Assembly (NCBI GenBank): GCA_016290835.1
Contig: JAEEVG010000005.1
Location: 18,660-82,659 of the forward strand
Direction of reading: 5' to 3'
Length of the DNA stretch: 64,000 nucleotides
DNA from: Bacteroidales bacterium
GTDB lineage: Bacteria; Bacteroidota; Bacteroidia; Bacteroidales; UBA932
Position numbers and translations under genes: made by a program. Of the stretch, positions 1 through 64,000 are shown in pieces (the stretch's first letter is position 1; each line of letters opens with the position of its first letter). Under the pieces are notes generated by a model that did no database searches, was not told where the DNA came from, and was given only the letters and a program-made list of their open reading frames with translations.

Positions 1-2
1 GG

Positions 3-128
3 GGCTATGCCAAGAAGATGTCCGGTTACCAGGCTAACAGCGGCCTGATGTTCGATGAACTCCGTGCCATTGACAAGGGACCGCAGACCCTGACGGCAAC
101 CGACCAGGAAGAAGAAAGCACCGAATGA
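3..128 (+). CDS. C-terminal end of an unidentified protein (partial)
   Basis: The frame is open from the left edge and stops at TGA 126-128. Only the last 41 residues are visible. They are hydrophilic and end in an acidic tail (QEEESTE). Nothing in them identifies a family. The stop overlaps the next start in an ATGA arrangement (ATG at 125), which suggests the two genes are cotranscribed and translationally coupled. The GC-rich codon use matches the next gene, so it is probably a real gene end rather than a chance frame. Confidence 0.55.
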   Translation, partial: GYAKKMSGYQANSGLMFDELRAIDKGPQTLTATDQEEESTE

Positions 129-958
129 CAAAGGGCATCCATATCTGGAGTACGGCGCCCGGTGAGAAAAAACGGGGCGGAAATCCGTATGCGCCGGCCT
201 ATTTCGAATTGGTATGCCTGGCGCTTTCGGCCCTGATGTGGCGGAAACTGAACGGCCCCATCAAGTTCTATACGGATACGGAGGCCTTCACCTGGTTCCA
301 ACTCCATGATTTGCTGGATATCTGGGATGGCGGTGTCGATACCGAGGCATTGGATTCGATCCCCCGTTCCATCAATCAGGAGATCTTCTGGGCCGGATCC
401 AAGTTGTTCGCCCTCCGGGCGGAAACCGCGCCGGTGGCCATGGTGGATACCGATCTGATTATCTGGAAACCGCTGGAGGATCTGTTGGACGGTCCCTTGA
501 CGGTATTGCACCGGGAAGAGATCATCGACTGCTATATTCCGATGGAATACCTGAAGAAACGCCCCGGTTACCAATTCGACCCCCAGTGGGACTGGACGGT
601 CAAGCCTTGTAACACGGCCTTTGCGTATTTTGGGGACGATGCCTTTAAAAAGCAATATGTGGACAAGGCCATTGACTTTATGACGGACAATTCTGTCTAT
701 CCCATGGAGATGGTTTCCCAGATGGTTTTCGCCGAGCAGCGGCTGCTGGCGATGGAAGCCCGGAAGGAAAGCATCCGGATCAATGCCCTCATCAAGGATC
801 CTTTCGAGGAGGACAATACCCTTTTCACGCATCTATGGGGGGCCAAGCAAATTGCCCGCTCCAACCCTGAACAATGCGAAATCCTGGTCCGGGCGATGAT
901 GAACAAGATCCGGGAAGAGAATGTTGTCATCTATAACAAACTCTTGAAACTGGCATAA
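125..958 (+). CDS. Glycosyltransferase-like protein (possible DUF6734 type)
   Basis: A 277-residue soluble protein with no signal peptide or membrane segment. A DTD triplet in VAMVDTDLIIWKPLEDLL (about residues 107-124) follows a hydrophobic strand. This is the usual arrangement of the metal and nucleotide-sugar binding DxD motif in GT-A fold transferases. Near the N-terminus, AYFELVCLALSALMW and the later FYTDTEAF also resemble the first part of such a fold. From memory, Bacteroidota proteins of the DUF6734 type look like this, but I could not search. The start overlaps the upstream stop by four bases, so it is likely the second gene of an operon. Substrate unknown. Confidence 0.6.
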   Translation: MTKGIHIWSTAPGEKKRGGNPYAPAYFELVCLALSALMWRKLNGPIKFYTDTEAFTWFQLHDLLDIWDGGVDTEALDSIPRSINQEIFWAGSKLFALRAETAPVAMVDTDLIIWKPLEDLLDGPLTVLHREEIIDCYIPMEYLKKRPGYQFDPQWDWTVKPCNTAFAYFGDDAFKKQYVDKAIDFMTDNSVYPMEMVSQMVFAEQRLLAMEARKESIRINALIKDPFEEDNTLFTHLWGAKQIARSNPEQCEILVRAMMNKIREENVVIYNKLLKLA

Positions 959-994
959 AGGTGGTTTATTGACAGGGGATTGTTGATAACTTTT

Positions 995-4103
<3,109 letters not shown>

Positions 4104-4121
4104 CATTTAATTCAAGATAGT

Positions 4122-5105
4122 ATGACAACAGGTAACGTCCGCCCCGCGAATATGGAGCGCATCACCACGCCCGAACTGGCCCGGGTATTCATCGAAGAAC
4201 AAATCACGCTGCTGCGCGAGCAGATCGGCGACAAGAAGGTGCTGCTGGCCCTGTCGGGCGGCGTGGACTCTTCCGTGGTCGCGGCGTTGCTGATCAAAGC
4301 CGTGGGGAAGCAGCTGGTCTCCGTGCACGTCAACCACGGTCTGCTGCGCAAGGGTGAGCCCGAGCAGGTGGTCCGCGTGTTCCGCGACGAGCTCGACGCC
4401 AACCTGATCTACGTGGATGCCGTGGACCGTTTCCTCGACAAGCTCGCCGGCGTGGCCGATCCCGAGCAGAAAAGGAAAATCATCGGCGCGGAATTCATCC
4501 GCGTGTTCGAGGAGGAGGCCCGCAAGCTCGAGGGCATCAGTTTCCTGGCCCAGGGGACGATTTATCCCGATATCATCGAGTCCGGCCCCGTGAAGTCGCA
4601 CCACAATGTGGGCGGCCTGCCGGACGATCTCCAGTTCGAGCTCGTGGAGCCCATCAAGCTGCTCTTCAAGGACGAGGTCCGCGTGGTCGGCAAGGCCCTG
4701 GGCCTGCCTGACAACATGGTCTTCCGCCAGCCGTTCCCCGGCCCCGGACTGGGTGTCCGCTGCACGGGCGCCATCACGCGCGACCGGCTGGAGGCCCTGC
4801 GCGAGAGCGATGCCATCCTGCGCGAGGAGTTCGCCAAGAACGGCCTGGAGGGCAAGGTGTGGCAGTATTTCACGGTGGTCCCCGACTACAAGTCGACGGG
4901 TGTCAAGGAAGGCAAGCGCAGCTGGGACTGGCCGGTGATCATCCGTGCCGTGAACACCCGCGACGCCATGACCGCCACCATCGAGGAGATCCCCTATGCG
5001 CTGCTGCATCATATCACCAAGCGCATCATCACGGAAGTCCCGGGCGTGAACCGCGTGCTGTACGACCTCACGCCGAAGCCGACCGGAACCATCGAATGGG
5101 AATAA
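4122..5105 (+). CDS. GMP synthase paralogue lacking the amidotransferase domain
   Basis: A 327-residue protein homologous to the ATP pyrophosphatase and dimerisation domains of GuaA. It has PP-loop ALSGGVDSSVVAALL near residue 40, the conserved [10 protein letters not shown] and FRQPFPGPGLGVR segments, and the C-terminal KPTGTIEWE. The first domain is absent: only about 25 residues precede the ATPPase. Split GMP synthases of archaea use a separate amidotransferase subunit, but none is visible here. The protein may use free ammonia, borrow glutaminase activity from the neighbouring GuaA, or have another adenylating role. It sits between guaA and a nucleobase permease in the same direction. All PP-loop residues look intact. 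Confidence 0.9.
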   Translation: MTTGNVRPANMERITTPELARVFIEEQITLLREQIGDKKVLLALSGGVDSSVVAALLIKAVGKQLVSVHVNHGLLRKGEPEQVVRVFRDELDANLIYVDAVDRFLDKLAGVADPEQKRKIIGAEFIRVFEEEARKLEGISFLAQGTIYPDIIESGPVKSHHNVGGLPDDLQFELVEPIKLLFKDEVRVVGKALGLPDNMVFRQPFPGPGLGVRCTGAITRDRLEALRESDAILREEFAKNGLEGKVWQYFTVVPDYKSTGVKEGKRSWDWPVIIRAVNTRDAMTATIEEIPYALLHHITKRIITEVPGVNRVLYDLTPKPTGTIEWE

Positions 5106-5127
5106 TCACTTTTAATCACACATAGCA

Positions 5128-6495
5128 ATGGCTAAAGTACAGAACGACCAGGCAATTTATGACGCCCGTCCGCTTGGCGCGGGTAAAATGACCGTCCTCG
5201 GCCTCCAGCATCTCTTCGCGATGTTCGGGGCCACCGTCCTCGTTCCGGTGATTACCGGACTTTCCGTTTCCGCGACCCTGCTTTTTGCAGGCATCGGCAC
5301 GCTGCTCTTCCACCTGCTCACCAAGATGAAGGTCCCCGCCTTCCTCGGCTCTTCCTTCGCCTTCCTGGGCGGATATGCGGCCGTGACGCAGATGGGTGCT
5401 GAGAAGGGGCTTGATCTTGCCGCTTCGCTGCCGTATGCGTGCATCGGCGTATTCTTCGCCGCCCTGATGTACTTCGTGCTGGCGGGCCTGTTCGCGGCCT
5501 TCGGTGCCAAGAAGGTGCTCCGTTTCTTCCCGCCCATCGTGACCGGTCCGATCATCATCGCCATCGGTCTGACCCTGTCCGGTTCCGCCATCCAGAACTG
5601 CAGCCAGAACTGGTGGATCGCCCTCGTGGCCGTGCTGATCGTGGTGGTCTGCAACATCTGGGGCAAGGGGATGATCAAGATCGTCCCGATCCTGCTGGGT
5701 GTGCTGGGTTCCTACATCGTGGCCGCCTGCTTCGGTCAGGTGGATTTCACGCAGGTGAAGGAAGCCGCCTGGGTCGGCCTGCCGTTCTCCTGGAACAATA
5801 CCGCTTTTGCGGTGTTCAAGAATCCCGACTGGGGTCTGGTGGTGGCCGCCATCATCGCCATCCTGCCGATTTCGCTCGCGACGATGGTGGAGCACATCGG
5901 CGATATGTGCGCCATCTCCTCGACGACGGGGATCAACTACCTCGAGGATCCGGGTCTGCACCGCACCCTGATGGGTGACGGTCTCGCCACCGCCGTGGCT
6001 TCCCTGTTCGGCGCTCCCGCCAACACGACCTACGGTGAGAATACCGGCGTGCTCAACATCACCAAGGTGTTCGATCCGCGCGTGATCCGCATCGCCGCCT
6101 GCTTTGCCATCCTGCTGGCTTTCTGCCCGAAGTTCGCTGCGCTCATCGGAGTGATGCCGGCTGCGACCATCGGCGGTGTGTCGCTGGTCCTCTATGGTAT
6201 GATTTCCGCGGTCGGTGTGCGTAATGTCGTCGAGAATCAGGTGGACTTCACTTCTTCTCGCAATCTGATCATCGCTGCCCTCATCCTGGTGCTGGCCATC
6301 GGTATCAAGTACGGTGCGAACGATTCGATCGATCTTGGCTTTACTTCGCTGAGCGGTCTGGCCGTGGCGGCGCTCGTGGGTATTATCCTGAATGCCGTGC
6401 TGCCGGGTAATGATTATGAGTTCGGCAAGGGGAAGCCGGGTGATGTGTCCGTGAATTTTGGTCCGCGCTTGGAGCAGGAGCCCAAGAAGGACTAA
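5128..6495 (+). CDS. Uracil/xanthine permease, NCS2 family (UraA-like)
   Basis: A 455-residue inner-membrane transporter with many hydrophobic segments, as expected for the 14-helix NCS2 fold. Family signatures include LGLQHLFAMFGATVLVPVITG near residue 25, VPAFLGSSFAFLGGY, and NTTYGENTGVLNITKVFDPR near residue 300. These resemble UraA (uracil:H+ symport) more than the xanthine or urate branches, but the position after guaB-guaA makes purine uptake possible. It starts 22 bases after the short GMP synthase and is probably cotranscribed. A palindromic repeat follows the stop. Confidence 0.88.
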   Translation: MAKVQNDQAIYDARPLGAGKMTVLGLQHLFAMFGATVLVPVITGLSVSATLLFAGIGTLLFHLLTKMKVPAFLGSSFAFLGGYAAVTQMGAEKGLDLAASLPYACIGVFFAALMYFVLAGLFAAFGAKKVLRFFPPIVTGPIIIAIGLTLSGSAIQNCSQNWWIALVAVLIVVVCNIWGKGMIKIVPILLGVLGSYIVAACFGQVDFTQVKEAAWVGLPFSWNNTAFAVFKNPDWGLVVAAIIAILPISLATMVEHIGDMCAISSTTGINYLEDPGLHRTLMGDGLATAVASLFGAPANTTYGENTGVLNITKVFDPRVIRIAACFAILLAFCPKFAALIGVMPAATIGGVSLVLYGMISAVGVRNVVENQVDFTSSRNLIIAALILVLAIGIKYGANDSIDLGFTSLSGLAVAALVGIILNAVLPGNDYEFGKGKPGDVSVNFGPRLEQEPKKD

Positions 6496-6509
6496 GTTTT
6501 TTGGGCTAC

Positions 6510-6586
6510 GGCCGGACAGAGCGATCCCCCGGAAGCAGAAATGAACCCTGTCGGGAAATGCTTCCGGGGGATCGTCTGTCCCGGCC
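6510..6586. repeat. Palindromic repeat, copy 1 (about 28-base arms)
   Basis: Left arm 6510-6537 and right arm 6559-6586 form an imperfect 28-base inverted repeat around the core CGGAAGCA...TGCTTCCG, with a 21-base spacer. The same element, spacer included, recurs at 11416-11492 and partly at 11493-11555. It lies between the convergent permease and HAD phosphatase genes and could act as a transcription terminator for both. Confidence 0.85.
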
Positions 6587-6612
6587 TTGGTCCTACTGAT
6601 CGTCGTATCCGG

Positions 6613-6728
6613 GCGGGAAGACCGGCCTCCGGCGAAGGCTCAGCCGCAGCAGGACCCGTTCCGCCGGGTCCGGTCCCCGCTTGCGGGGAGCGAGGATGGA
6701 CGCCGAGACGGAGGCGCGGTCTTCCCGC
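6613..6728. repeat. 116-base dispersed element with terminal inverted repeats
   Basis: The ends GCGGGAAGACCG (6613-6624) and CGGTCTTCCCGC (6717-6728) are perfect 12-base inverted repeats. Nearly the whole element recurs in opposite orientation at 36481-36595. It ends five bases from the stop codon of the HAD gene. No coding potential. It resembles a MITE-like or REP-derived intergenic repeat. Confidence 0.8.
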
Positions 6729-6733
6729 TCCGG

Positions 6734-7570
6734 TTATTTGGAGAGGCGGGTGAGGACCCAGTCGGCCCGGATTTTGTCGATGATGGCGGTGACGATGGCG
6801 TAGGCGGGGCTCTGTCTGGTGTAGACCGCCGGGACGGCGAAGGCGACGCGGCCCTGGCGCTTGAGCTTTGCCGCGGTAGCCTTTTTGCGCTCGTTCTGCG
6901 GATCATAGACCGCGATCGAGTGGCCGCCGAACATCCCCACGATCTTCATGCAGGGCACGTCGGTGTCCCCGTCGCCGAAATAGATCATGTGCGAGAAGGG
7001 GATGCGCTTCTTGTCCTCGGCCATCGAGGCGTTGACCTGCTTGTTGTCGCGGGCGCTGAAGATGCCCTTGCTGATCTTGAAGAGGAACTGTGTCTTGGCG
7101 GTGTAGTCCACGGCGATGCCCGGCCACTGGGCCTCGCCTTTCTCATCGTAGATGAAGGTGCCGGCGAAGATGTGCTTGAACTCCTTGGCGATGGGGCTGC
7201 CTTCGATGATCTCCTTCAGGCCCGAGGAATTGATGTAGTGCTCGATGCGCACGCCGTGCGCGCGGCCGTACTCGTTGATGAGCCGGAACCAGTCCCGGAC
7301 TCCTTCGAAGAGCTGGATGTCCTTGCCGAAACGGCGGAAATCTTCGCGGCGCAGGGTGATGGCGTTGCGCTTCGCCTCGTCGAACATCAGTTTCATATAG
7401 GAAAGGACGTTGGACGCGTCCTGGCCGATGGCGATGTTGTCCGAGGCACGCCAGAATTCGTCGGCCGTCTTGCCGACGGCCTGGATGAAGCCGAATTCCT
7501 GCATATTGCCCGGCGAGAGGGTGCCGTCATAATCGTATATCAGTGCGACGAGGGGTTTCTTCTGGCTCAT
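6734..7570 (-). CDS. HAD-superfamily hydrolase (phosphatase-like)
   Basis: A 278-residue cytosolic protein. HAD motif I is YDYDGTLSPG near residue 14, with the nucleophile and acid/base Asp residues two apart. Motif II could be the Ser of YINSSGL near residue 115. Motif IV is YFGDGDTDVPCMK near residue 195, followed by a GGHSIAVYDP segment. The layout resembles phosphoserine-phosphatase-type HADs, but the substrate cannot be read from sequence. It is divergent from the acyl-CoA synthetase and convergent with the permease. Confidence 0.85.
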   Translation of the reverse strand: MSQKKPLVALIYDYDGTLSPGNMQEFGFIQAVGKTADEFWRASDNIAIGQDASNVLSYMKLMFDEAKRNAITLRREDFRRFGKDIQLFEGVRDWFRLINEYGRAHGVRIEHYINSSGLKEIIEGSPIAKEFKHIFAGTFIYDEKGEAQWPGIAVDYTAKTQFLFKISKGIFSARDNKQVNASMAEDKKRIPFSHMIYFGDGDTDVPCMKIVGMFGGHSIAVYDPQNERKKATAAKLKRQGRVAFAVPAVYTRQSPAYAIVTAIIDKIRADWVLTRLSK

Positions 7571-7638
7571 AGTTCACCACATATATTGACATTTCGCCCC
7601 AAATATCGGAATTATTCGCCACATACGCACGCGATGCG

Positions 7639-7669
7639 TTGCAAAAAAACCGGTACTGCCGTACTTTTG
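7639..7669 (+). promoter_or_regulatory. Putative promoter for the acyl-CoA synthetase gene
   Basis: TTG at 7639-7641 and TACTTTTG at 7662-7669 with a 20-base gap fit the Bacteroidota TTG / TAnnTTTG pattern. The box is 31 bases before the start codon at 7701. Confidence 0.6.
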
Positions 7670-7700
7670 AGAATTCTTTTGAACATTATTCACACAAGAC

Positions 7701-9347
7701 ATGGAAAAATATCCGCACTACCTGGAGCGTCTGCAGAACGCCACCCGCAAGTACTGGGACAAGGCCGCCCTCAACAGCATCGGCGGCGAGTCCTTCACCT
7801 ATGGCCAGATGGCCACCCAGATTGAAAAATTCCACCTCGTCTTCGACAAGATGGGGGTCAAGCCCGGCAGCAAGATCGCCCTCTGGGCCCGCAACGGCGC
7901 CCGCTGGGGTATGGCTTACCTGGCCGTCAATACCTACCAGACCGTCATCGTCCCGCTGCTCGCCGACTTCACGGCCGAAAGCGCCTCCTTCCTGGTGAAC
8001 CACTCCGAGAGCATCGCCCTCTTCACCAATGAGGACAAGTTCAAGCAGATGGACATCAATTCGATGCCGGCCCTAAAGATGGTCGTCGACGTGGATACCT
8101 GGAAGGTGCTCTGGTCCGCCTCCGAGGAGCTCACCGCCATCTACAACCAGATGGACGCCCTCTTCGCGGAGAAGTGGCCCAACGGCTACGGCCCGGACGA
8201 CGTCGTCTTCCCGACCGACAACTGGGACGAACTCTCCACCATCAACTACACCTCCGGCTCCACCGGCGATCCGAAGGGCGTGATGCTGACCTACCGCAAC
8301 TTCAGCGCGACGGTCGACTACAGCCAGCGCAATGTCCCTGCCGGCGACAAGATGGTTTCGATGCTTCCGATGGCCCATATGTACGGCCTGGTGATCGAGT
8401 TCATCTACCCGCTCTGCAACGGCACCGCCATCTACTGGCTCGGCAAGGCGCCGACCCCGGCCACCCTGCTCAAGGCCTTCGCCGACGTCAAGCCCTACCT
8501 GCTCATCACCGTCCCCCTCGTGATGGAGAAGATCTACAAGTCCAAGATCAAGCCGACCCTGGACAAGCCCGCCGTCAAGTTCCTGCTCAAGGTCCCCGGG
8601 CTCAACCAGATCATCTACAAGAAGGTCAAGGACGGTCTCGTTGCGGCTTTCGGCGGCAACGTCCAGGAGTTCATCATGGGCGGCGCCCCCCTCAACCCCG
8701 AAGTCGAGCGCATCTTCCGGAAGATCAAATTCCCGTACCTGGTGGGTTACGGCATGACCGAGGCCTGCCCGCTGCTGGCCTATGAGCACTGGACCAAGTT
8801 CGTCCCGGGCTCCTGCGGCAAGGCCGTGGACTGCGCCACCGTCCGCATTGACTCTGAGGATCCCCAGCATATCGCCGGCGAGATCCAGGCCAAAGGCGAG
8901 AACATCACCATCGGATACTTCAAGAACCCGGAGGCTTCCGCCAACGCTTTCACCGACGACGGATTCCTGCGCACCGGCGACCTGGGCATTATGGACAAGG
9001 ACGGCAACATCTTCATCAAGGGCCGCTCCAAGAGCATGATCCTGACCGCCAACGGCCAGAACGTCTATCCGGAGGAGCTCGAGTCCATCGTCAACAACCA
9101 GCCCTGCGTGGCCGAGTCCGTGGTCGTGGACCGCGCCGGCAAGATCGTGGCGCTGGTCTATCTCGACAAGGATGCCATCAAGGCCGCGGGCCTGGACGAC
9201 GAGGCCGTCTCCGATCTGCCCGAGCGCATCCGCGTCGGCGCCAACCGCCAACTCCCTGCCTACAGCAAGATCACCAAGGTCGAGCCCGTGCTCGTGCCCT
9301 TCGAGAAGACTCCGAAAATGAGCATCAAGCGCTTCCTGTACAAATAA
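7701..9347 (+). CDS. Long-chain fatty acid--CoA ligase / AMP-binding synthetase
   Basis: A 548-residue AMP-forming synthetase that would activate a carboxylate, probably a fatty acid, to acyl-AMP and then acyl-CoA. The P-loop-like motif YTSGSTGDPKGVMLTY is near residue 185, followed by the adenylation core GYGMTEACPLL (about residue 350), LRTGDLG (about 427) and KGRSKSMILTANGQNVYPEELE. The catalytic Lys of the C-terminal lobe is probably in TPKMSIKRFLYK. Length and motifs fit the shorter bacterial FadD-like group. It is a single gene followed by a clear terminator. Confidence 0.9.
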   Translation: MEKYPHYLERLQNATRKYWDKAALNSIGGESFTYGQMATQIEKFHLVFDKMGVKPGSKIALWARNGARWGMAYLAVNTYQTVIVPLLADFTAESASFLVNHSESIALFTNEDKFKQMDINSMPALKMVVDVDTWKVLWSASEELTAIYNQMDALFAEKWPNGYGPDDVVFPTDNWDELSTINYTSGSTGDPKGVMLTYRNFSATVDYSQRNVPAGDKMVSMLPMAHMYGLVIEFIYPLCNGTAIYWLGKAPTPATLLKAFADVKPYLLITVPLVMEKIYKSKIKPTLDKPAVKFLLKVPGLNQIIYKKVKDGLVAAFGGNVQEFIMGGAPLNPEVERIFRKIKFPYLVGYGMTEACPLLAYEHWTKFVPGSCGKAVDCATVRIDSEDPQHIAGEIQAKGENITIGYFKNPEASANAFTDDGFLRTGDLGIMDKDGNIFIKGRSKSMILTANGQNVYPEELESIVNNQPCVAESVVVDRAGKIVALVYLDKDAIKAAGLDDEAVSDLPERIRVGANRQLPAYSKITKVEPVLVPFEKTPKMSIKRFLYK

Positions 9348-9388
9348 TCCTGACAAATTGTCACTGGAACGCCATTTGAAACAAATCC

Positions 9389-9416
9389 GGGTGCAACGCT
9401 TTGTTGCACCCTTTTT
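9389..9416 (+). terminator. Rho-independent terminator of the acyl-CoA synthetase gene
   Basis: A perfect 9-bp stem GGGTGCAAC / GTTGCACCC (9389-9397 and 9403-9411) with a 5-base loop, followed by TTTTT (9412-9416). Confidence 0.92.
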
Positions 9417-9514
9417 CTTTCGTTTATTGTCTGCCGGCTGTGCTGCGTGCAAAACCGTAGCCGCCCGTGGCTCGTGAACGGGATGACAAGAATTAAAATA
9501 AAAAGATAAAGAAT

Positions 9515-11410
9515 ATGGCTACTAAAACGCTTTCGGGTAAAATCGGTGTGACCACCGAAAACATCTTCCCGGTCATCAAGCAATTCCTCTATTCAGACCA
9601 CGAAATCTTCCTCCGCGAACTCGTCGCCAACGCCGTCGACGCCACGCGCAAACTCCAGGCCCTCGCCTCCAGCGGCGACTTCAAAGCCGAACTCGGCGAA
9701 CTGAAAGTCACCATCGAACTCGACGAAGACCAGAAGGTCCTCCGCATCTCCGACCGCGGCATCGGCATGACCGAAGACGAAGTGGACCGCTACATCAACC
9801 AGATCGCCTTCTCCTCCGCCGGCGAATTCCTCGAGAAATACAAAGACCAGATGGGCTCCATCATCGGCCACTTCGGCCTGGGCTTCTACTCCGCCTTCAT
9901 GGTGAGCAAGAAAGTCACCATCGACTCGCTGAGCTGGCAGGAAGGCGCCAAGCCCGTCTTTTGGTCCTGCGACGGCTCCCCGGAATTCACGATGGAAGAA
10001 GGCACGCGCACGGACCGCGGCACCACCGTCACCCTCTACCTCGACGACGACTCCACGGAATTCGCCTCCAAGGGCCGCATCAGCCAGTTGCTCGGCAAAT
10101 ACTGTAAGTTCATGCCCCTCCCCGTGGTCTTCGGCAAGAAGACCGAATGGAAGGACGGCAAGAGCGTCGAGACCGACGAGGACAAGGTCATCAACGACAT
10201 CGAGCCCATCTGGACCAAGACCCCGTCCGAACTCAAGGACGAGGACTACCTCAAGTTCTACCGCGCCCTCTACCCGATGGAGGAAGATCCGATGTTCTGG
10301 ATCCACCTCAATGTCGATTATCCCTTCACCCTCACCGGTGTGCTCTATTTCCCGAAGATCAAGGAGCGGATGGCCATCGACAAGAACAAGATCCAGCTCT
10401 ATTGCAACCAGATGTTCGTCACCGACCACGTGGACAATATCGTCCCGGACTTCCTGACCCTGCTGCACGGCGTGATCGACTCCCCGGACATCCCGCTCAA
10501 CGTCTCCCGCAGCTATCTCCAGAGCGACGCTAACGTCGAGAAGATCAGCACCTACATCACCAAGAAGGTGGCCGACCGCCTGGAGGAGATTTTCAAGGAG
10601 CAGCGCGAGCAGTATGAGCAGAAGTGGGACAACATCAAGCTCTTCATCGAGTACGGCATGCTCACCGACGAGAAGTTCTGCGAGCGCGCCCTGGGCTTCG
10701 CCCTGCTCAAGAATACTGACGGCAAGTATTTCAGCCTGCCCGACTACCGCACGGCCATCGAGCCGGTCCAGACCGACAAGGACCAGAATGTGGTCTATCT
10801 CTATGCCACCAAGCCGGTCGAGCAGTACAGCTGGATCGAGGGGGCCAAGAACCAGGGCTACGACGTCCTGCTGATGGATTGCGAGCTGGACAGCCACTTC
10901 GTGGGGCTGCTGGAGAGCAAGGTCGAGAAGACGCGTTTCGCCCGCGTGGACAGTGATTCCGTGGACAACCTGATTCCCAAGGAGGATAAGGTGAAGCCGC
11001 AGATGTCGGACGAGGACAAGAAGACGCTCGAGGATCTCTTCAAGGCGGTTCTTCCGGAGGGCAACGACTATTTGGTCGAGGCGCAGAATCTGGGCGAGAC
11101 CGCGGCGCCGGTGCTCATTACGCAGAGCGAGTTTATGCGGCGGTATCGGGAGATGAGCGTATTGAGCGGGGGGATGAATTACTATGGTTCCCTGCCGGAG
11201 GCGTACAATATTCTCGTGAATATGGAGAATCCGCTGATTGCGAAGATCTGGGGTGGCAAGAAGGAGGCGGGGGAGACGGCTCCTGCGGATTTTGCGAAGG
11301 AGAATGAGTTGCTGCGGCAGGTGGTGGATTTGGCGTTGCTGGGGAACGGTATGCTCAAAGGCAAGGCGCTTGCCGACTTCATTTCCCGCAGCCAGAAACT
11401 GTTACAGTAG
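9515..11410 (+). CDS. htpG: Molecular chaperone HtpG (Hsp90)
   Basis: An ATP-dependent cytosolic chaperone that acts as a dimer. The 631 residues are near the usual HtpG length. The GHKL ATPase is N-terminal: FLRELVANAVDATRKL carries the Asn/Asp pair (the common form is RELISNASDA), then DRGIGMTEDEVDRYI and GHFGLGFYSAFMV. The middle domain includes LNVSRSYLQSDANVEKI with the conserved Arg. The C-terminal domain ends near SRSQKLLQ. It is a monocistronic gene between a terminator and a palindromic repeat. No heat-shock operator was recognised upstream. Confidence 0.96.
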   Translation: MATKTLSGKIGVTTENIFPVIKQFLYSDHEIFLRELVANAVDATRKLQALASSGDFKAELGELKVTIELDEDQKVLRISDRGIGMTEDEVDRYINQIAFSSAGEFLEKYKDQMGSIIGHFGLGFYSAFMVSKKVTIDSLSWQEGAKPVFWSCDGSPEFTMEEGTRTDRGTTVTLYLDDDSTEFASKGRISQLLGKYCKFMPLPVVFGKKTEWKDGKSVETDEDKVINDIEPIWTKTPSELKDEDYLKFYRALYPMEEDPMFWIHLNVDYPFTLTGVLYFPKIKERMAIDKNKIQLYCNQMFVTDHVDNIVPDFLTLLHGVIDSPDIPLNVSRSYLQSDANVEKISTYITKKVADRLEEIFKEQREQYEQKWDNIKLFIEYGMLTDEKFCERALGFALLKNTDGKYFSLPDYRTAIEPVQTDKDQNVVYLYATKPVEQYSWIEGAKNQGYDVLLMDCELDSHFVGLLESKVEKTRFARVDSDSVDNLIPKEDKVKPQMSDEDKKTLEDLFKAVLPEGNDYLVEAQNLGETAAPVLITQSEFMRRYREMSVLSGGMNYYGSLPEAYNILVNMENPLIAKIWGGKKEAGETAPADFAKENELLRQVVDLALLGNGMLKGKALADFISRSQKLLQ

Positions 11411-11415
11411 GGTAC

Positions 11416-11492
11416 GGCCGGACAGAGCGATCCCCCGGAAGCAGAAATGAACCCTATCGGGAAATGCTTCCGGGGGATCGCTCTGTCCGGCC
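11416..11492. repeat. Palindromic repeat, copy 2 (perfect 28-base arms)
   Basis: Arms 11416-11443 and 11465-11492 are perfectly complementary over 28 bases around a 21-base spacer. The spacer differs from copy 1 at one position (CCCTATCGGG against CCCTGTCGGG). It lies six bases after the htpG stop, in the gap to the convergent GH97 gene. Confidence 0.9.
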
Positions 11493-11555
11493 TCATCCCG
11501 GAAGCAGAAATGAACCCTGTCGGGAAATGCTTCCGGGGGATCGTCTGTCCCGGCC
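11493..11555. repeat. Palindromic repeat, partial tandem copy 3
   Basis: Directly abuts copy 2. The first part of the left arm is missing: it begins at CCCGGAAGCA. The spacer and complete right arm follow, ending in CCCGGCC as in copy 1. The right arm carries the copy 1 variant (GTCTGTCCC). This looks like a partial tandem duplication, with its stop-proximal end 12 bases from the GH97 stop codon. Confidence 0.85.
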
Positions 11556-11567
11556 TCAGCCCGGCCG

Positions 11568-13565
11568 TTATTGTTTGGTGAATTTGGCGGTCCAGCCGCC
11601 GCCGGGGGCCATGTCGATGTCCAGGGTGTGCCGGGCGGGGGAGACGCTGAGGGTGCGGGTCTCACGGACATAATCGCGGGCGGCGCGGTGGGCGTTCGGC
11701 CCGTCGCGGAAGATTTCCACCTGCCAGGTCCCCTCGGAGAGGAACGCCCCCAGGTCCAGGGTCAGGGTGCGCGCATCCCAGTCGGTCATCGCGCCCACAT
11801 ACCAGTCGGCGCCCTTGCGGCGGGCGATGGCGGCATAGTCGCCGACCCGACCGTCCAGGGCCACGGTCTCATCCCAGACCGTCGGCACGGCGGCCATCCA
11901 TTGCAGGCACTCCGGCTCGGCGAGGTAGTTGGAAGGGGAGTCGCAGAGCATCGTCAGCGGGGCCTCGAAGATGACGTATTCCGCCAGCTGGCGGCAGCGG
12001 GTGCCCTGGCTCATGGGCTCGGTGTTGACGGGGCGGTAGTTGGCGCGGGTGGCGTTGCGCATCGCGCCCTGGGTGTAGTCCAGCGGCCCGGCGAACATCC
12101 GCAGGAAGGGGATCTGCACGTCGTAGGTGACCTGGTCCACGGTCGGCTGGGCCCATTTCATCTGCTCGAGCCCCGCCACGCCCTCGTGGTTGACCACATT
12201 GGGGTAGGGACGCTGCAGGCCGCTGGGCTTGAAAGCGCCGTGGAAGTCCACCAGCAGGTGGTAGCGGGCGGCCGTCTCGGCCACGTGGGTGTAGAAGTCC
12301 ACCATCATCTGGTCGTCACGGTTCATGAAGTCCACCTTGAAGCCCTTGACCCCCATCTCGGAGAAATGCTTGCAGATGCCCTCCACGTCGCGGTTCATCG
12401 CCCAGTAGCCGGCCCAGAGGATGATCCCGACCCCGCGTGCCCCGGCATAGCGGACGATGCCGGGGAGGTCGATCTCCGGGACCACCTGGAAGAGGTCGGC
12501 CTGCCGGTTGACGGCCCAGCCCTCGTCCAGGATTACGTATTCAATGCCGTGCGCGGCGGCGAAGTCGATGTAATACTGATAGGTGCGGGTATTGATCCCG
12601 GCAGGGAAGTCCACCCCGTAGAGGTTCCAGTCGTTCCACCAGTCCCAGGCTACCTTGCCGGGCTTGATCCAGCTCCAGTCCACGTCGGCGGCGGGGCGGC
12701 TCAGGACATAGACCAGGTCGCTGTCCAGCAGCCGGCGGTCTTCCGTGGCCACGGCGACGATCCGCCAGGGCAGGGCCGCGCCGGCCTTCTGGGCTGCGAT
12801 GTAGTCCTCCGTGGTCCGGACGATGCCCTGCAGCATATTGTGACCGCCCTGCTCGATGCGTTTGGGGTAGGGGGCGAAGAGACCCGAGAGGGCCGTGCCG
12901 CCTTCGTGCCGCAGGTACATCCCCGGGTAGTCCAGCAGGTCGGATTCGGTGATGTTGACCCGCCAGCCGTTGTCCAGCTTGAATGACACGGGCAGGAAGG
13001 CCTTCTGCCCTTGTTTCCACGCGCTCAGCGGGTGGATGTCATAGTAGGCCTCGAAGCCGTTGAGGAAGGGATCGCGCGGGGAATCGGGCTTGACATAGGG
13101 AACCGTGACTTCGACGTCCTGGGCGAAGCGGAACTCGGCCTGCTCGTCGCGGACGAGGAAGTCCTGCTTCGCGCGGGAGACGAAGCGCCAGGCGGCCCCG
13201 GCGTCATAGGCGCGGAAGACCACGTTGAAGGTTTTATATCTGAGCGTCAGTTCGTTATAGTTGTTCCGCACTTCGGCGCGCTTGTAAACGGGGGTGGCGA
13301 TGCGCTCGTCGATGGAGGTCCGGAGCGCCTTCTCGAAACGGACGGACCCGTCGTAGACACTGCCGTCGCCCAGCTGCAGGCTGAGGGTCGAGGGCTCCAG
13401 GACCGCCACCCCGTCATAGCTGAGGGCATAACGGATCTGCTCTCCGGCATCTACCTCCACGCAGAGGCGGCCGTCGGGGGAGAGGAGGGTGTAGTGGCGC
13501 GGTGCTGCCGCAAGGGAAAGGGCGCCCAGCAGGAAGGCTGCGGCGAGAAAAAGGCGGATTCGCAT
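11568..13565 (-). CDS. Glycoside hydrolase family 97 (probable alpha-galactosidase type)
   Basis: A 665-residue exported enzyme with a cleavable signal peptide (residues 1-20, ending SLAAA). The N-terminal beta-sandwich (LLSPDGRLCVEVDAGEQIRYAL) and the central barrel (EYVILDEGWAV, GVKGFKVDFMNRDDQM) are typical of GH97. The family includes Ca-dependent inverting alpha-glucosidases (SusB) and retaining alpha-galactosidases. The Asp in KVDF (residue 412) sits where the retaining branch has its nucleophile, so I infer a retaining alpha-galactosidase. The divergent GH27 neighbour supports that. Likely periplasmic. Confidence 0.88.
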   Translation of the reverse strand: MRIRLFLAAAFLLGALSLAAAPRHYTLLSPDGRLCVEVDAGEQIRYALSYDGVAVLEPSTLSLQLGDGSVYDGSVRFEKALRTSIDERIATPVYKRAEVRNNYNELTLRYKTFNVVFRAYDAGAAWRFVSRAKQDFLVRDEQAEFRFAQDVEVTVPYVKPDSPRDPFLNGFEAYYDIHPLSAWKQGQKAFLPVSFKLDNGWRVNITESDLLDYPGMYLRHEGGTALSGLFAPYPKRIEQGGHNMLQGIVRTTEDYIAAQKAGAALPWRIVAVATEDRRLLDSDLVYVLSRPAADVDWSWIKPGKVAWDWWNDWNLYGVDFPAGINTRTYQYYIDFAAAHGIEYVILDEGWAVNRQADLFQVVPEIDLPGIVRYAGARGVGIILWAGYWAMNRDVEGICKHFSEMGVKGFKVDFMNRDDQMMVDFYTHVAETAARYHLLVDFHGAFKPSGLQRPYPNVVNHEGVAGLEQMKWAQPTVDQVTYDVQIPFLRMFAGPLDYTQGAMRNATRANYRPVNTEPMSQGTRCRQLAEYVIFEAPLTMLCDSPSNYLAEPECLQWMAAVPTVWDETVALDGRVGDYAAIARRKGADWYVGAMTDWDARTLTLDLGAFLSEGTWQVEIFRDGPNAHRAARDYVRETRTLSVSPARHTLDIDMAPGGGWTAKFTKQ

Positions 13566-13620
13566 AGTGGTTTTCTTTTGTCAAATGTAAAGATAAGGAA
13601 AAAAGCGTGGATATAATTAT

Positions 13621-13628
13621 TATCTTTG
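13621..13628 (+). promoter_or_regulatory. -7 box (TATCTTTG) before the GH27 gene
   Basis: TATCTTTG matches TAnnTTTG and lies 26 bases before the chosen ATG at 13655. No clear TTTG is present about 20 bases upstream, so the promoter may need an activator. An open upstream extension of the frame begins before this box, which argues for the ATG at 13655. Confidence 0.55.
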
Positions 13629-13654
13629 CATATTATATAACGATTCTGCCCCCG

Positions 13655-15286
13655 ATGAAAAGACATCCGCTTCTGACTCTCTGTCTGCTGTTCCTGGCCG
13701 CCTGCGGCGCCCCGGACGGCACACCCGGACAGGAGAGCATCCAGCTCCCGACGATGGGCTGGAGTTCGTGGAATACCTACCGCGTGAACATATCCGATTC
13801 CCTGATCATGCGTCAGGCGGACGCGATGGTCGCCACGGGGCTCAAGGATGCCGGCTATAACCACATCAACATCGACGACGGTTATTTCGGCGGACGCGAC
13901 GCCGCCACGGGGCAGCTGCTGATCCACCCCACCCGTTTCCCGAAAGGCCTTAAGCCCGTGGTGGACCACATCCACAAACTGGGTCTCAAGGCCGGTATCT
14001 ACAGCGACGCCGGGGCCAATACCTGCGGCAGCTACTACGATCGCGATACCATCGCCCGGGGCGTGGGCTTCTACGGCCACGACCGGCAGGACGCCGATTA
14101 TTTCTTCAAGACCCTGGGCTTCGACTTCATCAAGGTGGACTTCTGCGGCGGCAACGCCCCGCAGAATATCGACCGCCTGGCCCTGGACCCGCAGGAGCGC
14201 TATACCGCGATCCGCCGCGCCATCGACGCCACGGGCCGCCCGGATGTGCGCCTGAATGTCTGCCGCTGGGATTTCCCCGGGGTGTGGGTGCGCGATGTCG
14301 CCGTCTCCTGGCGCATCTCCCACGATATTTCCGACCGCTGGTGGTCCCTGCGGAGCATCATCTCCCAGAGTCTCTACCTCTCGGCCTATGCCGGAGGGGG
14401 TCACTACAACGATATGGATATGCTGGAGGTCGGCCGCTCGATGAGCCTCGAGGAGGACCGCACCCATTTCGGACTCTGGTGCATCATGGCCTCGCCGCTG
14501 CTGATCGGTTGCGACCTGACCACCCTGCGCCCTGAGACGCTGGAACTGCTGACCAATCCCGAACTGATTGCCCTGGACCAGGATCCGCTGGGCCTGCAGG
14601 CCTACGTGGCCGCCCACGAGGGCGAGACCTACGTGCTGGTCAAGGATCTGGAGAAGCGCTTCGGCACCCGGCGTGCCGTCGCCTTCTACAATCCTTCCGA
14701 GGAGCCGGTCCGGGTGGGCGTGGACCTGCGGGAGCTGGAATTCTCCGGCCCCGTGGCCGTGCGCGACCTTTTCGAGCGCCGCGACCTGGGCGATGTGTCC
14801 GGCCGCCTGGAGGCGGAGGTCCCGCCGCACGGGACGCGCATTTTCCGCCTGGACGGCACGGAGCGGCTCGAACGGACCCGCTACGAAGCCGAGACCGCCT
14901 GGCTGAGCGATTATCAGGAACTCTACAACAACCGCGTCTTCCAGACGGCGACCTATACCCCGGACGAAGCCTGCTCGGGGCGGATGGCCGTGACCCAGCT
15001 GGGCTACAAGCCGACAAACGACCTGCAGTGGCGGGAGGTTTACAGCCGGGAAGGCGGCGACTACACGCTCACGCTGCGCTGCTTCTCGCCCGAGGACCGG
15101 ACGATTTATCTGGGCGTCGGGACGCGGAATGCCGTTACCGTGCGGGTAAACGCTTCGCCGCTCTGGCAGGATGTCAGCGTGCCGGTGTCGCTCTCGCCGG
15201 GTGTCAACCTGATCCGGCTCTGCAACGACCGCGGACCGATGCCGGATGTGGACTACATGGATTTACAACCTAATTCAAATAACTGA
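13655..15286 (+). CDS. Glycoside hydrolase family 27 alpha-galactosidase with C-terminal CBM-like domain
   Basis: A 543-residue lipoprotein-like enzyme (signal [13 protein letters not shown]) that would release alpha-galactosyl residues. GH27 motifs are [31 protein letters not shown] with the nucleophile Asp, and [13 protein letters not shown] with the acid/base Asp, then [12 protein letters not shown]. After the C-terminal sandwich, an extra module from about residue 408 ([15 protein letters not shown]...) resembles CBM35/CBM6. The start is set at ATG 13655 because the reading frame further upstream crosses the promoter box. It is divergent from GH97, and rubredoxin follows after two bases. 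Confidence 0.93.
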
Positions 15287-15288
15287 TT

Positions 15289-15447
15289 ATGAGCAAGTAC
15301 GTATGCAACATCTGCGGGTATGAGTATGACCCCGCGATCGGCGATCCCGACAATGGCATCGTTCCCGGCACCGCTTTCGAGGACCTTCCTGCAGACTGGG
15401 TTTGCCCGCTTTGCGGAGTTGGAAAAGAAGATTTCAGCGAGGCCTAG
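15289..15447 (+). CDS. Rubredoxin
   Basis: A 52-residue electron carrier too short for most ORF lists. Two CxxC knuckles bind one iron: [12 protein letters not shown] near residue 5 and [14 protein letters not shown] near residue 37. The [19 protein letters not shown] segment between them is typical. Length is standard. It begins two bases after the GH27 stop and ends five bases before the patatin gene, so it is embedded in this cotranscribed set. Rubredoxins support oxygen or peroxide detoxification in anaerobes. No partner reductase is visible here. Confidence 0.95.
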
Positions 15448-15451
15448 GAAG

Positions 15452-17881
15452 ATGAGGAAAAAACTGCTGTCGCTGCTGCTGCTTCTGGGCTGTTTGCCGG
15501 CCTTTGCGCAGCAAGAACTTGTCATGCCCAGCGTGAACCCCGAAGAGGATGCGCAGGCCATCGCCCGGATGCGGGCGAAGATGGACTCGATCCGCCAGTA
15601 CCGGCCCACCGTGGCCGTGGTGCTGGGCGGCGGTGGGGCCCGGGGCATGGCGCACCTGGGCGTGCTCCGCTATATGGAAGAAAAAGGCATCCCGGTGGAT
15701 ATGATCGGCGGGACCAGCATGGGCGGCCTCATCGCCGGCCTGTACTCCTTCGGCTACGGCCAGGAGTACCTGGACTCCCTGGTCCGGGCGATCGACTGGA
15801 CCGTGATGATGTCCGACCGTGTGCCGGACGACTACCTCACCTACCGGGTTCGCAGAAACAAGGAGCGCTTTTTCATCGACGTCCCCTTCCATTACGAGAA
15901 AGAAGGACTCAGTGAACGAGTGGAACGCCAGCTTGCCATCGAGCGTGCCTATAATAAGGTCCAGACCCGTACGGGCGACATGGGCCAGGAGGTGATGAAC
16001 AAGATCGGCCTCGGCCTGCCGGACGGTTTCCTCTTCGGTTACAACGTCCGCAATACCCTGAGTTCCGTGTCCGTGGGTTACCAGGACTCCCTGCATTTCG
16101 ACCAGCTCCCCATCCCGTTCTTCTGCGTGGCCACGGACATGGTCTCGATGAAGGAGAAGAACTGGACCCAGGGCAATGTGGTGGACGCGATGCGCTCTAC
16201 GATGGCCATCCCGTTCTATTTCAGGCCGGTAAGACTTGAGAATATGGTCCTTTCCGACGGCGGTACGCGCAACAATTTCCCGGTGGACGTCGCCCGTGCG
16301 ATGGGCGCGGACATCGTGATCGGTTCCGAGATGCCCGTACATCGTACGCTGACGGATCTCAACACCCTTGCGAACCTCGCCCAGCAGAACATCACGATGA
16401 TGTCCTCCGATGCCGCCACCATCAACCGCCAGAATACCGACATCCTGCTCCAGCACGAACTGCCGGGCTACTCGATGCTCTCCTTTGATTCAGAGAGCAT
16501 CGCGGATATCATCCGGCAGGGCTATGACCGGGCCGTGGAGAATGCCGACGCCTTCGAGGCCGTCGCCCGCCGCGTCCACGGCGCCCCCGTGACGGAGCGG
16601 AAGCGCAAGAGTGCCATCGATATCGGCCGGGAGGATGTCCTGGTCAGCGATATCCGCATCGAGGGCATTCCGGAGAACGAACAAAAGTATCTGATCGATC
16701 CGATCTATCTCCAGCGGGACAACCAGTACAACCGTGAAGAGATCGAGCGCATCCTGGCCACCATTTACGGCTCTCGTGCCTTCGAATCGGTTACCTACCG
16801 GCTGGAAGGCTCCCAGGAGCCTTATACCCTGGTCTTCGAGTGCCAGAAAGGCCAGACCCACGAATTCGGTGCCGGCGTCCACGTGGATAACGACGAGGTC
16901 GTCTATGCCAGCCTTCACCTCGGCTTGGGCACCCGCAAACTCTACGGTCCCCGTTTCACTACGGAATTCAAGATCGGCAACAACGCCACGGCTTTCCTGG
17001 ATTTCGCCTATAAACCGCTGCGCCACCTGCCTACCGTCGGTGTCTCGCTGAAGACCTCGTATCTGAACCTGACCTATACGGATATGGATCTGGATGCCAA
17101 GATCAAGGCCATCAATTCCCGCGCTGATGTCTATCTGGAGGATTCCCGCTTCATCAACGGGACCGTCCGCCTGGGCTACTCGTATGAGATGGAGCCGTAT
17201 GAGAACTATATGGACGCGATTGCGCTCTGGAAGGACTATGACCTCAGGAGCAACTGGCACTCGATCTATGGCATCCTCCGGGCCGACACTCTGGATGACG
17301 GCTATTTCCCGAACAAAGGCTTCCGGGGCGGCTTGAGCGGGCGCTATGTCTTCGGCGGTTGGTCCACTTACCTGGAGGAGCGTGAGCTGGCCTGGTTCGA
17401 TCCTTATGAAGGGCCGGTGGAACCCTATGCTACGGTGCTCTTCGATGCCACGGCGGCATTCCCGCTCAGTTCGAAACTGACGCTCCAGCCGATGTTCTAT
17501 GCCGGTTGGAATTCGCGTTACAACGGAATGATGAACCTGATGCATGTGCTGACTGCCGGCGGTACCATAGCGGGCCGCTATATGGAAAACCAGATTCCTT
17601 TCTTCGGCTACAGTATCTCCTACCATATACTGGAGCAGTTCGCGGCGATGTTCCGTACGGACCTCCGCTGGGCGATCAGCCATGTCAACTACATCTCCCT
17701 GCAGGGGGCTGTCCTCCAGGATTCGGAGACTTTCAAAGGGATGTGGCATAAGCCGCTGACCGCCTATACAATCGGGGCGGAGTTCGGCCGCAAGACCGTC
17801 GCGGGTCCGCTGCAGCTCGGCATGCACTGGTGCAACGACAGCGGTTTCGGCGTCACCCTGTCCTTCGGCCTGGTGTTCTGA
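15452..17881 (+). CDS. Patatin-like phospholipase fused to an Omp85-type beta-barrel
   Basis: An 809-residue exported protein with signal peptide MRKKLLSLLLLLGCLPAFA. A patatin domain spans about residues 50-240: oxyanion loop GGGGARGMAHLGVL, nucleophile elbow GGTSMGG and catalytic Asp in DGGTRNNFPVDVARAMGAD. A POTRA-like segment (about residues 390-470, DVLVSDIRIEGIP...) and a 16-strand-type barrel ending in FGVTLSFGLVF follow. This patatin-POTRA-barrel order is that of PlpD/FplA (type Vd) proteins, which place a lipase at the outer membrane. The frame extends upstream through rubredoxin, so I chose the ATG that gives a signal peptide. Confidence 0.9.
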   Translation: MRKKLLSLLLLLGCLPAFAQQELVMPSVNPEEDAQAIARMRAKMDSIRQYRPTVAVVLGGGGARGMAHLGVLRYMEEKGIPVDMIGGTSMGGLIAGLYSFGYGQEYLDSLVRAIDWTVMMSDRVPDDYLTYRVRRNKERFFIDVPFHYEKEGLSERVERQLAIERAYNKVQTRTGDMGQEVMNKIGLGLPDGFLFGYNVRNTLSSVSVGYQDSLHFDQLPIPFFCVATDMVSMKEKNWTQGNVVDAMRSTMAIPFYFRPVRLENMVLSDGGTRNNFPVDVARAMGADIVIGSEMPVHRTLTDLNTLANLAQQNITMMSSDAATINRQNTDILLQHELPGYSMLSFDSESIADIIRQGYDRAVENADAFEAVARRVHGAPVTERKRKSAIDIGREDVLVSDIRIEGIPENEQKYLIDPIYLQRDNQYNREEIERILATIYGSRAFESVTYRLEGSQEPYTLVFECQKGQTHEFGAGVHVDNDEVVYASLHLGLGTRKLYGPRFTTEFKIGNNATAFLDFAYKPLRHLPTVGVSLKTSYLNLTYTDMDLDAKIKAINSRADVYLEDSRFINGTVRLGYSYEMEPYENYMDAIALWKDYDLRSNWHSIYGILRADTLDDGYFPNKGFRGGLSGRYVFGGWSTYLEERELAWFDPYEGPVEPYATVLFDATAAFPLSSKLTLQPMFYAGWNSRYNGMMNLMHVLTAGGTIAGRYMENQIPFFGYSISYHILEQFAAMFRTDLRWAISHVNYISLQGAVLQDSETFKGMWHKPLTAYTIGAEFGRKTVAGPLQLGMHWCNDSGFGVTLSFGLVF

Positions 17882-17911
17882 TCCGGGGCGGCTCTGACAG
17901 ACGCATTTACG

Positions 17912-17941
17912 GCGGACACGAAATGTTTTCGTGTCCGCTTT
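17912..17941 (+). terminator. Hairpin after the patatin gene
   Basis: A perfect 12-bp stem GCGGACACGAAA / TTTCGTGTCCGC (17912-17923 and 17927-17938) with a 3-base loop, followed by TTTG. It probably separates the GH27-rubredoxin-patatin transcript from the SusC operon. Confidence 0.75.
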
Positions 17942-18082
17942 GCGTTATGCCGTGGTGTGTGGGAATGGATGGAATGAGCGGATTGTTTCCTTTTTTGATA
18001 CGATTGTTCTCGGAGATGCAGGACGAATTTGTTAAAATTGCAAAAGAGAAAACCACTCAACACATTCTAATCCAATATAACG

Positions 18083-21000
18083 ATGAAAACCACATTCAAA
18101 ACACTCTCGCAAGGCATTCTTGCCTTGATCCTCTCTGCCGGTTTTCTTGCATTCGGTCCCGTGCAGGTCTCTGCCGCACCGACGGGAAACCCGGCCGGGC
18201 AGGCTCCAAAAATCTCAGTCTCCGGCACGGTCCGGGATGTCTCCGGACAGCCCGTCCTCGGAGCCGGCGTTTTTGAAAAAGGTACGACCAACGGTACGGT
18301 GAGCGATGTGAACGGGCGCTTCACCCTGACAGTCGCCTCCAACGGGGTCCTGGTCATCTCCTGCATCGGCTACCTCACCAAAGAAGTCCCCGTCACCGGA
18401 TCTACGGTTGACATCGTCCTGGAGGAAGACAAGGAACTCCTGGAAGAGGTGGTCGTGATCGGCTATGGCGAGACGACCCGCAGGAACTTCACAGGCTCCG
18501 TAGCCAAGGTGGAGATGAAAGATTCTCCGCTCGCGATGGTCTCCTCGTCCAATGCCTACAACCTGCTGAACGGTACGGCCTCCGGTGTGTATGTAACCCA
18601 GAACGGCTACGCCGGCAGCGCGCCTTCCATCCAGGTCCGCGGACAGCGGTCCATCGGCGGCAGCTCCAGCCCGCTGCTGGTCGTGGACGGCGTGATTTTC
18701 AGCGGCAGTATCAACGACATCGACGTGCAGACGATCGAAAGCATCTCCGTGCTCAAGGATGCCAGCACCCTGGCCTCCTACGGTACCCGCGCCGCTAACG
18801 GTGTGATCATGATCACGACCAAGCGGGGCGAGCTCGGCAAGCCCGTCATCGAATTCTCCCCGTCCGTCAGCCTGAGCAACGTAGGCTACAAACCGAAAAT
18901 GCGCAGCGCCGAAGGCTATAAGGAACTGATGAACCGCCGCTCCGGTCTCGACCCGAAGGCCGATCCGAGCTGGATGAGCGACCTTGAGCGGGCGAACTAC
19001 AACTCCGGCGACCTGACCGACTGGATGGACTACGTGACCCGCACCGGCGTGCTGCAGAACTACACCCTGAGTTTCTCCGGGGCCACGGACAACAGCAACT
19101 ACTACCTGTCCTTCAACCACTGGGACCAGCAAGGCCCTTATTATGGTGACAACTACAAGCGCAATACCTTGAACATCAAGGTCAGCACCAAGGTCAGCAA
19201 GTACATCGAGATCGGTGCGAACGCCAACCTGGCCTTCAACGGCTCCGACGGCGTGCGGCCTTCCTATGGCACGGCCGTTACGATGTCGCCCTACGGCGAG
19301 CCGGAACTGAAGAATGGCAATATGCGCAAATATCCCGACGGCAAGGAAGTCACGACGGTCAACCCGCTGTGGAACACCTTCAACGGCGTGGACAGCGAAT
19401 CCAAGGGCTCCAGCCAGGTGATGGGCGGATTCCTGAACGTCAAGATCCCCTGGATCGAGGGCCTGAGCTACCGGGTGACCGGCACCTATACCCGCCGGAG
19501 CTCCGAGAGTCTTTCCTTCACCCACGAGAACAACTTCCCGGACATCAACCTCGGCGACGACGGTTACACGCAGGAGGTTTACAACAAGCAGCTGATCAAC
19601 ACCAGCGGCTCCATCTCCTCGAGCAAGACCAATACCTGGGTCCTGGACAACATCCTGACCTATAACCGGACTTTCGGCGCTCATTTCGTCAACGCCACCC
19701 TGGTCTATACCCGGGATGAATCCATTACCGAAGGCAAGACGGTGACCGGTTCCGATTTTACGGGTGTCGGCAATACGATCCTCGGCGTGTACGGCCTTCC
19801 GAACGCCGAGGTCCAGAAGATTTCTTCCATCACCAACGTCCGTACGGCCAACATCGGCTACCTCGCCCGTCTGAACTACTCCTTCGCGGACAAATACCAC
19901 CTCAACGCAGCAGTTCGCCGGGACGGCGCATCCGTGTTCGGTGAGAATAAGAAGTGGGGTATCTTCCCGTCCGTAGGTGTGGCCTGGAGCCTCGGCCGGG
20001 AGGACTTCATGAAGGGCATCAGTTTCCTGGACGACCTCAAACTGAAGCTCTCCTGGGGTAAGAACGGCAACCAGTCCATCTCGGCCTACAGCACGCTGTC
20101 TCCCGTTTCGATGGGCCGCAATGGCCGCAATATCTACTATTTCGATAACAAGGTGTCTTATGGCCAGCGGATCAATTCCATCGGCAACCCGGACCTGGGC
20201 TGGGAGGAGACCACTTCCCTCAACGGCGGATTCGAGACCTCGATGTTCCGCGGCCGCCTGTCCGCCGATGTCAACGTCTATAAGTCCAAGACTGTCAACC
20301 AGATCTTCCCGCGGACCATCGCCCCGATGAGCTCCGGTATGACCTCACAGCAAGCCACGATGGGCCGGATCGACAACTGGGGTATCGAGGCCAACATCAA
20401 TGGTACGATCATCCGCAACCAGGACTGGTATTGGGGCTCCGCCCTCGTCTTCTCACTCAACCGCAACAAACTCGTCGACCTGTACGGCAACGGAGAGGAT
20501 GATATTGCCAACAGCCGCTTCCTCGGCAAGTCGCTCGGCGCTATCTATGGTTATGTCTGGGATGGTATCGTCCAGCCCGGCGATGAGCATTATGTGAGCA
20601 ACCTGACCGCCAAGGCCGGCGACGCCAAGTATAAGGACATTTCCGGAGACGGCAAACTGACTGACGAAGACCGCCAGATCCTGGGCTATAGCAAGGAGAA
20701 TTTCCGCCTGAGCATGAGCCATACGGTCAGCTGGAAGGGCCTGAGCCTGTATATGCTGTTCAACGGCGTGTTCGCCGGCGGCGAGTACGGCTTCGCCCGG
20801 AACAACAGCGCCTACCTGACGGAGGATTCCTACTTCTATCACAATACGCTCGAGCACCCTTACTGGACGCAGGAGAATCCGAGCACGGTCTATCCCAGCT
20901 ACAGCTACACGGACAGCCGTTTCACGGCGCTGCAGCGCTACACCTTCATCCGCCTGCAGGACCTCAACCTGTCCTACTCCTTCCCGGCTCGCCTGATCGG

Positions 21001-21154
21001 CAAGATCGGCGTCAGTGGCCTGCGCCTCTATATCTCGGCGTCCAACGTCTTCTTCTGGGCGCCCGAGTGGCAGTTCAGCGATCCTGAGGTCCGGAGCTAC
21101 TCCTCGCCCCAGCTCCCCAGGTCGGTTACGTTCGGTCTCAACCTCAAATTCTAA
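18083..21154 (+). CDS. SusC/RagA-type TonB-dependent outer-membrane transporter
   Basis: A 1,023-residue glycan importer. A signal peptide ends near residue 32 (VQVSAA). An N-terminal carboxypeptidase-regulatory-like domain follows (ISVSGTVRDVSGQPVLGAGV). The TonB box and plug entry are EEVVVIGYGETTRRNFTGSV, then SVLKDASTLASYGTRAANGVIMITTKRG, the SusC signature. The 22-strand barrel ends in RSVTFGLNLKF. It is paired with SusD five bases downstream and with GH78 and CE15 genes. The hybrid two-component regulator on the other strand is the likely activator. Substrate is probably an oligosaccharide from a rhamnose-containing plant glycan. Confidence 0.97.
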   Translation: MKTTFKTLSQGILALILSAGFLAFGPVQVSAAPTGNPAGQAPKISVSGTVRDVSGQPVLGAGVFEKGTTNGTVSDVNGRFTLTVASNGVLVISCIGYLTKEVPVTGSTVDIVLEEDKELLEEVVVIGYGETTRRNFTGSVAKVEMKDSPLAMVSSSNAYNLLNGTASGVYVTQNGYAGSAPSIQVRGQRSIGGSSSPLLVVDGVIFSGSINDIDVQTIESISVLKDASTLASYGTRAANGVIMITTKRGELGKPVIEFSPSVSLSNVGYKPKMRSAEGYKELMNRRSGLDPKADPSWMSDLERANYNSGDLTDWMDYVTRTGVLQNYTLSFSGATDNSNYYLSFNHWDQQGPYYGDNYKRNTLNIKVSTKVSKYIEIGANANLAFNGSDGVRPSYGTAVTMSPYGEPELKNGNMRKYPDGKEVTTVNPLWNTFNGVDSESKGSSQVMGGFLNVKIPWIEGLSYRVTGTYTRRSSESLSFTHENNFPDINLGDDGYTQEVYNKQLINTSGSISSSKTNTWVLDNILTYNRTFGAHFVNATLVYTRDESITEGKTVTGSDFTGVGNTILGVYGLPNAEVQKISSITNVRTANIGYLARLNYSFADKYHLNAAVRRDGASVFGENKKWGIFPSVGVAWSLGREDFMKGISFLDDLKLKLSWGKNGNQSISAYSTLSPVSMGRNGRNIYYFDNKVSYGQRINSIGNPDLGWEETTSLNGGFETSMFRGRLSADVNVYKSKTVNQIFPRTIAPMSSGMTSQQATMGRIDNWGIEANINGTIIRNQDWYWGSALVFSLNRNKLVDLYGNGEDDIANSRFLGKSLGAIYGYVWDGIVQPGDEHYVSNLTAKAGDAKYKDISGDGKLTDEDRQILGYSKENFRLSMSHTVSWKGLSLYMLFNGVFAGGEYGFARNNSAYLTEDSYFYHNTLEHPYWTQENPSTVYPSYSYTDSRFTALQRYTFIRLQDLNLSYSFPARLIGKIGVSGLRLYISASNVFFWAPEWQFSDPEVRSYSSPQLPRSVTFGLNLKF

Positions 21155-21159
21155 AGACA

Positions 21160-22926
21160 ATGAAAGCGATTCACTATATTTCCGTTTTTGCAGCCGCGCT
21201 GATGATGCTGCAGGCTTGCAACGACAACCTGTTCCTGGAAGAGCATCCGAAGGCGATGTACACCATCGACAACGCTTTCGAGACCAGCGACCAGATCACC
21301 AACCAGCTGACGTTGTGCTACAGCAGCCTCTACAACTGGTACGCCAATACCGGGTGGAACATCATGTTCCAATATAAGAACTTCGGTACGGACATCATGG
21401 ACCAGCCCTACTTCCGCAGTAACGGCGTCGGCTGGTCGAACTTCAGTTCCGGCAGATGGACGACGACCAGCGGCAACATTTCCCAAGTCTGGAGCGAACT
21501 CTACCGTGTCCTCAGTTTCGCCAACCTGGCCCTGCGCGGATGCGAGTCCGAGACGATCCAGTGGGCGGACGAGACGCATCGCAAAAACGTCAGCGGCGAG
21601 GCCCACTTCTTCCGCGGGCTGTGCTACTTGCGTCTCGGTGAATTGTTCGGCGGCGTGCCGATCGTGAAAGAGTATGACGAGGCCAATCACGATGACTATG
21701 TCCGGGCCTCCCGCGAGGAGACTTACCAGTTCGCCATTGATGAACTGGAGCTTGCCTACAACGGCCTGGCCGATTATCCTTCGATGGACGGCAAGGTGGG
21801 CAAGGGCGCTGCCGGACATATGCTGGCCGAAGCTTACCTGGCAATGGGCGTGCTGACCGGCAAGTCGGAATGCTACACCAAGGCGGCGAACTACGCTCAG
21901 AGCGTCATCAAACTGCACCCGCTGATGAAGGAGCGTTTCGGTGTGCGCGCGAATCCCAAGGACAACAGCAGCTACCACGGCATCCCGACCTACTTCCCGA
22001 ACGGTTCCGTGATCTCCGACCTGTTCACGGCCGGTAATTATGACCGCAGCGCAGGCAATACCGAGGCCATCTGGGTCATCGAGACCCCGACCTACGAGCA
22101 GAGCGACGAGTACGGCGGCAGCGTGATCTCCGTGATGCAGATGGGTATGGTCGCCCGCGACCTGAACTGGGCTCCGGAGTATGTGGAACCCGGCGCCGCG
22201 GCAGGTCCCTGGAAGGGTACCTCCCACCCGGTCTATGGCGGCAACTTCAGCGCCTATGTCGGCGGTTTCGGCATCGCCGAGGTCGGCCCGACCCAATATG
22301 CCGGCTATGATGTGTGGACGGATCCGGACGACCTCCGCTACCAGGCGGAAGTCACCGTGCGCCGTGATTTCATCTGCTTCGACCAGAAGCACAGTATGTT
22401 CAACAAGCCTGTCACACGCGAGATGCTCGACCCCAATCCCGCCAACATTTCGAAGTATTTCCCCATGTTTGCCAAGTTGCAGCCCCTCGATGACTGGACT
22501 TACCGCGATACGGATATGTTCCACATGAACTATTCTTCCGATGCCTATGCCATCCGTTCGGCCGAAACCTGGCTGCTGCTGGCCGAGGCCAAGCTGCGGA
22601 GCGGGGACAAGGACGGTGCGGTTGCCGCGGTGAACACCCTCCGCCAGCGGGCGAACTGCTCCACGATGTACACGGCGGCCGAGATGGACATCAACGTCAT
22701 CCTGGATGAGCGCATCCGTGAACTGATCTTTGAAGAAGGCCGCTGGTTCACCTTCCTGCGCATGGAACCGCAGGTCTGGAAGCAGCGCATCTATGACCAC
22801 GCAATGTACTGGAAGGATTATCCGACCTACAGCACCCCGATTGCGTGGGATCTGTGGCCGATCCCGCAGGACATCATCGACCTCAATACCGGCGCTCCGA
22901 TGGAGCAGAACCCGGGTTGGAAATAG
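21160..22926 (+). CDS. SusD/RagB-type surface glycan-binding lipoprotein
   Basis: A 588-residue lipoprotein with lipobox LQAC (Cys20) and the typical start of the mature protein, NDNLFLEEHPKAMYTIDNAF. TPR-like helices follow, including GEAHFFRGLCYLRLGELFGGVPIV, which is diagnostic for SusD. The C-terminal part has the usual NTLRQRANCST and LDERIRELIFEEGRWFTFLRM segments and ends in PLxNPGWK-like MEQNPGWK. It forms the lid of the adjacent SusC transporter. Five bases separate the two genes. Confidence 0.97.
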   Translation: MKAIHYISVFAAALMMLQACNDNLFLEEHPKAMYTIDNAFETSDQITNQLTLCYSSLYNWYANTGWNIMFQYKNFGTDIMDQPYFRSNGVGWSNFSSGRWTTTSGNISQVWSELYRVLSFANLALRGCESETIQWADETHRKNVSGEAHFFRGLCYLRLGELFGGVPIVKEYDEANHDDYVRASREETYQFAIDELELAYNGLADYPSMDGKVGKGAAGHMLAEAYLAMGVLTGKSECYTKAANYAQSVIKLHPLMKERFGVRANPKDNSSYHGIPTYFPNGSVISDLFTAGNYDRSAGNTEAIWVIETPTYEQSDEYGGSVISVMQMGMVARDLNWAPEYVEPGAAAGPWKGTSHPVYGGNFSAYVGGFGIAEVGPTQYAGYDVWTDPDDLRYQAEVTVRRDFICFDQKHSMFNKPVTREMLDPNPANISKYFPMFAKLQPLDDWTYRDTDMFHMNYSSDAYAIRSAETWLLLAEAKLRSGDKDGAVAAVNTLRQRANCSTMYTAAEMDINVILDERIRELIFEEGRWFTFLRMEPQVWKQRIYDHAMYWKDYPTYSTPIAWDLWPIPQDIIDLNTGAPMEQNPGWK

Positions 22927-22935
22927 TCTTGTTTT

Positions 22936-25305
22936 ATGAAACATTTTTGGAAACAGGCACTTGTCGCCTTGTGCCTTCTGTCTGGCCCGGCATCCTTTGC
23001 CGGACCAGACGTTTCCCCGTTGCTGCGCCGGCAGTGGGACGCCCGCTGGGTGGAGGTCCCCGGATGTGATCCGCAGGCCTACGGGGTCTATCTGTTCCGC
23101 AAGGAGCTGGACCTCGCGGCCGTGCCGGAGACGTTCCCGGTCTGGGTCTCCGCAGACAACCGCTACAAGCTCTATGTCAACGGCGAGCTGGTCTCCCTGG
23201 GCCCTGCGCGCTGCGATATCGAGCACTGGGTCTTCGAGGAAGTGGACCTCGCGCCCCGGCTGAAGGCCGGGCGCAACGTCATCGCCGCGAAGGTCTGGAA
23301 CGAAGGCCCCTCGCGCGCCGAGGCGCAGTTCTCGCTCCGCACGGCCTTTATCCTCCAGGGGACGAACGAGGCTTCCGCCGTGCTTAACACGGGTGCGGGC
23401 TGGAAGTGTATCCAGGACAAGGGGAATACCGTCGCTACCGCCGGCCGGGTGTTCGGCTACTCGGTCGTCTCCCCGGACGAGCAGGTAGACATGGCCCTGC
23501 GCGAGCGCGGCTGGATGGAGAGCGGCTTCGATGACGCCCACTGGGCCGAGCCCCGGGCCATCAGCCCCGGCACGCCCAAATTAACCGTCGGCATCGACGT
23601 CGGCAAGACCTGGCGCCTCATCCCTTCGCCGCTCCCGCAGATGGAGTTGAAAGCCCAGCGCTTCGCCTCCGTACGGCGCTCCGAGCAGCTGCAGATCCCG
23701 GCGGGATTCCCGCAGGGGAAACTCACTTTGCGCATCCCCGCCCATACCAAGGGCAGCTTCCTGCTGGACAATGCCGTGCTGACCAACGCCTTCCCGACGG
23801 TCGTGATGAAGGGTGGCAAGGGCGCCCGCGTCCAGCTGACCTACGCCGAAGCCCTGACGGACGCCCGTTTCTCAAAAGGGAACCGGGATGAGATCGAGGG
23901 CAAGCGGATCAGCGGCCGAACGGACGTGCTGCTCGCCGACGGGACCCCGGACCAGGAATACACCTCCTGCTTCTACCGGACCTTCCGTTATGTCAACGTG
24001 GAGGTGGAGACGCAGGATGAGCCGCTGGAGATCACCGATCTGTTCAGCACCTTCGTGGGATTCCCCTTCGTGATGCGCGCCCGCCTGGACGCCCCGGATC
24101 CGGTGATGTCCCGCATCCTGGAGGTCGGCTGGCGCACGGCCCGCCTCTGCGCCGTGGAGACCTATATGGACTGCCCGTACTACGAGCAGTTGCAATATGG
24201 CGGCGACGCCCGCATCCAGGAACTGGTCTCGCTGTTCAACGCCGGCGATCCCCGCCTGCTGCGGAGCCTGATCCAGCAGATGGACCGTTCCCGCCAGCCC
24301 GAGGGCATCACGCAGAGCCGCTATCCGTCGGTCAATCCGCAGATCATCCCGACCTATTCGATGGCCTTCATCTGGGAACTCCACGACTATATGATGTATG
24401 TGGACGACCCCGACTTCGTCAAGGAGACCATCCCCGGCACCCGCCAGGTAATCGACTATTTCATGCGCTACACCGACGACGGCGGTTCCATCCGGAACCT
24501 GCCCAACTGGGCCTTCGTGGACTGGGCGACGGGCTTCATGCGCGGCATGAGCCCGACGGGCTCCGACGGCGGATCCGCCGTGCTGGACCTCCACCTGCTG
24601 CTGACCTACCAGATCGCGGCCGACCTGGAGAAGTATTACGGGATGGGGGACTATGTCCAGCTCTACGGGGAGCGCGCCGCCAAACTCGCCGAGACCATCC
24701 GTGCCCGCTACTGGGATGCCTCCAAGGGCCTTTTCGCGGACACCGTGGACAAGAATGCCTATTCCCAGCACGCCAACGCCCTGGCCATCCTGACCGGCCT
24801 GGTGCAGGGAGAGACGGCCCGCCAGGTAGCCCTGCACATCCAGGATGACGCCTCCCTCACGCAGGCCTCGCTCTATTTCAAGTACTACACCCACGAAGCG
24901 ATGATCCGCGCAGGCCTGGCCGATGCTTATATGAGCTGGCTGGACGTGTGGCGCCGCAACCTCGAACTGGGGATGACGACCTGGGGCGAGACGTCCAACG
25001 TGGAGAATACCCGTTCGGACTGCCACGCCTGGGGTTCCAGCCCCAACATCGAGTTTTTCCGCACCATCCTCGGCATCGACAGCGCCGCCCCGCTCTTCAA
25101 GCAGGTGGCCATCCGTCCCGCACTCGGGGATATCCGCGAGATCGGCGGTTCGATGCCGCATCCTGCCGGCGAGATCGCCGTCAAGTACAAGGTCGGACGC
25201 AAACTGCAGGCCGAGATTACCCTGCCTGAGGGCGTGACCGGCACCTTCTACTGGAAGGGGACCGAGACGCCGCTCCGTCCCGGGACCAACAAATTGTCAC
25301 TTTAA
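22936..25305 (+). CDS. Alpha-L-rhamnosidase-like glycoside hydrolase (GH78)
   Basis: A 789-residue exported enzyme with a signal peptide (ends SFAGP). A jelly-roll carbohydrate-binding region (DNRYKLYVNGELVSLGPARCD) is followed by an (alpha/alpha)6 catalytic barrel. Family features are TYMDCPYYEQLQYGGDARIQ with the likely general acid Glu near residue 416, and TTWGETSNVENTRSDCHAWG near residue 680 with the likely base Glu. It would remove terminal alpha-L-rhamnose. It starts 9 bases after SusD, in the same operon. A distant glucosidase specificity cannot be excluded. Confidence 0.82.
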   Translation: MKHFWKQALVALCLLSGPASFAGPDVSPLLRRQWDARWVEVPGCDPQAYGVYLFRKELDLAAVPETFPVWVSADNRYKLYVNGELVSLGPARCDIEHWVFEEVDLAPRLKAGRNVIAAKVWNEGPSRAEAQFSLRTAFILQGTNEASAVLNTGAGWKCIQDKGNTVATAGRVFGYSVVSPDEQVDMALRERGWMESGFDDAHWAEPRAISPGTPKLTVGIDVGKTWRLIPSPLPQMELKAQRFASVRRSEQLQIPAGFPQGKLTLRIPAHTKGSFLLDNAVLTNAFPTVVMKGGKGARVQLTYAEALTDARFSKGNRDEIEGKRISGRTDVLLADGTPDQEYTSCFYRTFRYVNVEVETQDEPLEITDLFSTFVGFPFVMRARLDAPDPVMSRILEVGWRTARLCAVETYMDCPYYEQLQYGGDARIQELVSLFNAGDPRLLRSLIQQMDRSRQPEGITQSRYPSVNPQIIPTYSMAFIWELHDYMMYVDDPDFVKETIPGTRQVIDYFMRYTDDGGSIRNLPNWAFVDWATGFMRGMSPTGSDGGSAVLDLHLLLTYQIAADLEKYYGMGDYVQLYGERAAKLAETIRARYWDASKGLFADTVDKNAYSQHANALAILTGLVQGETARQVALHIQDDASLTQASLYFKYYTHEAMIRAGLADAYMSWLDVWRRNLELGMTTWGETSNVENTRSDCHAWGSSPNIEFFRTILGIDSAAPLFKQVAIRPALGDIREIGGSMPHPAGEIAVKYKVGRKLQAEITLPEGVTGTFYWKGTETPLRPGTNKLSL

Positions 25306-25317
25306 GCGCAAGAAGAT

Positions 25318-26769
25318 ATGAAAAAGTTGCTTTGGATGCTCCTGCTCGCCGTGCTGCCGCTGGCCTGCACGGGTCAGGAACGCTTCCCGGCTTTCCCGCC
25401 GGACAATGTCACCAACGAGATGGATTTCCATCAGATGCTCAGCCAGATGCATATCAAGCTGCCGGAGCTGACGCCCCGCGCCGAGGATCCGAACCGTCCG
25501 GCGGGCTCGGTGGTGCAGAATCCCGACAATCCGGAAGGGCGCTATATGTACAACGGCCACGACCTGAACCGTTCGCTGTTCGGCCTGTGGGACAACTATG
25601 ACGATACCGAGGAGGGATTCTTCCCCGGGAAGGAGCCCTGGCGGGTGGGGACCTACACCCCCATCTCGCTGACGAAAATGCACAACGGCAAGGAAATCAC
25701 CACCGCTGATGAGTGGTGGAACAAACGCCGCCCCGAAGTGGTCAAGGACGTGCAGGAGTGCCTGTACGGCTTCTTCCCCGAGGCGGACCGGCTCCCTGCG
25801 GTGAATTTCAAGTCGATGGAGTTCGACGGCAAGCGCGCCGGCCGGGAATATACCCAGGTCAATATCCTGGGCGAGGTGGACTGCTCCTCCTACCCGGCGG
25901 TCAAAAACGCCCCGACCGTCTCGGCGACCCTCCGTCTTCCCCGCAATGTCACCAAGCCCGTCCCCGTGATGATCCTCATCTCCTGGGACATGGCCATAGA
26001 CCAGTACTGGAGCATCATGAGCGAGCAGGGATGGGGTCTGTGCATCTTCAACCCGAACAACCTGCAGCCGGACAACGGCGCCTCCCTGACCGACTACCTG
26101 ATCGGCCTGGTCAACAAGGGCCATTGGCGCAAACCCTCGGACTGGGGCTCCATCGGCGCCTGGTCCTGGGGCATCAGCCGCCTGATCGACTTCCTGCTGA
26201 CCGATCCGCGCATCGATCCGAAGGGAATCGGCCTGGGCGGCCACTCGCGCTACGGCAAGACCGCCCTTTACGCGATGGCCTGCGACGACCGCATCAGCAT
26301 CGGCTTCCCGAGCGACGCCGGCAGCCTGGGCACCAAGATGAACCGCCGCCACTGGGGGCAGGACCTGGAGAATTCCGCCTCCCCGTCAGAATATCACTGG
26401 ATGGCCGGCAACTTCCTGAAATGGTGCGGTCCGCTCAAGAAGGGCCAATATCTCCCGCGCAAGGTTGAACTCCTCCCGGTGGACGCCCATTCGCTGCTGG
26501 CCCTCTGCGCACCCCGCCCCGTGTTCTTCAACGGCGGGACAACGAGCCAATGGTCGGATCCTTACGGAATCTACCTGACCGAGGCGGCCGCCACGCCGAT
26601 CTATGAATTGCTGGGCCACACCGGCTTGGTGATGCCGGATCCCAAACCGGAGGTGGACAAGGCTTATATCAGCGGAGATCTGGGTTATCGCTACCACAAC
26701 GGCGGCCACACGGACGCACCCGACTGGCCCGCCTTCTTCGAATTCGCCAAGAAATACATTGATTTCTAG
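25318..26769 (+). CDS. CE15-like (glucuronoyl esterase-type) alpha/beta hydrolase
   Basis: A 483-residue exported protein with signal peptide ending PLACTGQ. The nucleophile elbow GLGGHSRYGKTAL near residue 305 matches the G-x-S-R-x-GK motif of carbohydrate esterase family 15. PVDAHSLLALCAPRPVFFNGG and the catalytic His in YHNGGHTDAPDW near residue 466 also fit. The usual Glu after the elbow is not obvious: the segment reads FPSDAGSLGTKMNRR, so an Asp may serve. CE15 enzymes cleave 4-O-methyl-glucuronoyl esters, and pectin-linked members occur in rhamnogalacturonan loci. It is the last gene of the SusC operon. Confidence 0.8.
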   Translation: MKKLLWMLLLAVLPLACTGQERFPAFPPDNVTNEMDFHQMLSQMHIKLPELTPRAEDPNRPAGSVVQNPDNPEGRYMYNGHDLNRSLFGLWDNYDDTEEGFFPGKEPWRVGTYTPISLTKMHNGKEITTADEWWNKRRPEVVKDVQECLYGFFPEADRLPAVNFKSMEFDGKRAGREYTQVNILGEVDCSSYPAVKNAPTVSATLRLPRNVTKPVPVMILISWDMAIDQYWSIMSEQGWGLCIFNPNNLQPDNGASLTDYLIGLVNKGHWRKPSDWGSIGAWSWGISRLIDFLLTDPRIDPKGIGLGGHSRYGKTALYAMACDDRISIGFPSDAGSLGTKMNRRHWGQDLENSASPSEYHWMAGNFLKWCGPLKKGQYLPRKVELLPVDAHSLLALCAPRPVFFNGGTTSQWSDPYGIYLTEAAATPIYELLGHTGLVMPDPKPEVDKAYISGDLGYRYHNGGHTDAPDWPAFFEFAKKYIDF

Positions 26770-26810
26770 GTTTTTTGGTTAACAATAATGGTTGGATTTC
26801 TTGGCTTACG

Positions 26811-26842
26811 GGATAGCGGCTTCAAGCCGCTATCCTTTTTCT
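26811..26842 (+). terminator. Terminator of the SusC operon
   Basis: Stem GGATAGCGGC / GCCGCTATCC (26811-26820 and 26826-26835) around TTCAA, followed by TTTTTCT. The stop codon of the opposite regulator gene (26830-26832) lies inside the stem. Confidence 0.88.
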
Positions 26843-29800
26843 ATGTTCTTCCGGGCCTCCTGGAGACTTTTCTCCAGAAAGTCTTTCGGCGCGATGCCGA
26901 ACTGCTTTTGGAAGCACTTGGCAAAGTAGGAGGGGGAGTTGAATCCGACCAGGTAGCAGACTTCGTTGACGCGGACGAGATCCTCCCGGAACAGTTTCGC
27001 CGCCTTTTTTAGCCGGGCGAAACGGAGATAGTCGTTGGGGCTCATGTCCATGATGCCGCTGATCTTGCGGTAGAAGCTTGCCCGGCTCATATTGAACTCC
27101 TTGGCCATATCTTCCATCGAGAACGAGGAATTGGCATAATGGGCCTCGATGACCTCGTCCAGATGCTTCAGGAAGTCTTCGTCTGCCTTTGAATGGGCCA
27201 GGATATTGGTGTCCGTGAAGGGGGAGCGGGCGAAGCTGCGGCGCAGTTTCTCCCGGTTCTCCAGTTGATTGAAGATGCAGACTTTCAGGTACTTGACCGA
27301 GAATGGCTTCTCCAGATAGCTGTCCGCCCCGGATTCCATTCCTTCGATCTTGGCCTGCAGATTGGTCTTGGCGGTCAACAGGATCACGGGGATGTGGCTG
27401 AAGCGGATGTTGGACTTGATGGCGTTGCAGAGGGCGAAGCCGTCCATTACGGGCATCATCACATCGCTGATGACCAGTTCGATATCCTGCTTGTCCAGGA
27501 TCTCGAGCGCCGCGGCGCCGTCCCCGGCCGTGAACACGTTGTATTCCTGTTTCAATTCGTTCCGCATGAAGGAGAGCAGTTCGGCGTCGTCATCGACCAC
27601 CAGCAGACGTTTCTTGTGGCCGTCGGGCGCGGGCATCTCTTCCGCGGCGGGGACGGGACCGGGCCCGGAAGCGTCCGCCGTCCGGCCCGCCCGGAACGGC
27701 AGGGTCAGCACGAAGACATTCCGCTCTTCGCCGGGAGCCATTACCAGCGATCCGCCGTGCAGCGTGGCCAGCGACCGGGACAGGCCCAGGCCGAGCCCCG
27801 TCCCGGTGGAGTGGCGTTTCTCCTTCTCGCGGAAGCGGACGAAGGGCTTGAAGATGTCTTCTTTCTTTCCGTCCGGGACCACGGCGCCGTCGTTCTCGGT
27901 CGTGATCCGGAAGCGCTCCTCTCCAGGGAGAGTATCCAGGGTGATGGTCAGGTAGGTGGCCGCGTATTTGAGCCCGTTGTTGATCAGGTTGCTGATGATC
28001 TTGGTGAAGGCCTCTTCGCCGACATCCGCATACAGGTCGGGGCCTTGCGTGCGGAGTTCGGTCCGGATGCCGTTCTGCCGGGCCAGGCCGGAGAAACGGG
28101 CCAGGGTGTCCCGGAGGATGGCCGTGATGTTGCAGTTGGTGACACTCAAGGTATATTCCCGGCTCTCTACCTTGTTGAAGTCGAGCAGCTGGTTGGTCAG
28201 ATCGATCAGCCGCTCGGTGTTGCGTTTCATGATACCCAGATCCTCCCGGACATCCTTGCCCAGGTCTTCCCGGTTCATCACGCTCTCCAGCGGGCCGTTG
28301 ATCAGGGTCAGCGGGGTCCGGATCTCGTGGGCGATGTTGGTGAAGAACTCGATCTTGGAATCATACAGGGCCCGCTCCTTCTCCTGCTCGATCATCTCGA
28401 CCCGCCGGTTGTAGCGGGCTTTGTTGCGCTTGTGGATGTCTCGGAGGGTGAACCAGAGCGCGATGGCCAGGGCCAGGACATAGAAGAGGATGGCTCCCGG
28501 GCTGAGGTATGCGGGCGGGCGGATAAGAATGCTCAGCGCCGCGTCGGCATCGTCGTCCGAGGTGCCGGACATCCGGGTGCGGATCCGTGCCCGGAGCGTG
28601 TAACGGCCGGAGGGCAGGTTGGAATAGGAAGCGATCGGGCTGGGGCCGCCGGTCTGCCAGTTGCTGTCATAGCCTTCCAGCATATATTCGATCGGCCGGG
28701 CCTCGGGAGAGATGTAGTTCGGCGCGACGATGCGCACGGAGAAGGTGTTCTGGTTGGATTTGAGCGTGATGCTCTCCGTGAAGTTGATGCTCTTGGACAG
28801 GGGCGAATTCTCTCCCGGGCTGATTTCCTGCCCGAGCAGGGTGAAGTCGGAGAAGAACAAGGTCGGACCGGCCTTCGGCCCCCGCAGTTCGTCGGGATTG
28901 AAGGCCACCAGGCCCTGGATGCTGCCGAGATAGATTGTGCCGTCCTTGGCGCGGAAGGCGGATTTGTAGTTGAACTGGTCGCTGAGCAGGCCGTTGGCCG
29001 TGGTGTAGAGGGCGATCGGAGTCCCCGTCTGCGGATCGAAGCGGACCAGTCCCTTGCTGGTGGTCATCCAGAGTTTCTCCGACTTGTCCTCCACGATCTG
29101 GTAGAGGATGTCGTCCGGCAGTCCGTCGTCGGTCGAATAGGAAACGAAGGAATCCGTCTCGGGTACATAGCGGCAGCAGCCCCCGCCCTGGGTGGTCAGC
29201 CAGATCCGGTCCTTGGAGTCCAGGAAGAGGCTGATCACGATGTCGTAGGGCAGGCTCTCCGGGTCGTCGTCCCGGTGGCGGTACTGGTGCCATTCACCCT
29301 CGTGGACCCGGTAGCACCACGCTCCGTCGGAGTAGGTGGCGACCCAGAGATTGCCCTGGACGTCTTCCTGAAGGTCATAGACGTGCTTCCCCTGGAGTTC
29401 GGTGATTTCGGTGAAGCTGTCTTTCTCGGGATTGTAGTGCATCAGCCCGAGCTGCGTGCCCAGGAAGATGTCCCGGGCCCTGGTGCAGAAGATTGCGTAG
29501 ATGTTGTTGTCGTTGAGGACGCGCCGACTCCCCGTGTTTTCGTATTTGCGGGAAATCTTGCCCGTGCGGGTGTCGATGATGCGCAGCCCCCGTGAGATGG
29601 TCCCCACCCAGAGATCATCCCCAATCAGGCACAGACCGTGGACATTGTTGAAGTCGAGCCCGGGCTTGAACTGGGAGAACTCCCGGGTCTGGGGATTGAA
29701 TTGGTGGAGCCCGCCGTCCTCCGTGCCGATCCAGATCATCCCGCGCGCGTCCTGGCAGATCTCGCGTATCCGTTTGCCCATCAGGGCGCCCTTACCTCCT

Positions 29801-30852
29801 CCGGGATAGTATTTCTCGAAAGAAGCGAAGAAGGGGGAATAGTAGTTGACCCCGCCGAAATAGGTCCCGATCCAGACGCCGCCTTCGTAGTCCTCGCACA
29901 TCGAATAGACGGAATTGGCGGCCAGCGAGAGGGGGTCGTAGTACGAGCTGCGGAGGTGGTCGGTCTGCCCGGTGCGGAAATTTAGGATGAACAGGCCGGA
30001 TTCCGTGCCGGCGAGCAGTTTCTGGTCGCTGGTGATCAGCAGTTCCCGACAGCGGACCGCCCCGCCTCCGCTGTCCTCGCGGAGCAGGCTTTCCAAGCGG
30101 CCGGAAGTGAGGTTGAGATTCCAGACGCCGCTGCGCAACGAGCCGATGATCAGGCTGTTGTACTGGGCGGGGACGATGCTGGTGATCAGTTCATCCTGCA
30201 GGGGAGCGCGGCCACTGCCGCGTTCGGTGTAGGGGAGTATCGTCTGCAGGCCGTCTTCCGAGTAATAGAGGCCCTTGCCCCAACAGCCGATCCAGATGAC
30301 CTCCCGCTGGTCGAAGGCGATGGCGGACACGTTCGACAAGACGGGATTCTCCCGGGCGGAGAAACGGGCGGGGACAGCCTCCGGGCCGTCGAAACGGTAG
30401 AGGCCCGCCCCTTCCACGCCGACCCAGATCCGCCCCTGCCGGTCCGCCTGGATGAACTGGACGGTTGCGCGTCCCCGCTCGTCCGCCCGGTCGAAGGGAA
30501 TGCTGCGGAAGACGGCCGTCTCGGGGGTGTACAGGACCAGCCCGGCATCGGTCCCGATCCAGATATCGCCATCGGGCCCTTCGCATAGGGCCGTGATGAA
30601 GTTGCTGGGCAGGATGCTCCCGTCCGGGGTGTGTTTGAAGATTTTGAAGCGATAGCCGTCATAGCGGTTCAGACCGTCCTTGGTGCCAAACCACATATAG
30701 CCCTGGCGGTCCTGCAGGATAGCGTTGACCGTGTTCTGCGAGAGACCGCTTTGGACGTTGAGGGTCTTGAAATAGTAACTCTCCTGCGCCCGGAGGGGGG
30801 CGCAGGAGATTACTGCAAGGAGCAGGAGGACAATTATGCGGGATCTGTCCAT
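26830..30852 (-). CDS. Hybrid two-component system sensor/regulator (HTCS)
   Basis: A 1,340-residue one-protein signalling system of the kind that controls Bacteroidota glycan loci. Order: signal peptide (to APLRAQ), periplasmic two-propeller sensor with repeated GLNRYDG / WIGTDAGL / MWFGTKDGL-type strands (about 30-700), Y_Y_Y domain (about 700-765), membrane segment (about 780-805), HisKA with FFTNIAHEIRTPLTL (His near 839), HATPase, receiver with ISDVMMPVMDGF (Asp near 1129) and AraC-type DNA-binding domain ending in SPSYFAKCFQKQFGIAPKDF. The start at 30852 was chosen for its signal peptide. It begins 13 bases after the giant upstream gene. Confidence 0.95.
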   Translation of the reverse strand: MDRSRIIVLLLLAVISCAPLRAQESYYFKTLNVQSGLSQNTVNAILQDRQGYMWFGTKDGLNRYDGYRFKIFKHTPDGSILPSNFITALCEGPDGDIWIGTDAGLVLYTPETAVFRSIPFDRADERGRATVQFIQADRQGRIWVGVEGAGLYRFDGPEAVPARFSARENPVLSNVSAIAFDQREVIWIGCWGKGLYYSEDGLQTILPYTERGSGRAPLQDELITSIVPAQYNSLIIGSLRSGVWNLNLTSGRLESLLREDSGGGAVRCRELLITSDQKLLAGTESGLFILNFRTGQTDHLRSSYYDPLSLAANSVYSMCEDYEGGVWIGTYFGGVNYYSPFFASFEKYYPGGGKGALMGKRIREICQDARGMIWIGTEDGGLHQFNPQTREFSQFKPGLDFNNVHGLCLIGDDLWVGTISRGLRIIDTRTGKISRKYENTGSRRVLNDNNIYAIFCTRARDIFLGTQLGLMHYNPEKDSFTEITELQGKHVYDLQEDVQGNLWVATYSDGAWCYRVHEGEWHQYRHRDDDPESLPYDIVISLFLDSKDRIWLTTQGGGCCRYVPETDSFVSYSTDDGLPDDILYQIVEDKSEKLWMTTSKGLVRFDPQTGTPIALYTTANGLLSDQFNYKSAFRAKDGTIYLGSIQGLVAFNPDELRGPKAGPTLFFSDFTLLGQEISPGENSPLSKSINFTESITLKSNQNTFSVRIVAPNYISPEARPIEYMLEGYDSNWQTGGPSPIASYSNLPSGRYTLRARIRTRMSGTSDDDADAALSILIRPPAYLSPGAILFYVLALAIALWFTLRDIHKRNKARYNRRVEMIEQEKERALYDSKIEFFTNIAHEIRTPLTLINGPLESVMNREDLGKDVREDLGIMKRNTERLIDLTNQLLDFNKVESREYTLSVTNCNITAILRDTLARFSGLARQNGIRTELRTQGPDLYADVGEEAFTKIISNLINNGLKYAATYLTITLDTLPGEERFRITTENDGAVVPDGKKEDIFKPFVRFREKEKRHSTGTGLGLGLSRSLATLHGGSLVMAPGEERNVFVLTLPFRAGRTADASGPGPVPAAEEMPAPDGHKKRLLVVDDDAELLSFMRNELKQEYNVFTAGDGAAALEILDKQDIELVISDVMMPVMDGFALCNAIKSNIRFSHIPVILLTAKTNLQAKIEGMESGADSYLEKPFSVKYLKVCIFNQLENREKLRRSFARSPFTDTNILAHSKADEDFLKHLDEVIEAHYANSSFSMEDMAKEFNMSRASFYRKISGIMDMSPNDYLRFARLKKAAKLFREDLVRVNEVCYLVGFNSPSYFAKCFQKQFGIAPKDFLEKSLQEARKNIEKG

Positions 30853-30865
30853 CCGGTGTTCGGTA

Positions 30866-33800
30866 TCAGCTTTCGAGGCGGTAGACCATCTCCTCGAGTT
30901 TCTTGGGGATGTCGGTGATCTCCATGTTGTAGCGCTCTTTGATGATTTTCTTGACATCCGTGACGCTGAGGCTGAAGGAGTCCTGGGTCTTGACCTCGAT
31001 CTGCTTGATGAGGTAGAACATTTCTTTCTCCGTATCGGTGAGCTTGCCGAGGGTGCCGCGGTAGGTCCCGCGCGGCTCGATGCTGTTGAAATACAACTTG
31101 TAAGCCTGCCGCAGGCCTTCTTCCTGCTTGGCCAGGCCGGCGGCCGTGTCGCCGGCGCGCTCCAGCTGCAGGCCGGCATCGATCCAGGCGGCCGGCTTGT
31201 GCTTGAACGCGTTGGCCACGCCGTCTACGTCGGTGAAGTCCTCGCCGAAGTGCTCTTTCTGGAAGCCGCGCCTGAGGTCGTCCTCGCCGGCGCCGATCAT
31301 CTCGTCCGAGCCTTTCTGGACCACGGCCTGGTCGCCCTCGGCCGCCGTGAGACCCGTCGTCTCCTTGTAGGCCTCGTTGTAGGCATCTTCGGCGATGTCC
31401 TGCGGGATCTCCTCGGGGATGGGGTCGGGGTTGGCCTTGGTGGGCTTCTTCCTGCGCAGGACGGTGACGTCGCGGTCGCGGGTGAGGTCGATGCCGGACT
31501 CCAGGGCGTCCTTGTTGCTATTGGTCGCGCAGTGGATGATCAGATCCTCTTCGTCGATGTTTTCGCCCATGTCGCGCATCTTCTCGGTGATCTTCTTGAT
31601 GGTCTTCTGGTCCACGATCCTGTAGTCGGCCTGGAGGGTCCGGTAGTACTCGGAGCGCAGGTTATAGGAATAGGTCCCGTTGTAGAGCGCCAGCTGCTTC
31701 TGGGCGACCTTGTCGGCCTGGATCTCGTAGGCGAGCTTCTTGAAAGCGGCCTCCGCTTCGGGTGTCCGGTAGCGCCGGTACTCCAGGTAGCTGTGTTCGA
31801 ACTCCTTGACCTTCTTCAGGCCGTTGATGTTGGCCTGGCGGCCGAGCTCGTCTTCCAGGATTTCCTCCGGGGTCCACTTGGAGTTCTGGCGGTATTCCCG
31901 GATGATCTCCTCGGTGCTCTTCTTGAGGTTCTTCTGGAGCTGCTTGGTCTGGTTGAGCTGCTTGATCGTGTTGCGGCCGAAGCGTTCGGAAGCGAAGTTC
32001 TTGAGGTCGCGGCCGATTTCGCGCACGTCTTTTCCGAGGATGCCCAGGCTGTCCTTGACGTCGCCGATGGCCTTGGAGGCGAAGGCGGCGCAGTTGGCCG
32101 CGAACTCCGGATGGTAGTGGGCGATGAACTCGGCGGAATTCTGCAGCGCCGCACCCCAGAGCTGCTCGGTCGCGAACTCGATGGCGACGGTCTTGACGCC
32201 CACGAAGAACGCCTTCCAGGCTCCGCCCGGGTTGACCGGGTCGTTGACCACGTCGAGCATGTCCTTGGGGATCTTGATGGCGGTCAGGGCCGTCTCGGAC
32301 CAGCCGAGGGTCAGGATGCCCAGGCTCATGCGGGTCCAGAATCCGCCGTGGTCCTCGAGCCACTGCTCTGCCTGGACGCTGGTCTTGGCGAGCGCCACCA
32401 TCAGGTCGGCGGCGAAGCCCATCTCCTCGACCGGCTCGGCCTCGGCGTTGGCGCCGGCGATCTTGCCCGAGACGAAGTTCAAGAAGGTGTTGCGGGCCAG
32501 CCAGGCCAGTCCGGGATCGTAGCCGAAGCGGTAGTCGTAGCCGTCCAGCAGCATTTCGCAGAGGCGGTACACGGGTCCGATGTTCTGGAGCAGGTCGTGG
32601 CGGAGGATGTAGTCCTTGATGTGGATCAGGTTGTTCGTGATCGCGTCGTCGGACTCTCCCGTCACCGGGTCCAGGCCGTTTTCGCGCAGCGGCTGGCTGG
32701 TGAACCAGACCTCCTGGTCGGCCTTGTAGAATTCCTTGTCCCAGAAGAACTCCACGTGCAGGTTGACCTTGCGGCGGGCGGGCGGATCCAGCAGGGCGCC
32801 CGGATAGACGATGCAGTTGGTGCTGTTGTCCCCGAGCACTTCCTTGATGAGCATCTGGATTTTGATTTTGTCGATTACCTGCTGATCGCTCATCCCCTTG
32901 GTCTCGCGGCTGGCGTAGTCCGTGAATTCGGCGTCCCGTTCGCCGGCCAGCGGTTCGGCGTAGAACATGGTCTCCCGCGGATCGGGCACCATGCGCGTCA
33001 GTTCGTGCTTCTCCTCGTCCCAGTAGATGAAGGACAGGGTGGCCGTGGTGACGCAGGGGGCGTAGGCCTTGCCGTTGTTCATGATCTTCAGATCGCTGGG
33101 ATGCCGGGTCGGGTCGTAACGCTCGATGTAGCAGCCGACGAACGGGTCGGTCTTGAAGACGAGGCCCATGTTGAAGCGCAGGACGGGCAGTTCCCCGGTC
33201 ACCTCGTGCTGGTTCGTGTCGGTGGCCTTCACGTGGAGGGTGTGGATGGTATATTCGCCCGCCTTGCCGACCTTCTTGTCTTTCTCGTTGATGACGGCAT
33301 ACCAGAAGCCCGGCTTCTCCGCCCTTTCCAAGGAGACGGTATAGGCCTTGTCGATGGTGGCCTCGACCTCGGCTTCTTCGCTCACGCCGATTATCTGGAA
33401 GGGGAGGCGTTCCTCGTCTTTGTGGTTGGACGGGAGGGTGAGGTTCGGCTGGAAGAAGATGACACGTCCGTCCTCGATCTCGAAGACCACTTTCTGGATC
33501 AGGGCGCCGTGGCTCGTGCGGAAGGTGAAGGCGATGGTGCCCTGCCAGACATCGTTCTGGGGCGGGTCGGGGACCTGGATGCTCGCCGTGCGGTAGCGGG
33601 GCGACATCCCGAGGGCGAGGATCTTGATGTTATCGACTTCGGTGATTTCGATCTTGGCGGTCAGGTCCTTGCGCTCGATGCGTTTCCCCTCGGCGGTGAT
33701 CTCCTCGATGCGCGCCCCGATGATCTTGGGCGGGTCTCCGACAATCAGTTTGTTGCCGAACTCCTTGTAGATGTACATTTTGTAGGTGCTCGGCTTCTTG

Positions 33801-34939
33801 GCTTCTTTCTTCTTCTCGCTCTTGTCCTGGCCTTTGTCTTCCTTGTTCTTCTTGACCTTGTCCGTTACGGTTTGGATAACCTTGCCGATGAGGCCCAGCA
33901 GGCCCAGGGAGACGGCCGCGGGAATCACCCACGGCGGGAGCTGCAGCCCTTTATCCTCACCGGGGGGCTCTTCCGCAGGCCTGATGACCTCGAAATCGCC
34001 GCCGTCGGGGAAGCACTGGTAGAGATAGAGCGCGGTGATGGTGTGCGTGCTCCGCTGGACCTGGTTGCTCCGGTGGTATTCGAGGGTGAACTGGACGACC
34101 ATGAAAGCATCGTCCTCGAGCTGCAGGCACTGGTTCCAGGAATCGTCGTCGAAGGCGAGCTTCGCAGACGCGACATCCCGGACGGACTCATCCCATTCCT
34201 GGTCTCCGTCATACTCTTCGAACGCCTCCTCAATCTCGTCCTCGAAATCCCCGAAGGCATCGTTGAAATCCTCGCTGAACTCCTCCGCGCCCGAACTGTT
34301 GGCCAGGATGCGGCTGACGGTGTTGTAGTTCAGGGCGTAGCGGTCGGTCTTGATCCCGGGCATGACCGCGACGCCGAGGGAATACTCGAACGACTCGGTC
34401 AGGCCCATCATCGCGTCTTCGCGGACGGCCTTGATATCGAAGGGCTTGTCGTCGTAGCGCGCATTGAAACTCACGAAGATTTCGTTCTCCTTGCCCACTT
34501 CGACATACTGCTGGGGCGGCGTCCAGGTAAGGGACAGGCGGTGCATGTTGTCGTGGGCCCGCTCGACGTGCCCGCCGATGTCCACGCGTATGGTCCCGTC
34601 GCCGGATTTCTCGATCTGCTCCTGGTTCCAGTCATAGATCTCCTTGGTGTATTCCTTGGAGTTCTGCGTACTGAAACTCCTGCCGTCGGCGGTGACGCTG
34701 CCGGTGCCGCTGCTGCCCCGGCTGATCATCTGCGGGATGCTGTGGACGATGTTGAATTCCAAGCGTCCGTCCGAAACGGACGATACACCCGTGTCACTGC
34801 CGTTCGAACGGTCTCCGTCGATCAGGATTTTTCTCTCTTTCAGGGCCCAATGGCCGCGGTTCTGCGCCGGACACGCGGGCCCGGACAACAGAAATGCGCA
34901 AAAGGCGAGACCGACGAGTGCGCAGAGGGATTGTCTCAT
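30866..34939 (-). CDS. Giant unrecognised exported/membrane protein of the zinc-ribbon operon
   Basis: 1,357 residues, no family recognised. Signal peptide 1-25 (ends GPACPAQ), then a beta-rich region with a very acidic stretch near residues 230-255. A membrane segment follows at about 332-350 (LPPWVIPAAVSLGLLGLIG), then a Lys/Glu-rich linker (360-385). Ig-like strands seem to cover about 390-700, and the rest is mainly helical, with Gln/Lys-rich coiled-coil-like stretches near 980-1060. The C-terminal 250 residues (IIHCATNSNKDALESG, DLTRDRDVTVLRRKK) recall modules of polymorphic-toxin-like or large gut Firmicutes proteins, but only from memory. The start overlaps the upstream zinc-ribbon gene by four bases (ATGA). 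Confidence 0.8.
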   Translation of the reverse strand: MRQSLCALVGLAFCAFLLSGPACPAQNRGHWALKERKILIDGDRSNGSDTGVSSVSDGRLEFNIVHSIPQMISRGSSGTGSVTADGRSFSTQNSKEYTKEIYDWNQEQIEKSGDGTIRVDIGGHVERAHDNMHRLSLTWTPPQQYVEVGKENEIFVSFNARYDDKPFDIKAVREDAMMGLTESFEYSLGVAVMPGIKTDRYALNYNTVSRILANSSGAEEFSEDFNDAFGDFEDEIEEAFEEYDGDQEWDESVRDVASAKLAFDDDSWNQCLQLEDDAFMVVQFTLEYHRSNQVQRSTHTITALYLYQCFPDGGDFEVIRPAEEPPGEDKGLQLPPWVIPAAVSLGLLGLIGKVIQTVTDKVKKNKEDKGQDKSEKKKEAKKPSTYKMYIYKEFGNKLIVGDPPKIIGARIEEITAEGKRIERKDLTAKIEITEVDNIKILALGMSPRYRTASIQVPDPPQNDVWQGTIAFTFRTSHGALIQKVVFEIEDGRVIFFQPNLTLPSNHKDEERLPFQIIGVSEEAEVEATIDKAYTVSLERAEKPGFWYAVINEKDKKVGKAGEYTIHTLHVKATDTNQHEVTGELPVLRFNMGLVFKTDPFVGCYIERYDPTRHPSDLKIMNNGKAYAPCVTTATLSFIYWDEEKHELTRMVPDPRETMFYAEPLAGERDAEFTDYASRETKGMSDQQVIDKIKIQMLIKEVLGDNSTNCIVYPGALLDPPARRKVNLHVEFFWDKEFYKADQEVWFTSQPLRENGLDPVTGESDDAITNNLIHIKDYILRHDLLQNIGPVYRLCEMLLDGYDYRFGYDPGLAWLARNTFLNFVSGKIAGANAEAEPVEEMGFAADLMVALAKTSVQAEQWLEDHGGFWTRMSLGILTLGWSETALTAIKIPKDMLDVVNDPVNPGGAWKAFFVGVKTVAIEFATEQLWGAALQNSAEFIAHYHPEFAANCAAFASKAIGDVKDSLGILGKDVREIGRDLKNFASERFGRNTIKQLNQTKQLQKNLKKSTEEIIREYRQNSKWTPEEILEDELGRQANINGLKKVKEFEHSYLEYRRYRTPEAEAAFKKLAYEIQADKVAQKQLALYNGTYSYNLRSEYYRTLQADYRIVDQKTIKKITEKMRDMGENIDEEDLIIHCATNSNKDALESGIDLTRDRDVTVLRRKKPTKANPDPIPEEIPQDIAEDAYNEAYKETTGLTAAEGDQAVVQKGSDEMIGAGEDDLRRGFQKEHFGEDFTDVDGVANAFKHKPAAWIDAGLQLERAGDTAAGLAKQEEGLRQAYKLYFNSIEPRGTYRGTLGKLTDTEKEMFYLIKQIEVKTQDSFSLSVTDVKKIIKERYNMEITDIPKKLEEMVYRLES

Positions 34940-35256
34940 AATATGTAGTAAAGGTAGTTATCGTAAATATAGTACCCGGCGAAGGCGAGAATGGCTATCA
35001 GGATGAGCCAGAGCAGGAAGCGGACGATGAAGGGCTTTTTCTTCTTTTCTTTTTTACCTGCCGGGGCCGGCTGCGCATAGGGTTGCTGTTGTGCCTCGGA
35101 TCCGGGCTCATCCCACTGGATCGCGGCGAATTCGCCTGCTTCGGCCGGGGCCTCTACGAAGGATTTGGGCTGCGGTGCGGCAACCGGGGTGCCGCAGGAA
35201 GTACAAAACTTGGCGCCGTCGGGAATCTGGGCGCCGCAGTGGGTACAGAATGCCAT
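34936..35256 (-). CDS. Tail-anchored zinc-ribbon protein, small
   Basis: 106 residues. The N-terminal zinc ribbon has two CxxC knuckles: AFCTHCGAQIPDGAKFCTSCG. A Gln/Pro/Ala-rich linker and a Lys-rich patch (KKEKKKKP) follow, then one C-terminal membrane helix (FLLWLILIAILAFAGYYIY). The layout places the ribbon in the cytosol with a tail anchor. The start is ATG 35256 because that residue begins the ribbon; the open frame further upstream is the shadow of the next gene. Its stop overlaps the start of the 1,357-residue gene. Confidence 0.88.
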   Translation of the reverse strand: MAFCTHCGAQIPDGAKFCTSCGTPVAAPQPKSFVEAPAEAGEFAAIQWDEPGSEAQQQPYAQPAPAGKKEKKKKPFIVRFLLWLILIAILAFAGYYIYDNYLYYIL

Positions 35257-35279
35257 ATTTCGTTTGTCTGGTTCCGCGC

Positions 35280-35555
35280 CTAACCGCCGATAGGGAACAG
35301 GGTCATGAGGATGCCGGTGCCGACGGCGATCAGCACCCAGTGCCACCATTTGACTTTCTGGTTTTTCCGGGCGGCCCGGACCTTGTCCATATAGGACATC
35401 TTCTGGGGCGCGGGCTGTTGGTATTGCGGCTGCTGGTACTGGGGGTACTGGGGCTGCTGGTACTGGGGTGCGGCGGCGCCCAGCCGGTTGCCGCAGGTCG
35501 AGCAGAAAGTGGCGTTGTCGGGGAGCTGGGCCCCGCAGTAGGGACAATACTTCAT
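35280..35555 (-). CDS. Zinc-ribbon protein with Q/P/Y repeats and one membrane helix
   Basis: 91 residues. N-terminal ribbon KYCPYCGAQLPDNATFCSTCG, a repetitive QYQQPQYPQYQQPQYQQP linker, a basic stretch (DKVRAARKNQKVK), and a C-terminal membrane helix WWHWVLIAVGTGILMTLF. It lies 23 bases upstream of the third ribbon gene and three bases after the first. Two other proteins of the same ribbon-linker-membrane layout in one operon suggest paralogues that may assemble together. Function unknown. Confidence 0.88.
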   Translation of the reverse strand: MKYCPYCGAQLPDNATFCSTCGNRLGAAAPQYQQPQYPQYQQPQYQQPAPQKMSYMDKVRAARKNQKVKWWHWVLIAVGTGILMTLFPIGG

Positions 35556-35558
35556 ATT

Positions 35559-36341
35559 TTAGCTGGCTTTGGGACAATGGGCACGGATGAAATCGAGCAC
35601 GAACTGGAAGTTCGCGTCATCCACATAGACCTGGTTCTTGCTGAGCGGGGCATTGACCTTGATGAGGTTATGGGCAGGAGAGGCCTTAATGCTGCGCACC
35701 TTGGAGAAATCGGAGTAGAGGCTGTTGCGGCTGGCGGCCAGGATGCCGGCGCCCGTGGCGACCGGGTTGCCGGCGATGGCGCCTGCGACCATGGCGATCC
35801 AGCCGGCCACCTGGGCCTTTTTGAATTGCTTCGGGAGCTGGATATGGCGCAGGCCGGTCTCGTTCATCTCGAAGAGGACGCAGTATTTTCCGCCGTTCAT
35901 GGCGGCGACGATCAGGTAGCTCAACCCGACCAGCACGACCATGCCGATGATGATGAAGAACATGACCTTGGTGGTCTCCAGGAAATTGGAGAAACCGTCG
36001 GCGATGTTCATCAGCAGCCAGATGGCGAGGGCGATTCCGCCGAAGATCTTGAAGAGCGTGCCGAGAATGGCCGTGTTCTTGAGCATGTTGAGCTCATAGA
36101 CCCAGCGGTACAGCCCGTCCGGGCAGAGGGTCACATTGCTGTCGAAGGACTCTGGGTCCGGGTTGTAAGCCGGCTGGGGCGGAGGGGCCTGGGTGTAGGG
36201 TTGCGGCTGGGAGTATTGCGGCTGCGGCTGCGTGTATTGCGGCTGCGCCGGGGTCTCCGCAGGACCCGTGGGCGTACCGCAGGAGCCGCAGAACTGGGCA
36301 TCGTCGGGGAGCTGCGCCCCGCAATTTGGACAGTATTTCAT
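35559..36341 (-). CDS. Zinc-ribbon membrane protein with C-terminal PH-like region
   Basis: 260 residues from ATG 36341. Ribbon KYCPNCGAQLPDDAQFCGSCG is followed by a Gln/Pro/Tyr-rich linker (about 28-62) and two membrane segments near 95-120 (LGTLFKIFGGIALAIWLLM) and 130-150 (FFIIIGMVVLVGLSYLIVA). The C-terminal part (YSDFSKVRSIKASPAHNLIKV, QVYVDDANFQFVLDFIRAHC) looks like the beta-rich PH-type domain of zinc-ribbon proteins known from gut Clostridia. It is the first gene of the operon. A TTG two codons upstream is a less likely start. Confidence 0.85.
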   Translation of the reverse strand: MKYCPNCGAQLPDDAQFCGSCGTPTGPAETPAQPQYTQPQPQYSQPQPYTQAPPPQPAYNPDPESFDSNVTLCPDGLYRWVYELNMLKNTAILGTLFKIFGGIALAIWLLMNIADGFSNFLETTKVMFFIIIGMVVLVGLSYLIVAAMNGGKYCVLFEMNETGLRHIQLPKQFKKAQVAGWIAMVAGAIAGNPVATGAGILAASRNSLYSDFSKVRSIKASPAHNLIKVNAPLSKNQVYVDDANFQFVLDFIRAHCPKAS

Positions 36342-36429
36342 AAGCAATTAGTTTTAGCAAAATATTTTCTTGTGCTAATATACGAATAAAAAGTTAGAAA
36401 TCAGTAGCAAGAGCACTTTTATTCAGCTT

Positions 36430-36454
36430 GTCATCCCCGGCTTGACCGGGGATC
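36430..36454. repeat. REP-like palindrome, copy 1
   Basis: Core ATCCCCGG...CCGGGGAT with flanking GTC and GATC: a 25-base unit. A second copy with one visible change in the loop (TTG to TCG) occurs at 38140-38164 in the same orientation. Confidence 0.8.
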
Positions 36455-36480
36455 CCCTCCCACCAGGCATCCCCTCCGGG

Positions 36481-36595
36481 GCGGGAGACCGCGCCTCCGC
36501 CTCGGCGTCCATCCTCGCTCCCCGCTTGCGGGGACCGGACCCGGCGGAACGGGTCCTGCTGCGGCTGAGCCTTCGCCGGAGGCCGGTCCTCCCGC
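36481..36595. repeat. Dispersed element, inverted copy of 6613-6728
   Basis: Reverse-complement copy of the 116-base element near 6.6 kb, with only a handful of differences by eye. Its ends are GCGGGAGACCG and CGGTCCTCCCGC. It carries no open coding unit. Confidence 0.8.
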
Positions 36596-36639
36596 CCTGG
36601 CCTGACCGGCAATCTCCCGCTTTCATCCCATTCCCGAAA

Positions 36640-36769
36640 CAGGTGTCCACAAAAACGCCATTGTACGCGATATTTGTGGATACCTGTCAGTGTTTTTGGT
36701 CGAAATCGGCTGTTTGAGGGTATAGGTAGCCAGCTTCTTTGCACTAGAAGGCGCTTTTCTGGACACCTG
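36640..36769. repeat. 130-base MITE-like element with 20-base terminal inverted repeats
   Basis: The left end 36640-36659 and the right end 36750-36769 are inverted repeats matching at 18 of 20 positions. A third related segment at 36673-36687 makes a second internal inverted repeat with 36639-36653 (14 of 15). There is no coding capacity. Confidence 0.65.
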
Positions 36770-36945
36770 TCTGACAAACGAGTTAACCCCCGCTAGAGAC
36801 CGTGCGAGCGGTGGCGGCTGAAAGCCCTCAAAAGCTCTCAGCCCGCCTCCCGCTAACCGCTGATCCGCGTAATGCGAGGCGGTGATTCGCCCGTCAACCT
36901 GAGCAAAGCCAGGGTCTAAATCTACCGCACTGGCTTTGGCAATAT

Positions 36946-36976
36946 TTTGAAATTATTGCCAAGTTGCTTATCTTTG
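36946..36976 (+). promoter_or_regulatory. Promoter of the MNT/HEPN pair
   Basis: TTTG at 36946-36949 and TATCTTTG at 36969-36976 with a 19-base gap match the Bacteroidota consensus. The ATG at 36985 is only nine bases past the -7 box, so the transcript would be nearly leaderless or translation may start at the ATG at 37015. Confidence 0.78.
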
Positions 36977-36984
36977 CGGGCGGG

Positions 36985-37755
36985 ATGAAGTACAAAAGTT
37001 TCATATCACCCAAAATGCAGGCAGTCGCGGAGGTGTTGACAGACACCTTCGTGGGGATGGATCATTGTGTTTCGGATAAATCTCCGAACCTGATTGTCGA
37101 GGTCCCCAGGAATATGTGTGAAACGGTTCGTTCTGCCTTGAAACTCCGGTTTCGGGATGTCGCATTGATGCGGAACGCCTGGCCGATGATCGGGGATCTG
37201 CACGATTTTATCTTGATCAAGCCTCTCATCTCCGAATCACCTGTGTATGAAGAGGATGGGGTCATAGTACCTGAATTGGAGAAGCTCCTGGTGGACCAGG
37301 ATGCGGATAGGGAATATGCCGAGATGGCCGACGACGAGATTCAGAGAGTCTTTCAGCGCGCTTTCGAGTTGTACCCCGTCAATACATCCCGCCTATTCAG
37401 ATATGCCGGAAGAAAAGGGAAGAAAGAGGAAATCAGCAGGCGGGTGGAGCGCCTTGACCGGAGCCGCGTCGCCATTGTGCATGCCATACAGGATTTCTTC
37501 TGTCAGGAGCCGGTTGAACGGGCCTGGCTGTTCGGCTCCTTTTCGCGGATGGAGGAGAAGCCGGAGAGCGATATCGACATTCTGATAGACCTGGACGGCT
37601 CCGTTCCGATGGGGCTCCTGCAGTACGCCGGCATGGTCAACAAGCTCGAGCGCCTGCTGGGCCGGAAGGTCGATTTGGTGGCCACCGGCAGCGTGAAGCC
37701 CTTTGCGCAGGATAGCATCAATCGCGACAAAGTCCTGGTCTATGAGAGAACCTGA
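36985..37755 (+). CDS. MntA-type nucleotidyltransferase antitoxin with AbiEi/DUF6577-like N-terminal half
   Basis: 256 residues in two parts. The C-terminal MNT nucleotidyltransferase (about 160-256) has the signature AWLFGSFSRMEEKPESDIDILID with the G-S and the D-x-D metal pair. Such MntA proteins AMPylate and silence HEPN toxins. The N-terminal part (about 1-155) contains IKPLISESPVYEEDGV, PELEKLLVDQDADRE and NTSRLFRYAGRKGKKEEI, which resemble the C-terminal part of AbiEi-like (DUF6577) antitoxins. The winged helix usually expected before that region is missing. HepT follows with a 14-base overlap. The TTG at 36964 is an alternative start but lies upstream of the promoter box. Confidence 0.85.
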   Translation: MKYKSFISPKMQAVAEVLTDTFVGMDHCVSDKSPNLIVEVPRNMCETVRSALKLRFRDVALMRNAWPMIGDLHDFILIKPLISESPVYEEDGVIVPELEKLLVDQDADREYAEMADDEIQRVFQRAFELYPVNTSRLFRYAGRKGKKEEISRRVERLDRSRVAIVHAIQDFFCQEPVERAWLFGSFSRMEEKPESDIDILIDLDGSVPMGLLQYAGMVNKLERLLGRKVDLVATGSVKPFAQDSINRDKVLVYERT

Positions 37756-38104
37756 ACGCGACCTCGGCCGCTTGAAAGATATCATTCAAGCCGCCAATCA
37801 CATAATTAGTTTTACAGAAGGTCTCTCGCAAGTGGAACTTGCTGCAGACAAACTCCGGTATTTTGCCGTGGTCAAGAATGTGGAGATAATAGGGGAGGCC
37901 TCGTATATGCTATCGTTGGAGTTCAAAGAAAAGCATAGTTGTATCCCGTGGAATGATATCATCCGAATGCGCCATATACTGGTTCACGGATATGCGACTA
38001 TCCTTCCGGAACTACTTTGGCATACAGCGTTGGTGGATGTGCCAGTGCTTAAACAACAGATAGAGACTATTATCTCGTCTTCCTCCGAACAGTCCGCCGG
38101 ATAG
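37742..38104 (+). CDS. HepT-type HEPN ribonuclease toxin (DUF86)
   Basis: A 120-residue all-helical protein. The HEPN catalytic motif RX4HXY is present as RHILVHGY near residue 78 (in DIIRMRHILVHGYATI), preceded by the conserved KNVEIIGEASYMLS helix. HepT toxins cleave RNA, and their Tyr is AMPylated by the partner MntA. The start is ATG 37742, inside the end of the nucleotidyltransferase gene, so the pair is translationally coupled with the antitoxin made first. The catalytic Arg, His and Tyr all look intact. A REP-like palindrome follows 36 bases after the stop. Confidence 0.92.
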   Translation: MREPERDLGRLKDIIQAANHIISFTEGLSQVELAADKLRYFAVVKNVEIIGEASYMLSLEFKEKHSCIPWNDIIRMRHILVHGYATILPELLWHTALVDVPVLKQQIETIISSSSEQSAG

Positions 38105-38139
38105 AACTCGCTGCATACTCTTCGTCACCCTGCTGCCCG

Positions 38140-38164
38140 GTCATCCCCGGCTCGACCGGGGATC
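38140..38164. repeat. REP-like palindrome, copy 2
   Basis: Same 25-base palindrome as 36430-36454, same orientation, one loop base changed. It sits between the convergent hepT gene and the small gene on the minus strand and may terminate transcription from either side. Confidence 0.8.
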
Positions 38165-38178
38165 TCTGTCATCCGGCC

Positions 38179-38589
38179 CTAGCGATTCAATCCGTGGCTC
38201 TGAAGCCACTCTGCGGGGGATTCCTCCAGCCCTTCCTCATTCAGCATCGCGCCCAGCCGCCAGAAAATGGTGTCGAGGATTTCATAATACTCGCTATCCG
38301 GACAATTGAAGTATGCTCGGTAGGCATCAATGATCGGGTGGTTTTTCAGCTCCATATAGGTGTCGGTCCGATCGATATGAATGGCTATCTGATGATCAAT
38401 CCGGGGCTCATCAGGAGAGAAAGGCCGCTGGAAAACGGTCTGGACCTGGCTATTAAAAATCGGGTGCGGCTTGTGACTGGGTGCAATTATGATCTCAGGG
38501 GCATTTGAGAAAACATCTTTGTCTTTTTTGAAAATGTCGGGCTGCTGAAAATACCAATTCAGCAAGCGGATAGCGTCGTGATTGATCAT
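38179..38589 (-). CDS. Hypothetical protein, 136 residues
   Basis: Not recognised. A soluble acidic protein (INHDAIRLLNWYFQQPDIF at the start, LGAMLNEEGLEESPAEWL near the end) without signal or membrane segment. A GTG at 38616 would give nine more residues but falls inside a good -7 box on this strand, so I prefer ATG 38589. Base composition is more AT-rich than the flanking metabolic genes. It is convergent with hepT and divergent from the Big2 lipoprotein gene. Confidence 0.65.
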   Translation of the reverse strand: MINHDAIRLLNWYFQQPDIFKKDKDVFSNAPEIIIAPSHKPHPIFNSQVQTVFQRPFSPDEPRIDHQIAIHIDRTDTYMELKNHPIIDAYRAYFNCPDSEYYEILDTIFWRLGAMLNEEGLEESPAEWLQSHGLNR

Positions 38590-38615
38590 AGGGTATTGGT
38601 GGTGTTTGTCGAGCA

Positions 38616-38646
38616 CAAAAATAGCCAGAAAACCCTGCGAAGCAAA
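38616..38646 (-). promoter_or_regulatory. Promoter of the 136-residue hypothetical gene
   Basis: Read on the minus strand, TTTG (38646-38643) and TATTTTTG (38623-38616) are 19 bases apart. This excludes the GTG at 38616 as the natural start. Confidence 0.68.
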
Positions 38647-38675
38647 AGGCTAGGAAAATTTGGACCAAATTGAAC

Positions 38676-38706
38676 TTGACCGAAGATTCCGGATTCGATA
38701 TTTTTG
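38676..38706 (+). promoter_or_regulatory. Promoter of the Big2/BspA surface-protein operon
   Basis: TTG at 38676-38678 (in TTGAC) and TATTTTTG at 38699-38706 with a 20-base gap. It is divergent from the promoter at 38616-38646. The start codon is at 38743. Confidence 0.7.
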
Positions 38707-38742
38707 CTCAATTTACAACTAGCTAATAACTGTAAATACTCT

Positions 38743-40707
38743 ATGAGGCATTTGAGCATATTATTGGCGATGGTGGTGTTGTTGGTGGGTTCTTGTCGCA
38801 AGGCGGAGCCCCCGCAACCGGCCTCGTCCCCGCAGCCCCAAATCACCGTCTCGACTCAGAGTCAGTCTTTCGTGACCCTGGGAATGACGATGGCGGCGCA
38901 AGCCGATCCGGGGCAAACCTTGACTAAATACTTTGACTTCAGGACGACAGCGTCCTGGAATGCGACGGTTGAGGATACCAAGTCCTCTTCCTGGCTTTCA
39001 GTCAGTCCGTCTTCCGGCCAGGCCGGGGCGGTCCAAATGGCTGTCTCTGCCCAGAATAATGAGAAAGAAGAATCTCGAAAGGCAGTCGTGACCGTGAATT
39101 GTGGGTCTGTATATGTCAAGTTTACTGTGACACAGGCGGCGAAGGAGAGAATCAACGTCTCGTCTTTGACCTTGAGTCGAACCGAGTTGACGTTGATGGA
39201 GGGTGATAGTGAAACGTTGGTAGCCACTGTTGGTCCGGACAATGCGACAGATAAAACTGTGACATGGTCAACTTCTGATGCAAACATTGCTACGGTGGAT
39301 GGCAACGGTAAGGTGAACGCTGTCAAGGCTGGCACGTCGACCATCACGGCGAAGGCCGGTGACAAGACGGCGACCTGCTTGGTAACTGTTGAGAAACTAG
39401 TGATTCCAGTCTCATCGGTCTCCCTGAATAAGACCAGTTTGACGCTGACTGAGGGCGAGAGCGAAACACTCACAGCGACTGTGGACCCGGACAATGCGAC
39501 AGACAAAAAGGTAAGCTGGATCAGTTCCAATACCAAGATAGCGACGGTGGATAGCGACGGCAAGGTGACCGCTGTCAAGGCAGGGTCTGCGACTATTACG
39601 GCGAAGGCAGGAGACAAGACAGCGACCTGCTCGGTAACTGTTGAGAAACTTGTAATCCCGGTGTCGTCGATCTCCCTGAATAAGACCAGTCTGACGCTGA
39701 CCGAAGGCGAAAGCGAAACACTGACAGCGACTGTTAATCCGGACAATGCGACTGACAAGAAGGTGAGCTGGAGCAGTTCTAATACCAAGATAGCGACGGT
39801 GGATAGCGACGGCAAGGTGACCGCTGTCAAGGCAGGGTCTGCGACCATTACGGCGAAGGCAGGAGACAAGACGGCGACCTGCATGGTCACGGTAGAGAAA
39901 CTTGTGATCCCAGTATCGTCGGTCTCCCTGAACAAGACCAGCCTGACCTTGACCGAGGGCGAGAACGAGACGTTGACGGCCACTGTAGGTCCGGACAACG
40001 CCACGGACAAGACCGTGACTTGGTCTACTTCTGATGCGAGTGTCGCAACGGTGGATCAAAGCGGTAGAGTCACAGCCGTCAAAGCCGGGTCCGCGACCAT
40101 CACGGCGAAGGCCGGAGACAAGACGGCAACCTGCTCGGTAACTGTTGAGAAACTAGTGATTCCGGTCTCGTCGGTCTCCCTGAATAAGACCAGTCTGACG
40201 CTGACCGAGGGCGAGAGCGAAACACTCACAGCGACTGTGGACCCGGACAATGCGACGGACAAAAAGGTAAGCTGGAGCAGTTCCAATACCAAGATAGCGA
40301 CGGTGGATAGCAACGGCAAGGTGACCGCTGTCAAGGCTGGCACGGTGACTATTACGGCGAAGGCAGGAGACAAGACAGCGACCTGCGCGGTCACGGTGGA
40401 GAAACTTGTGATCCCAGTATCGTCGATTTCTCTTAACAAGACTAGTCTGACGCTGATCGAGGGCGAGAGCGAAACACTCACAGCGACCGTGGACCCGGAC
40501 AACGCCACGGACAAGACCGTGACTTGGTCTACTTCTGATGCGAGTGTCGCAACGGTGGATCAAAGCGGTAGAGTCACAGCCGTCAAAGCCGGGTCCGCGT
40601 CCATCACGGCGAAGGCCGGAGATAAAGCAGCAACTTGTGGTATTACGATAATAACTCAAGGTACATCAGGAGGCAATGAAACGATAGGGGAGGAAATATT
40701 GAAATGA
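38743..40707 (+). CDS. BACON/Big2-repeat surface lipoprotein
   Basis: A 654-residue lipoprotein with lipobox VGSC (Cys18). A BACON-like domain (about 30-135: TVSTQSQSF...WLSVSPSSGQAG...VTQAA) is followed by six Ig-like Big2 repeats of 84 residues, each with the pattern VSSxSLNKTSLTLTEGE...ATVDPDNATDK...VTVEK. The repeats are almost identical in DNA, with a 252-base period. Such proteins usually act as surface stalks or adhesins. The start is ATG 38743, downstream of the promoter. The last codons overlap the next gene (ATGA), so the two are coexpressed. The last repeat is followed by only a short tail. Confidence 0.9.
   Translation: MRHLSILLAMVVLLVGSCRKAEPPQPASSPQPQITVSTQSQSFVTLGMTMAAQADPGQTLTKYFDFRTTASWNATVEDTKSSSWLSVSPSSGQAGAVQMAVSAQNNEKEESRKAVVTVNCGSVYVKFTVTQAAKERINVSSLTLSRTELTLMEGDSETLVATVGPDNATDKTVTWSTSDANIATVDGNGKVNAVKAGTSTITAKAGDKTATCLVTVEKLVIPVSSVSLNKTSLTLTEGESETLTATVDPDNATDKKVSWISSNTKIATVDSDGKVTAVKAGSATITAKAGDKTATCSVTVEKLVIPVSSISLNKTSLTLTEGESETLTATVNPDNATDKKVSWSSSNTKIATVDSDGKVTAVKAGSATITAKAGDKTATCMVTVEKLVIPVSSVSLNKTSLTLTEGENETLTATVGPDNATDKTVTWSTSDASVATVDQSGRVTAVKAGSATITAKAGDKTATCSVTVEKLVIPVSSVSLNKTSLTLTEGESETLTATVDPDNATDKKVSWSSSNTKIATVDSNGKVTAVKAGTVTITAKAGDKTATCAVTVEKLVIPVSSISLNKTSLTLIEGESETLTATVDPDNATDKTVTWSTSDASVATVDQSGRVTAVKAGSASITAKAGDKAATCGITIITQGTSGGNETIGEEILK
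39157..40660 (+). repeat. Six tandem 252-base repeats encoding Big2 domains
   Basis: Units begin at 39157, 39409, 39661, 39913, 40165 and 40417. Repeats 2, 3 and 5 share one central variant (KKVSW...SSNTKIATVDS). Repeats 4 and 6 share another (KTVTWSTSDASVATVDQSGR), and repeat 1 is the most divergent. The interleaving of types points to gene conversion or unequal recombination. Confidence 0.92.
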
Positions 40708-43700
40708 AAAGCAACAAGTTTATTTACATTTTATCTTCAGTTCTGTTTGCTATCTCTTGTAGTAAAACGGATGGACCATTGTCTGTTTCAGAAGAGCAGA
40801 GCCAGGAGCAAATGTCTTTTTCTGCCGTGGTTGAAAGCCCGGCGACCAAGACTGTACTAAATGAGTCCGGTTCTATCATCCTGTGGGAACCGGGAGATGC
40901 TATTCGGGTTTTTCAGAGTACTAATTCCGAGAGGTATATTGCTGATATAGATGCGGCTTCGGAGAGTTGTTCGTTTATGGGAAACAGGATTGAAAAAGAG
41001 GGCGATGGTCAATACTTTGCTGCGTATCCGCACATAAATGGAGATGCCTTTGACGGATCTTTTTTTGAGGTTACTGTTCCTGGGGAGCAAAAAGCAACAA
41101 GTGGCTCATTTGATCGAAATGCCTTTGTTATGTTAGCTAAAAGCGAGAATACTTCCTTGCACTTTAGAAATTTATGTGGAGGGATCAAGTTCTCAATAAC
41201 TGAACCAGGTGTAACGAGAGTTGTATTTAAGGGGAATAATAATGAAGTGCTCGCAGGGCGGGTTTCTGCCGCCTTTGATCAGTCGGGCAATCCTAAGGTG
41301 ATGCAGGTGACAGAGGAGAGGACAGAAGTGTCGCTTTGTGCACCTGAGGGAACGACTTTCAAAGAGGGTGAGTGGTATTATATATCGATTCTTCCAACGT
41401 TATTATCCCAAGGTTTCACACTCCAATTCTATATTGATGGAAAGGAATTATCCATAGGAGGGGAATGGGTCTACGAGTCAGAAGTTTCAATTCGTCGTTC
41501 AGTGTGGACTCGTGTAGGAGGAGCAGACGAAACTTCAGATTATGACTATCAAGTTCCGGCAAATGCTATTCTTTACACCACTTCTGATCACAATCTGATT
41601 TATCTGTATGATAGTAGAGATGTTGTCAAACATTGTTACGATGCTGGTCTCGATGTAAACGTGATTATTTTTAAAGATTATGTTACGGAACTGTCCACTT
41701 TATTTAAGGGTAATAAAAATGTTACATGGGTCAGGCTCTCATCGACTTTTAATAGGATTGTCGATAATGCGTTTGATGGTTGCTCCAGTCTGGAGGGTAT
41801 TTCAATTCCGGAGAGTGTCACAAGTATCGGTTCACGAGCATTTTACAATTGCTCTAGATTGAAACACATCATCATACCGAAAGGAGTCACTTCAATTGCA
41901 AATGGTACATTTGTTGGTTGCTCCAGTTTGCATGAATTGGTAATCCCGGAACAAGTCACAGAGATCGGTGCATCTGCATTTCATGGTTGCTCCAGTTTAG
42001 AGAGTATAATAATCCCTCCTGGAGTTACTTCTATCCAAGATGATACTTTCAACGAGTGTTCTAGTTTGACATATCTTAGTATCCCTGAAGGGGTTACAAG
42101 TATTGGAAAACGTGTCATTCAGGACTGTACAAGCCCGTTGTGTATAACGGTGCCGACTTCTATATGTAGTTTCCTTCAGGGGAATCCAAATGTAAAAGAA
42201 GTTACCTTATTAGGGGGTACAAGCATAAATGCGAAGGCTTTTTCTAGATGTACTGGTTTGACCAGTATCATTATCCCAGATAGTGTAACGAGTATCGAGA
42301 CAAGTGCCTTTACATCTTGTCCTAGTTTGAAGGATGTCACACTCTCCTCAAATCTTACTAAAATAGGAGACTATGCTTTTGAAGCTTGCACAAGTCTGGA
42401 AAACATTTCTATCCCGGAAAGTGTAGAAACTATCGGAGTGTGTGGATTTTATCGATGCTCCAGTCTCACAAGCATAACTATTCCCGAGAGTGTATATTCC
42501 TTAGGGGCTGGTTGTTTTTGGGGATGCTCCAGTCTCACAAGCATAACTATTCCCGAGAGTGTTAATACCATAGAGAATTACTGTTTTAAAGAATGCTCTA
42601 GTCTCACAAGCATAACTATTCCCGAGAATACCAAAATTGGCTACGCTTGCTTTGAAAGTTGCAATAATCTTGTAGATGTTACAATCCCGACATCAGCAAT
42701 TGGTTATTTGAAAGGTCAGAAGAAATTGAAGAATGTTACCCTGCTTGGGGGCACAACCATCGAGGCGGAAGCATTTCGTGAATGTACGGAATTGACAAAT
42801 ATCTCAATTTCAGAAAGCATTACAGAAATTGGCGCTCGTGCTTTTTATGGATGTTCCAATTTGTCCGGCATTACTGTTCCCGCGGGTGTTACTTCAATAG
42901 AAGAAGAGACCTTTGCAAATTGCTCCAGTTTGGGGAGTATTATGTTCGCAGAAGGCATAACCAGTATTGGTGCGAAAGCTTTTATCGGTTGTACCAGCCT
43001 CTCTGATATTATTCTTCCTGATGGTATTGAAAATATTGGTAATCAGGCTTTTAGTGGCTGCTCAAGTCTTTCCGATATTACATTGCCGGCCAGCTTGACT
43101 AGTCTGGGAAGTCAGGCTTTTCGTGGTTGCTCCAGCTTGGTTGACATAGCAATTCCGACCGGAGTTACCACAATTCAAGATGACACTTTTGAACAGTGCA
43201 TTAACTTAAGGAATATTGACTTGCCGAAAGGTCTTTTGCATATTGGATCAGGCGCTTTCTACTGTTGTACAAGTCTTTCTAGCATTACAATACCTTCTAG
43301 TGTTTCAAGCATTGGTAGTCTCGCCTTTTTTTGTTGCTCTAGTCTTCTTGATATTACAATTCCGGAGGGAGTCACAACAATTAGCTGGCTTGTTTTCCAT
43401 GGTTGTACCAAATTAAAGAGAATAGCCATTCCCGAGAGTGTTACAATTATTGAGAGTATTGCTTTTGCAGAGTGTTCTTCTTTGGAAAGCATTACGATAC
43501 CAAAAGGTGTTACAGTAATTCCAGATAACACTTTTAATGGATGTTACAGTTTGTCAAGTGTCGTGATTCCGGAAGGGATTACCAGTATTCAAGGGAGTGC
43601 TTTCCGTGACTGCCGCAGTTTGGAGAGTATCACTCTTCCTCCTTTAATTACAACCATTGCAGACAATACTTTTAACGGATGCACCAATTTGAAGAGCATA

Positions 43701-44354
43701 AATATTCCATCCGGAGTGACGTCTATAAAAGAATATGCTTTTCGAGACTGTTCCCGTTTGACTGAGATCGAATTACCTACAAGTATTACTAGTATTGAGA
43801 AGGGGGCTTTTCGAGGGTGTTCGGGAGTTCAGAATATGGTTATTCCTTCTGGCGTCACAGCAATTAAGGATGAGACATTTATGGATTGTCGAAATATGAA
43901 GAGTATTTCTTTACCGAATAGTATTACAAGTATTGGTAAGGTTGCTTTCGCAGGGTGTCACAGTCTTATTATGGATACATTCCCGGAAGGTGTCGCTATC
44001 ATTCAAGATAGAGCTTTTGGGGGTTGTAGTAGTTTGTCTAACATCACGATTCCGACAGGTGTAACCAGAATCGGAGCGGAAGTTTTTTGGGGATGTAGCC
44101 ACTTATTTCATATCACAATCCCCGAGAGTGTAACAGCCATTGACGAAGCTGCTTTTTTCTATTGCGGCTCACCTTTAGAAATAAAAATGCTTGGATCTGT
44201 CCCACCGGCAAATGATAGTCCTTTTTTTGACGCTTCAGATAATGACGAGGAAGATGATGGTTATTATGAAATGATTATCTATGTTCCCAAAGCCGCTTTG
44301 GCAGAATATATGTCCAAGTGGAGCTCTTATGCATCGTATATTGTTGGCTATTAA
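40704..44354 (+). CDS. BspA-like leucine-rich repeat (LRR_5) surface lipoprotein
   Basis: 1,216 residues with a lipoprotein-type signal (VLFAISC, Cys19). The N-terminal region (about 35-260) resembles fimbrillin-like lipoproteins (PATKTVLNESGSIILWEPGDAIRVF). Several dozen LRR_5 units of about 23 residues follow, of the form CSSLxSITIPESVTSIGxxAFxG, from about residue 345 to the end. Two short stretches (ICSFLQGNPNVKEVTLLGG, GYLKGQKKLKNVTLLGG) interrupt the regularity. BspA-like proteins bind host or bacterial surfaces. Base composition is clearly AT-richer than most neighbours. The ATG overlaps the preceding stop by four bases, so the two are cotranslated. Confidence 0.92.
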   Translation: MKSNKFIYILSSVLFAISCSKTDGPLSVSEEQSQEQMSFSAVVESPATKTVLNESGSIILWEPGDAIRVFQSTNSERYIADIDAASESCSFMGNRIEKEGDGQYFAAYPHINGDAFDGSFFEVTVPGEQKATSGSFDRNAFVMLAKSENTSLHFRNLCGGIKFSITEPGVTRVVFKGNNNEVLAGRVSAAFDQSGNPKVMQVTEERTEVSLCAPEGTTFKEGEWYYISILPTLLSQGFTLQFYIDGKELSIGGEWVYESEVSIRRSVWTRVGGADETSDYDYQVPANAILYTTSDHNLIYLYDSRDVVKHCYDAGLDVNVIIFKDYVTELSTLFKGNKNVTWVRLSSTFNRIVDNAFDGCSSLEGISIPESVTSIGSRAFYNCSRLKHIIIPKGVTSIANGTFVGCSSLHELVIPEQVTEIGASAFHGCSSLESIIIPPGVTSIQDDTFNECSSLTYLSIPEGVTSIGKRVIQDCTSPLCITVPTSICSFLQGNPNVKEVTLLGGTSINAKAFSRCTGLTSIIIPDSVTSIETSAFTSCPSLKDVTLSSNLTKIGDYAFEACTSLENISIPESVETIGVCGFYRCSSLTSITIPESVYSLGAGCFWGCSSLTSITIPESVNTIENYCFKECSSLTSITIPENTKIGYACFESCNNLVDVTIPTSAIGYLKGQKKLKNVTLLGGTTIEAEAFRECTELTNISISESITEIGARAFYGCSNLSGITVPAGVTSIEEETFANCSSLGSIMFAEGITSIGAKAFIGCTSLSDIILPDGIENIGNQAFSGCSSLSDITLPASLTSLGSQAFRGCSSLVDIAIPTGVTTIQDDTFEQCINLRNIDLPKGLLHIGSGAFYCCTSLSSITIPSSVSSIGSLAFFCCSSLLDITIPEGVTTISWLVFHGCTKLKRIAIPESVTIIESIAFAECSSLESITIPKGVTVIPDNTFNGCYSLSSVVIPEGITSIQGSAFRDCRSLESITLPPLITTIADNTFNGCTNLKSINIPSGVTSIKEYAFRDCSRLTEIELPTSITSIEKGAFRGCSGVQNMVIPSGVTAIKDETFMDCRNMKSISLPNSITSIGKVAFAGCHSLIMDTFPEGVAIIQDRAFGGCSSLSNITIPTGVTRIGAEVFWGCSHLFHITIPESVTAIDEAAFFYCGSPLEIKMLGSVPPANDSPFFDASDNDEEDDGYYEMIIYVPKAALAEYMSKWSSYASYIVGY

Positions 44355-44372
44355 CTATTAATGAACGAATAA

Positions 44373-44900
44373 ATGACTCCTCAAGAAGAAAATGCTCTGA
44401 AAGTAAGTTTCCTGAGCCGAAATCCTAACATCCGGGATGGGATTCCTGCAGCTGTTCAGCATAATCATCTATATGCCCGGATATCTCCTCAAAGTAAGCA
44501 GGAGTTCCATTCATTTTGGCGAGCATGTTTGAATAATCTGGTGCAAAAGTATGAGATGCAACAGTCCTTGATAACGTATCTGACGGATGTATTCTGTTTG
44601 CGCAAGCAGATGAATGACCAATTCTCGGATGTGTTTTGCGAAACCGGGTTCCGCCTTTCTCATGCTCAGAAAAGCCTATCCGTTCTCCTGAAAGAGAAAT
44701 GGTGCCGAAATGAAATACCTGCTCCGCCGTTATGTCCCATCGACAGAAACGTTCTGAATGAACTCGGAATCCATTCTTTCTGTTGGACCAGGATGGATGA
44801 AGTGGACTTTTGCCAGACGGTCGATTTATTGTGCAAACGGGCTCAAGCGCAAGACTTATCGATCGCTCAGTGGGAACTTGCAACTTTTGAGGATAGATAG
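44373..44900 (+). CDS. Hypothetical protein, 175 residues
   Basis: No family recognised. Soluble, with no signal peptide or membrane segment, despite following two surface lipoproteins. Seven Cys residues (for example DVFCLRKQ, DVFCETGF, EKWCRNEI, HSFCWTRMD, VDFCQTVDLLC) are scattered without a CxxC pattern. Composition is intermediate between the AT-rich LRR gene and the GC-rich gene after it. It starts 18 bases after the LRR gene and ends just before a terminator, so it is probably the third gene of the same transcript. Confidence 0.65.
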   Translation: MTPQEENALKVSFLSRNPNIRDGIPAAVQHNHLYARISPQSKQEFHSFWRACLNNLVQKYEMQQSLITYLTDVFCLRKQMNDQFSDVFCETGFRLSHAQKSLSVLLKEKWCRNEIPAPPLCPIDRNVLNELGIHSFCWTRMDEVDFCQTVDLLCKRAQAQDLSIAQWELATFEDR

Positions 44901-44917
44901 TCTTTAGCACAAGTCTT

Positions 44918-44947
44918 ACCGGCCCCTCCGCGTAGGCCGGTTTCTTT
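44918..44947 (+). terminator. Terminator after the 175-residue gene
   Basis: Stem ACCGGCC / GGCCGGT (44918-44924 and 44935-44941) with a 10-base loop, followed by TTCTTTG. Its last bases overlap the -33 element of the next promoter. Confidence 0.7.
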
Positions 44948-44975
44948 GAAAAACCCTTCGGATTGCCTATCTTTG
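44945..44975 (+). promoter_or_regulatory. Promoter of the LRR/EF-hand lipoprotein
   Basis: TTTG at 44945-44948 and TATCTTTG at 44968-44975 with a 19-base gap. The start codon is about 20 bases downstream. Confidence 0.78.
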
Positions 44976-44994
44976 TTATTGCCCGATAAGGGTG

Positions 44995-47088
44995 ATGCAA
45001 ATGCAGGCCAGGAAAAGCTTCATTCTCCTATTTCTCCTTTCCCTGGCGGGCTGTCTGGAGCGGCAGCCTGCTGAGTTTGCGCAGCCCCTGCTGGGGGAGG
45101 TGCGGGTGGAGGCGGGTTTCGATGCCGTGCATTTCGAGGTGGCGGCGACGGGGCCCTGGAGCGAGTGTGGGGTGTATTTCGGTGAATCTGCCGGGGCGCT
45201 GCGGCGCATCCCGGGGGAGCGGACCGGGACGGGCTTCCGCGTGGATGTGAGCGGCCTGGAGGATGAAGCGGAGTATCAGTGGCGGGCCTTCCTGGGCAAC
45301 GGCCGGGACGAGATTTGCACGGACCCGGGACGCGTGGTGACGCAGGAATATCCGTATGTCAAGCTGCCCGATCCCGCCTTCCGGACCTGGATCCTGGCGC
45401 GCTACGACCTCGACGGCGACGGCCACCTCAGCGAACAGGAGGCCCTCCGCATCGTCGATATCTGCTCGTACGAAGGACCCGGCGCCCGGAGCCTGCGCGG
45501 GATCGAGTGCTTCCCGAACCTGCGCTCCCTGATCTGGGCGAACGACTCCGTACTGGAGATCGACCTGTCCGCGAACGGAAAACTGGAGCTAATCAATCTG
45601 GAGCACAACCTGCTCACCGAACTGGACCTCTCGGGCTGCCCGCGCCTGGAGACCCTGATATGCAACGACAACCACCTCTTGACGCTGGATCTTTCGCCCT
45701 GCCCCCATCTCAAGCATATTGCCTGCTGGATGAACAACCTGACGGCGCTGGATTTCTCGGGTCTGCCGGAACTGGAGGACCTGGCCTGCGCGCAGAGTGA
45801 CTTCTCCAAGAGCGGGCTGGATGTGTCGAAAAACCCCAAATTGCGCAGCCTGTGGTGCAACGACAGCTACCTGAGCGACCTGGATGTCTCGGCCAACCCG
45901 CTGCTGGAGGAGTTGGGCTGCTATCGCAATCCGTTGTACCTCGACCTGGACCTGACGGCCAATCCGCGGCTGGACACCCTGGAGGTGAGCGGCTGCCCCG
46001 GACTGGGGACGGTCTGGCTCAGGACCGGGTGCACGCCCGGCCGGGGAATCACCAAGGACGAGCATACGCAGATCCGCTACTCGGATGCGGCCCCGCCCGT
46101 TCCCATCCCGGATCCGGGCTTCAAGGCCTACCTGACAGCCCATTTCGATGCCGACCGGAACGGGGAAATCAGCCGGGGCGAGGCCCGCCGGATCCGTCGG
46201 ATCGAGGCCTTCTCCGATGAGTGGAACATCCAATCCCTCAAGGGGATAGAATATATGCCGGAGCTGACGGAACTTCGCTGCACAGGCAGCTGGATCGACG
46301 AACCGGTTCCCGACCAGCCCTATTATTACCAGGGGCATTACCGCTGGGACGATTGCTTCGGCCCGGCCGGGACCCTGCTGGAAGTGGATGTCTCGCACAA
46401 CCCGGCCCTGACCGAACTGAATGTGGCTTGCAATGCCGGACTGGGGGAGCACATGACAGGCCTGGACCTGCGGAATAATCCGAATCTGGAAGAGCTGGGC
46501 CTCGGGATGACCTACCTGCCCTATCCCGACGTCTCGAGGATGACGAAGTTGAAGGTGCTGGATCTGGGACACCTGCGTGGCACGAAGCCGGAGCTCTCCG
46601 CCCTGACGGGGCTGCGGGTCCTCATCCTGGATTTCCCGCAGGACGACAAGACCGGCTATGCCGTGGACGTGTCCCGTTGTCCGGATCTCGAGGAACTGAA
46701 TATCGCCACCGCGGGCTCGGTGTCGGATCTGTCGAAGAACCCGAAACTGCGTGTGCTCCGCACGTCTTTCATGGGCCTGCGAAAGCTGGATGTGTCGGCT
46801 CTGGCCCGGTTGGAGGAGCTTGCCTGCGAGGGCAACTATCTGGAGACGCTGGACCTGTCCGGGAATCCGCAGCTGAAGACGCTGAGCTGCCAGGACAACC
46901 GGCTCCGGAGCCTCGATGTCTCGGCGAACCCCCGGCTGGGAGAGCTGAAGGCCTCCCCGATGAACGACACCGAAGGACAGAATCTCCTGGAGATCTTGTT
47001 TGTGTCTGAGAAACAGGAGATTCCGGGGGTGACGAAAGATCGGAGCGCAGGCTGTCTGCCTGCTCAGACGGAGATAGTCAGGAAATAA
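44995..47088 (+). CDS. Lipoprotein with two EF-hand-like + leucine-rich repeat modules
   Basis: 697 residues with lipobox LAGC near residue 20. After a fibronectin-like region (about 30-110), two similar modules follow. Each opens with a PDPxF helix and an EF-hand-like loop (DLDGDGHLSEQEA near 142; DADRNGEISRGEA near 385). Leucine-rich repeats of about 20-23 residues come next, of the form LxxLxCxxNxLxxLDLSxNPxL. These are of the internalin type and differ from the BspA type in the previous operon. Starts at GTG 44992 and ATG 45001 are also possible. GC-rich, unlike the BspA gene. Likely surface-exposed and possibly calcium-stabilised. Confidence 0.85.
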   Translation: MQMQARKSFILLFLLSLAGCLERQPAEFAQPLLGEVRVEAGFDAVHFEVAATGPWSECGVYFGESAGALRRIPGERTGTGFRVDVSGLEDEAEYQWRAFLGNGRDEICTDPGRVVTQEYPYVKLPDPAFRTWILARYDLDGDGHLSEQEALRIVDICSYEGPGARSLRGIECFPNLRSLIWANDSVLEIDLSANGKLELINLEHNLLTELDLSGCPRLETLICNDNHLLTLDLSPCPHLKHIACWMNNLTALDFSGLPELEDLACAQSDFSKSGLDVSKNPKLRSLWCNDSYLSDLDVSANPLLEELGCYRNPLYLDLDLTANPRLDTLEVSGCPGLGTVWLRTGCTPGRGITKDEHTQIRYSDAAPPVPIPDPGFKAYLTAHFDADRNGEISRGEARRIRRIEAFSDEWNIQSLKGIEYMPELTELRCTGSWIDEPVPDQPYYYQGHYRWDDCFGPAGTLLEVDVSHNPALTELNVACNAGLGEHMTGLDLRNNPNLEELGLGMTYLPYPDVSRMTKLKVLDLGHLRGTKPELSALTGLRVLILDFPQDDKTGYAVDVSRCPDLEELNIATAGSVSDLSKNPKLRVLRTSFMGLRKLDVSALARLEELACEGNYLETLDLSGNPQLKTLSCQDNRLRSLDVSANPRLGELKASPMNDTEGQNLLEILFVSEKQEIPGVTKDRSAGCLPAQTEIVRK

Positions 47089-47091
47089 TCC

Positions 47092-48288
47092 CTAGAAATT
47101 GAACCCGGCCCCGAGGCTGAGGGAGAACTGCCGGAAAGCGAGCGTTTCGCCGCCCAGTGAAAGGGAGAAACGTCCCAGATCCAGGAGGATGCCCGCGTCG
47201 AGATCTATCCCCGCGGTGTTGTAGTCCGTGACTCGCGCCCAGGCGCCTGTGGTGTCCTGCCAATAGACGCTCCGCCGGCCATAGCCGCCTCCCGCGTAAA
47301 TTTTCAGCCCGTCGAAACATTGCACCCAGGCGCCGCCGGCGAGGCTGAAGCGGTTGACGGACCGCTTGCCGGAGGACCAGAAGAGACCGAAATCGGTCGT
47401 GCCGTCGCTCCGGCAGTCGTAATCGGTCTGGAGGGAGCGGAAGTTGCTGTCGAAGCGGAGGTAGCCGCCCCAGGCGGTTCCGATGCCCGCCATCGCTCCG
47501 TAGGACAGTTCCGGGAGAACGCCCAGCCGGGCAAGGAGGAAGCCATGCAGGGCTCGGGGCTGCGTTTTCTGAAGCGGGACGGCTGTCGTGCTCCGGGGGC
47601 TGCCCGGGATGACGACCACGGTGTCCCGCCGGCTGAAGGTGTGCTCGACCTGTACCCGGGTCAATTCCCGTTCCACGGTGACGGTATCCCGGACGGTAAT
47701 ATGCTCGACTTCCGGCTCCCGGCGTTCCGGGACGGCCTGCCGCAGGCTTGCGGCTGGTTCGGGGGCCTTGCGGGGCTCCAGGGCCGCCAGGACGGCATCT
47801 GCCTCACGGCTGACGAAATCCTGCAGCGTCCAGCTCCCGGAGGCACGCATCCGCAATTGCTCCAACTGATCCGCGGGATAGTCCGGAAGGCTCCGGGCGA
47901 GGGTGTAGGCGAGGGAATAGTATTGGGGATCGGCGGTCTGCTCCGCCCGGGCGATGAGCTCGCGGACGCGTCCGGCGCGGGGTTCGAATACTTCGGCGAC
48001 CTGTCCGGCGGGCAGATAGCGGAGGACGAGATAGCGGCCTTCCACGAGGCGCGAAGAGGCGCGGCGCACATCCTCGCGATAAGTCTCACCCAGCGCGGGG
48101 GAGAGCCCGCTCCGGGCGGCGATGCGCTCGCACAGACCGGAGAGGGCGGCGCTGTCGGCCTCGTGGAGCGTTCCGCCCCGTCCTTCCCCCCAGAGGAGGG
48201 CCGGGTCGCGCCGAATGAGGGCGGCGTTCTGGGCGAAAGCTGCCAGGGAGGCGAACAGGAGTAGCAGTGTCAGCGCCTTTCTCATCAT
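47092..48288 (-). CDS. Probable outer-membrane beta-barrel protein
   Basis: 398 residues with a signal peptide (LLLLFASLAAFA). An alpha-helical periplasmic-type region (about 40-190) contains RYLVLRYLPAGQVAEVFEPR. A heptad-like stretch (VEHITVRDTVTVERELTRVQVEHTF) is followed by a C-terminal part of alternating hydrophobic strands ending in FSLSLGAGFNF, a typical outer-membrane barrel signature of eight to ten strands. No family name is certain. Its start overlaps the stop of the preceding lipoprotein gene by four bases, so the two form an operon. It is convergent with the LRR gene, three bases apart. Confidence 0.75.
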   Translation of the reverse strand: MMRKALTLLLLFASLAAFAQNAALIRRDPALLWGEGRGGTLHEADSAALSGLCERIAARSGLSPALGETYREDVRRASSRLVEGRYLVLRYLPAGQVAEVFEPRAGRVRELIARAEQTADPQYYSLAYTLARSLPDYPADQLEQLRMRASGSWTLQDFVSREADAVLAALEPRKAPEPAASLRQAVPERREPEVEHITVRDTVTVERELTRVQVEHTFSRRDTVVVIPGSPRSTTAVPLQKTQPRALHGFLLARLGVLPELSYGAMAGIGTAWGGYLRFDSNFRSLQTDYDCRSDGTTDFGLFWSSGKRSVNRFSLAGGAWVQCFDGLKIYAGGGYGRRSVYWQDTTGAWARVTDYNTAGIDLDAGILLDLGRFSLSLGGETLAFRQFSLSLGAGFNF

Positions 48289-48743
48289 TTGCGGTATTTG
48301 TCATAGCGTTCGCGGATGGCGGCGAAACGGGCCTGCTGCTGCGCGTCCATCTTTCCCACGGTCCCTTGCAGGCCGGTCCGGAAGGCTTCCAGATGCCGGA
48401 GAAGTTCGTCCGCGGGACGGCGGGCGATGCAGGCATTGCACAGGGAATCATATTGCTCGAGGACGGCTTCCCAGCTGGCATATTCTTCGTCGAGGAAGCG
48501 GGCGTATGCGGCTTCCGCCCCGGCTTTCAGCGTCTTGCTGTCATCGGCCGTCGCCACAATCTGTCCGTCAGCGGTCAGCAGGTAGGCTGTACCGCCGCTG
48601 ACGCCGACGGCGAGGTGGTCGGACAGGTATTCAATCTGCTCGAACTCCGGCACCTGCGGCCGGTCTGCCGAGGCCTGGCGGGGGGTACAGGAGACGGACA
48701 GAAGCAGTCCGGCCAGTATGTGGGCGAAGCGGCGCATATTCAT
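48285..48743 (-). CDS. Small lipoprotein, unknown
   Basis: 152 residues with a lipoprotein signal (GLLLSVSCTPRQ). The mature part is mostly helical and charged, with EFEQIEYLSDHLAVGVSGGTAYLLTADG followed by predicted coiled-coil-like helices. No family recognised. ATG 48743 and ATG 48737 both fit, and the second would be nearly leaderless given the TATCTTCG box at 48752-48745. It is cotranscribed with the barrel protein and divergent from the kinase gene, with which it shares a 17-base palindrome. Confidence 0.75.
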   Translation of the reverse strand: MNMRRFAHILAGLLLSVSCTPRQASADRPQVPEFEQIEYLSDHLAVGVSGGTAYLLTADGQIVATADDSKTLKAGAEAAYARFLDEEYASWEAVLEQYDSLCNACIARRPADELLRHLEAFRTGLQGTVGKMDAQQQARFAAIRERYDKYRK

Positions 48744-48750
48744 ACGAAGA

Positions 48751-48767
48751 TACGCAAAAAATGCGTA
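48751..48767. promoter_or_regulatory. Putative operator palindrome in divergent promoter
   Basis: TACGCA-AAAAA-TGCGTA is a perfect inverted repeat between the divergent lipoprotein and kinase genes. It overlaps the TATATTTG box of the kinase gene, which would suit a repressor site controlling both directions. Confidence 0.45.
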
Positions 48768-48773
48768 TATTTG
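48766..48773 (+). promoter_or_regulatory. -7 box (TATATTTG) of the kinase gene
   Basis: Matches TAnnTTTG and ends nine bases before ATG 48782. It decides against the earlier in-frame ATG at 48761, which lies upstream of the box. Confidence 0.55.
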
Positions 48774-48781
48774 AGTGGTAT

Positions 48782-49654
48782 ATGGGCACGGAATCTACAT
48801 TTTTCGAACCACTGTCCGCGGAGCTGCCTGCGCAGGACACCCGGCCGGAATGCCTCTATGTTTCGGAGGAGGGTTTCTCGGAAATCTGGCGGGTGCGGCG
48901 CGAGGGGCGTTTCCGTGTCTATAAGGTCCTGAAGCCCGCTTTCCGCGGGAGTCCTGCCCACGAATCCCTGCTCCGGAAAGAATTCGAACTCTGCTACGGC
49001 CTGGAGCATCCGCATATCTGCCGGGTCCTGGACTGGAAGGTCCTGCCAGAGCTGGGCTCCGCCATCGAGATGGAATGGGTGGACGGCTGTACGCTTGCCG
49101 AACTGGCCGCGAAAGGACCGCTCCCGCCGGACGAGGTGCGCGCCCTGTTCGGGGAGATCTGCAAGGCGCTCGCCTATATTCACCGGCGGCAGCTGGTGCA
49201 CCGCGATCTCAAGCCGGAGAACGTGATGGTGACACACGATGGCGGTCACGTGAAGTTGCTGGATTTCGGCCTGGCCGACACAGACGGCTGGTATCTGCAC
49301 AAGCAGGCGGCCGGCACGCCCCGCTATGCCGCGCCGGAAGTGCTCGCAGGGCGGGCAGCGGATGCACGCAGCGATATCTATTCGCTGGGTGTGATGCTGG
49401 CGGATGTGGGCGGAAAGCCGTTTTCGCGCATTTCGGCGCGCTGTACCCGGACTTTGCCCTCGCAGCGTTATCAGCAGGTCGGGGACGTGCAATGCGCGCT
49501 CTCCCGCAAGCCGTTCCGCCTGGCCGGATGGGCCGTGGCGGGGCTCCTGCTGGGCGCCGCGTTGTGGTGGATGCTCGCTTCGGGAAGTGCCGCCCGCCGC
49601 GCGGACCGCATTTTCCGGGAAGCTACCGAGATGCTGGAGCAGGTGCTAGAGTAG
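48782..49654 (+). CDS. Tail-anchored Hanks-type Ser/Thr protein kinase
   Basis: 290 residues. The N-lobe Lys is in RVYKVLK and the helix-C Glu in LLRKEFELCYGL. Other motifs are HRDLKPENVMV (near 139), LLDFGLAD, GTPRYAAPE and SDIYSLGVML. The glycine loop is poor (EEGFSEIWRV has one Gly), and the C-lobe is shorter than usual, about 215-220 residues for the whole domain. A membrane helix (WAVAGLLLGAALWWMLA) lies near the C-terminus, with a short tail outside. The catalytic residues look intact, so it should be active. Target unknown; the neighbouring WGYV-type protein is a candidate. The end overlaps the convergent gene by nine bases. Confidence 0.9.
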   Translation: MGTESTFFEPLSAELPAQDTRPECLYVSEEGFSEIWRVRREGRFRVYKVLKPAFRGSPAHESLLRKEFELCYGLEHPHICRVLDWKVLPELGSAIEMEWVDGCTLAELAAKGPLPPDEVRALFGEICKALAYIHRRQLVHRDLKPENVMVTHDGGHVKLLDFGLADTDGWYLHKQAAGTPRYAAPEVLAGRAADARSDIYSLGVMLADVGGKPFSRISARCTRTLPSQRYQQVGDVQCALSRKPFRLAGWAVAGLLLGAALWWMLASGSAARRADRIFREATEMLEQVLE

Positions 49655-50236
49655 CTCCAGAGTCGTCAGGCCGTTGACGCTGCCGGCGATGTAGGAGGGG
49701 GTGTAGGCGCCGTTGCGCAGGATGCGGGGGATGTAGAGCGGATATCCCAGGAAAAAGGATGAAACCTCGAAGACATCGCCCTCCTCGAGCGAGGAGTTGC
49801 AATTGTGCGTGACCCGGAAGCGGCAGTCCCCGAGGTATTCCAGCCGGACCAGGCGGTCGGGGTTCCAGCCGATGCGCAGGCCGTCGCCCGGGGTGAGGTC
49901 CGAGGCGGAGACGAAGCGGGAGGTGAAGAAGCCCGATTCGAAGACGGACAAGGTCTTGAGATCTTCGCAGAAAGTGCGGAAATCCTTTTTCCCGATGAAC
50001 AGCGACAGGATGTTGAGCGTGGTCAGGCTGGGGGAGGAGTTGTTGGAGACGTAACCCCAGAGGCGCTTGAGTGTGGAGGCGGAGAGCCGTTCGTTGATCT
50101 CCCGCTCGATGACCACGGACAGGGCTTCGAAGTCCGTGGTGGTGTTGACGCCGCGTCCGTAAGCTTTTTCAACTTCGGCCAGAAGGTATTTCAGCTCCGG
50201 GATCTCTTTGCTCATCTTGATGCCATTCGTTTTCAT
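49646..50236 (-). CDS. Putative regulator with WGYV-type N-terminal domain
   Basis: 196 residues from ATG 50236. The N-terminal part (about 1-90) contains VIEREINERLSASTLKRLWGYV and LTTLNILSLFIGKKDFRTFC. The pattern resembles a helix-turn-helix-like domain seen in Bacteroidota regulators (LKRLWGYV followed by a Leu-rich helix and DF-x-x-FC). The C-terminal half is beta-rich (LTPGDGLRIGWNPDRLVRLEYLG, LEEGDVFEVSSFFLG) and may sense a ligand. No enzyme motif. ATG 50215 is an alternative start. It converges with the kinase gene; a functional link is inference. Confidence 0.7.
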   Translation of the reverse strand: MKTNGIKMSKEIPELKYLLAEVEKAYGRGVNTTTDFEALSVVIEREINERLSASTLKRLWGYVSNNSSPSLTTLNILSLFIGKKDFRTFCEDLKTLSVFESGFFTSRFVSASDLTPGDGLRIGWNPDRLVRLEYLGDCRFRVTHNCNSSLEEGDVFEVSSFFLGYPLYIPRILRNGAYTPSYIAGSVNGLTTLELL

Positions 50237-50342
50237 AGGGAGCAAAGATACCCACCCATGAAAGTTCAATCAAGTTCAATTTGGTTCAATATTATTTCCG
50301 TCGAAGATATACTTTTTCCGAGTATTTGTAAAATGTTATTTG

Positions 50343-50350
50343 TATTTTTG
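50343..50350 (+). promoter_or_regulatory. -7 box (TATTTTTG) of the thioredoxin-like gene
   Basis: TATTTTTG fits TAnnTTTG and lies 16 bases before ATG 50367. There is no TTTG at the right spacing (the nearest is at 50325-50328), so the upstream element is weak. Confidence 0.5.
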
Positions 50351-50366
50351 CGAAAATTTTTGGGAT

Positions 50367-51479
50367 ATGAAACATTTATCGATTCTTTTGCTGGCAGTTG
50401 CCGCAATGGGAGTGCTTGCTTGCTCCGGGGACAAAGTGAATTATAACGTGAAGGGTACGGGTGCTTCGCAGGAAGGTGCGACCGTCTATCTGATCGATCA
50501 GATCAGCGCCGCCCCTATCGACAGCGCCGTCGTCGCCGGCGGAGCTTTCGCGATGAAGGGCCAGGCCGACAAGGATGCATTCCTCGCGGTCAGTATCGAC
50601 GGCCTCGGCTGGAATTTCCTGTTCTTCAATGACGGGAAGCCCGTGACCGTGAATGTGGCGGACAGCACCGTGACCGGCTCCGCGCTCAATAATAAACTGA
50701 CGGAGTGCGACAAGGCGAACACGAAGGCTAATGCCGAGTTGTCCGAATTCGTCTCGGCTTTCACTTCTCTTCCCAAGGAGGAGCAGCAGGCCCGGATGGC
50801 CGCCTGGCTTCCGGAGTATCGTGAAGTCCAGTTGAAATATGTCGACTGGTATCTCGGCATGATCGAGGAGAACAAAGACAACCTCGTTCCCGTGGCTTTC
50901 GTCGACCAGGTCCCTTCGATGGCCGGCCAGGATAAGTTCAACGAACTCCTCGCTTCGGGCGCAGCCTACGCTGAGCACCCGTATGTGCTGAATATGAAGG
51001 AGAAGCGGGAAGCCGCCCTGGCCAAAGCCAAGGCCGCCGAGGAGAGCAAGCAGGCCATCATCGGCCAGAAGTTCCTCGACCTCGAGGAGGCCGATCCGCA
51101 GGGCAAGATGCACAAGCTGAGCGAGTATGTGGGCAAGGGCAAGTGGGTCCTGGTGGACTTCTGGGCTTCCTGGTGCGGTCCCTGCAAGAATGAGATGCCC
51201 AACGTGGTCGCCGCCTACAAGAAATATCACAACAAGGGCTTCGAGATCGTAGGCCTGTCCTTCGACCGCGAGAAGGAGCCGTGGGTGAAGGCCATCACCG
51301 AGTGGGAGATGCCCTGGATCCACCTCTCCGACCTGAAATACTGGCAGTCCGTGGCCTCCGACGTGTATAATGTCAACTCGATTCCGGACAACTTGCTGAT
51401 CGATCCCGAAGGGACCGTCGTCGCCCGCTACCTGCGCGGCGCCGCCCTCGAGGAAAAACTCGCCGAGGTCCTCAAATAA
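50367..51479 (+). CDS. Thiol-disulfide oxidoreductase, TlpA/AhpC-TSA type with DUF4369-like domain
   Basis: 370 residues with a lipoprotein signal (AAMGVLACSG). The N-terminal beta domain (about 25-115, NYNVKGTGASQEGATVYLID) is of the DUF4369 type common in Bacteroidota. A helical linker follows, then a thioredoxin-fold domain (about 225-370) with the redox site FWASWCGPCKNEMPN and the cis-Pro in NSIPDNLLIDP. It probably reduces or rearranges disulfides in periplasmic proteins. The start is ATG 50367; the upstream in-frame ATG lies at the -7 box. Followed by a strong terminator. Confidence 0.92.
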   Translation: MKHLSILLLAVAAMGVLACSGDKVNYNVKGTGASQEGATVYLIDQISAAPIDSAVVAGGAFAMKGQADKDAFLAVSIDGLGWNFLFFNDGKPVTVNVADSTVTGSALNNKLTECDKANTKANAELSEFVSAFTSLPKEEQQARMAAWLPEYREVQLKYVDWYLGMIEENKDNLVPVAFVDQVPSMAGQDKFNELLASGAAYAEHPYVLNMKEKREAALAKAKAAEESKQAIIGQKFLDLEEADPQGKMHKLSEYVGKGKWVLVDFWASWCGPCKNEMPNVVAAYKKYHNKGFEIVGLSFDREKEPWVKAITEWEMPWIHLSDLKYWQSVASDVYNVNSIPDNLLIDPEGTVVARYLRGAALEEKLAEVLK

Positions 51480-51509
51480 AGCCCTGCCTCGAGGCACAGT
51501 ACAAAAAAA

Positions 51510-51546
51510 CGGGGGATCCCAGCGAAAGGGATTCCCCGTTCTTTTT
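51510..51546 (+). terminator. Terminator of the thioredoxin-like gene
   Basis: Stem CGGGGGATCCC / GGGATTCCCCG (51510-51520 and 51528-51538) and a T-rich tail TTCTTTTT, preceded by AAAAAAA. Because both flanks are A/T runs it may also terminate the opposite transcript. Confidence 0.88.
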
Positions 51547-51557
51547 ATTCCGGCAGT

Positions 51558-52958
51558 CTATAAAAACGGGTCGTAGATAGGACGTATGACCAGGCCGTAG
51601 GCGCGGTTGATGCCGCCGTTCATCGTTTTGGTACCTTGCGTGAACGTCAGGCAATCCGCTTTGCCCGAGTCGAGGACGGTAGAAGTCCAATAGCCGCCGA
51701 AAGAATTGTAATCGATCCTTGTATTGTCCTTTTGATAGCCGGCTGCGGGGAAGAAGATCTTATTGTCGGAGTAGCCGCGTTGTATGCTGGTGACCAGCCA
51801 ACCACTGACGCCGGTGCCGTTATAATCCGTTTCCCAGGTCCAGCTGCAGTTGCTGGGATCGAGCAAACGCATGAATTCCCAATTTGTAGGCATCCGGAAA
51901 CGGCCGCCCAGAGCGGCATAGGCCGCGTCGTCTATTTTCTCAAGCGTGGCTTCGCCATCGTAGTACTTGGGGTTGCTTCCTGCGGGGTCGAACAAATAGT
52001 TTCCATCAGCATACCGGCTCTTCGGCTGGAGTTCGCCCCAGGCATAATAGGCACCGGAAAGGTGTGGAGCCGCGGCGTCCAGGTTGCATTTCGCCCATTT
52101 GTTTTCCGGCCCCATTTCTACATAGAGATCGGATGCGAGCGTCGTCGTCCATTTGCCCTCGCCCGGGACCGGGAAGTTGTACCGTTTGCCGGCGGTGAGT
52201 TTCGAGTTGCGTTCCAGGGTGTAGATCTTGTCGTTCGCCGGAGTGGGGTCCTTATAAGAAAGGGAGAACGCGTAGGCGGTCGCATCGGGGTTGACGAGCC
52301 GGCCGGCGAAGATGGCGCCATCTTCATCGGCGAAGCCGCTCAGGCGGGCACCAGCCTGCTGGATTTCCGTCAGGAGGGTTCCGTCGGGTCTGACGCCCTT
52401 GAGTGCGACCGGGCGGACCTGCGGGCTGGCGAGGGTGTAATTGTTCACTGCATCTTCAATGTCCGCGATGTGGAATTGTACAAAGTTCTCAGGCTTCTCC
52501 AGCGTGATCGATGCTTCCACCGTGGTGCCGTCCACCGTAAAGGGAACCCTGGTCTGGGCGAGGTAATAGTTGAAGATCGGCTTCATTTTCTCATCGAGGA
52601 TAGCAAAATAATCGTCCTCGATGACAATATCACAGATTCTCGGATTATATACCGCCGTAAGGGTATTTTCAAACATGGTTTCGAAATCCGTGGACGTAAA
52701 GGAGCCTCCACATTCGCTCACCTCCCAGGTCTGCGTCGCGATATCGTAAGAAAGCTTGAGGTATTTATTATCTATTCCACTGAGGAATACATAAACCTCA
52801 TCCCCGTTCTCCCAGTCGGTCTTGGCCGCCTTTGTCCCGGCGACGCTGATCTCGAATGTCATCGGCACTCCGGCAGGGGCTTCCTCCTGGGGAGTCATTT
52901 CCTTGGTGCAGGAGAGCAGTCCTGCAGCGAGGCAAATCAGTAAGAATGTCTTTTTCAT
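51558..52958 (-). CDS. Fimbrillin-like / FISUMP-domain surface lipoprotein
   Basis: 466 residues with lipobox LLSC (Cys17). The N-terminal half resembles fimbrillin-family lipoproteins (PMTFEISVAGTKAAKTDWENGDEVYVF). The C-terminal part (about 280-466) is a FISUMP/DUF1566-like domain: KWAKCNLDAAAPHLSGAYYAWGE, RMPTNWEFMRLLDP, YWTSTVLDSGKA and GLVIRPIYD. These are secreted or surface-anchored structural proteins, and some are pilus subunits. A 40-residue peptide gene is 15 bases upstream and probably cotranscribed. Function cannot be narrowed further. Confidence 0.85.
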   Translation of the reverse strand: MKKTFLLICLAAGLLSCTKEMTPQEEAPAGVPMTFEISVAGTKAAKTDWENGDEVYVFLSGIDNKYLKLSYDIATQTWEVSECGGSFTSTDFETMFENTLTAVYNPRICDIVIEDDYFAILDEKMKPIFNYYLAQTRVPFTVDGTTVEASITLEKPENFVQFHIADIEDAVNNYTLASPQVRPVALKGVRPDGTLLTEIQQAGARLSGFADEDGAIFAGRLVNPDATAYAFSLSYKDPTPANDKIYTLERNSKLTAGKRYNFPVPGEGKWTTTLASDLYVEMGPENKWAKCNLDAAAPHLSGAYYAWGELQPKSRYADGNYLFDPAGSNPKYYDGEATLEKIDDAAYAALGGRFRMPTNWEFMRLLDPSNCSWTWETDYNGTGVSGWLVTSIQRGYSDNKIFFPAAGYQKDNTRIDYNSFGGYWTSTVLDSGKADCLTFTQGTKTMNGGINRAYGLVIRPIYDPFL

Positions 52959-52973
52959 GTTGCTTCCTCCGAT

Positions 52974-53096
52974 TTAGATGTTTTCTTCCTCCCAGGTGGG
53001 ATACTTGCCAGGGCTCAGACAGATGATGCCCTCATTGCACAGCTCCAGGACTTCGGCCTGGGGAGCCGTGTACAATTCTTTGTTGTTTGTTTCCAT
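52974..53096 (-). CDS. Small peptide, 40 residues, of the YTAPQAEVLE type
   Basis: METNNKELYTAPQAEVLEL opens the peptide, followed by CNEGIICLS and an acidic tail. No signal peptide or membrane segment. The pattern Y-x-A-P-x-x-E-V-[LI]-E followed by GIIC resembles short proteins found upstream of surface lipoprotein genes in Bacteroidales, as far as I remember; their role is unknown. It lies 15 bases upstream of the FISUMP lipoprotein. I chose ATG 53096; longer in-frame extensions have no RBS support. Confidence 0.6.
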   Translation of the reverse strand: METNNKELYTAPQAEVLELCNEGIICLSPGKYPTWEEENI

Positions 53097-53158
53097 ATGA
53101 AGAGAGATTAAGTATCGACCAGACACAAAGATGGGAAAAAAATCACACGAATACAATA

Positions 53159-54082
53159 TCAATTATCCCCCAGGAAACCGGTTTTCTGCATGAAGGCGTA
53201 GAGCAGGTCGATCCAGACAAAGGAGGGACGCTGACGCTCCGGTTCCGGGTAGTAGCCGAAGCCGTGATTCTCGCAGGCGAAATAATGTGCCTCCGCAGGA
53301 AGCCCGGCCGCCCGCCATGCCTGCACCATACTGATGCCGGTCAGGCCGTTGAACAGATCGATTTCCGGAGCCGCGACGAACAAGGGAGCGGCATCCGAGG
53401 GTAATGCCTCGGGCAGGACTGTGGCCGCGCCGTAGATGGGGGCCACCAGGTTGGGCCGGCTCTCCGGCGTATGGTTCAAGGCCACGTCGGAGGTCAGGAA
53501 TCCGCCTGCGGAGAAGCCCATGATGCCGATGCGGTCCGGATCGACGCCGAATTCCCCGGCGTGCGAGCGGACGTAGGCGATCGCCGCACGCCCGTCGTCA
53601 TTGCCCAGCGAGCGTGCCACGGGACGGTGTGCCTCCAGTGCGGCCCGCTCTTCCGGGGTGTACACCGGCTCGGGCGCCCCGGTAATCGAATAGAACGCCT
53701 CCTCGCTGTTGCGTGCGAAATGGACGAGCCGGTACTTGAGCACGAACGCGGCGACACCGTGCGCGGAGAGCCACTCGGCGACGTTGGAACCCTCTTTGGT
53801 GTAATAATTTACGGTAAAACCGCCGCCCGGACAGACAATCATGGCGGCGCCGGTCGCCCGGTCTGCCGCCGGGAGATAAGCCACGATCTCGGGATCCTTG
53901 ATGTTGGTGAAATAGGAGTCTCCAGCCGGGTCGGTATAGGAATATTCTTCCCAGTCCCAGGCTTCGCTGCCCGGAGCTGGGCCATCGTAAAGCCGGTAGG
54001 AGGCAGGTGTGGCGGCGGGGCCTCCAGGTTGTCCCGCACAGGCGGTGGCGATCAGTGCCACCAGAACAAACAGTCGTTTCAT
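53159..54082 (-). CDS. Alpha/beta hydrolase (acetyl-esterase-like)
   Basis: 307 residues with a signal peptide (LVALIATACAG), possibly a lipoprotein. The oxyanion motif is MIVCPGGGFTVNY (about 85-97), the nucleophile elbow GIMGFSAGGFL near 195 and the catalytic His in CENHGFGYYP near 277. The acid is likely the Asp in APEIDLFNG. The layout resembles the BD-FAE-like esterase family that removes acetyl or feruloyl groups from plant glycans. ATG 54088 gives two more residues. It lies just upstream of the small-peptide gene on the same strand, with 62 bases between. Confidence 0.82.
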   Translation of the reverse strand: MKRLFVLVALIATACAGQPGGPAATPASYRLYDGPAPGSEAWDWEEYSYTDPAGDSYFTNIKDPEIVAYLPAADRATGAAMIVCPGGGFTVNYYTKEGSNVAEWLSAHGVAAFVLKYRLVHFARNSEEAFYSITGAPEPVYTPEERAALEAHRPVARSLGNDDGRAAIAYVRSHAGEFGVDPDRIGIMGFSAGGFLTSDVALNHTPESRPNLVAPIYGAATVLPEALPSDAAPLFVAAPEIDLFNGLTGISMVQAWRAAGLPAEAHYFACENHGFGYYPEPERQRPSFVWIDLLYAFMQKTGFLGDN

Positions 54083-54214
54083 ATGCATTTATTTTAAAGG
54101 CACACGTGAACGTCGTCTTTTTAGAATACGGGTTGAATTCGTTAAGAATCAGTGCATAAGCTTGCGAAAAAAAACACTAATCCATTCTCTGAAAGGATGA
54201 ACTACTGATTAAGA

Positions 54215-54787
54215 TTAATAATTATTCCACCTGGAAATTTCAACGATATTCCCTTCTTGTTTAGGATAGATGGCAGCGAAATATTCAACGGTAAGAGCCG
54301 CAGTATGTATCTCCGTATATGGCTTTATCTCTAAATATAGCACATTCTTCTCTTTTTTTGTCTGGAGCCGTTGATTGGCAACACGAAAACCGCTTCCTGG
54401 GGCAATGAACCACCCAAGCACCAAAGAGTATTTTTTAAAATCGATGTCCGGCCACGAGAACTCAACACCATTCAATCCAACAACATCTTTAAGCGACTGA
54501 GAGTCATTGACAATTGCCGCATAATCATCTTTCTTGAACGACTCTGTCGGCAAACTTGGATTGTCCGGTAAAATAATACCTAATTCAACCAATGCAGCTG
54601 GCACTAATTCCTGCAACCAACCATGACTCTCCATATTTGCCCACGCAACCGCATCCTCGCCATCCATCTCTATCGGGGCAATCACGTCCTTGTTATTCCC
54701 ATTGAAAATGTCTTCATAGTCATTTGAACAGCCAGTAATTATTAGCGCCGTACAAATCATCACAAATAAATAATTGATATGTTTCAT
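54215..54787 (-). CDS. Lipoprotein, unknown, AT-rich
   Basis: 190 residues with a lipoprotein signal (ALIITGC, Cys20). The mature protein starts SNDYEDIFNGNNKDVIAPIEM. Later it has a beta-rich region (YSLVLGWFIAPGSGFRVANQ, ALTVEYFAAIYPKQEGNIVEI). No family recognised. Base composition is visibly more AT-rich than the flanking esterase and acyltransferase genes, which suggests separate acquisition. It has a normal start and stop. Confidence 0.75.
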   Translation of the reverse strand: MKHINYLFVMICTALIITGCSNDYEDIFNGNNKDVIAPIEMDGEDAVAWANMESHGWLQELVPAALVELGIILPDNPSLPTESFKKDDYAAIVNDSQSLKDVVGLNGVEFSWPDIDFKKYSLVLGWFIAPGSGFRVANQRLQTKKEKNVLYLEIKPYTEIHTAALTVEYFAAIYPKQEGNIVEISRWNNY

Positions 54788-54881
54788 GGCTATTTAGTTT
54801 ATATTATACTTCGTGTTATAAACGGATTACGTTAATATAACTGCCCGATAGTGAACTATGTTATAGCAGAGGATCCATCTT

Positions 54882-56045
54882 TTATCCGATGATGATTTTT
54901 CCCAGTTTCGGAATCTTTTGTATGAGTACGCAGCCCAGGGCCACAAGCACATAGCTGACCAGGGCCGTCAGGAGGATCTGGACAGGCGTCGTCCAGATGC
55001 CCAGGATGCCGTCATACCCAAGCCCCAGGGCCCCCCGCAGCCAGGCGGAAACCGGCACCAGCACCAGCAGATGGCTCAGATACATCCCGTAGCTTGCTTT
55101 GGAAACCGGCAGGACGAGTTTGCGATAGACGGCTCCGTCGGAGCGGATCTTCCTGAACAGGAGGATCCAGCCGATGGCCATCAGGGCCACACCGATGCTG
55201 TCGTTCAGCCAGGGGGTTTCCCAGATGGCGGCCAGTCCGACGGGACCTTCCACGGGGAAGACGCCCTGCGCATCCGCCCCCACGCGGCGCAGGAAGCCGA
55301 AAACGCCGATGGCAAAGCCGCCAGCGAAAAGCGGCAGGGCCAGCGCTAGCGTCTTCTTCCAGGAAAGTTCTCCCACGAATTTGCGGAAATACAGGCCCAG
55401 CAGCAGATAGCCTACCATGCCGCTCAGGTAATAGAAAAGCCCGTAGCTGTTCCAGCTGGCCTCGCCCCAGAGCGGGTATTTGGCGGGGTTGGGGATGCCG
55501 GAAGGTCCGTAGATGACGGGGGCGGCGCCTCCGAGCCAGTCCCGCAGAAGGGGCAGGAGCGTGGTAAAAAGCCAGATGCCCAGATAGAGCTGCAACTCCC
55601 GTTTGTCCACTTTCTCCACCCAGGGGGACAGCAGCGGCATCAGCAGATACAGGCCGATGAGCATATAGACAAACCAGAGGTGCCCGGCTGCGTAGTTGAA
55701 GTTCCACAGCAGGTCCTTGAAGTTTTGGACAGGTTCTCCCCAGACAAGGGCATAGACCAGGGTCCAGACCAGGAACGGAGGCAGAATCCGGCATGCCCTT
55801 CTCCGGAAGAACTCTTTTGTCGTGTAATGGAGCGGGAACTGTAAATAACTGGAAGCCACGACGAACAGCACGACGGCACTCCGTGAGAAGACATCCATCA
55901 CGGAAGCCCAGATGGCATCCGGCCGTGTCAGGATCAGCGAGCCCTCACCCCCCAGGTAGAAGGGTTCCGTACTGTGGGTCAGCATCACCAGGAAGCAGGC
56001 CGCCACCCGCAGCCAGTCGAGCCAGATTTCCCGCTTTGTTTCCAT
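54882..56045 (-). CDS. Membrane acyltransferase (acyltransferase family 3, OafA/WecH type)
   Basis: 387 residues, about ten membrane segments. The N-terminal signature REIWLDWLRVAACFLVMLTHSTEPF contains the His expected near the start of these enzymes. The Arg-rich loop FFRRRACRILPPFLVW is typical. Such proteins O-acetylate or O-acylate surface glycans. The start overlaps the stop of the GH2-GH43 gene (TAATG), so it is coupled with an exported hydrolase that could share its glycan substrate. No SGNH domain. Confidence 0.88.
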   Translation of the reverse strand: METKREIWLDWLRVAACFLVMLTHSTEPFYLGGEGSLILTRPDAIWASVMDVFSRSAVVLFVVASSYLQFPLHYTTKEFFRRRACRILPPFLVWTLVYALVWGEPVQNFKDLLWNFNYAAGHLWFVYMLIGLYLLMPLLSPWVEKVDKRELQLYLGIWLFTTLLPLLRDWLGGAAPVIYGPSGIPNPAKYPLWGEASWNSYGLFYYLSGMVGYLLLGLYFRKFVGELSWKKTLALALPLFAGGFAIGVFGFLRRVGADAQGVFPVEGPVGLAAIWETPWLNDSIGVALMAIGWILLFRKIRSDGAVYRKLVLPVSKASYGMYLSHLLVLVPVSAWLRGALGLGYDGILGIWTTPVQILLTALVSYVLVALGCVLIQKIPKLGKIIIG

Positions 56046-59000
56046 TAAGGATAGTAGCGGCCGAGGACCTTCAGTTTGTCGCCGGAATCATCCACGAGGA
56101 AGAAAGCGGGGATGCGGAGCGAGTCGGAAGGGCGGTGGGAGTGGCAGCACAGGATGCGCTTGCCGTCGAAGGTCGTGAAGATCATTCCGTGGCCGAAGTT
56201 CGGTGGCGTGATGGGGTTCTTCTCCTGGACCCACGGGCCGTCAAGCTTGCCGGTCGTGGAATAAGCCACGCCCTGCGTGTAGTCGCTGAAGACCCAGCTC
56301 GTCCAGATCATGCCCAGCTTGCCGGTCTGCGTGCGGAAGACGAACGGACCGTCGGTGACCCGGTTCGGACGGATGGTACCGTCATCGAGCCTGTCCTTGC
56401 TCCACGGGGAGTCGAAGGCCCGGAACAGCAGCTTGCGCCCCTCGGGATAGGTTCCGGAGAGGTCGGGCTTAAGCGGGATGTACTCCACCGTGCCGTTGTC
56501 GTTCTGGACCCATTCGTGGCAGAAAATCAGGTTCGGCTTGCCGTCCTCGACCCATAGCGAGGCGTCGAGCGTGGACTGGTCGGCCGGCACATAGGTCTCG
56601 TCCTGCATCGGGCGGAAAGGCCCCTCGGGGCTGTCGCCCACGAGGACGTGGACGGCGCGGCGGTTGAGCCGGGTGCCCGGGATGGTCGCCGCCTGGTTGG
56701 TGAAGGTGCCGAAATAGTAGTAGCGGCCGTTGTAGTGGTGCAGCTCGGCGGCCCAGATCATCGGGCGCGGACCCATCCACGATTCCGGATCCGGCTGGGC
56801 AACCTGGTACGGACCGTCCCAGACCTTGAGGTCGGGGCTCTTCCAGAGGTTCCCGCCGGTTCCGGTCATATAATACATCCCGCTGGCCTTGTCGGCCAGG
56901 ATGAACGGGTCGCTGAGGCGGATCTCCTCCGTCTTGGCGTAGCGGTGCGTGTTGACGGTCACCTCCGCGGCCTTGAGGTACGGCGAGGTGAACTTGACCG
57001 TGAGTTTGCCGGGATTGGCGGGCGTCTTGACATAGGCCAGCAGGCGGCCGTGGAAGGCCCGCTGCACATTGTCGTTCCAGTTGCCCATATCGGTCATGTT
57101 GGCGGATTCCAGGCCCAGGAGCTGGCCGGCGCCGTCCACGGTGACGGTGATCTCGTTGTCTGCCAGCGGAACCAGGCGGCCGTTGTCGTCCACAACCTCC
57201 AGGCACACCTGGGCCACGGCCCCGGCGTCAAGGTCGTCCTTGTAGAGCGAGGCCTTCAGGGCGGCCGGACGGGACACGGGACGAATCTCGTACTCGGACA
57301 CCTTCTTGCCGGACGCATCATAGCCTTCGGCCTTCAGCACGCCGGCGTGGTAGGGGACATCCCAGCCGATGATGCCGGTCTCGTCGTTGAACGGGGTCAT
57401 CGCGCCGACCTCCCTGCCGTCGAGCAGCAGGCGGGCCTGTGCGGCGTTGGTGTAGCAGACGACGCGGATCAGCTGGCCTTCTTCATAGTTCCAGGTGTCC
57501 TGGGCGTCGCTGCGGTCGCCCATATTGGCTCGGGGCTGGGGGGCCGGTGCGGCCTGCTGGCCGAACATGCCGCGCCGCTGCGTCTGCGCCTGGGGCTGCG
57601 GCTTGGGATAGGTGCCGATGTAGCAGACCGGATCCTCGCGCCACATCGCGGCGCGCAGGTGGCCGCGGGGCTTGATGTTGCCGGCCAGGTCGAGTGCACC
57701 GGCGGAGGAGCCGCGGGACGGCCAGGCGCCGGATTCGCCCAGGAAGTCGATGCCGGTCCAGATGAACTGGCCGAAGATGTAGTCGTTGTCGCGGACATAC
57801 TTCCAGGCGGAGTAGCCGGAGCTGTTCTCGGAGCCGTAGATGATGCGGTCAGGGTAGGTCTCGTGGTCGCGGGCGTAGCGGTTCTCCGTATAGTTGTAGC
57901 CGACCACGTCGATGGCCTCGGGGTATCCGGTTTCGTTGGACATCACCACGCCGGCCAGGGCGCCCGTCGCAGGGCGGGAACGGTCCACGGCGTGGACCTG
58001 GGCGGTCAGCCGCCGCGCGATCTCGCCGATGCGCATCGCGTCAGGGGCATTCGGCATATAGCCGCCGGAGAGGGGCTGGTTGAATTCGAATTCGCCCTTG
58101 TCCAGGATCGGGTGCGAATACGGGTCGTTGGGGTAGTCCACCTCGTTGCCGATGCTCCAGAGGAAAATGGAAGGATGGTTGCGGTCGCGGCGCACCATAT
58201 CGGCGACGTCGCGCTCGCCCCACTCGTTGAAGAAGTCCGCCGTGCCGTCCATCGAGGGCGTGCCGCGGTTGCGGCCCTGGACCCATTTCTTCTTGTTGAA
58301 CTCCCATTCGTCGAAGGCCTCGTCCATCACCAGGAAGCCGAGCCGGTCGCAGAGGTCGTAGAAGATCGGGGTCTGGGGGTTGTGGGCCGTGCGGATCGCG
58401 TTGGCGCCGATGGCCTTGAGGTTCACGAGCCTGCGCTCCCAGACTTCTTCCGGGACCACGGCTCCGAGCACGCCGGCGTCGTGGTGCAGGCATACGCCCT
58501 TGATTTTGCGGTTGACCCCGTTGAGGGCGAATCCCGTGTTGGCGTCGAAGGCGAGCGAGCGGATGCCCACCGTCACTTCAGTCTTGTCGAGGGTTTCCTT
58601 GCCGGCGGTGAGGGATACCTCAAGCGTATAAAGGTAGGGGTCGTCGATGTCCCAGCAGTGCGGCGCGGGGACCTTCAGGTCGGTGTTCTGCTTCGCGGCG
58701 GCCTTGGCCGTGGTCTTGGCGACCACCTTGCCGTCGGCGTCGCGCAGGGCGAGGTTCAGCCGGGCGGAGGCGGGGAGCGGACCCTCGATCGCGGTATCCA
58801 CGTTCACCACGGCCTGCTTGGCGGTCAGGCTGCGGGTGGCGTAGCCGACGCCCCACAGCGCGAAATGCGTCTCGCCGGCGGAGACCAGCCAGACGTTGCG
58901 GTAGATGCCCGATCCGGTGTAGAAACGGGAGTCGGCGATGCGGCTGTGGTCTACGCGGACGGCCAGGACGTTGTCTCCCGTGCGGTTCAGGTAGGGGGTC

Positions 59001-59416
59001 AGGTCATACAGGAAAGAGGAGTAGCCTGCGGGGCGCTCACCGAGCAGGTGCCCGTTGAGGTACACCGAGGAGCGGTTATAGACGCCCTCGAAGTAGATGT
59101 AGGTCTTGCCTTCGGGCAGCCGGCGGGCATTGAAATGCTTGCGGTACCAACCGATGCCGGCCGGGAGGTATCCGGTGCCGGAGGCGAGGGCGGGAGAGAG
59201 CGTGCCCTTGACGGACCAGTCGTGGGGGAGCTGGGTGCGCGTCCACCGGGCGTCGTCGAAGTCCGGAGCTTCCGCTCCTGCGACGTCGTCGAGGACGAAG
59301 GTCCAGCCGTCATTGAACAGGGAACTGTTCCCGAAAGAGGTCTGTGCGTTGGCATTGCCGGCACACAAAGCCACCCACAACAGGGCAGCCAACAGACAGT
59401 GGATTCTGGTTTTCAT
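56045..59416 (-). CDS. Fused GH2-type glycosidase and GH43-like domain
   Basis: 1,123 residues with a signal peptide (ends GNANA). The GH2 half (about 25-590) has the sugar-binding domain RLPHDWSVKGTL-like QLPHDWSV, the acid/base region IFLWSIGNEVDYP and the nucleophile region IIYGSENSSGYSAW. A DUF4982-like segment and Ig-like domain follow, preceded by a Gln/Pro/Arg-rich insertion (about 600-640). From about residue 835 a five-bladed-propeller GH43-like domain begins (IRLSDPFILADKASGMYYMTGTG, WAAELHHYNGRYYYFGTF). Two linked activities, beta-galactosidase and alpha-L-arabinofuranosidase type, are plausible. The start is ATG 59416; the upstream frame is non-coding. Confidence 0.9.
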   Translation of the reverse strand: MKTRIHCLLAALLWVALCAGNANAQTSFGNSSLFNDGWTFVLDDVAGAEAPDFDDARWTRTQLPHDWSVKGTLSPALASGTGYLPAGIGWYRKHFNARRLPEGKTYIYFEGVYNRSSVYLNGHLLGERPAGYSSFLYDLTPYLNRTGDNVLAVRVDHSRIADSRFYTGSGIYRNVWLVSAGETHFALWGVGYATRSLTAKQAVVNVDTAIEGPLPASARLNLALRDADGKVVAKTTAKAAAKQNTDLKVPAPHCWDIDDPYLYTLEVSLTAGKETLDKTEVTVGIRSLAFDANTGFALNGVNRKIKGVCLHHDAGVLGAVVPEEVWERRLVNLKAIGANAIRTAHNPQTPIFYDLCDRLGFLVMDEAFDEWEFNKKKWVQGRNRGTPSMDGTADFFNEWGERDVADMVRRDRNHPSIFLWSIGNEVDYPNDPYSHPILDKGEFEFNQPLSGGYMPNAPDAMRIGEIARRLTAQVHAVDRSRPATGALAGVVMSNETGYPEAIDVVGYNYTENRYARDHETYPDRIIYGSENSSGYSAWKYVRDNDYIFGQFIWTGIDFLGESGAWPSRGSSAGALDLAGNIKPRGHLRAAMWREDPVCYIGTYPKPQPQAQTQRRGMFGQQAAPAPQPRANMGDRSDAQDTWNYEEGQLIRVVCYTNAAQARLLLDGREVGAMTPFNDETGIIGWDVPYHAGVLKAEGYDASGKKVSEYEIRPVSRPAALKASLYKDDLDAGAVAQVCLEVVDDNGRLVPLADNEITVTVDGAGQLLGLESANMTDMGNWNDNVQRAFHGRLLAYVKTPANPGKLTVKFTSPYLKAAEVTVNTHRYAKTEEIRLSDPFILADKASGMYYMTGTGGNLWKSPDLKVWDGPYQVAQPDPESWMGPRPMIWAAELHHYNGRYYYFGTFTNQAATIPGTRLNRRAVHVLVGDSPEGPFRPMQDETYVPADQSTLDASLWVEDGKPNLIFCHEWVQNDNGTVEYIPLKPDLSGTYPEGRKLLFRAFDSPWSKDRLDDGTIRPNRVTDGPFVFRTQTGKLGMIWTSWVFSDYTQGVAYSTTGKLDGPWVQEKNPITPPNFGHGMIFTTFDGKRILCCHSHRPSDSLRIPAFFLVDDSGDKLKVLGRYYP

Positions 59417-59534
59417 AACGGTTACAGACAGTTTCTCCAAATATAACAAAAATAGTTGGAAAAACCCTAACCGGTATGTAGTTACACAATCCCCGGAGAG
59501 ACGAACGGAATCGCTTTTCGGAGGCCGGGAGGAC

Positions 59535-59569
59535 AAAAAAAGCCTCTCAGCGCGCTGAGAGGCTTTTTT
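59535..59569 (-). terminator. Terminator of the tRNA-Lys pair
   Basis: Perfect palindrome with stem AGCCTCTCAGC / GCTGAGAGGCT (59541-59551 and 59554-59564) flanked by A and T runs. On the minus strand it follows the tRNA end at 59571 directly. Confidence 0.9.
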
Positions 59570-59570
59570 G

Positions 59571-59643
59571 TGCTCCCTTAGGGGCTCGAACCCTAGACAC
59601 CCTGATTAAGAGTCAGGTGCTCTACCAACTGAGCTAAGGAAGC
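59571..59643 (-). tRNA. tRNA-Lys (CUU)
   Basis: 73 bases. Acceptor GCTTCCT / AGGGAGC (one G-T pair), D-arm GCTCAGTTGGTAGAGC, anticodon loop CTCTTAA with CTT, T-arm TAGGG TTCGAGC CCCTA. CCA is not encoded. Confidence 0.95.
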
Positions 59644-59675
59644 AGTATTTCAAACGAAAGCTCGTTCACTTTTTG

Positions 59676-59748
59676 TGACCCGTTCGGGGCTCGAACCCGA
59701 GACCCCAACATTAAAAGTGTTGTGCTCTACCAACTGAGCTAACGAGTC
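59676..59748 (-). tRNA. tRNA-Lys (UUU)
   Basis: 73 bases. Acceptor GACTCGT / ACGGGTC, D-arm GCTCAGTTGGTAGAGC, anticodon stem CAACA/TGTTG with loop CTTTTAA (TTT). T-arm contains GGTTCGAGCC. CCA is not encoded. It is transcribed first, 32 bases upstream of the CUU gene. Confidence 0.95.
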
Positions 59749-59826
59749 CTCCGTTTTGGGATTGCAAAGGTATGCCAATCTTCTGAATTCTCCAAACTTT
59801 TTCACAATTTTTCACGCAAAAATCAT

Positions 59827-59834
59827 TAACTTTG
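59827..59834 (+). promoter_or_regulatory. -7 box (TAACTTTG) of the second GH2 gene
   Basis: Matches TAnnTTTG and lies 20 bases before ATG 59855. No exact TTTG is found at the expected spacing. Confidence 0.5.
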
Positions 59835-59854
59835 AAAATCCTTAATCAAGTTTT

Positions 59855-62626
59855 ATGAAACGGATATCCATTTTCCTTCTCGCAGCCCTCGTGCTGCTGG
59901 CGGCTTCCTGCCACAAGCAGCCCGGCCGCAGCCTCGACTTGTCCGGCACCTGGCAGGTGAGCCTGGACAGCCTCGCCACCTTCCAGTCCATGGCCCTGCC
60001 CGGCACGACCGACGACGCCGGCCTGGGCACCCCGAACACCCTGGAACCCGGCATCACCGGTCCACAGATCCAGCGCCTGACCCGCAAGCACTCCTTTATC
60101 GGAGAGGCTTTCTACAAGCGCGAGATCGACATTCCCGCCGCGATGGCCGGCAAGCCGCTGGCCCTCAAGCTGGAGCGCGTAATCTGGACGAGCGCCGTCT
60201 GGGTGGACGGCAAGCGTCTGGCCGGGGAGGAGGAGAGCTTGACCACTCCGCATTACTACTTGATTCCGGAAGGTTTGTCCGCGGGCAAGCACGAGATGAT
60301 GATCCGCATCGACAACCGCCAGCGCCACAATGTCAACCCTTCGCTGCTGGCCCACGCCTATACCAACGACACCCAGATCATCTGGAACGGCATCCTAGGC
60401 GAGATTTCCCTGACGGCCCTCGAGCCGCTGGAGGTCGCCCAGGTGGACGTCTATCCGGATGCCGCCGCCAAGACGGCGCGGGTGCGCACCCTGCTGGTGC
60501 GCCACGCCCCGGCCGGCGCCTCAGCCACGCTGGAGTATGTCGCCGGCGGCAAACCGCAGCGCCAGGAGGTCTCGGTGGCGGGGGATACCACCGCGGTCGA
60601 GTACACCCTGGACCTGTCCGCAGCGAAACTCTGGGATGAGTTCTCACCGGCACTCCAGACCCTGACCGTGCGCTGCGGGAAGAGCAGCCGCACCGTCAGC
60701 TACGGCCTGCGCGACTTCAAGCGCGTGGGCAACACGATCGAAGTCAATGGCCGCCGGATCTTCCTGCGCGGTACGCTCAACTGCTGCATCTACCCGCTGA
60801 CCGGCACCCCGCCGCTCGACGAGAAGGGCTGGGAGAAAGAGTTCAAGGTCTGCAAAGAGTGGGGCCTGAACCACATCCGTTTCCACTCCTGGTGCCCGCC
60901 GGACGCCGCCTTCCGCGTGGCGGACAGGATGGGCCTCTACCTGCAGGTCGAGCTGCCCGACTGGGCCCGCAACATCGGCGAGGAGGAGATGAACATCTTC
61001 CTGCAGTCCGAGTACGACCGCATCATCGCCAACTATGGCAACCACCCGTCCTTCTGCATGCTGACCTGCGGCAATGAGCTCGACCGGGGGTATGACTGGC
61101 TCAACTGGATGCTCCGCTATATGAAGGCGGCGGACCCGCGGCACATCTATTCGAACTCCACCTATTCGATGGGCGCCGGCCACAAGGGCTATCCCGAACC
61201 GGAAGACCAGTTCTATGTGGCTTCCCGCACCTACCTCGGCCAGATCCGCGGCCAGGATTACCTGGACAGCCGTTCTCCGGACTTCACCTTCGACTTCTCC
61301 CCGTACACGGCCGACTACGACCTGCCGATGATTTCCCACGAGGTGGGCCAGTATGCCGTGTATCCGCACCTTTCCGAGATCAGCAAGTACACCGGCGTGC
61401 TGGATCCGCTGAACTTCAAGGGCCTGCGCAACATCATGGAGTCCAAGGGCCTGCTGGACAAGGCGGAGGACTGGACGATGGCTTCCGGCCGGCTCGGCGC
61501 CATCCTTTATAAAGAGGAGGTCGAGCGGGCGCTGAAGACCCCGCGCCTGAGCGGCTTCCAGCTCCTCGGCCTGCAGGACTTCAGCGGCCAGTCCACGGCC
61601 CTGGTGGGCCTGGTGGACGCCTTCTGGGACAACAAGGGACTGGTGAGCCCGGAGTGGTTCCGCCAGGCCTGCTCCCCGGTCACCCCGCTGGTCCGCTTCT
61701 CCAAGCCCTGGTGGGTGGATGAGGAAGTCTTCACCGCGACCGTGGAGATCGCGAACTATGGTCCGGAGGACCTGACCGCCGATGTGGTCTGGACCCTGCG
61801 CAAGGGCTCCAGGACCCTCGCTTCCGGCGTGTTCAAGGATGAGCAGCTCGCCACGGGCGGCAATTCCTTGCTGACCGAGGGGATCAAGGTCCCCCTGAAG
61901 GGCTTCTCCGATCCGGCCCAGCTGACCCTGGAAGTGGGCCTGAAGGGCACGAAGTACAAGAACAGCTGGCACATCTGGGTCTATCCGGACAATCCGGAGG
62001 AAGATCCGGGCGAGGTGACGCTGGCCCGGACCTGGGAGGAAGCGCTCCCGGTCCTGCAGGAGGGCGGCACCGTGCTGCTGAGTCCCGATCCGAACCGCCT
62101 GAACGGCAGCGCGGGCAAGTTCGTACCCGTGTTCTGGAGCCCGGCCTTCTTCCCGACGGGAGCGGGCACGATGGGCATTCTCTGCAATCCTTCGCACCCG
62201 GCCCTCTCCGGCTTCCCGACCGAGATGCACAGCGACTGGCAGTGGTGGTATCTGGCCAAGCATTCCAAGGCCCTCGACCTGGATCCGCTCCCGCAGGTCG
62301 GCACCATCGTGGAGGCAGTGGACAATTTCACGACCAACCGCCACCTGGCCTATATCTTTGAGGCTCAGTGCGAAAGCGGCCGTCTGCTGGTCAGCACGAT
62401 GGATCTGCTGGGCGAGGAGGCCGCGCAGCGTCCGGAGGTGCAGGCCCTGAAGCAGAGCCTGCTCAGTTATATGAATTCGGCGAAATTCGTTCCGAAGGGC
62501 AAGCTCGGCGTCGAGGAGGCGACGGATCTGTTCCGTGCGCCGGCCCCGAGGCGTTTCCCGGGTTTCTTCGGCTTCAACACGCCTCCGGCACCCCAGGCCC
62601 CGACTGCGCCGTTACAGGAGTTCTGA
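59855..62626 (+). CDS. GH2-family exported glycoside hydrolase
   Basis: 923 residues with a lipoprotein signal (LLAASC). The jelly-roll sugar-binding domain (about 25-190) carries SLDLSGTWQVSLDSL and FYKREIDIPA. The (beta/alpha)8 barrel follows, with WGLNHIRFHSWCPPDAAF, MLTCGNELDRGYDW (acid/base Glu near 408) and the probable nucleophile Glu in ISHEVGQYAVYPH near 497. The C-terminal ~300 residues form extra beta domains. Related enzymes act on beta-galactosides, beta-glucuronides or pectic side chains; specificity is not readable. It overlaps the convergent LytTR gene by 15 bases. Confidence 0.85.
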   Translation: MKRISIFLLAALVLLAASCHKQPGRSLDLSGTWQVSLDSLATFQSMALPGTTDDAGLGTPNTLEPGITGPQIQRLTRKHSFIGEAFYKREIDIPAAMAGKPLALKLERVIWTSAVWVDGKRLAGEEESLTTPHYYLIPEGLSAGKHEMMIRIDNRQRHNVNPSLLAHAYTNDTQIIWNGILGEISLTALEPLEVAQVDVYPDAAAKTARVRTLLVRHAPAGASATLEYVAGGKPQRQEVSVAGDTTAVEYTLDLSAAKLWDEFSPALQTLTVRCGKSSRTVSYGLRDFKRVGNTIEVNGRRIFLRGTLNCCIYPLTGTPPLDEKGWEKEFKVCKEWGLNHIRFHSWCPPDAAFRVADRMGLYLQVELPDWARNIGEEEMNIFLQSEYDRIIANYGNHPSFCMLTCGNELDRGYDWLNWMLRYMKAADPRHIYSNSTYSMGAGHKGYPEPEDQFYVASRTYLGQIRGQDYLDSRSPDFTFDFSPYTADYDLPMISHEVGQYAVYPHLSEISKYTGVLDPLNFKGLRNIMESKGLLDKAEDWTMASGRLGAILYKEEVERALKTPRLSGFQLLGLQDFSGQSTALVGLVDAFWDNKGLVSPEWFRQACSPVTPLVRFSKPWWVDEEVFTATVEIANYGPEDLTADVVWTLRKGSRTLASGVFKDEQLATGGNSLLTEGIKVPLKGFSDPAQLTLEVGLKGTKYKNSWHIWVYPDNPEEDPGEVTLARTWEEALPVLQEGGTVLLSPDPNRLNGSAGKFVPVFWSPAFFPTGAGTMGILCNPSHPALSGFPTEMHSDWQWWYLAKHSKALDLDPLPQVGTIVEAVDNFTTNRHLAYIFEAQCESGRLLVSTMDLLGEEAAQRPEVQALKQSLLSYMNSAKFVPKGKLGVEEATDLFRAPAPRRFPGFFGFNTPPAPQAPTAPLQEF

Positions 62627-63415
62627 TAATTGCTGGAAGAACTGTTTGCTGACCGGGATGGCATCCATCTCGGGCAGCAGCAGTTGCGCCGTGATCATCC
62701 CTTCTTTGTTCTTGCTCAGCATCTTGACGTAGCGGGGGTTGATGAAGAATGAACGGTGGCAGCGCACCAGGCCGTGCCCGCTCACCGTGTTCTCCACGCT
62801 CTTCATCGACGCCCGGAGGAGGAATTCCTTGACGCGCTCGGCGTCCATATAGCGGATATTCACATAGTTGGCATCCGCCTGGATGCAGATGATCGCGGAC
62901 GGGTCGATGGTGAGCTTGAGCCGCTTGTGCTCGTCGAAGAACTTGACCAGGGAATCGGAGGGGGTGGTGTGCAGGTCGGCCTCCTTGTTGCGGATGATCT
63001 GCAGCAGACACAGGAACAGATAGGGGTAGATCAAGATCAGGAGGACGAACTTGAAGCAGGAGGGGAATACCACGAAGTAGCTATGCTCTCCGCCGTAGAA
63101 TAGGGTGGTGTAGAGTGCGAAAAACAGGCTGGAGACGAACACCTCGCCGAAGCACCAGACGAGGTAGTGCCACCAGCGGAAGGGAATATGGCGGTACAGG
63201 GCGCTGAAGATCAGGCGCGTAATGGCCAGGACGGCGAGCAGGATGCAGGTGAGCATGATGAAATGGAAGCCGAAGCCCATCCCGCCGATCTGGTAATAAT
63301 CCTTCATCCCGAAAGGGTTATAGAGGAAACTGAAGCCGGCAAAGAAGGCAGGCAGCAGCACCACATAGGGGAGTTGGGAGCGGTAAGTCTTCCCAATCCG
63401 GAGTTGCGTATTCAT
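62612..63415 (-). CDS. Membrane-anchored LytTR-type transcription regulator
   Basis: 267 residues. Four to five membrane helices occupy about residues 15-155 (VVLLPAFFAGFSFLY, FIMLTCILLAVLAI, LVWCFGEVFVSSLFFAL, LILIYPYLFLCLL). A LytTR DNA-binding domain follows (about 165-267: ICIQADANYVNIRYMD, SVENTVSGHGLVRCHRSFFINPRYV). There is no kinase or receiver domain, so it may sense directly in the membrane or pair with a partner kinase not seen here. It is convergent with the GH2 gene and divergent from the YhcH-like gene. Confidence 0.88.
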   Translation of the reverse strand: MNTQLRIGKTYRSQLPYVVLLPAFFAGFSFLYNPFGMKDYYQIGGMGFGFHFIMLTCILLAVLAITRLIFSALYRHIPFRWWHYLVWCFGEVFVSSLFFALYTTLFYGGEHSYFVVFPSCFKFVLLILIYPYLFLCLLQIIRNKEADLHTTPSDSLVKFFDEHKRLKLTIDPSAIICIQADANYVNIRYMDAERVKEFLLRASMKSVENTVSGHGLVRCHRSFFINPRYVKMLSKNKEGMITAQLLLPEMDAIPVSKQFFQQLSELL

Positions 63416-63488
63416 TTTTTAAGTCCTTTTTGGCAGATTTTCGTCCCAAAGTTAGGCCCTTTTTTCCGCAATTCAAGTTTTTTGTCAT

Positions 63489-63496
63489 TATCTTTG
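63489..63496 (+). promoter_or_regulatory. -7 box (TATCTTTG) of the YhcH-like gene
   Basis: Matches TAnnTTTG and lies 20 bases before ATG 63516. The upstream element is not a clear TTTG. Confidence 0.5.
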
Positions 63497-63515
63497 CGCA
63501 AAATCGATCATCACC

Positions 63516-64000
63516 ATGAAAAAGTTACCGTTCATCCTGCTTTTGATGCTTTGCGCCTGCGCGCCCAAAACTTATCTCTGGAACGAAGCCGATGCGACCG
63601 TGGACCGCGCGGTCTATGAGGAGCAGTACCGGCTGAACAAGGCCGAGTGGGATGCCGCCTTCGCGTGGTTGTCCAACCCCGAATCCGCCACCCTTCCCGC
63701 CGGACAGTATGAGATCACGGACAAGACCTACGCCAAGGTCCAGATCGACAGCACCCGCCTGCGGATGAACTTCGAGGACCACCACAAGGGGATCGATCTT
63801 TTCTATATCGTGGAAGGCAGCGAATTGATCAACGTAGCCCGTCCCGAGAAGATGACCGAGCTGGTGAGTCCCTACAACGAAACGAAGGACGTGGAGTATT
63901 ACCGCTCCGCTTCGGAGTACGAGACCGTGGTCCTGACGCCGGGCAAGTACATCATTCTCTTCCCGTCCGACGCCCACCAGCCCATGCTCGCCCCCGACGG
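63516..64000 (+). CDS. YhcH/YjgK/YiaL-family protein (partial, runs off the right edge)
   Basis: The first 161 residues are visible. A lipoprotein signal (ILLLMLCACAP) precedes a beta-sandwich with HHKGIDLFYIVEGSELI, VEYYRSASEYETVVLTPGKYIILFPSDAHQP. This is the cupin-like YhcH/YjgK/YiaL (DUF386) pattern with the metal-binding His and Glu residues. The exported signal is unusual because the Escherichia coli members are cytosolic, but exported Bacteroidota versions fit the glycan-degrading context. The family is linked to sugar catabolism, with sialic-acid anomerisation as the best-studied case. Confidence 0.85.
   Translation, partial: MKKLPFILLLMLCACAPKTYLWNEADATVDRAVYEEQYRLNKAEWDAAFAWLSNPESATLPAGQYEITDKTYAKVQIDSTRLRMNFEDHHKGIDLFYIVEGSELINVARPEKMTELVSPYNETKDVEYYRSASEYETVVLTPGKYIILFPSDAHQPMLAPD

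Follow-up and report, generated by a model that had tools for sequence, protein, structure and literature searches.

The four genes and their products

Four genes, designated A, B, C and the giant gene, lie in this order on the minus strand of the window, the 64-kb stretch of DNA that was analysed, according to open reading frame (ORF) calls; the coordinates of all features of the window operon given below refer to the same strand. The predicted run of four closely spaced genes was borne out by the ORF coordinates, with gaps of 3 nt between A and B and 23 nt between B and C, and an overlap of 4 nt between C and the giant gene. A hybrid two-component regulator gene is found just downstream of the giant gene (26830-30852).

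The products of the three small genes all exceeded the Pfam gathering score of 25 bits for PF13240 (Zn_Ribbon_1): A with 39.7 bits (E 3.7e-10), B with 38.4 bits (E 9.6e-10) and C with 44.5 bits (E 1.1e-11). A (36341-35559, 260 residues) has its zinc ribbon at the N-terminus, followed by a Gln/Pro-rich linker, a conserved 'DGxYxWxY' stretch, two membrane segments (about residues 92-121 and 126-144, from hydropathy) and a C-terminal domain that is conserved in the alignment. B (35555-35280, 91 residues) and C (35256-34936, 106 residues) are tail-anchored zinc-ribbon proteins, each with a single C-terminal membrane segment predicted by hydropathy; B has a membrane-proximal 'KMxYMDKVRAAR...KWWxW' stretch, and B proteins 59% and 55% identical to it are encoded in relatives G1012 and G1061.

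In the original prediction, A, B and C were three paralogous tail-anchored ribbon proteins of common layout. What they do share is the ribbon and a low-complexity linker; beyond this each represents a family of its own, and A cannot be called tail-anchored, because its conserved domain lies beyond the membrane segments. Nine A homologues were aligned, and window A is 43% identical to the A protein of Acetoanaerobium (blastp E 1e-53). Homologues of A without a ribbon exist, and A was present without a giant in the stretches examined from seven genomes; A therefore has a role of its own. We had presumed that the C-terminal part of A resembles PH-like (YcxB/bPH) domains, an assignment that was rejected when no PH family appeared among the best 25 of 56 Pfam families listed for nine A members at E values up to 10. 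A search of PDB sequences with the A profile gave a ribbon match only (best E 0.024).

The giant gene (34939-30866) encodes a receptor-like membrane protein of 1,357 residues whose ORF, homologues and family searches place it in an undescribed family. An ORF of 1,370 residues mirrors it on the plus strand; the minus-strand frame is backed by homologues and by purifying selection on related giants read in it. The architecture is newly defined here: the N-terminal domain evolves fast and is probably exported, a membrane helix and Ig-like domains come next, and the C-terminal domain, under strong constraint, bears an invariant D-x-D. A signal-peptide-like N-terminus (residues 1-25, 34865-34939, from hydropathy) precedes the probably exported domain (residues 26-333, 33941-34864), which comparison identified as the fast-evolving part of the family. 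There follow a membrane segment and a Lys-rich stretch (residues 334-355, 33875-33940, from hydropathy and sequence), and a tandem beta-sandwich region of Ig/cadherin-like type (residues 383-597, 33149-33793; AlphaFold2 block pLDDT 65-89). A further beta-sandwich is probable, with less certainty, at residues 631-747 (32699-33049; block pLDDT 29-83). Residues 748-981 (31997-32698) form, by AlphaFold2, a helical region with a conserved Gly-rich stretch, which on comparison is common to a Clostridial giant. The conserved, mostly helical C-terminal domain (residues 982-1357, 30866-31996), delimited by comparison and structure prediction, carries in the alignment the D-x-D site DRDVT (residues 1155-1159, 31463-31477), which is invariant in all 36 giants that span it.

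In the AlphaFold2 model of window giant residues 383-1357 (mean pLDDT 59) only the beta-sandwich part was interpretable. It matched tandem cadherin/Ig chains in Foldseek at E about 1e-8, with query-normalised TM-scores of only about 0.12; the fold is a predicted one. The C-terminal domain of a homologue was modelled better (pLDDT 72.9, pTM 0.68), with strand-helix-strand-strand-helix predicted around the D-x-D, and had no PDB fold match below E 0.3 in Foldseek. The giant had likewise been described as unrecognised, and neither HMM nor structure-based searches gave it a family: Pfam, NCBIfam and PADLOC yielded no match up to E 1, PHROGs only weak ones (best E 0.025), and the same four collections nothing convincing for its relatives. 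In PDB sequence searches the best E values were 0.6 for the giant profile and 0.66 for the C-terminal profile. In the literature searched, titles and opening lines of abstracts contained no description of the four-gene module.

Distribution, linkage and a linker motif

A sample of 398 genomes from the host's family contained giant homologues in 23. Among 36 uncut giants, 29 either carry a fused ribbon or have a same-strand ribbon gene (A-type included) no more than 500 nt away, and an A gene lies within 3 kb of 26; these counts rest on all ORFs and profile hits and not on the simple codon-usage script with which neighbourhood genes were called, which preferred the wrong strand in a few loci. 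The ribbon is fused to the giant N-terminus at L081, L082 and the cut locus L024, which fits a direct physical partnership. A giant and its ribbon were also present or absent as one 4.3-kb unit between two sister genomes (L018 8840-13158, missing at the matching site of G034). In relative G1012 the order A-B-C-giant is kept, with genes inserted between, so that the order is not unique to this strain.

All seven PF13240 hits of the host genome (E up to 0.01) fall in three of its four giant loci; the host's C80 giant has neither a ribbon gene nor an A gene within 3 kb. In the 22 other giant-bearing genomes, 40 of 82 PF13240 hits reached E 1e-8, a cut-off picked afterwards, and by eye 38 of these 40 lie in known giant loci; the other 42 hits are weaker. 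PF13240 genes also occur in 18 of 26 examined genomes with no known giant. The co-occurrence of ribbon genes and giants upholds the proposal of a recurring system. Gene neighbourhoods show that the giant is linked as a unit with ribbon genes and, often, with A, and the four genes represent a conserved module rather than a strain oddity, present, as far as the sampled genomes indicate, in some ruminant-gut Bacteroidales and one Clostridium-like bacterium.

We also found a new linker motif, roughly G-E-V/F-x-L-x-x-W, which on sequence comparison marks the ribbon proteins beside giants. Of the 33 non-A ribbons at module loci, 24 carry it (mean 0.16 and maximum 2 in 500 shuffles), as against none of 19 A ribbons and one of 21 ribbons elsewhere; the pattern was drawn up after viewing the sequences, and the 21 controls, the lone positive of which stands at a contig end, were gathered afterwards. 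In C the motif takes the variant form GEFAAIQW (35113-35136), a copy seen by eye and missed by the search pattern. One motif-bearing ribbon (L115) adjoins A on a 5.4-kb contig that has no giant.

Divergence, recombination and transfer

The N-terminal domain is the fastest-evolving part of the giant, and the C-terminal half the most constrained. The dN/dS of the outer domain was 0.15-0.51 in 24 of 25 giant pairs, the remaining pair having no outer amino-acid change, and that of the C-terminus was 0.02-0.10 in all 25. The pairs in these and the following comparisons are not independent, and outer-domain values below 1 mean fast evolution, not positive selection. We found that the giants of one group are, by their divergence patterns, recombination mosaics with breakpoints near domain borders, in which copies exchange the N-terminal domain. 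In 9 of the 15 pairs of this group the domains differed in divergence at four-fold sites (p < 0.05/90), and the operon is 73-99% identical amid unrelated flanks, with identity switching near domain borders. In a second giant group the mosaic signal was nearly absent (1 of 10 pairs). Assembly chimerism could account for the L048 contig.

An A-type ribbon protein, a ribbon protein and a giant also lie on one strand in Acetoanaerobium noterae (L078, 5629-12708), in a displayed stretch with no annotated feature; all cross-phylum statements made here rest on this single locus. Its giant is homologous in the C-terminal half only and has six predicted N-terminal membrane segments. The partner differs as well, being a protein of 366 residues with its ribbon at the C-terminus and no membrane segment, and an extra membrane protein of 142 residues is encoded. 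Compared with 36 other A proteins, the Clostridial one shows 36-47% identity.

The ribbon proteins had been called Clostridia-like, with a hint of transfer. This holds at the level of the system, through the Acetoanaerobium locus, whereas GC content does not indicate a recent transfer: third-position GC is 0.85-0.89 in A, B and the giant gene and 0.84 in the neighbouring regulator gene (0.68 in the short C gene). Neither the third-position GC of A, B and the giant gene nor the comparison of A proteins supports a recent transfer from Clostridia. An old transfer between the phyla is plausible, since, among the Bacteroidota sampled, neither A nor the giant turned up beyond a single family. The sensitivity of this search was limited: the order and phylum searches were samples of 393, 395 and 247 genomes, and at these levels the giant searches recovered two of the host's own four giants, so that absence elsewhere is weakly tested. 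A phage or plasmid origin was rejected, as 50,697 phage records gave no match and the one match in a plasmid collection is a 2.6-Mb Acetoanaerobium record. Four scans of viral contigs gave no convincing relative; one weak viral match (L120) spans 37 residues and was not counted.

A putative recognition complex, its alternatives and known systems

Topology and linkage make a membrane-bound complex plausible. Our preferred reading, advanced tentatively and a little short of probable, is that the module is a receptor or recognition complex of the membrane, one that is mobile and recombines. The N-terminal domain of the giant would lie on the outer side of the cytoplasmic membrane, leaving about 1,000 residues within the cell, a topology drawn from hydropathy and the fused forms; cytosolic Ig-like domains would be unusual, which counts against it. 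Binding of a variable ligand or partner by the outer domain would be relayed through the Ig-like chain and helical region to the D-x-D-bearing C-terminal domain, which would give the output. B and C, anchored by their tails, would expose their ribbons to the cytosol, and all three small proteins would act as adaptors; the G-E-V/F-x-L-x-x-W peptide of C may dock it on the giant or on A, perhaps by adding a beta strand.

Receptors that pair exchangeable outer domains with an unchanging intracellular output are typical of recognition systems, be it for ligand sensing, self/non-self discrimination, or phage or partner recognition. A conflict system, in anti-phage defence or contact-dependent competition, would have the giant sense or bind an attacker outside and use the conserved C-terminal domain as inner effector. 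The patchy occurrence in the family, the gain and loss of giant and ribbon as a unit, several diverged giant copies in one genome, the outer-domain mosaicism of one group and the invariant D-x-D all suit this reading. We nevertheless consider it rather unlikely, since the four window proteins had no PADLOC match up to E 1, the best value for nine giants compared with PADLOC was E 0.012 (to GajB, which two giants matched), followed by single matches to capH and ZorA near E 0.02, phage records gave no match and viral contigs no convincing relative, and no immunity-like partner was recognised. In polymorphic toxins a conserved N-terminal part is followed by a C-terminal toxin domain that varies; in the giant this gradient is reversed, which speaks against a polymorphic toxin system.

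The Ig-like chain and long helices might instead form a filament or brace of an envelope or adhesion scaffold, with the ribbon proteins as assembly factors. The predicted tandem cadherin/Ig-like folds and the long helical stretches would agree with this, as would the repeat-type surface proteins (Big_2, leucine-rich repeats) near the window operon. It is an unlikely explanation, however, as the beta-sandwich region is seemingly cytosolic, and a constrained C-terminus with an invariant acidic pair, the only half matched by the Clostridial giant, is more in keeping with an output domain than with a passive brace.

A third explanation makes the C-terminal domain a very divergent nucleotidyltransferase-like enzyme and the giant a membrane-bound messenger synthase or modifying enzyme. 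Polymerase-beta-like nucleotidyltransferases have a G-S motif with a D-x-D and a third acidic residue, and we assume a likeness in the order and spacing of h-x-A-T/S-x-N/S ... D-x-D ... D/E in the giants, to which the invariance of the D-x-D and the secondary structure predicted around it may be added. Against this, the giants do not retain the superfamily's G-S motif, no polymerase-beta-type family was among the best 25 of 31 Pfam families listed for 20 members, and neither PDB sequences (none below E 0.6) nor Foldseek PDB matches (none below E 0.3) lent support, which makes such an enzyme quite improbable. Among the matches listed, a HIGH-type nucleotidyltransferase family appeared at E 0.12 in 3 of the 20 members. 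Finally, that common zinc-ribbon genes stand beside a large gene by chance, as their ordinary surroundings in genomes with no known giant might suggest, is contradicted by linkage (in the host and at most giants), fusions, the lack of the motif in 20 of 21 other ribbons, joint gain and loss and the same pairing in another phylum, and can practically be dismissed.

Returning to the receptor complex, a more specific version, possible and yet doubtful, would be a horizontally spread recognition system of anaerobic gut bacteria in which giant receptors swap outer domains like specificity cassettes, dedicated tail-anchored zinc-ribbon adaptors dock through short peptides and the intracellular output domain has an unseen fold. 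The whole module of receptor, ribbon adaptors and membrane partner A can be defined from sequence in two phyla. The candidate docking motif and the invariant D-x-D open the way to direct mutational tests, and a structure of the C-terminal domain, the model of which matches no solved structure, could reveal a new fold.

Among known systems, TcaA has an N-terminal zinc ribbon ahead of a membrane helix, as do the module ribbon proteins. In NCBIfam the TcaA model (NF053815) matched B best, with 17.7 bits (cut-off 550, E 0.0012), over the ribbon and linker start alone and not at full length; the module proteins lack the TcaA extracellular domains and have other partners. The ordinary zinc-ribbon membrane proteins of sister genomes (L121-L130), which by eye we take to be TM2-like and similar, also combine a PF13240 ribbon with membrane segments, often in tandem gene pairs, but have no giant in the stretches examined and no linker motif; with the A profile they score no better than E 1e-6, and the match is to the ribbon. 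With Ig/cadherin-like repeat proteins the giant shares tandem beta-sandwich folds, in its case by prediction, but it matches no Pfam Ig family by sequence, a large conserved helical domain follows, and the region is seemingly cytosolic. Unlike hybrid two-component regulators, such as the one encoded next to it, the giant has no kinase, receiver or DNA-binding domain; the likeness is one of plan, with an exported sensor domain, a membrane helix and a conserved cytosolic output.

Gene order and linkage of the ribbon proteins and the giant

The operon lies on the minus strand of the window and encodes three small zinc-ribbon membrane proteins, A (36341-35559), B (35555-35280) and C (35256-34936), followed by the 1,357-residue giant (34939-30866). 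Its position and the gaps of 3, 23 and -4 nt (A/B, B/C, C/giant) agreed with the original prediction, and the ribbons claimed for A, B and C were confirmed, as all three matched PF13240. For the giant, Pfam, NCBIfam and PADLOC yielded no match up to E 1, and PHROGs gave weak ones. A 1,370-aa open frame (30836-34948, plus strand) mirrors the giant on the opposite strand, probably as a side effect of the giant's high third-position GC.

A hybrid two-component regulator with known domains (26830-30852) starts 13 nt past the giant and is not counted as part of the module; the genes facing it look, by sequence, like a SusC/SusD cluster. Divergent from the operon, a gene for DUF6577 fused to a polymerase-beta-type nucleotidyltransferase overlaps a HepT-like gene (36964-38104, plus strand), and the pair is a probable MNT-HEPN toxin-antitoxin. 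On the same strand, a protein with BACON and six Big_2 stretches (38704-40707) is followed by a 1,216-aa BspA-type leucine-rich repeat protein (38704-44354 overall). The G+C content is about 41% at 41-44 kb of the window versus 52-64% on either side.

The proposed co-occurrence of ribbon proteins and the giant was borne out by a neighbourhood survey. Among 43 distinct giants, 36 were free of a contig-end cut, and 29 of these had a same-strand ribbon gene (A-type counted) within 500 nt or a ribbon fused to their own N-terminus (fusions at L081, L082 and the cut L024); an A gene was located within 3 kb of 26 of the 36. Four of the seven giants with no close ribbon (L042, L045, L079, L084) belong to tandem arrays containing a ribbon gene, and no ribbon gene was found near those of L016 (host C80), L025 (frame-split, on a 4-kb contig) and L083. 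The arrangement also recurs beyond one strain: genome G1012 keeps the order A, B, C, giant, with 64, 59, 45 and 54% identity to the window proteins, the 45% for C covering the ribbon and linker alone, the parts that align. There, an extra A-giant pair separates B from C and one more giant is appended; one of these three tandem giants is the nearest relative of the window giant (1,341 aligned positions).

All seven PF13240 hits in the host genome fell within three of its four giant loci. Similarly, 22 other giant-bearing genomes gave 82 hits, 40 of them with E up to 1e-8, and known giant loci hold 38 of these 40, the only hits traced, as counted by eye with a cut-off picked afterwards. Against exclusivity, PF13240 hits also turned up where no giant is known, in 18 of 26 such genomes examined.

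In genome G052 the order is transporter (presumably MATE-type), ribbon, giant, A, and its sister G034 has the same flanks (75-83% identity) without ribbon and giant (L018 8840-13158), 31 nt separating the aligned ends. Fetched stretches from six further genomes (G067, G103, G051, G096, G963, G969; two contigs short) likewise contained A without a giant, and A may therefore have the more general role as a partner. A 1,154-1,155-aa protein, possibly another partner of A, is its tight neighbour in three g16 genomes (L018 13772-17239; L112 11215-14679; L113 3179-6643; all minus strand); no giant was found in two of them, and the L018 copy matched no Pfam family above cut-off. Short, seemingly exported proteins of 233-240 aa, of the 'VDLGLSVKWASCNLGA' type, sit directly upstream of the host C80 and C13 giants (L016 7905-8627; L017 6531-7232); the L016 protein had no Pfam match.

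The giant-adjacent ribbon proteins have in common a candidate docking motif, of the form G-E-V/F-x-L-x-x-W, in an otherwise low-complexity linker. The pattern, composed after viewing the same sequences, was fitted by 24 of the 33 different non-A ribbon ORFs at module loci. Among the 24, L115 adjoins A on a short contig that lacks a giant, and the 33 include a spurious short ORF (L086 13083). Shuffled sequences gave a mean of 0.16 and a maximum of 2 (500 shuffles), and none of 19 A ribbons had the motif. The control was a later set of 14 stretches whose PF13240 hits lie away from any known module locus, taken both from giant-bearing genomes and from others in the family; one of their 21 ribbon ORFs fitted the pattern (L131, at a contig end of the giant-bearing G108). 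Window C (GEFAAIQW) and L020 (GEEVISSW) have variants outside the pattern, read by eye, and the B proteins of the window, G1012 and G1061 share the segment KMxYMDKVRAAR...KWWxW. We also noticed paired ordinary ribbon membrane genes at L121-L128 in sister genomes, several with similar neighbourhoods, which may be TM2-like and DUF4190-like; these fetched stretches held no giants.

Domains and mosaic evolution of the giant

Hydropathy indicated that the N-terminus is signal-like and that residues 334-355 form a further hydrophobic segment, after which comes a Lys-rich stretch. According to the positive-inside rule such a stretch marks the cytosolic side, and the remainder of the giant would thus lie in the cytosol. 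The ribbon-fused giants, with the ribbon ahead of the first hydrophobic stretch, are consistent with this topology; in two relatives tested, the second hydrophobic segment was below the threshold used. AlphaFold2 predicted tandem beta-sandwiches at 383-597 (block pLDDT 65-89; whole-model mean 59) and, less surely, a beta-sandwich at 631-747 (block pLDDT 29-83), and the chains that Foldseek matched to the model were tandem cadherin and Ig ones (E about 1e-8), at low TM-scores. For the C-terminal domain, a model of homologue L042, with the window sequence as second row, showed mostly helices and one small strand-helix-strand-strand unit (pLDDT 72.9, pTM 0.68); no PDB or viral structure matched it below E 0.1. 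The acidic D-x-D motif of this domain was present in all 36 giants spanning the site: 34 fitted the pattern, and the remaining two read DHDFT and DRDVS. Seven of the 43 giants stop short of it.

In 25 pairs from two groups of close relatives, the window giant not included, dN/dS was 0.02-0.10 in the C-terminal domain and, in 24 pairs, 0.15-0.51 in the outer domain, where G1018-L048 had no amino-acid change. Compared with its relative in G1012, the window giant was 42% identical in the outer, 60% in the Ig, 72% in the helical and 56% in the C-terminal domain.

Silent divergence at four-fold sites varied greatly among domains within one pair. G129 and G1123 differed at 4/100 outer and 76/140 Ig sites (p 2e-18), and G1018 and L048 at 2/119 helical and 61/136 C-terminal sites (p 8e-18), whereas G1163 and G1150 had the opposite pattern (outer 25/60, Ig 23/166). 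The contrast between domains reached p < 0.05/90 in 9 of 15 pairs in one group and 1 of 10 in the other, the pairs not being independent. When G129 was compared with G1123 or with G1163 in 300-base windows, the operon was 73-99% identical and the flanks were unrelated at 36-56%; in the sole control, flanks common to G1163, G1150 and G1123 were mostly 67-92% identical, without such extremes. L048 matched G129 in site, A and C-terminus (mostly 93-99%) and G1018 from the ribbon gene to the helical region (97-100%), with switches close to two borders, A/ribbon and helical/C-terminal. Recombination together with movement as one unit explains these patterns; assembly chimerism could account for L048 but hardly for the 96-99% tracts in other pairs.

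Distribution and the Clostridial locus

The host has three further giants (C9, C80, C13; E 1e-57 to 1e-37). With a better-conserved member as query, the giant was present in 23 of 398 sampled genomes of the host's taxonomic family, host counted. Among 393 genomes sampled from the order and 395 from the phylum, the host alone scored; these searches were insensitive, retrieving just two of the four giants that the host itself has. The titles of all 18 giant loci in named records read Bacteroidales or Bacteroidia, and six name rumen, omasum or abomasum samples. The giants of G108 (L025/L049) and G1043 (L094) are split between two frames, by decay or assembly error. A weak 37-residue match to the C-terminal domain was seen at L120 7830-8126, in a 179-kb viral contig.

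A was found in 17 of 199 sampled family genomes and, among 247 genomes of the phylum sample, in the host alone. A tblastn search of plasmid records matched a single 2.6-Mb record, from the Clostridial Acetoanaerobium noterae (E 1e-8). The locus there comprises genes for an A protein, a membrane protein, a 366-aa protein whose ribbon is C-terminal, and a giant of 1,576 aa whose C-terminal half is matched by the family profile (whole-protein E 9.6e-54). This A is 43% identical to window A (E 1e-53) and 36-47% to 36 other A proteins; in the A tree its branch, long and of unsure place, falls among those of the Bacteroidales A proteins. An old transfer between the phyla, in either direction, is therefore likely, its whole basis being one Clostridial locus.

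Possible role of the module

A receptor or recognition complex is the best fit to the combination of a variable outer domain, a conserved inner half and ribbon partners, and we hold this reading tentatively. That the module is instead a conflict system seems doubtful to us, and a structural scaffold is unlikely. A divergent nucleotidyltransferase-type enzyme is quite improbable. The libraries searched gave no match to an already described family for A or for the giant; the receptor as a general idea is already known.
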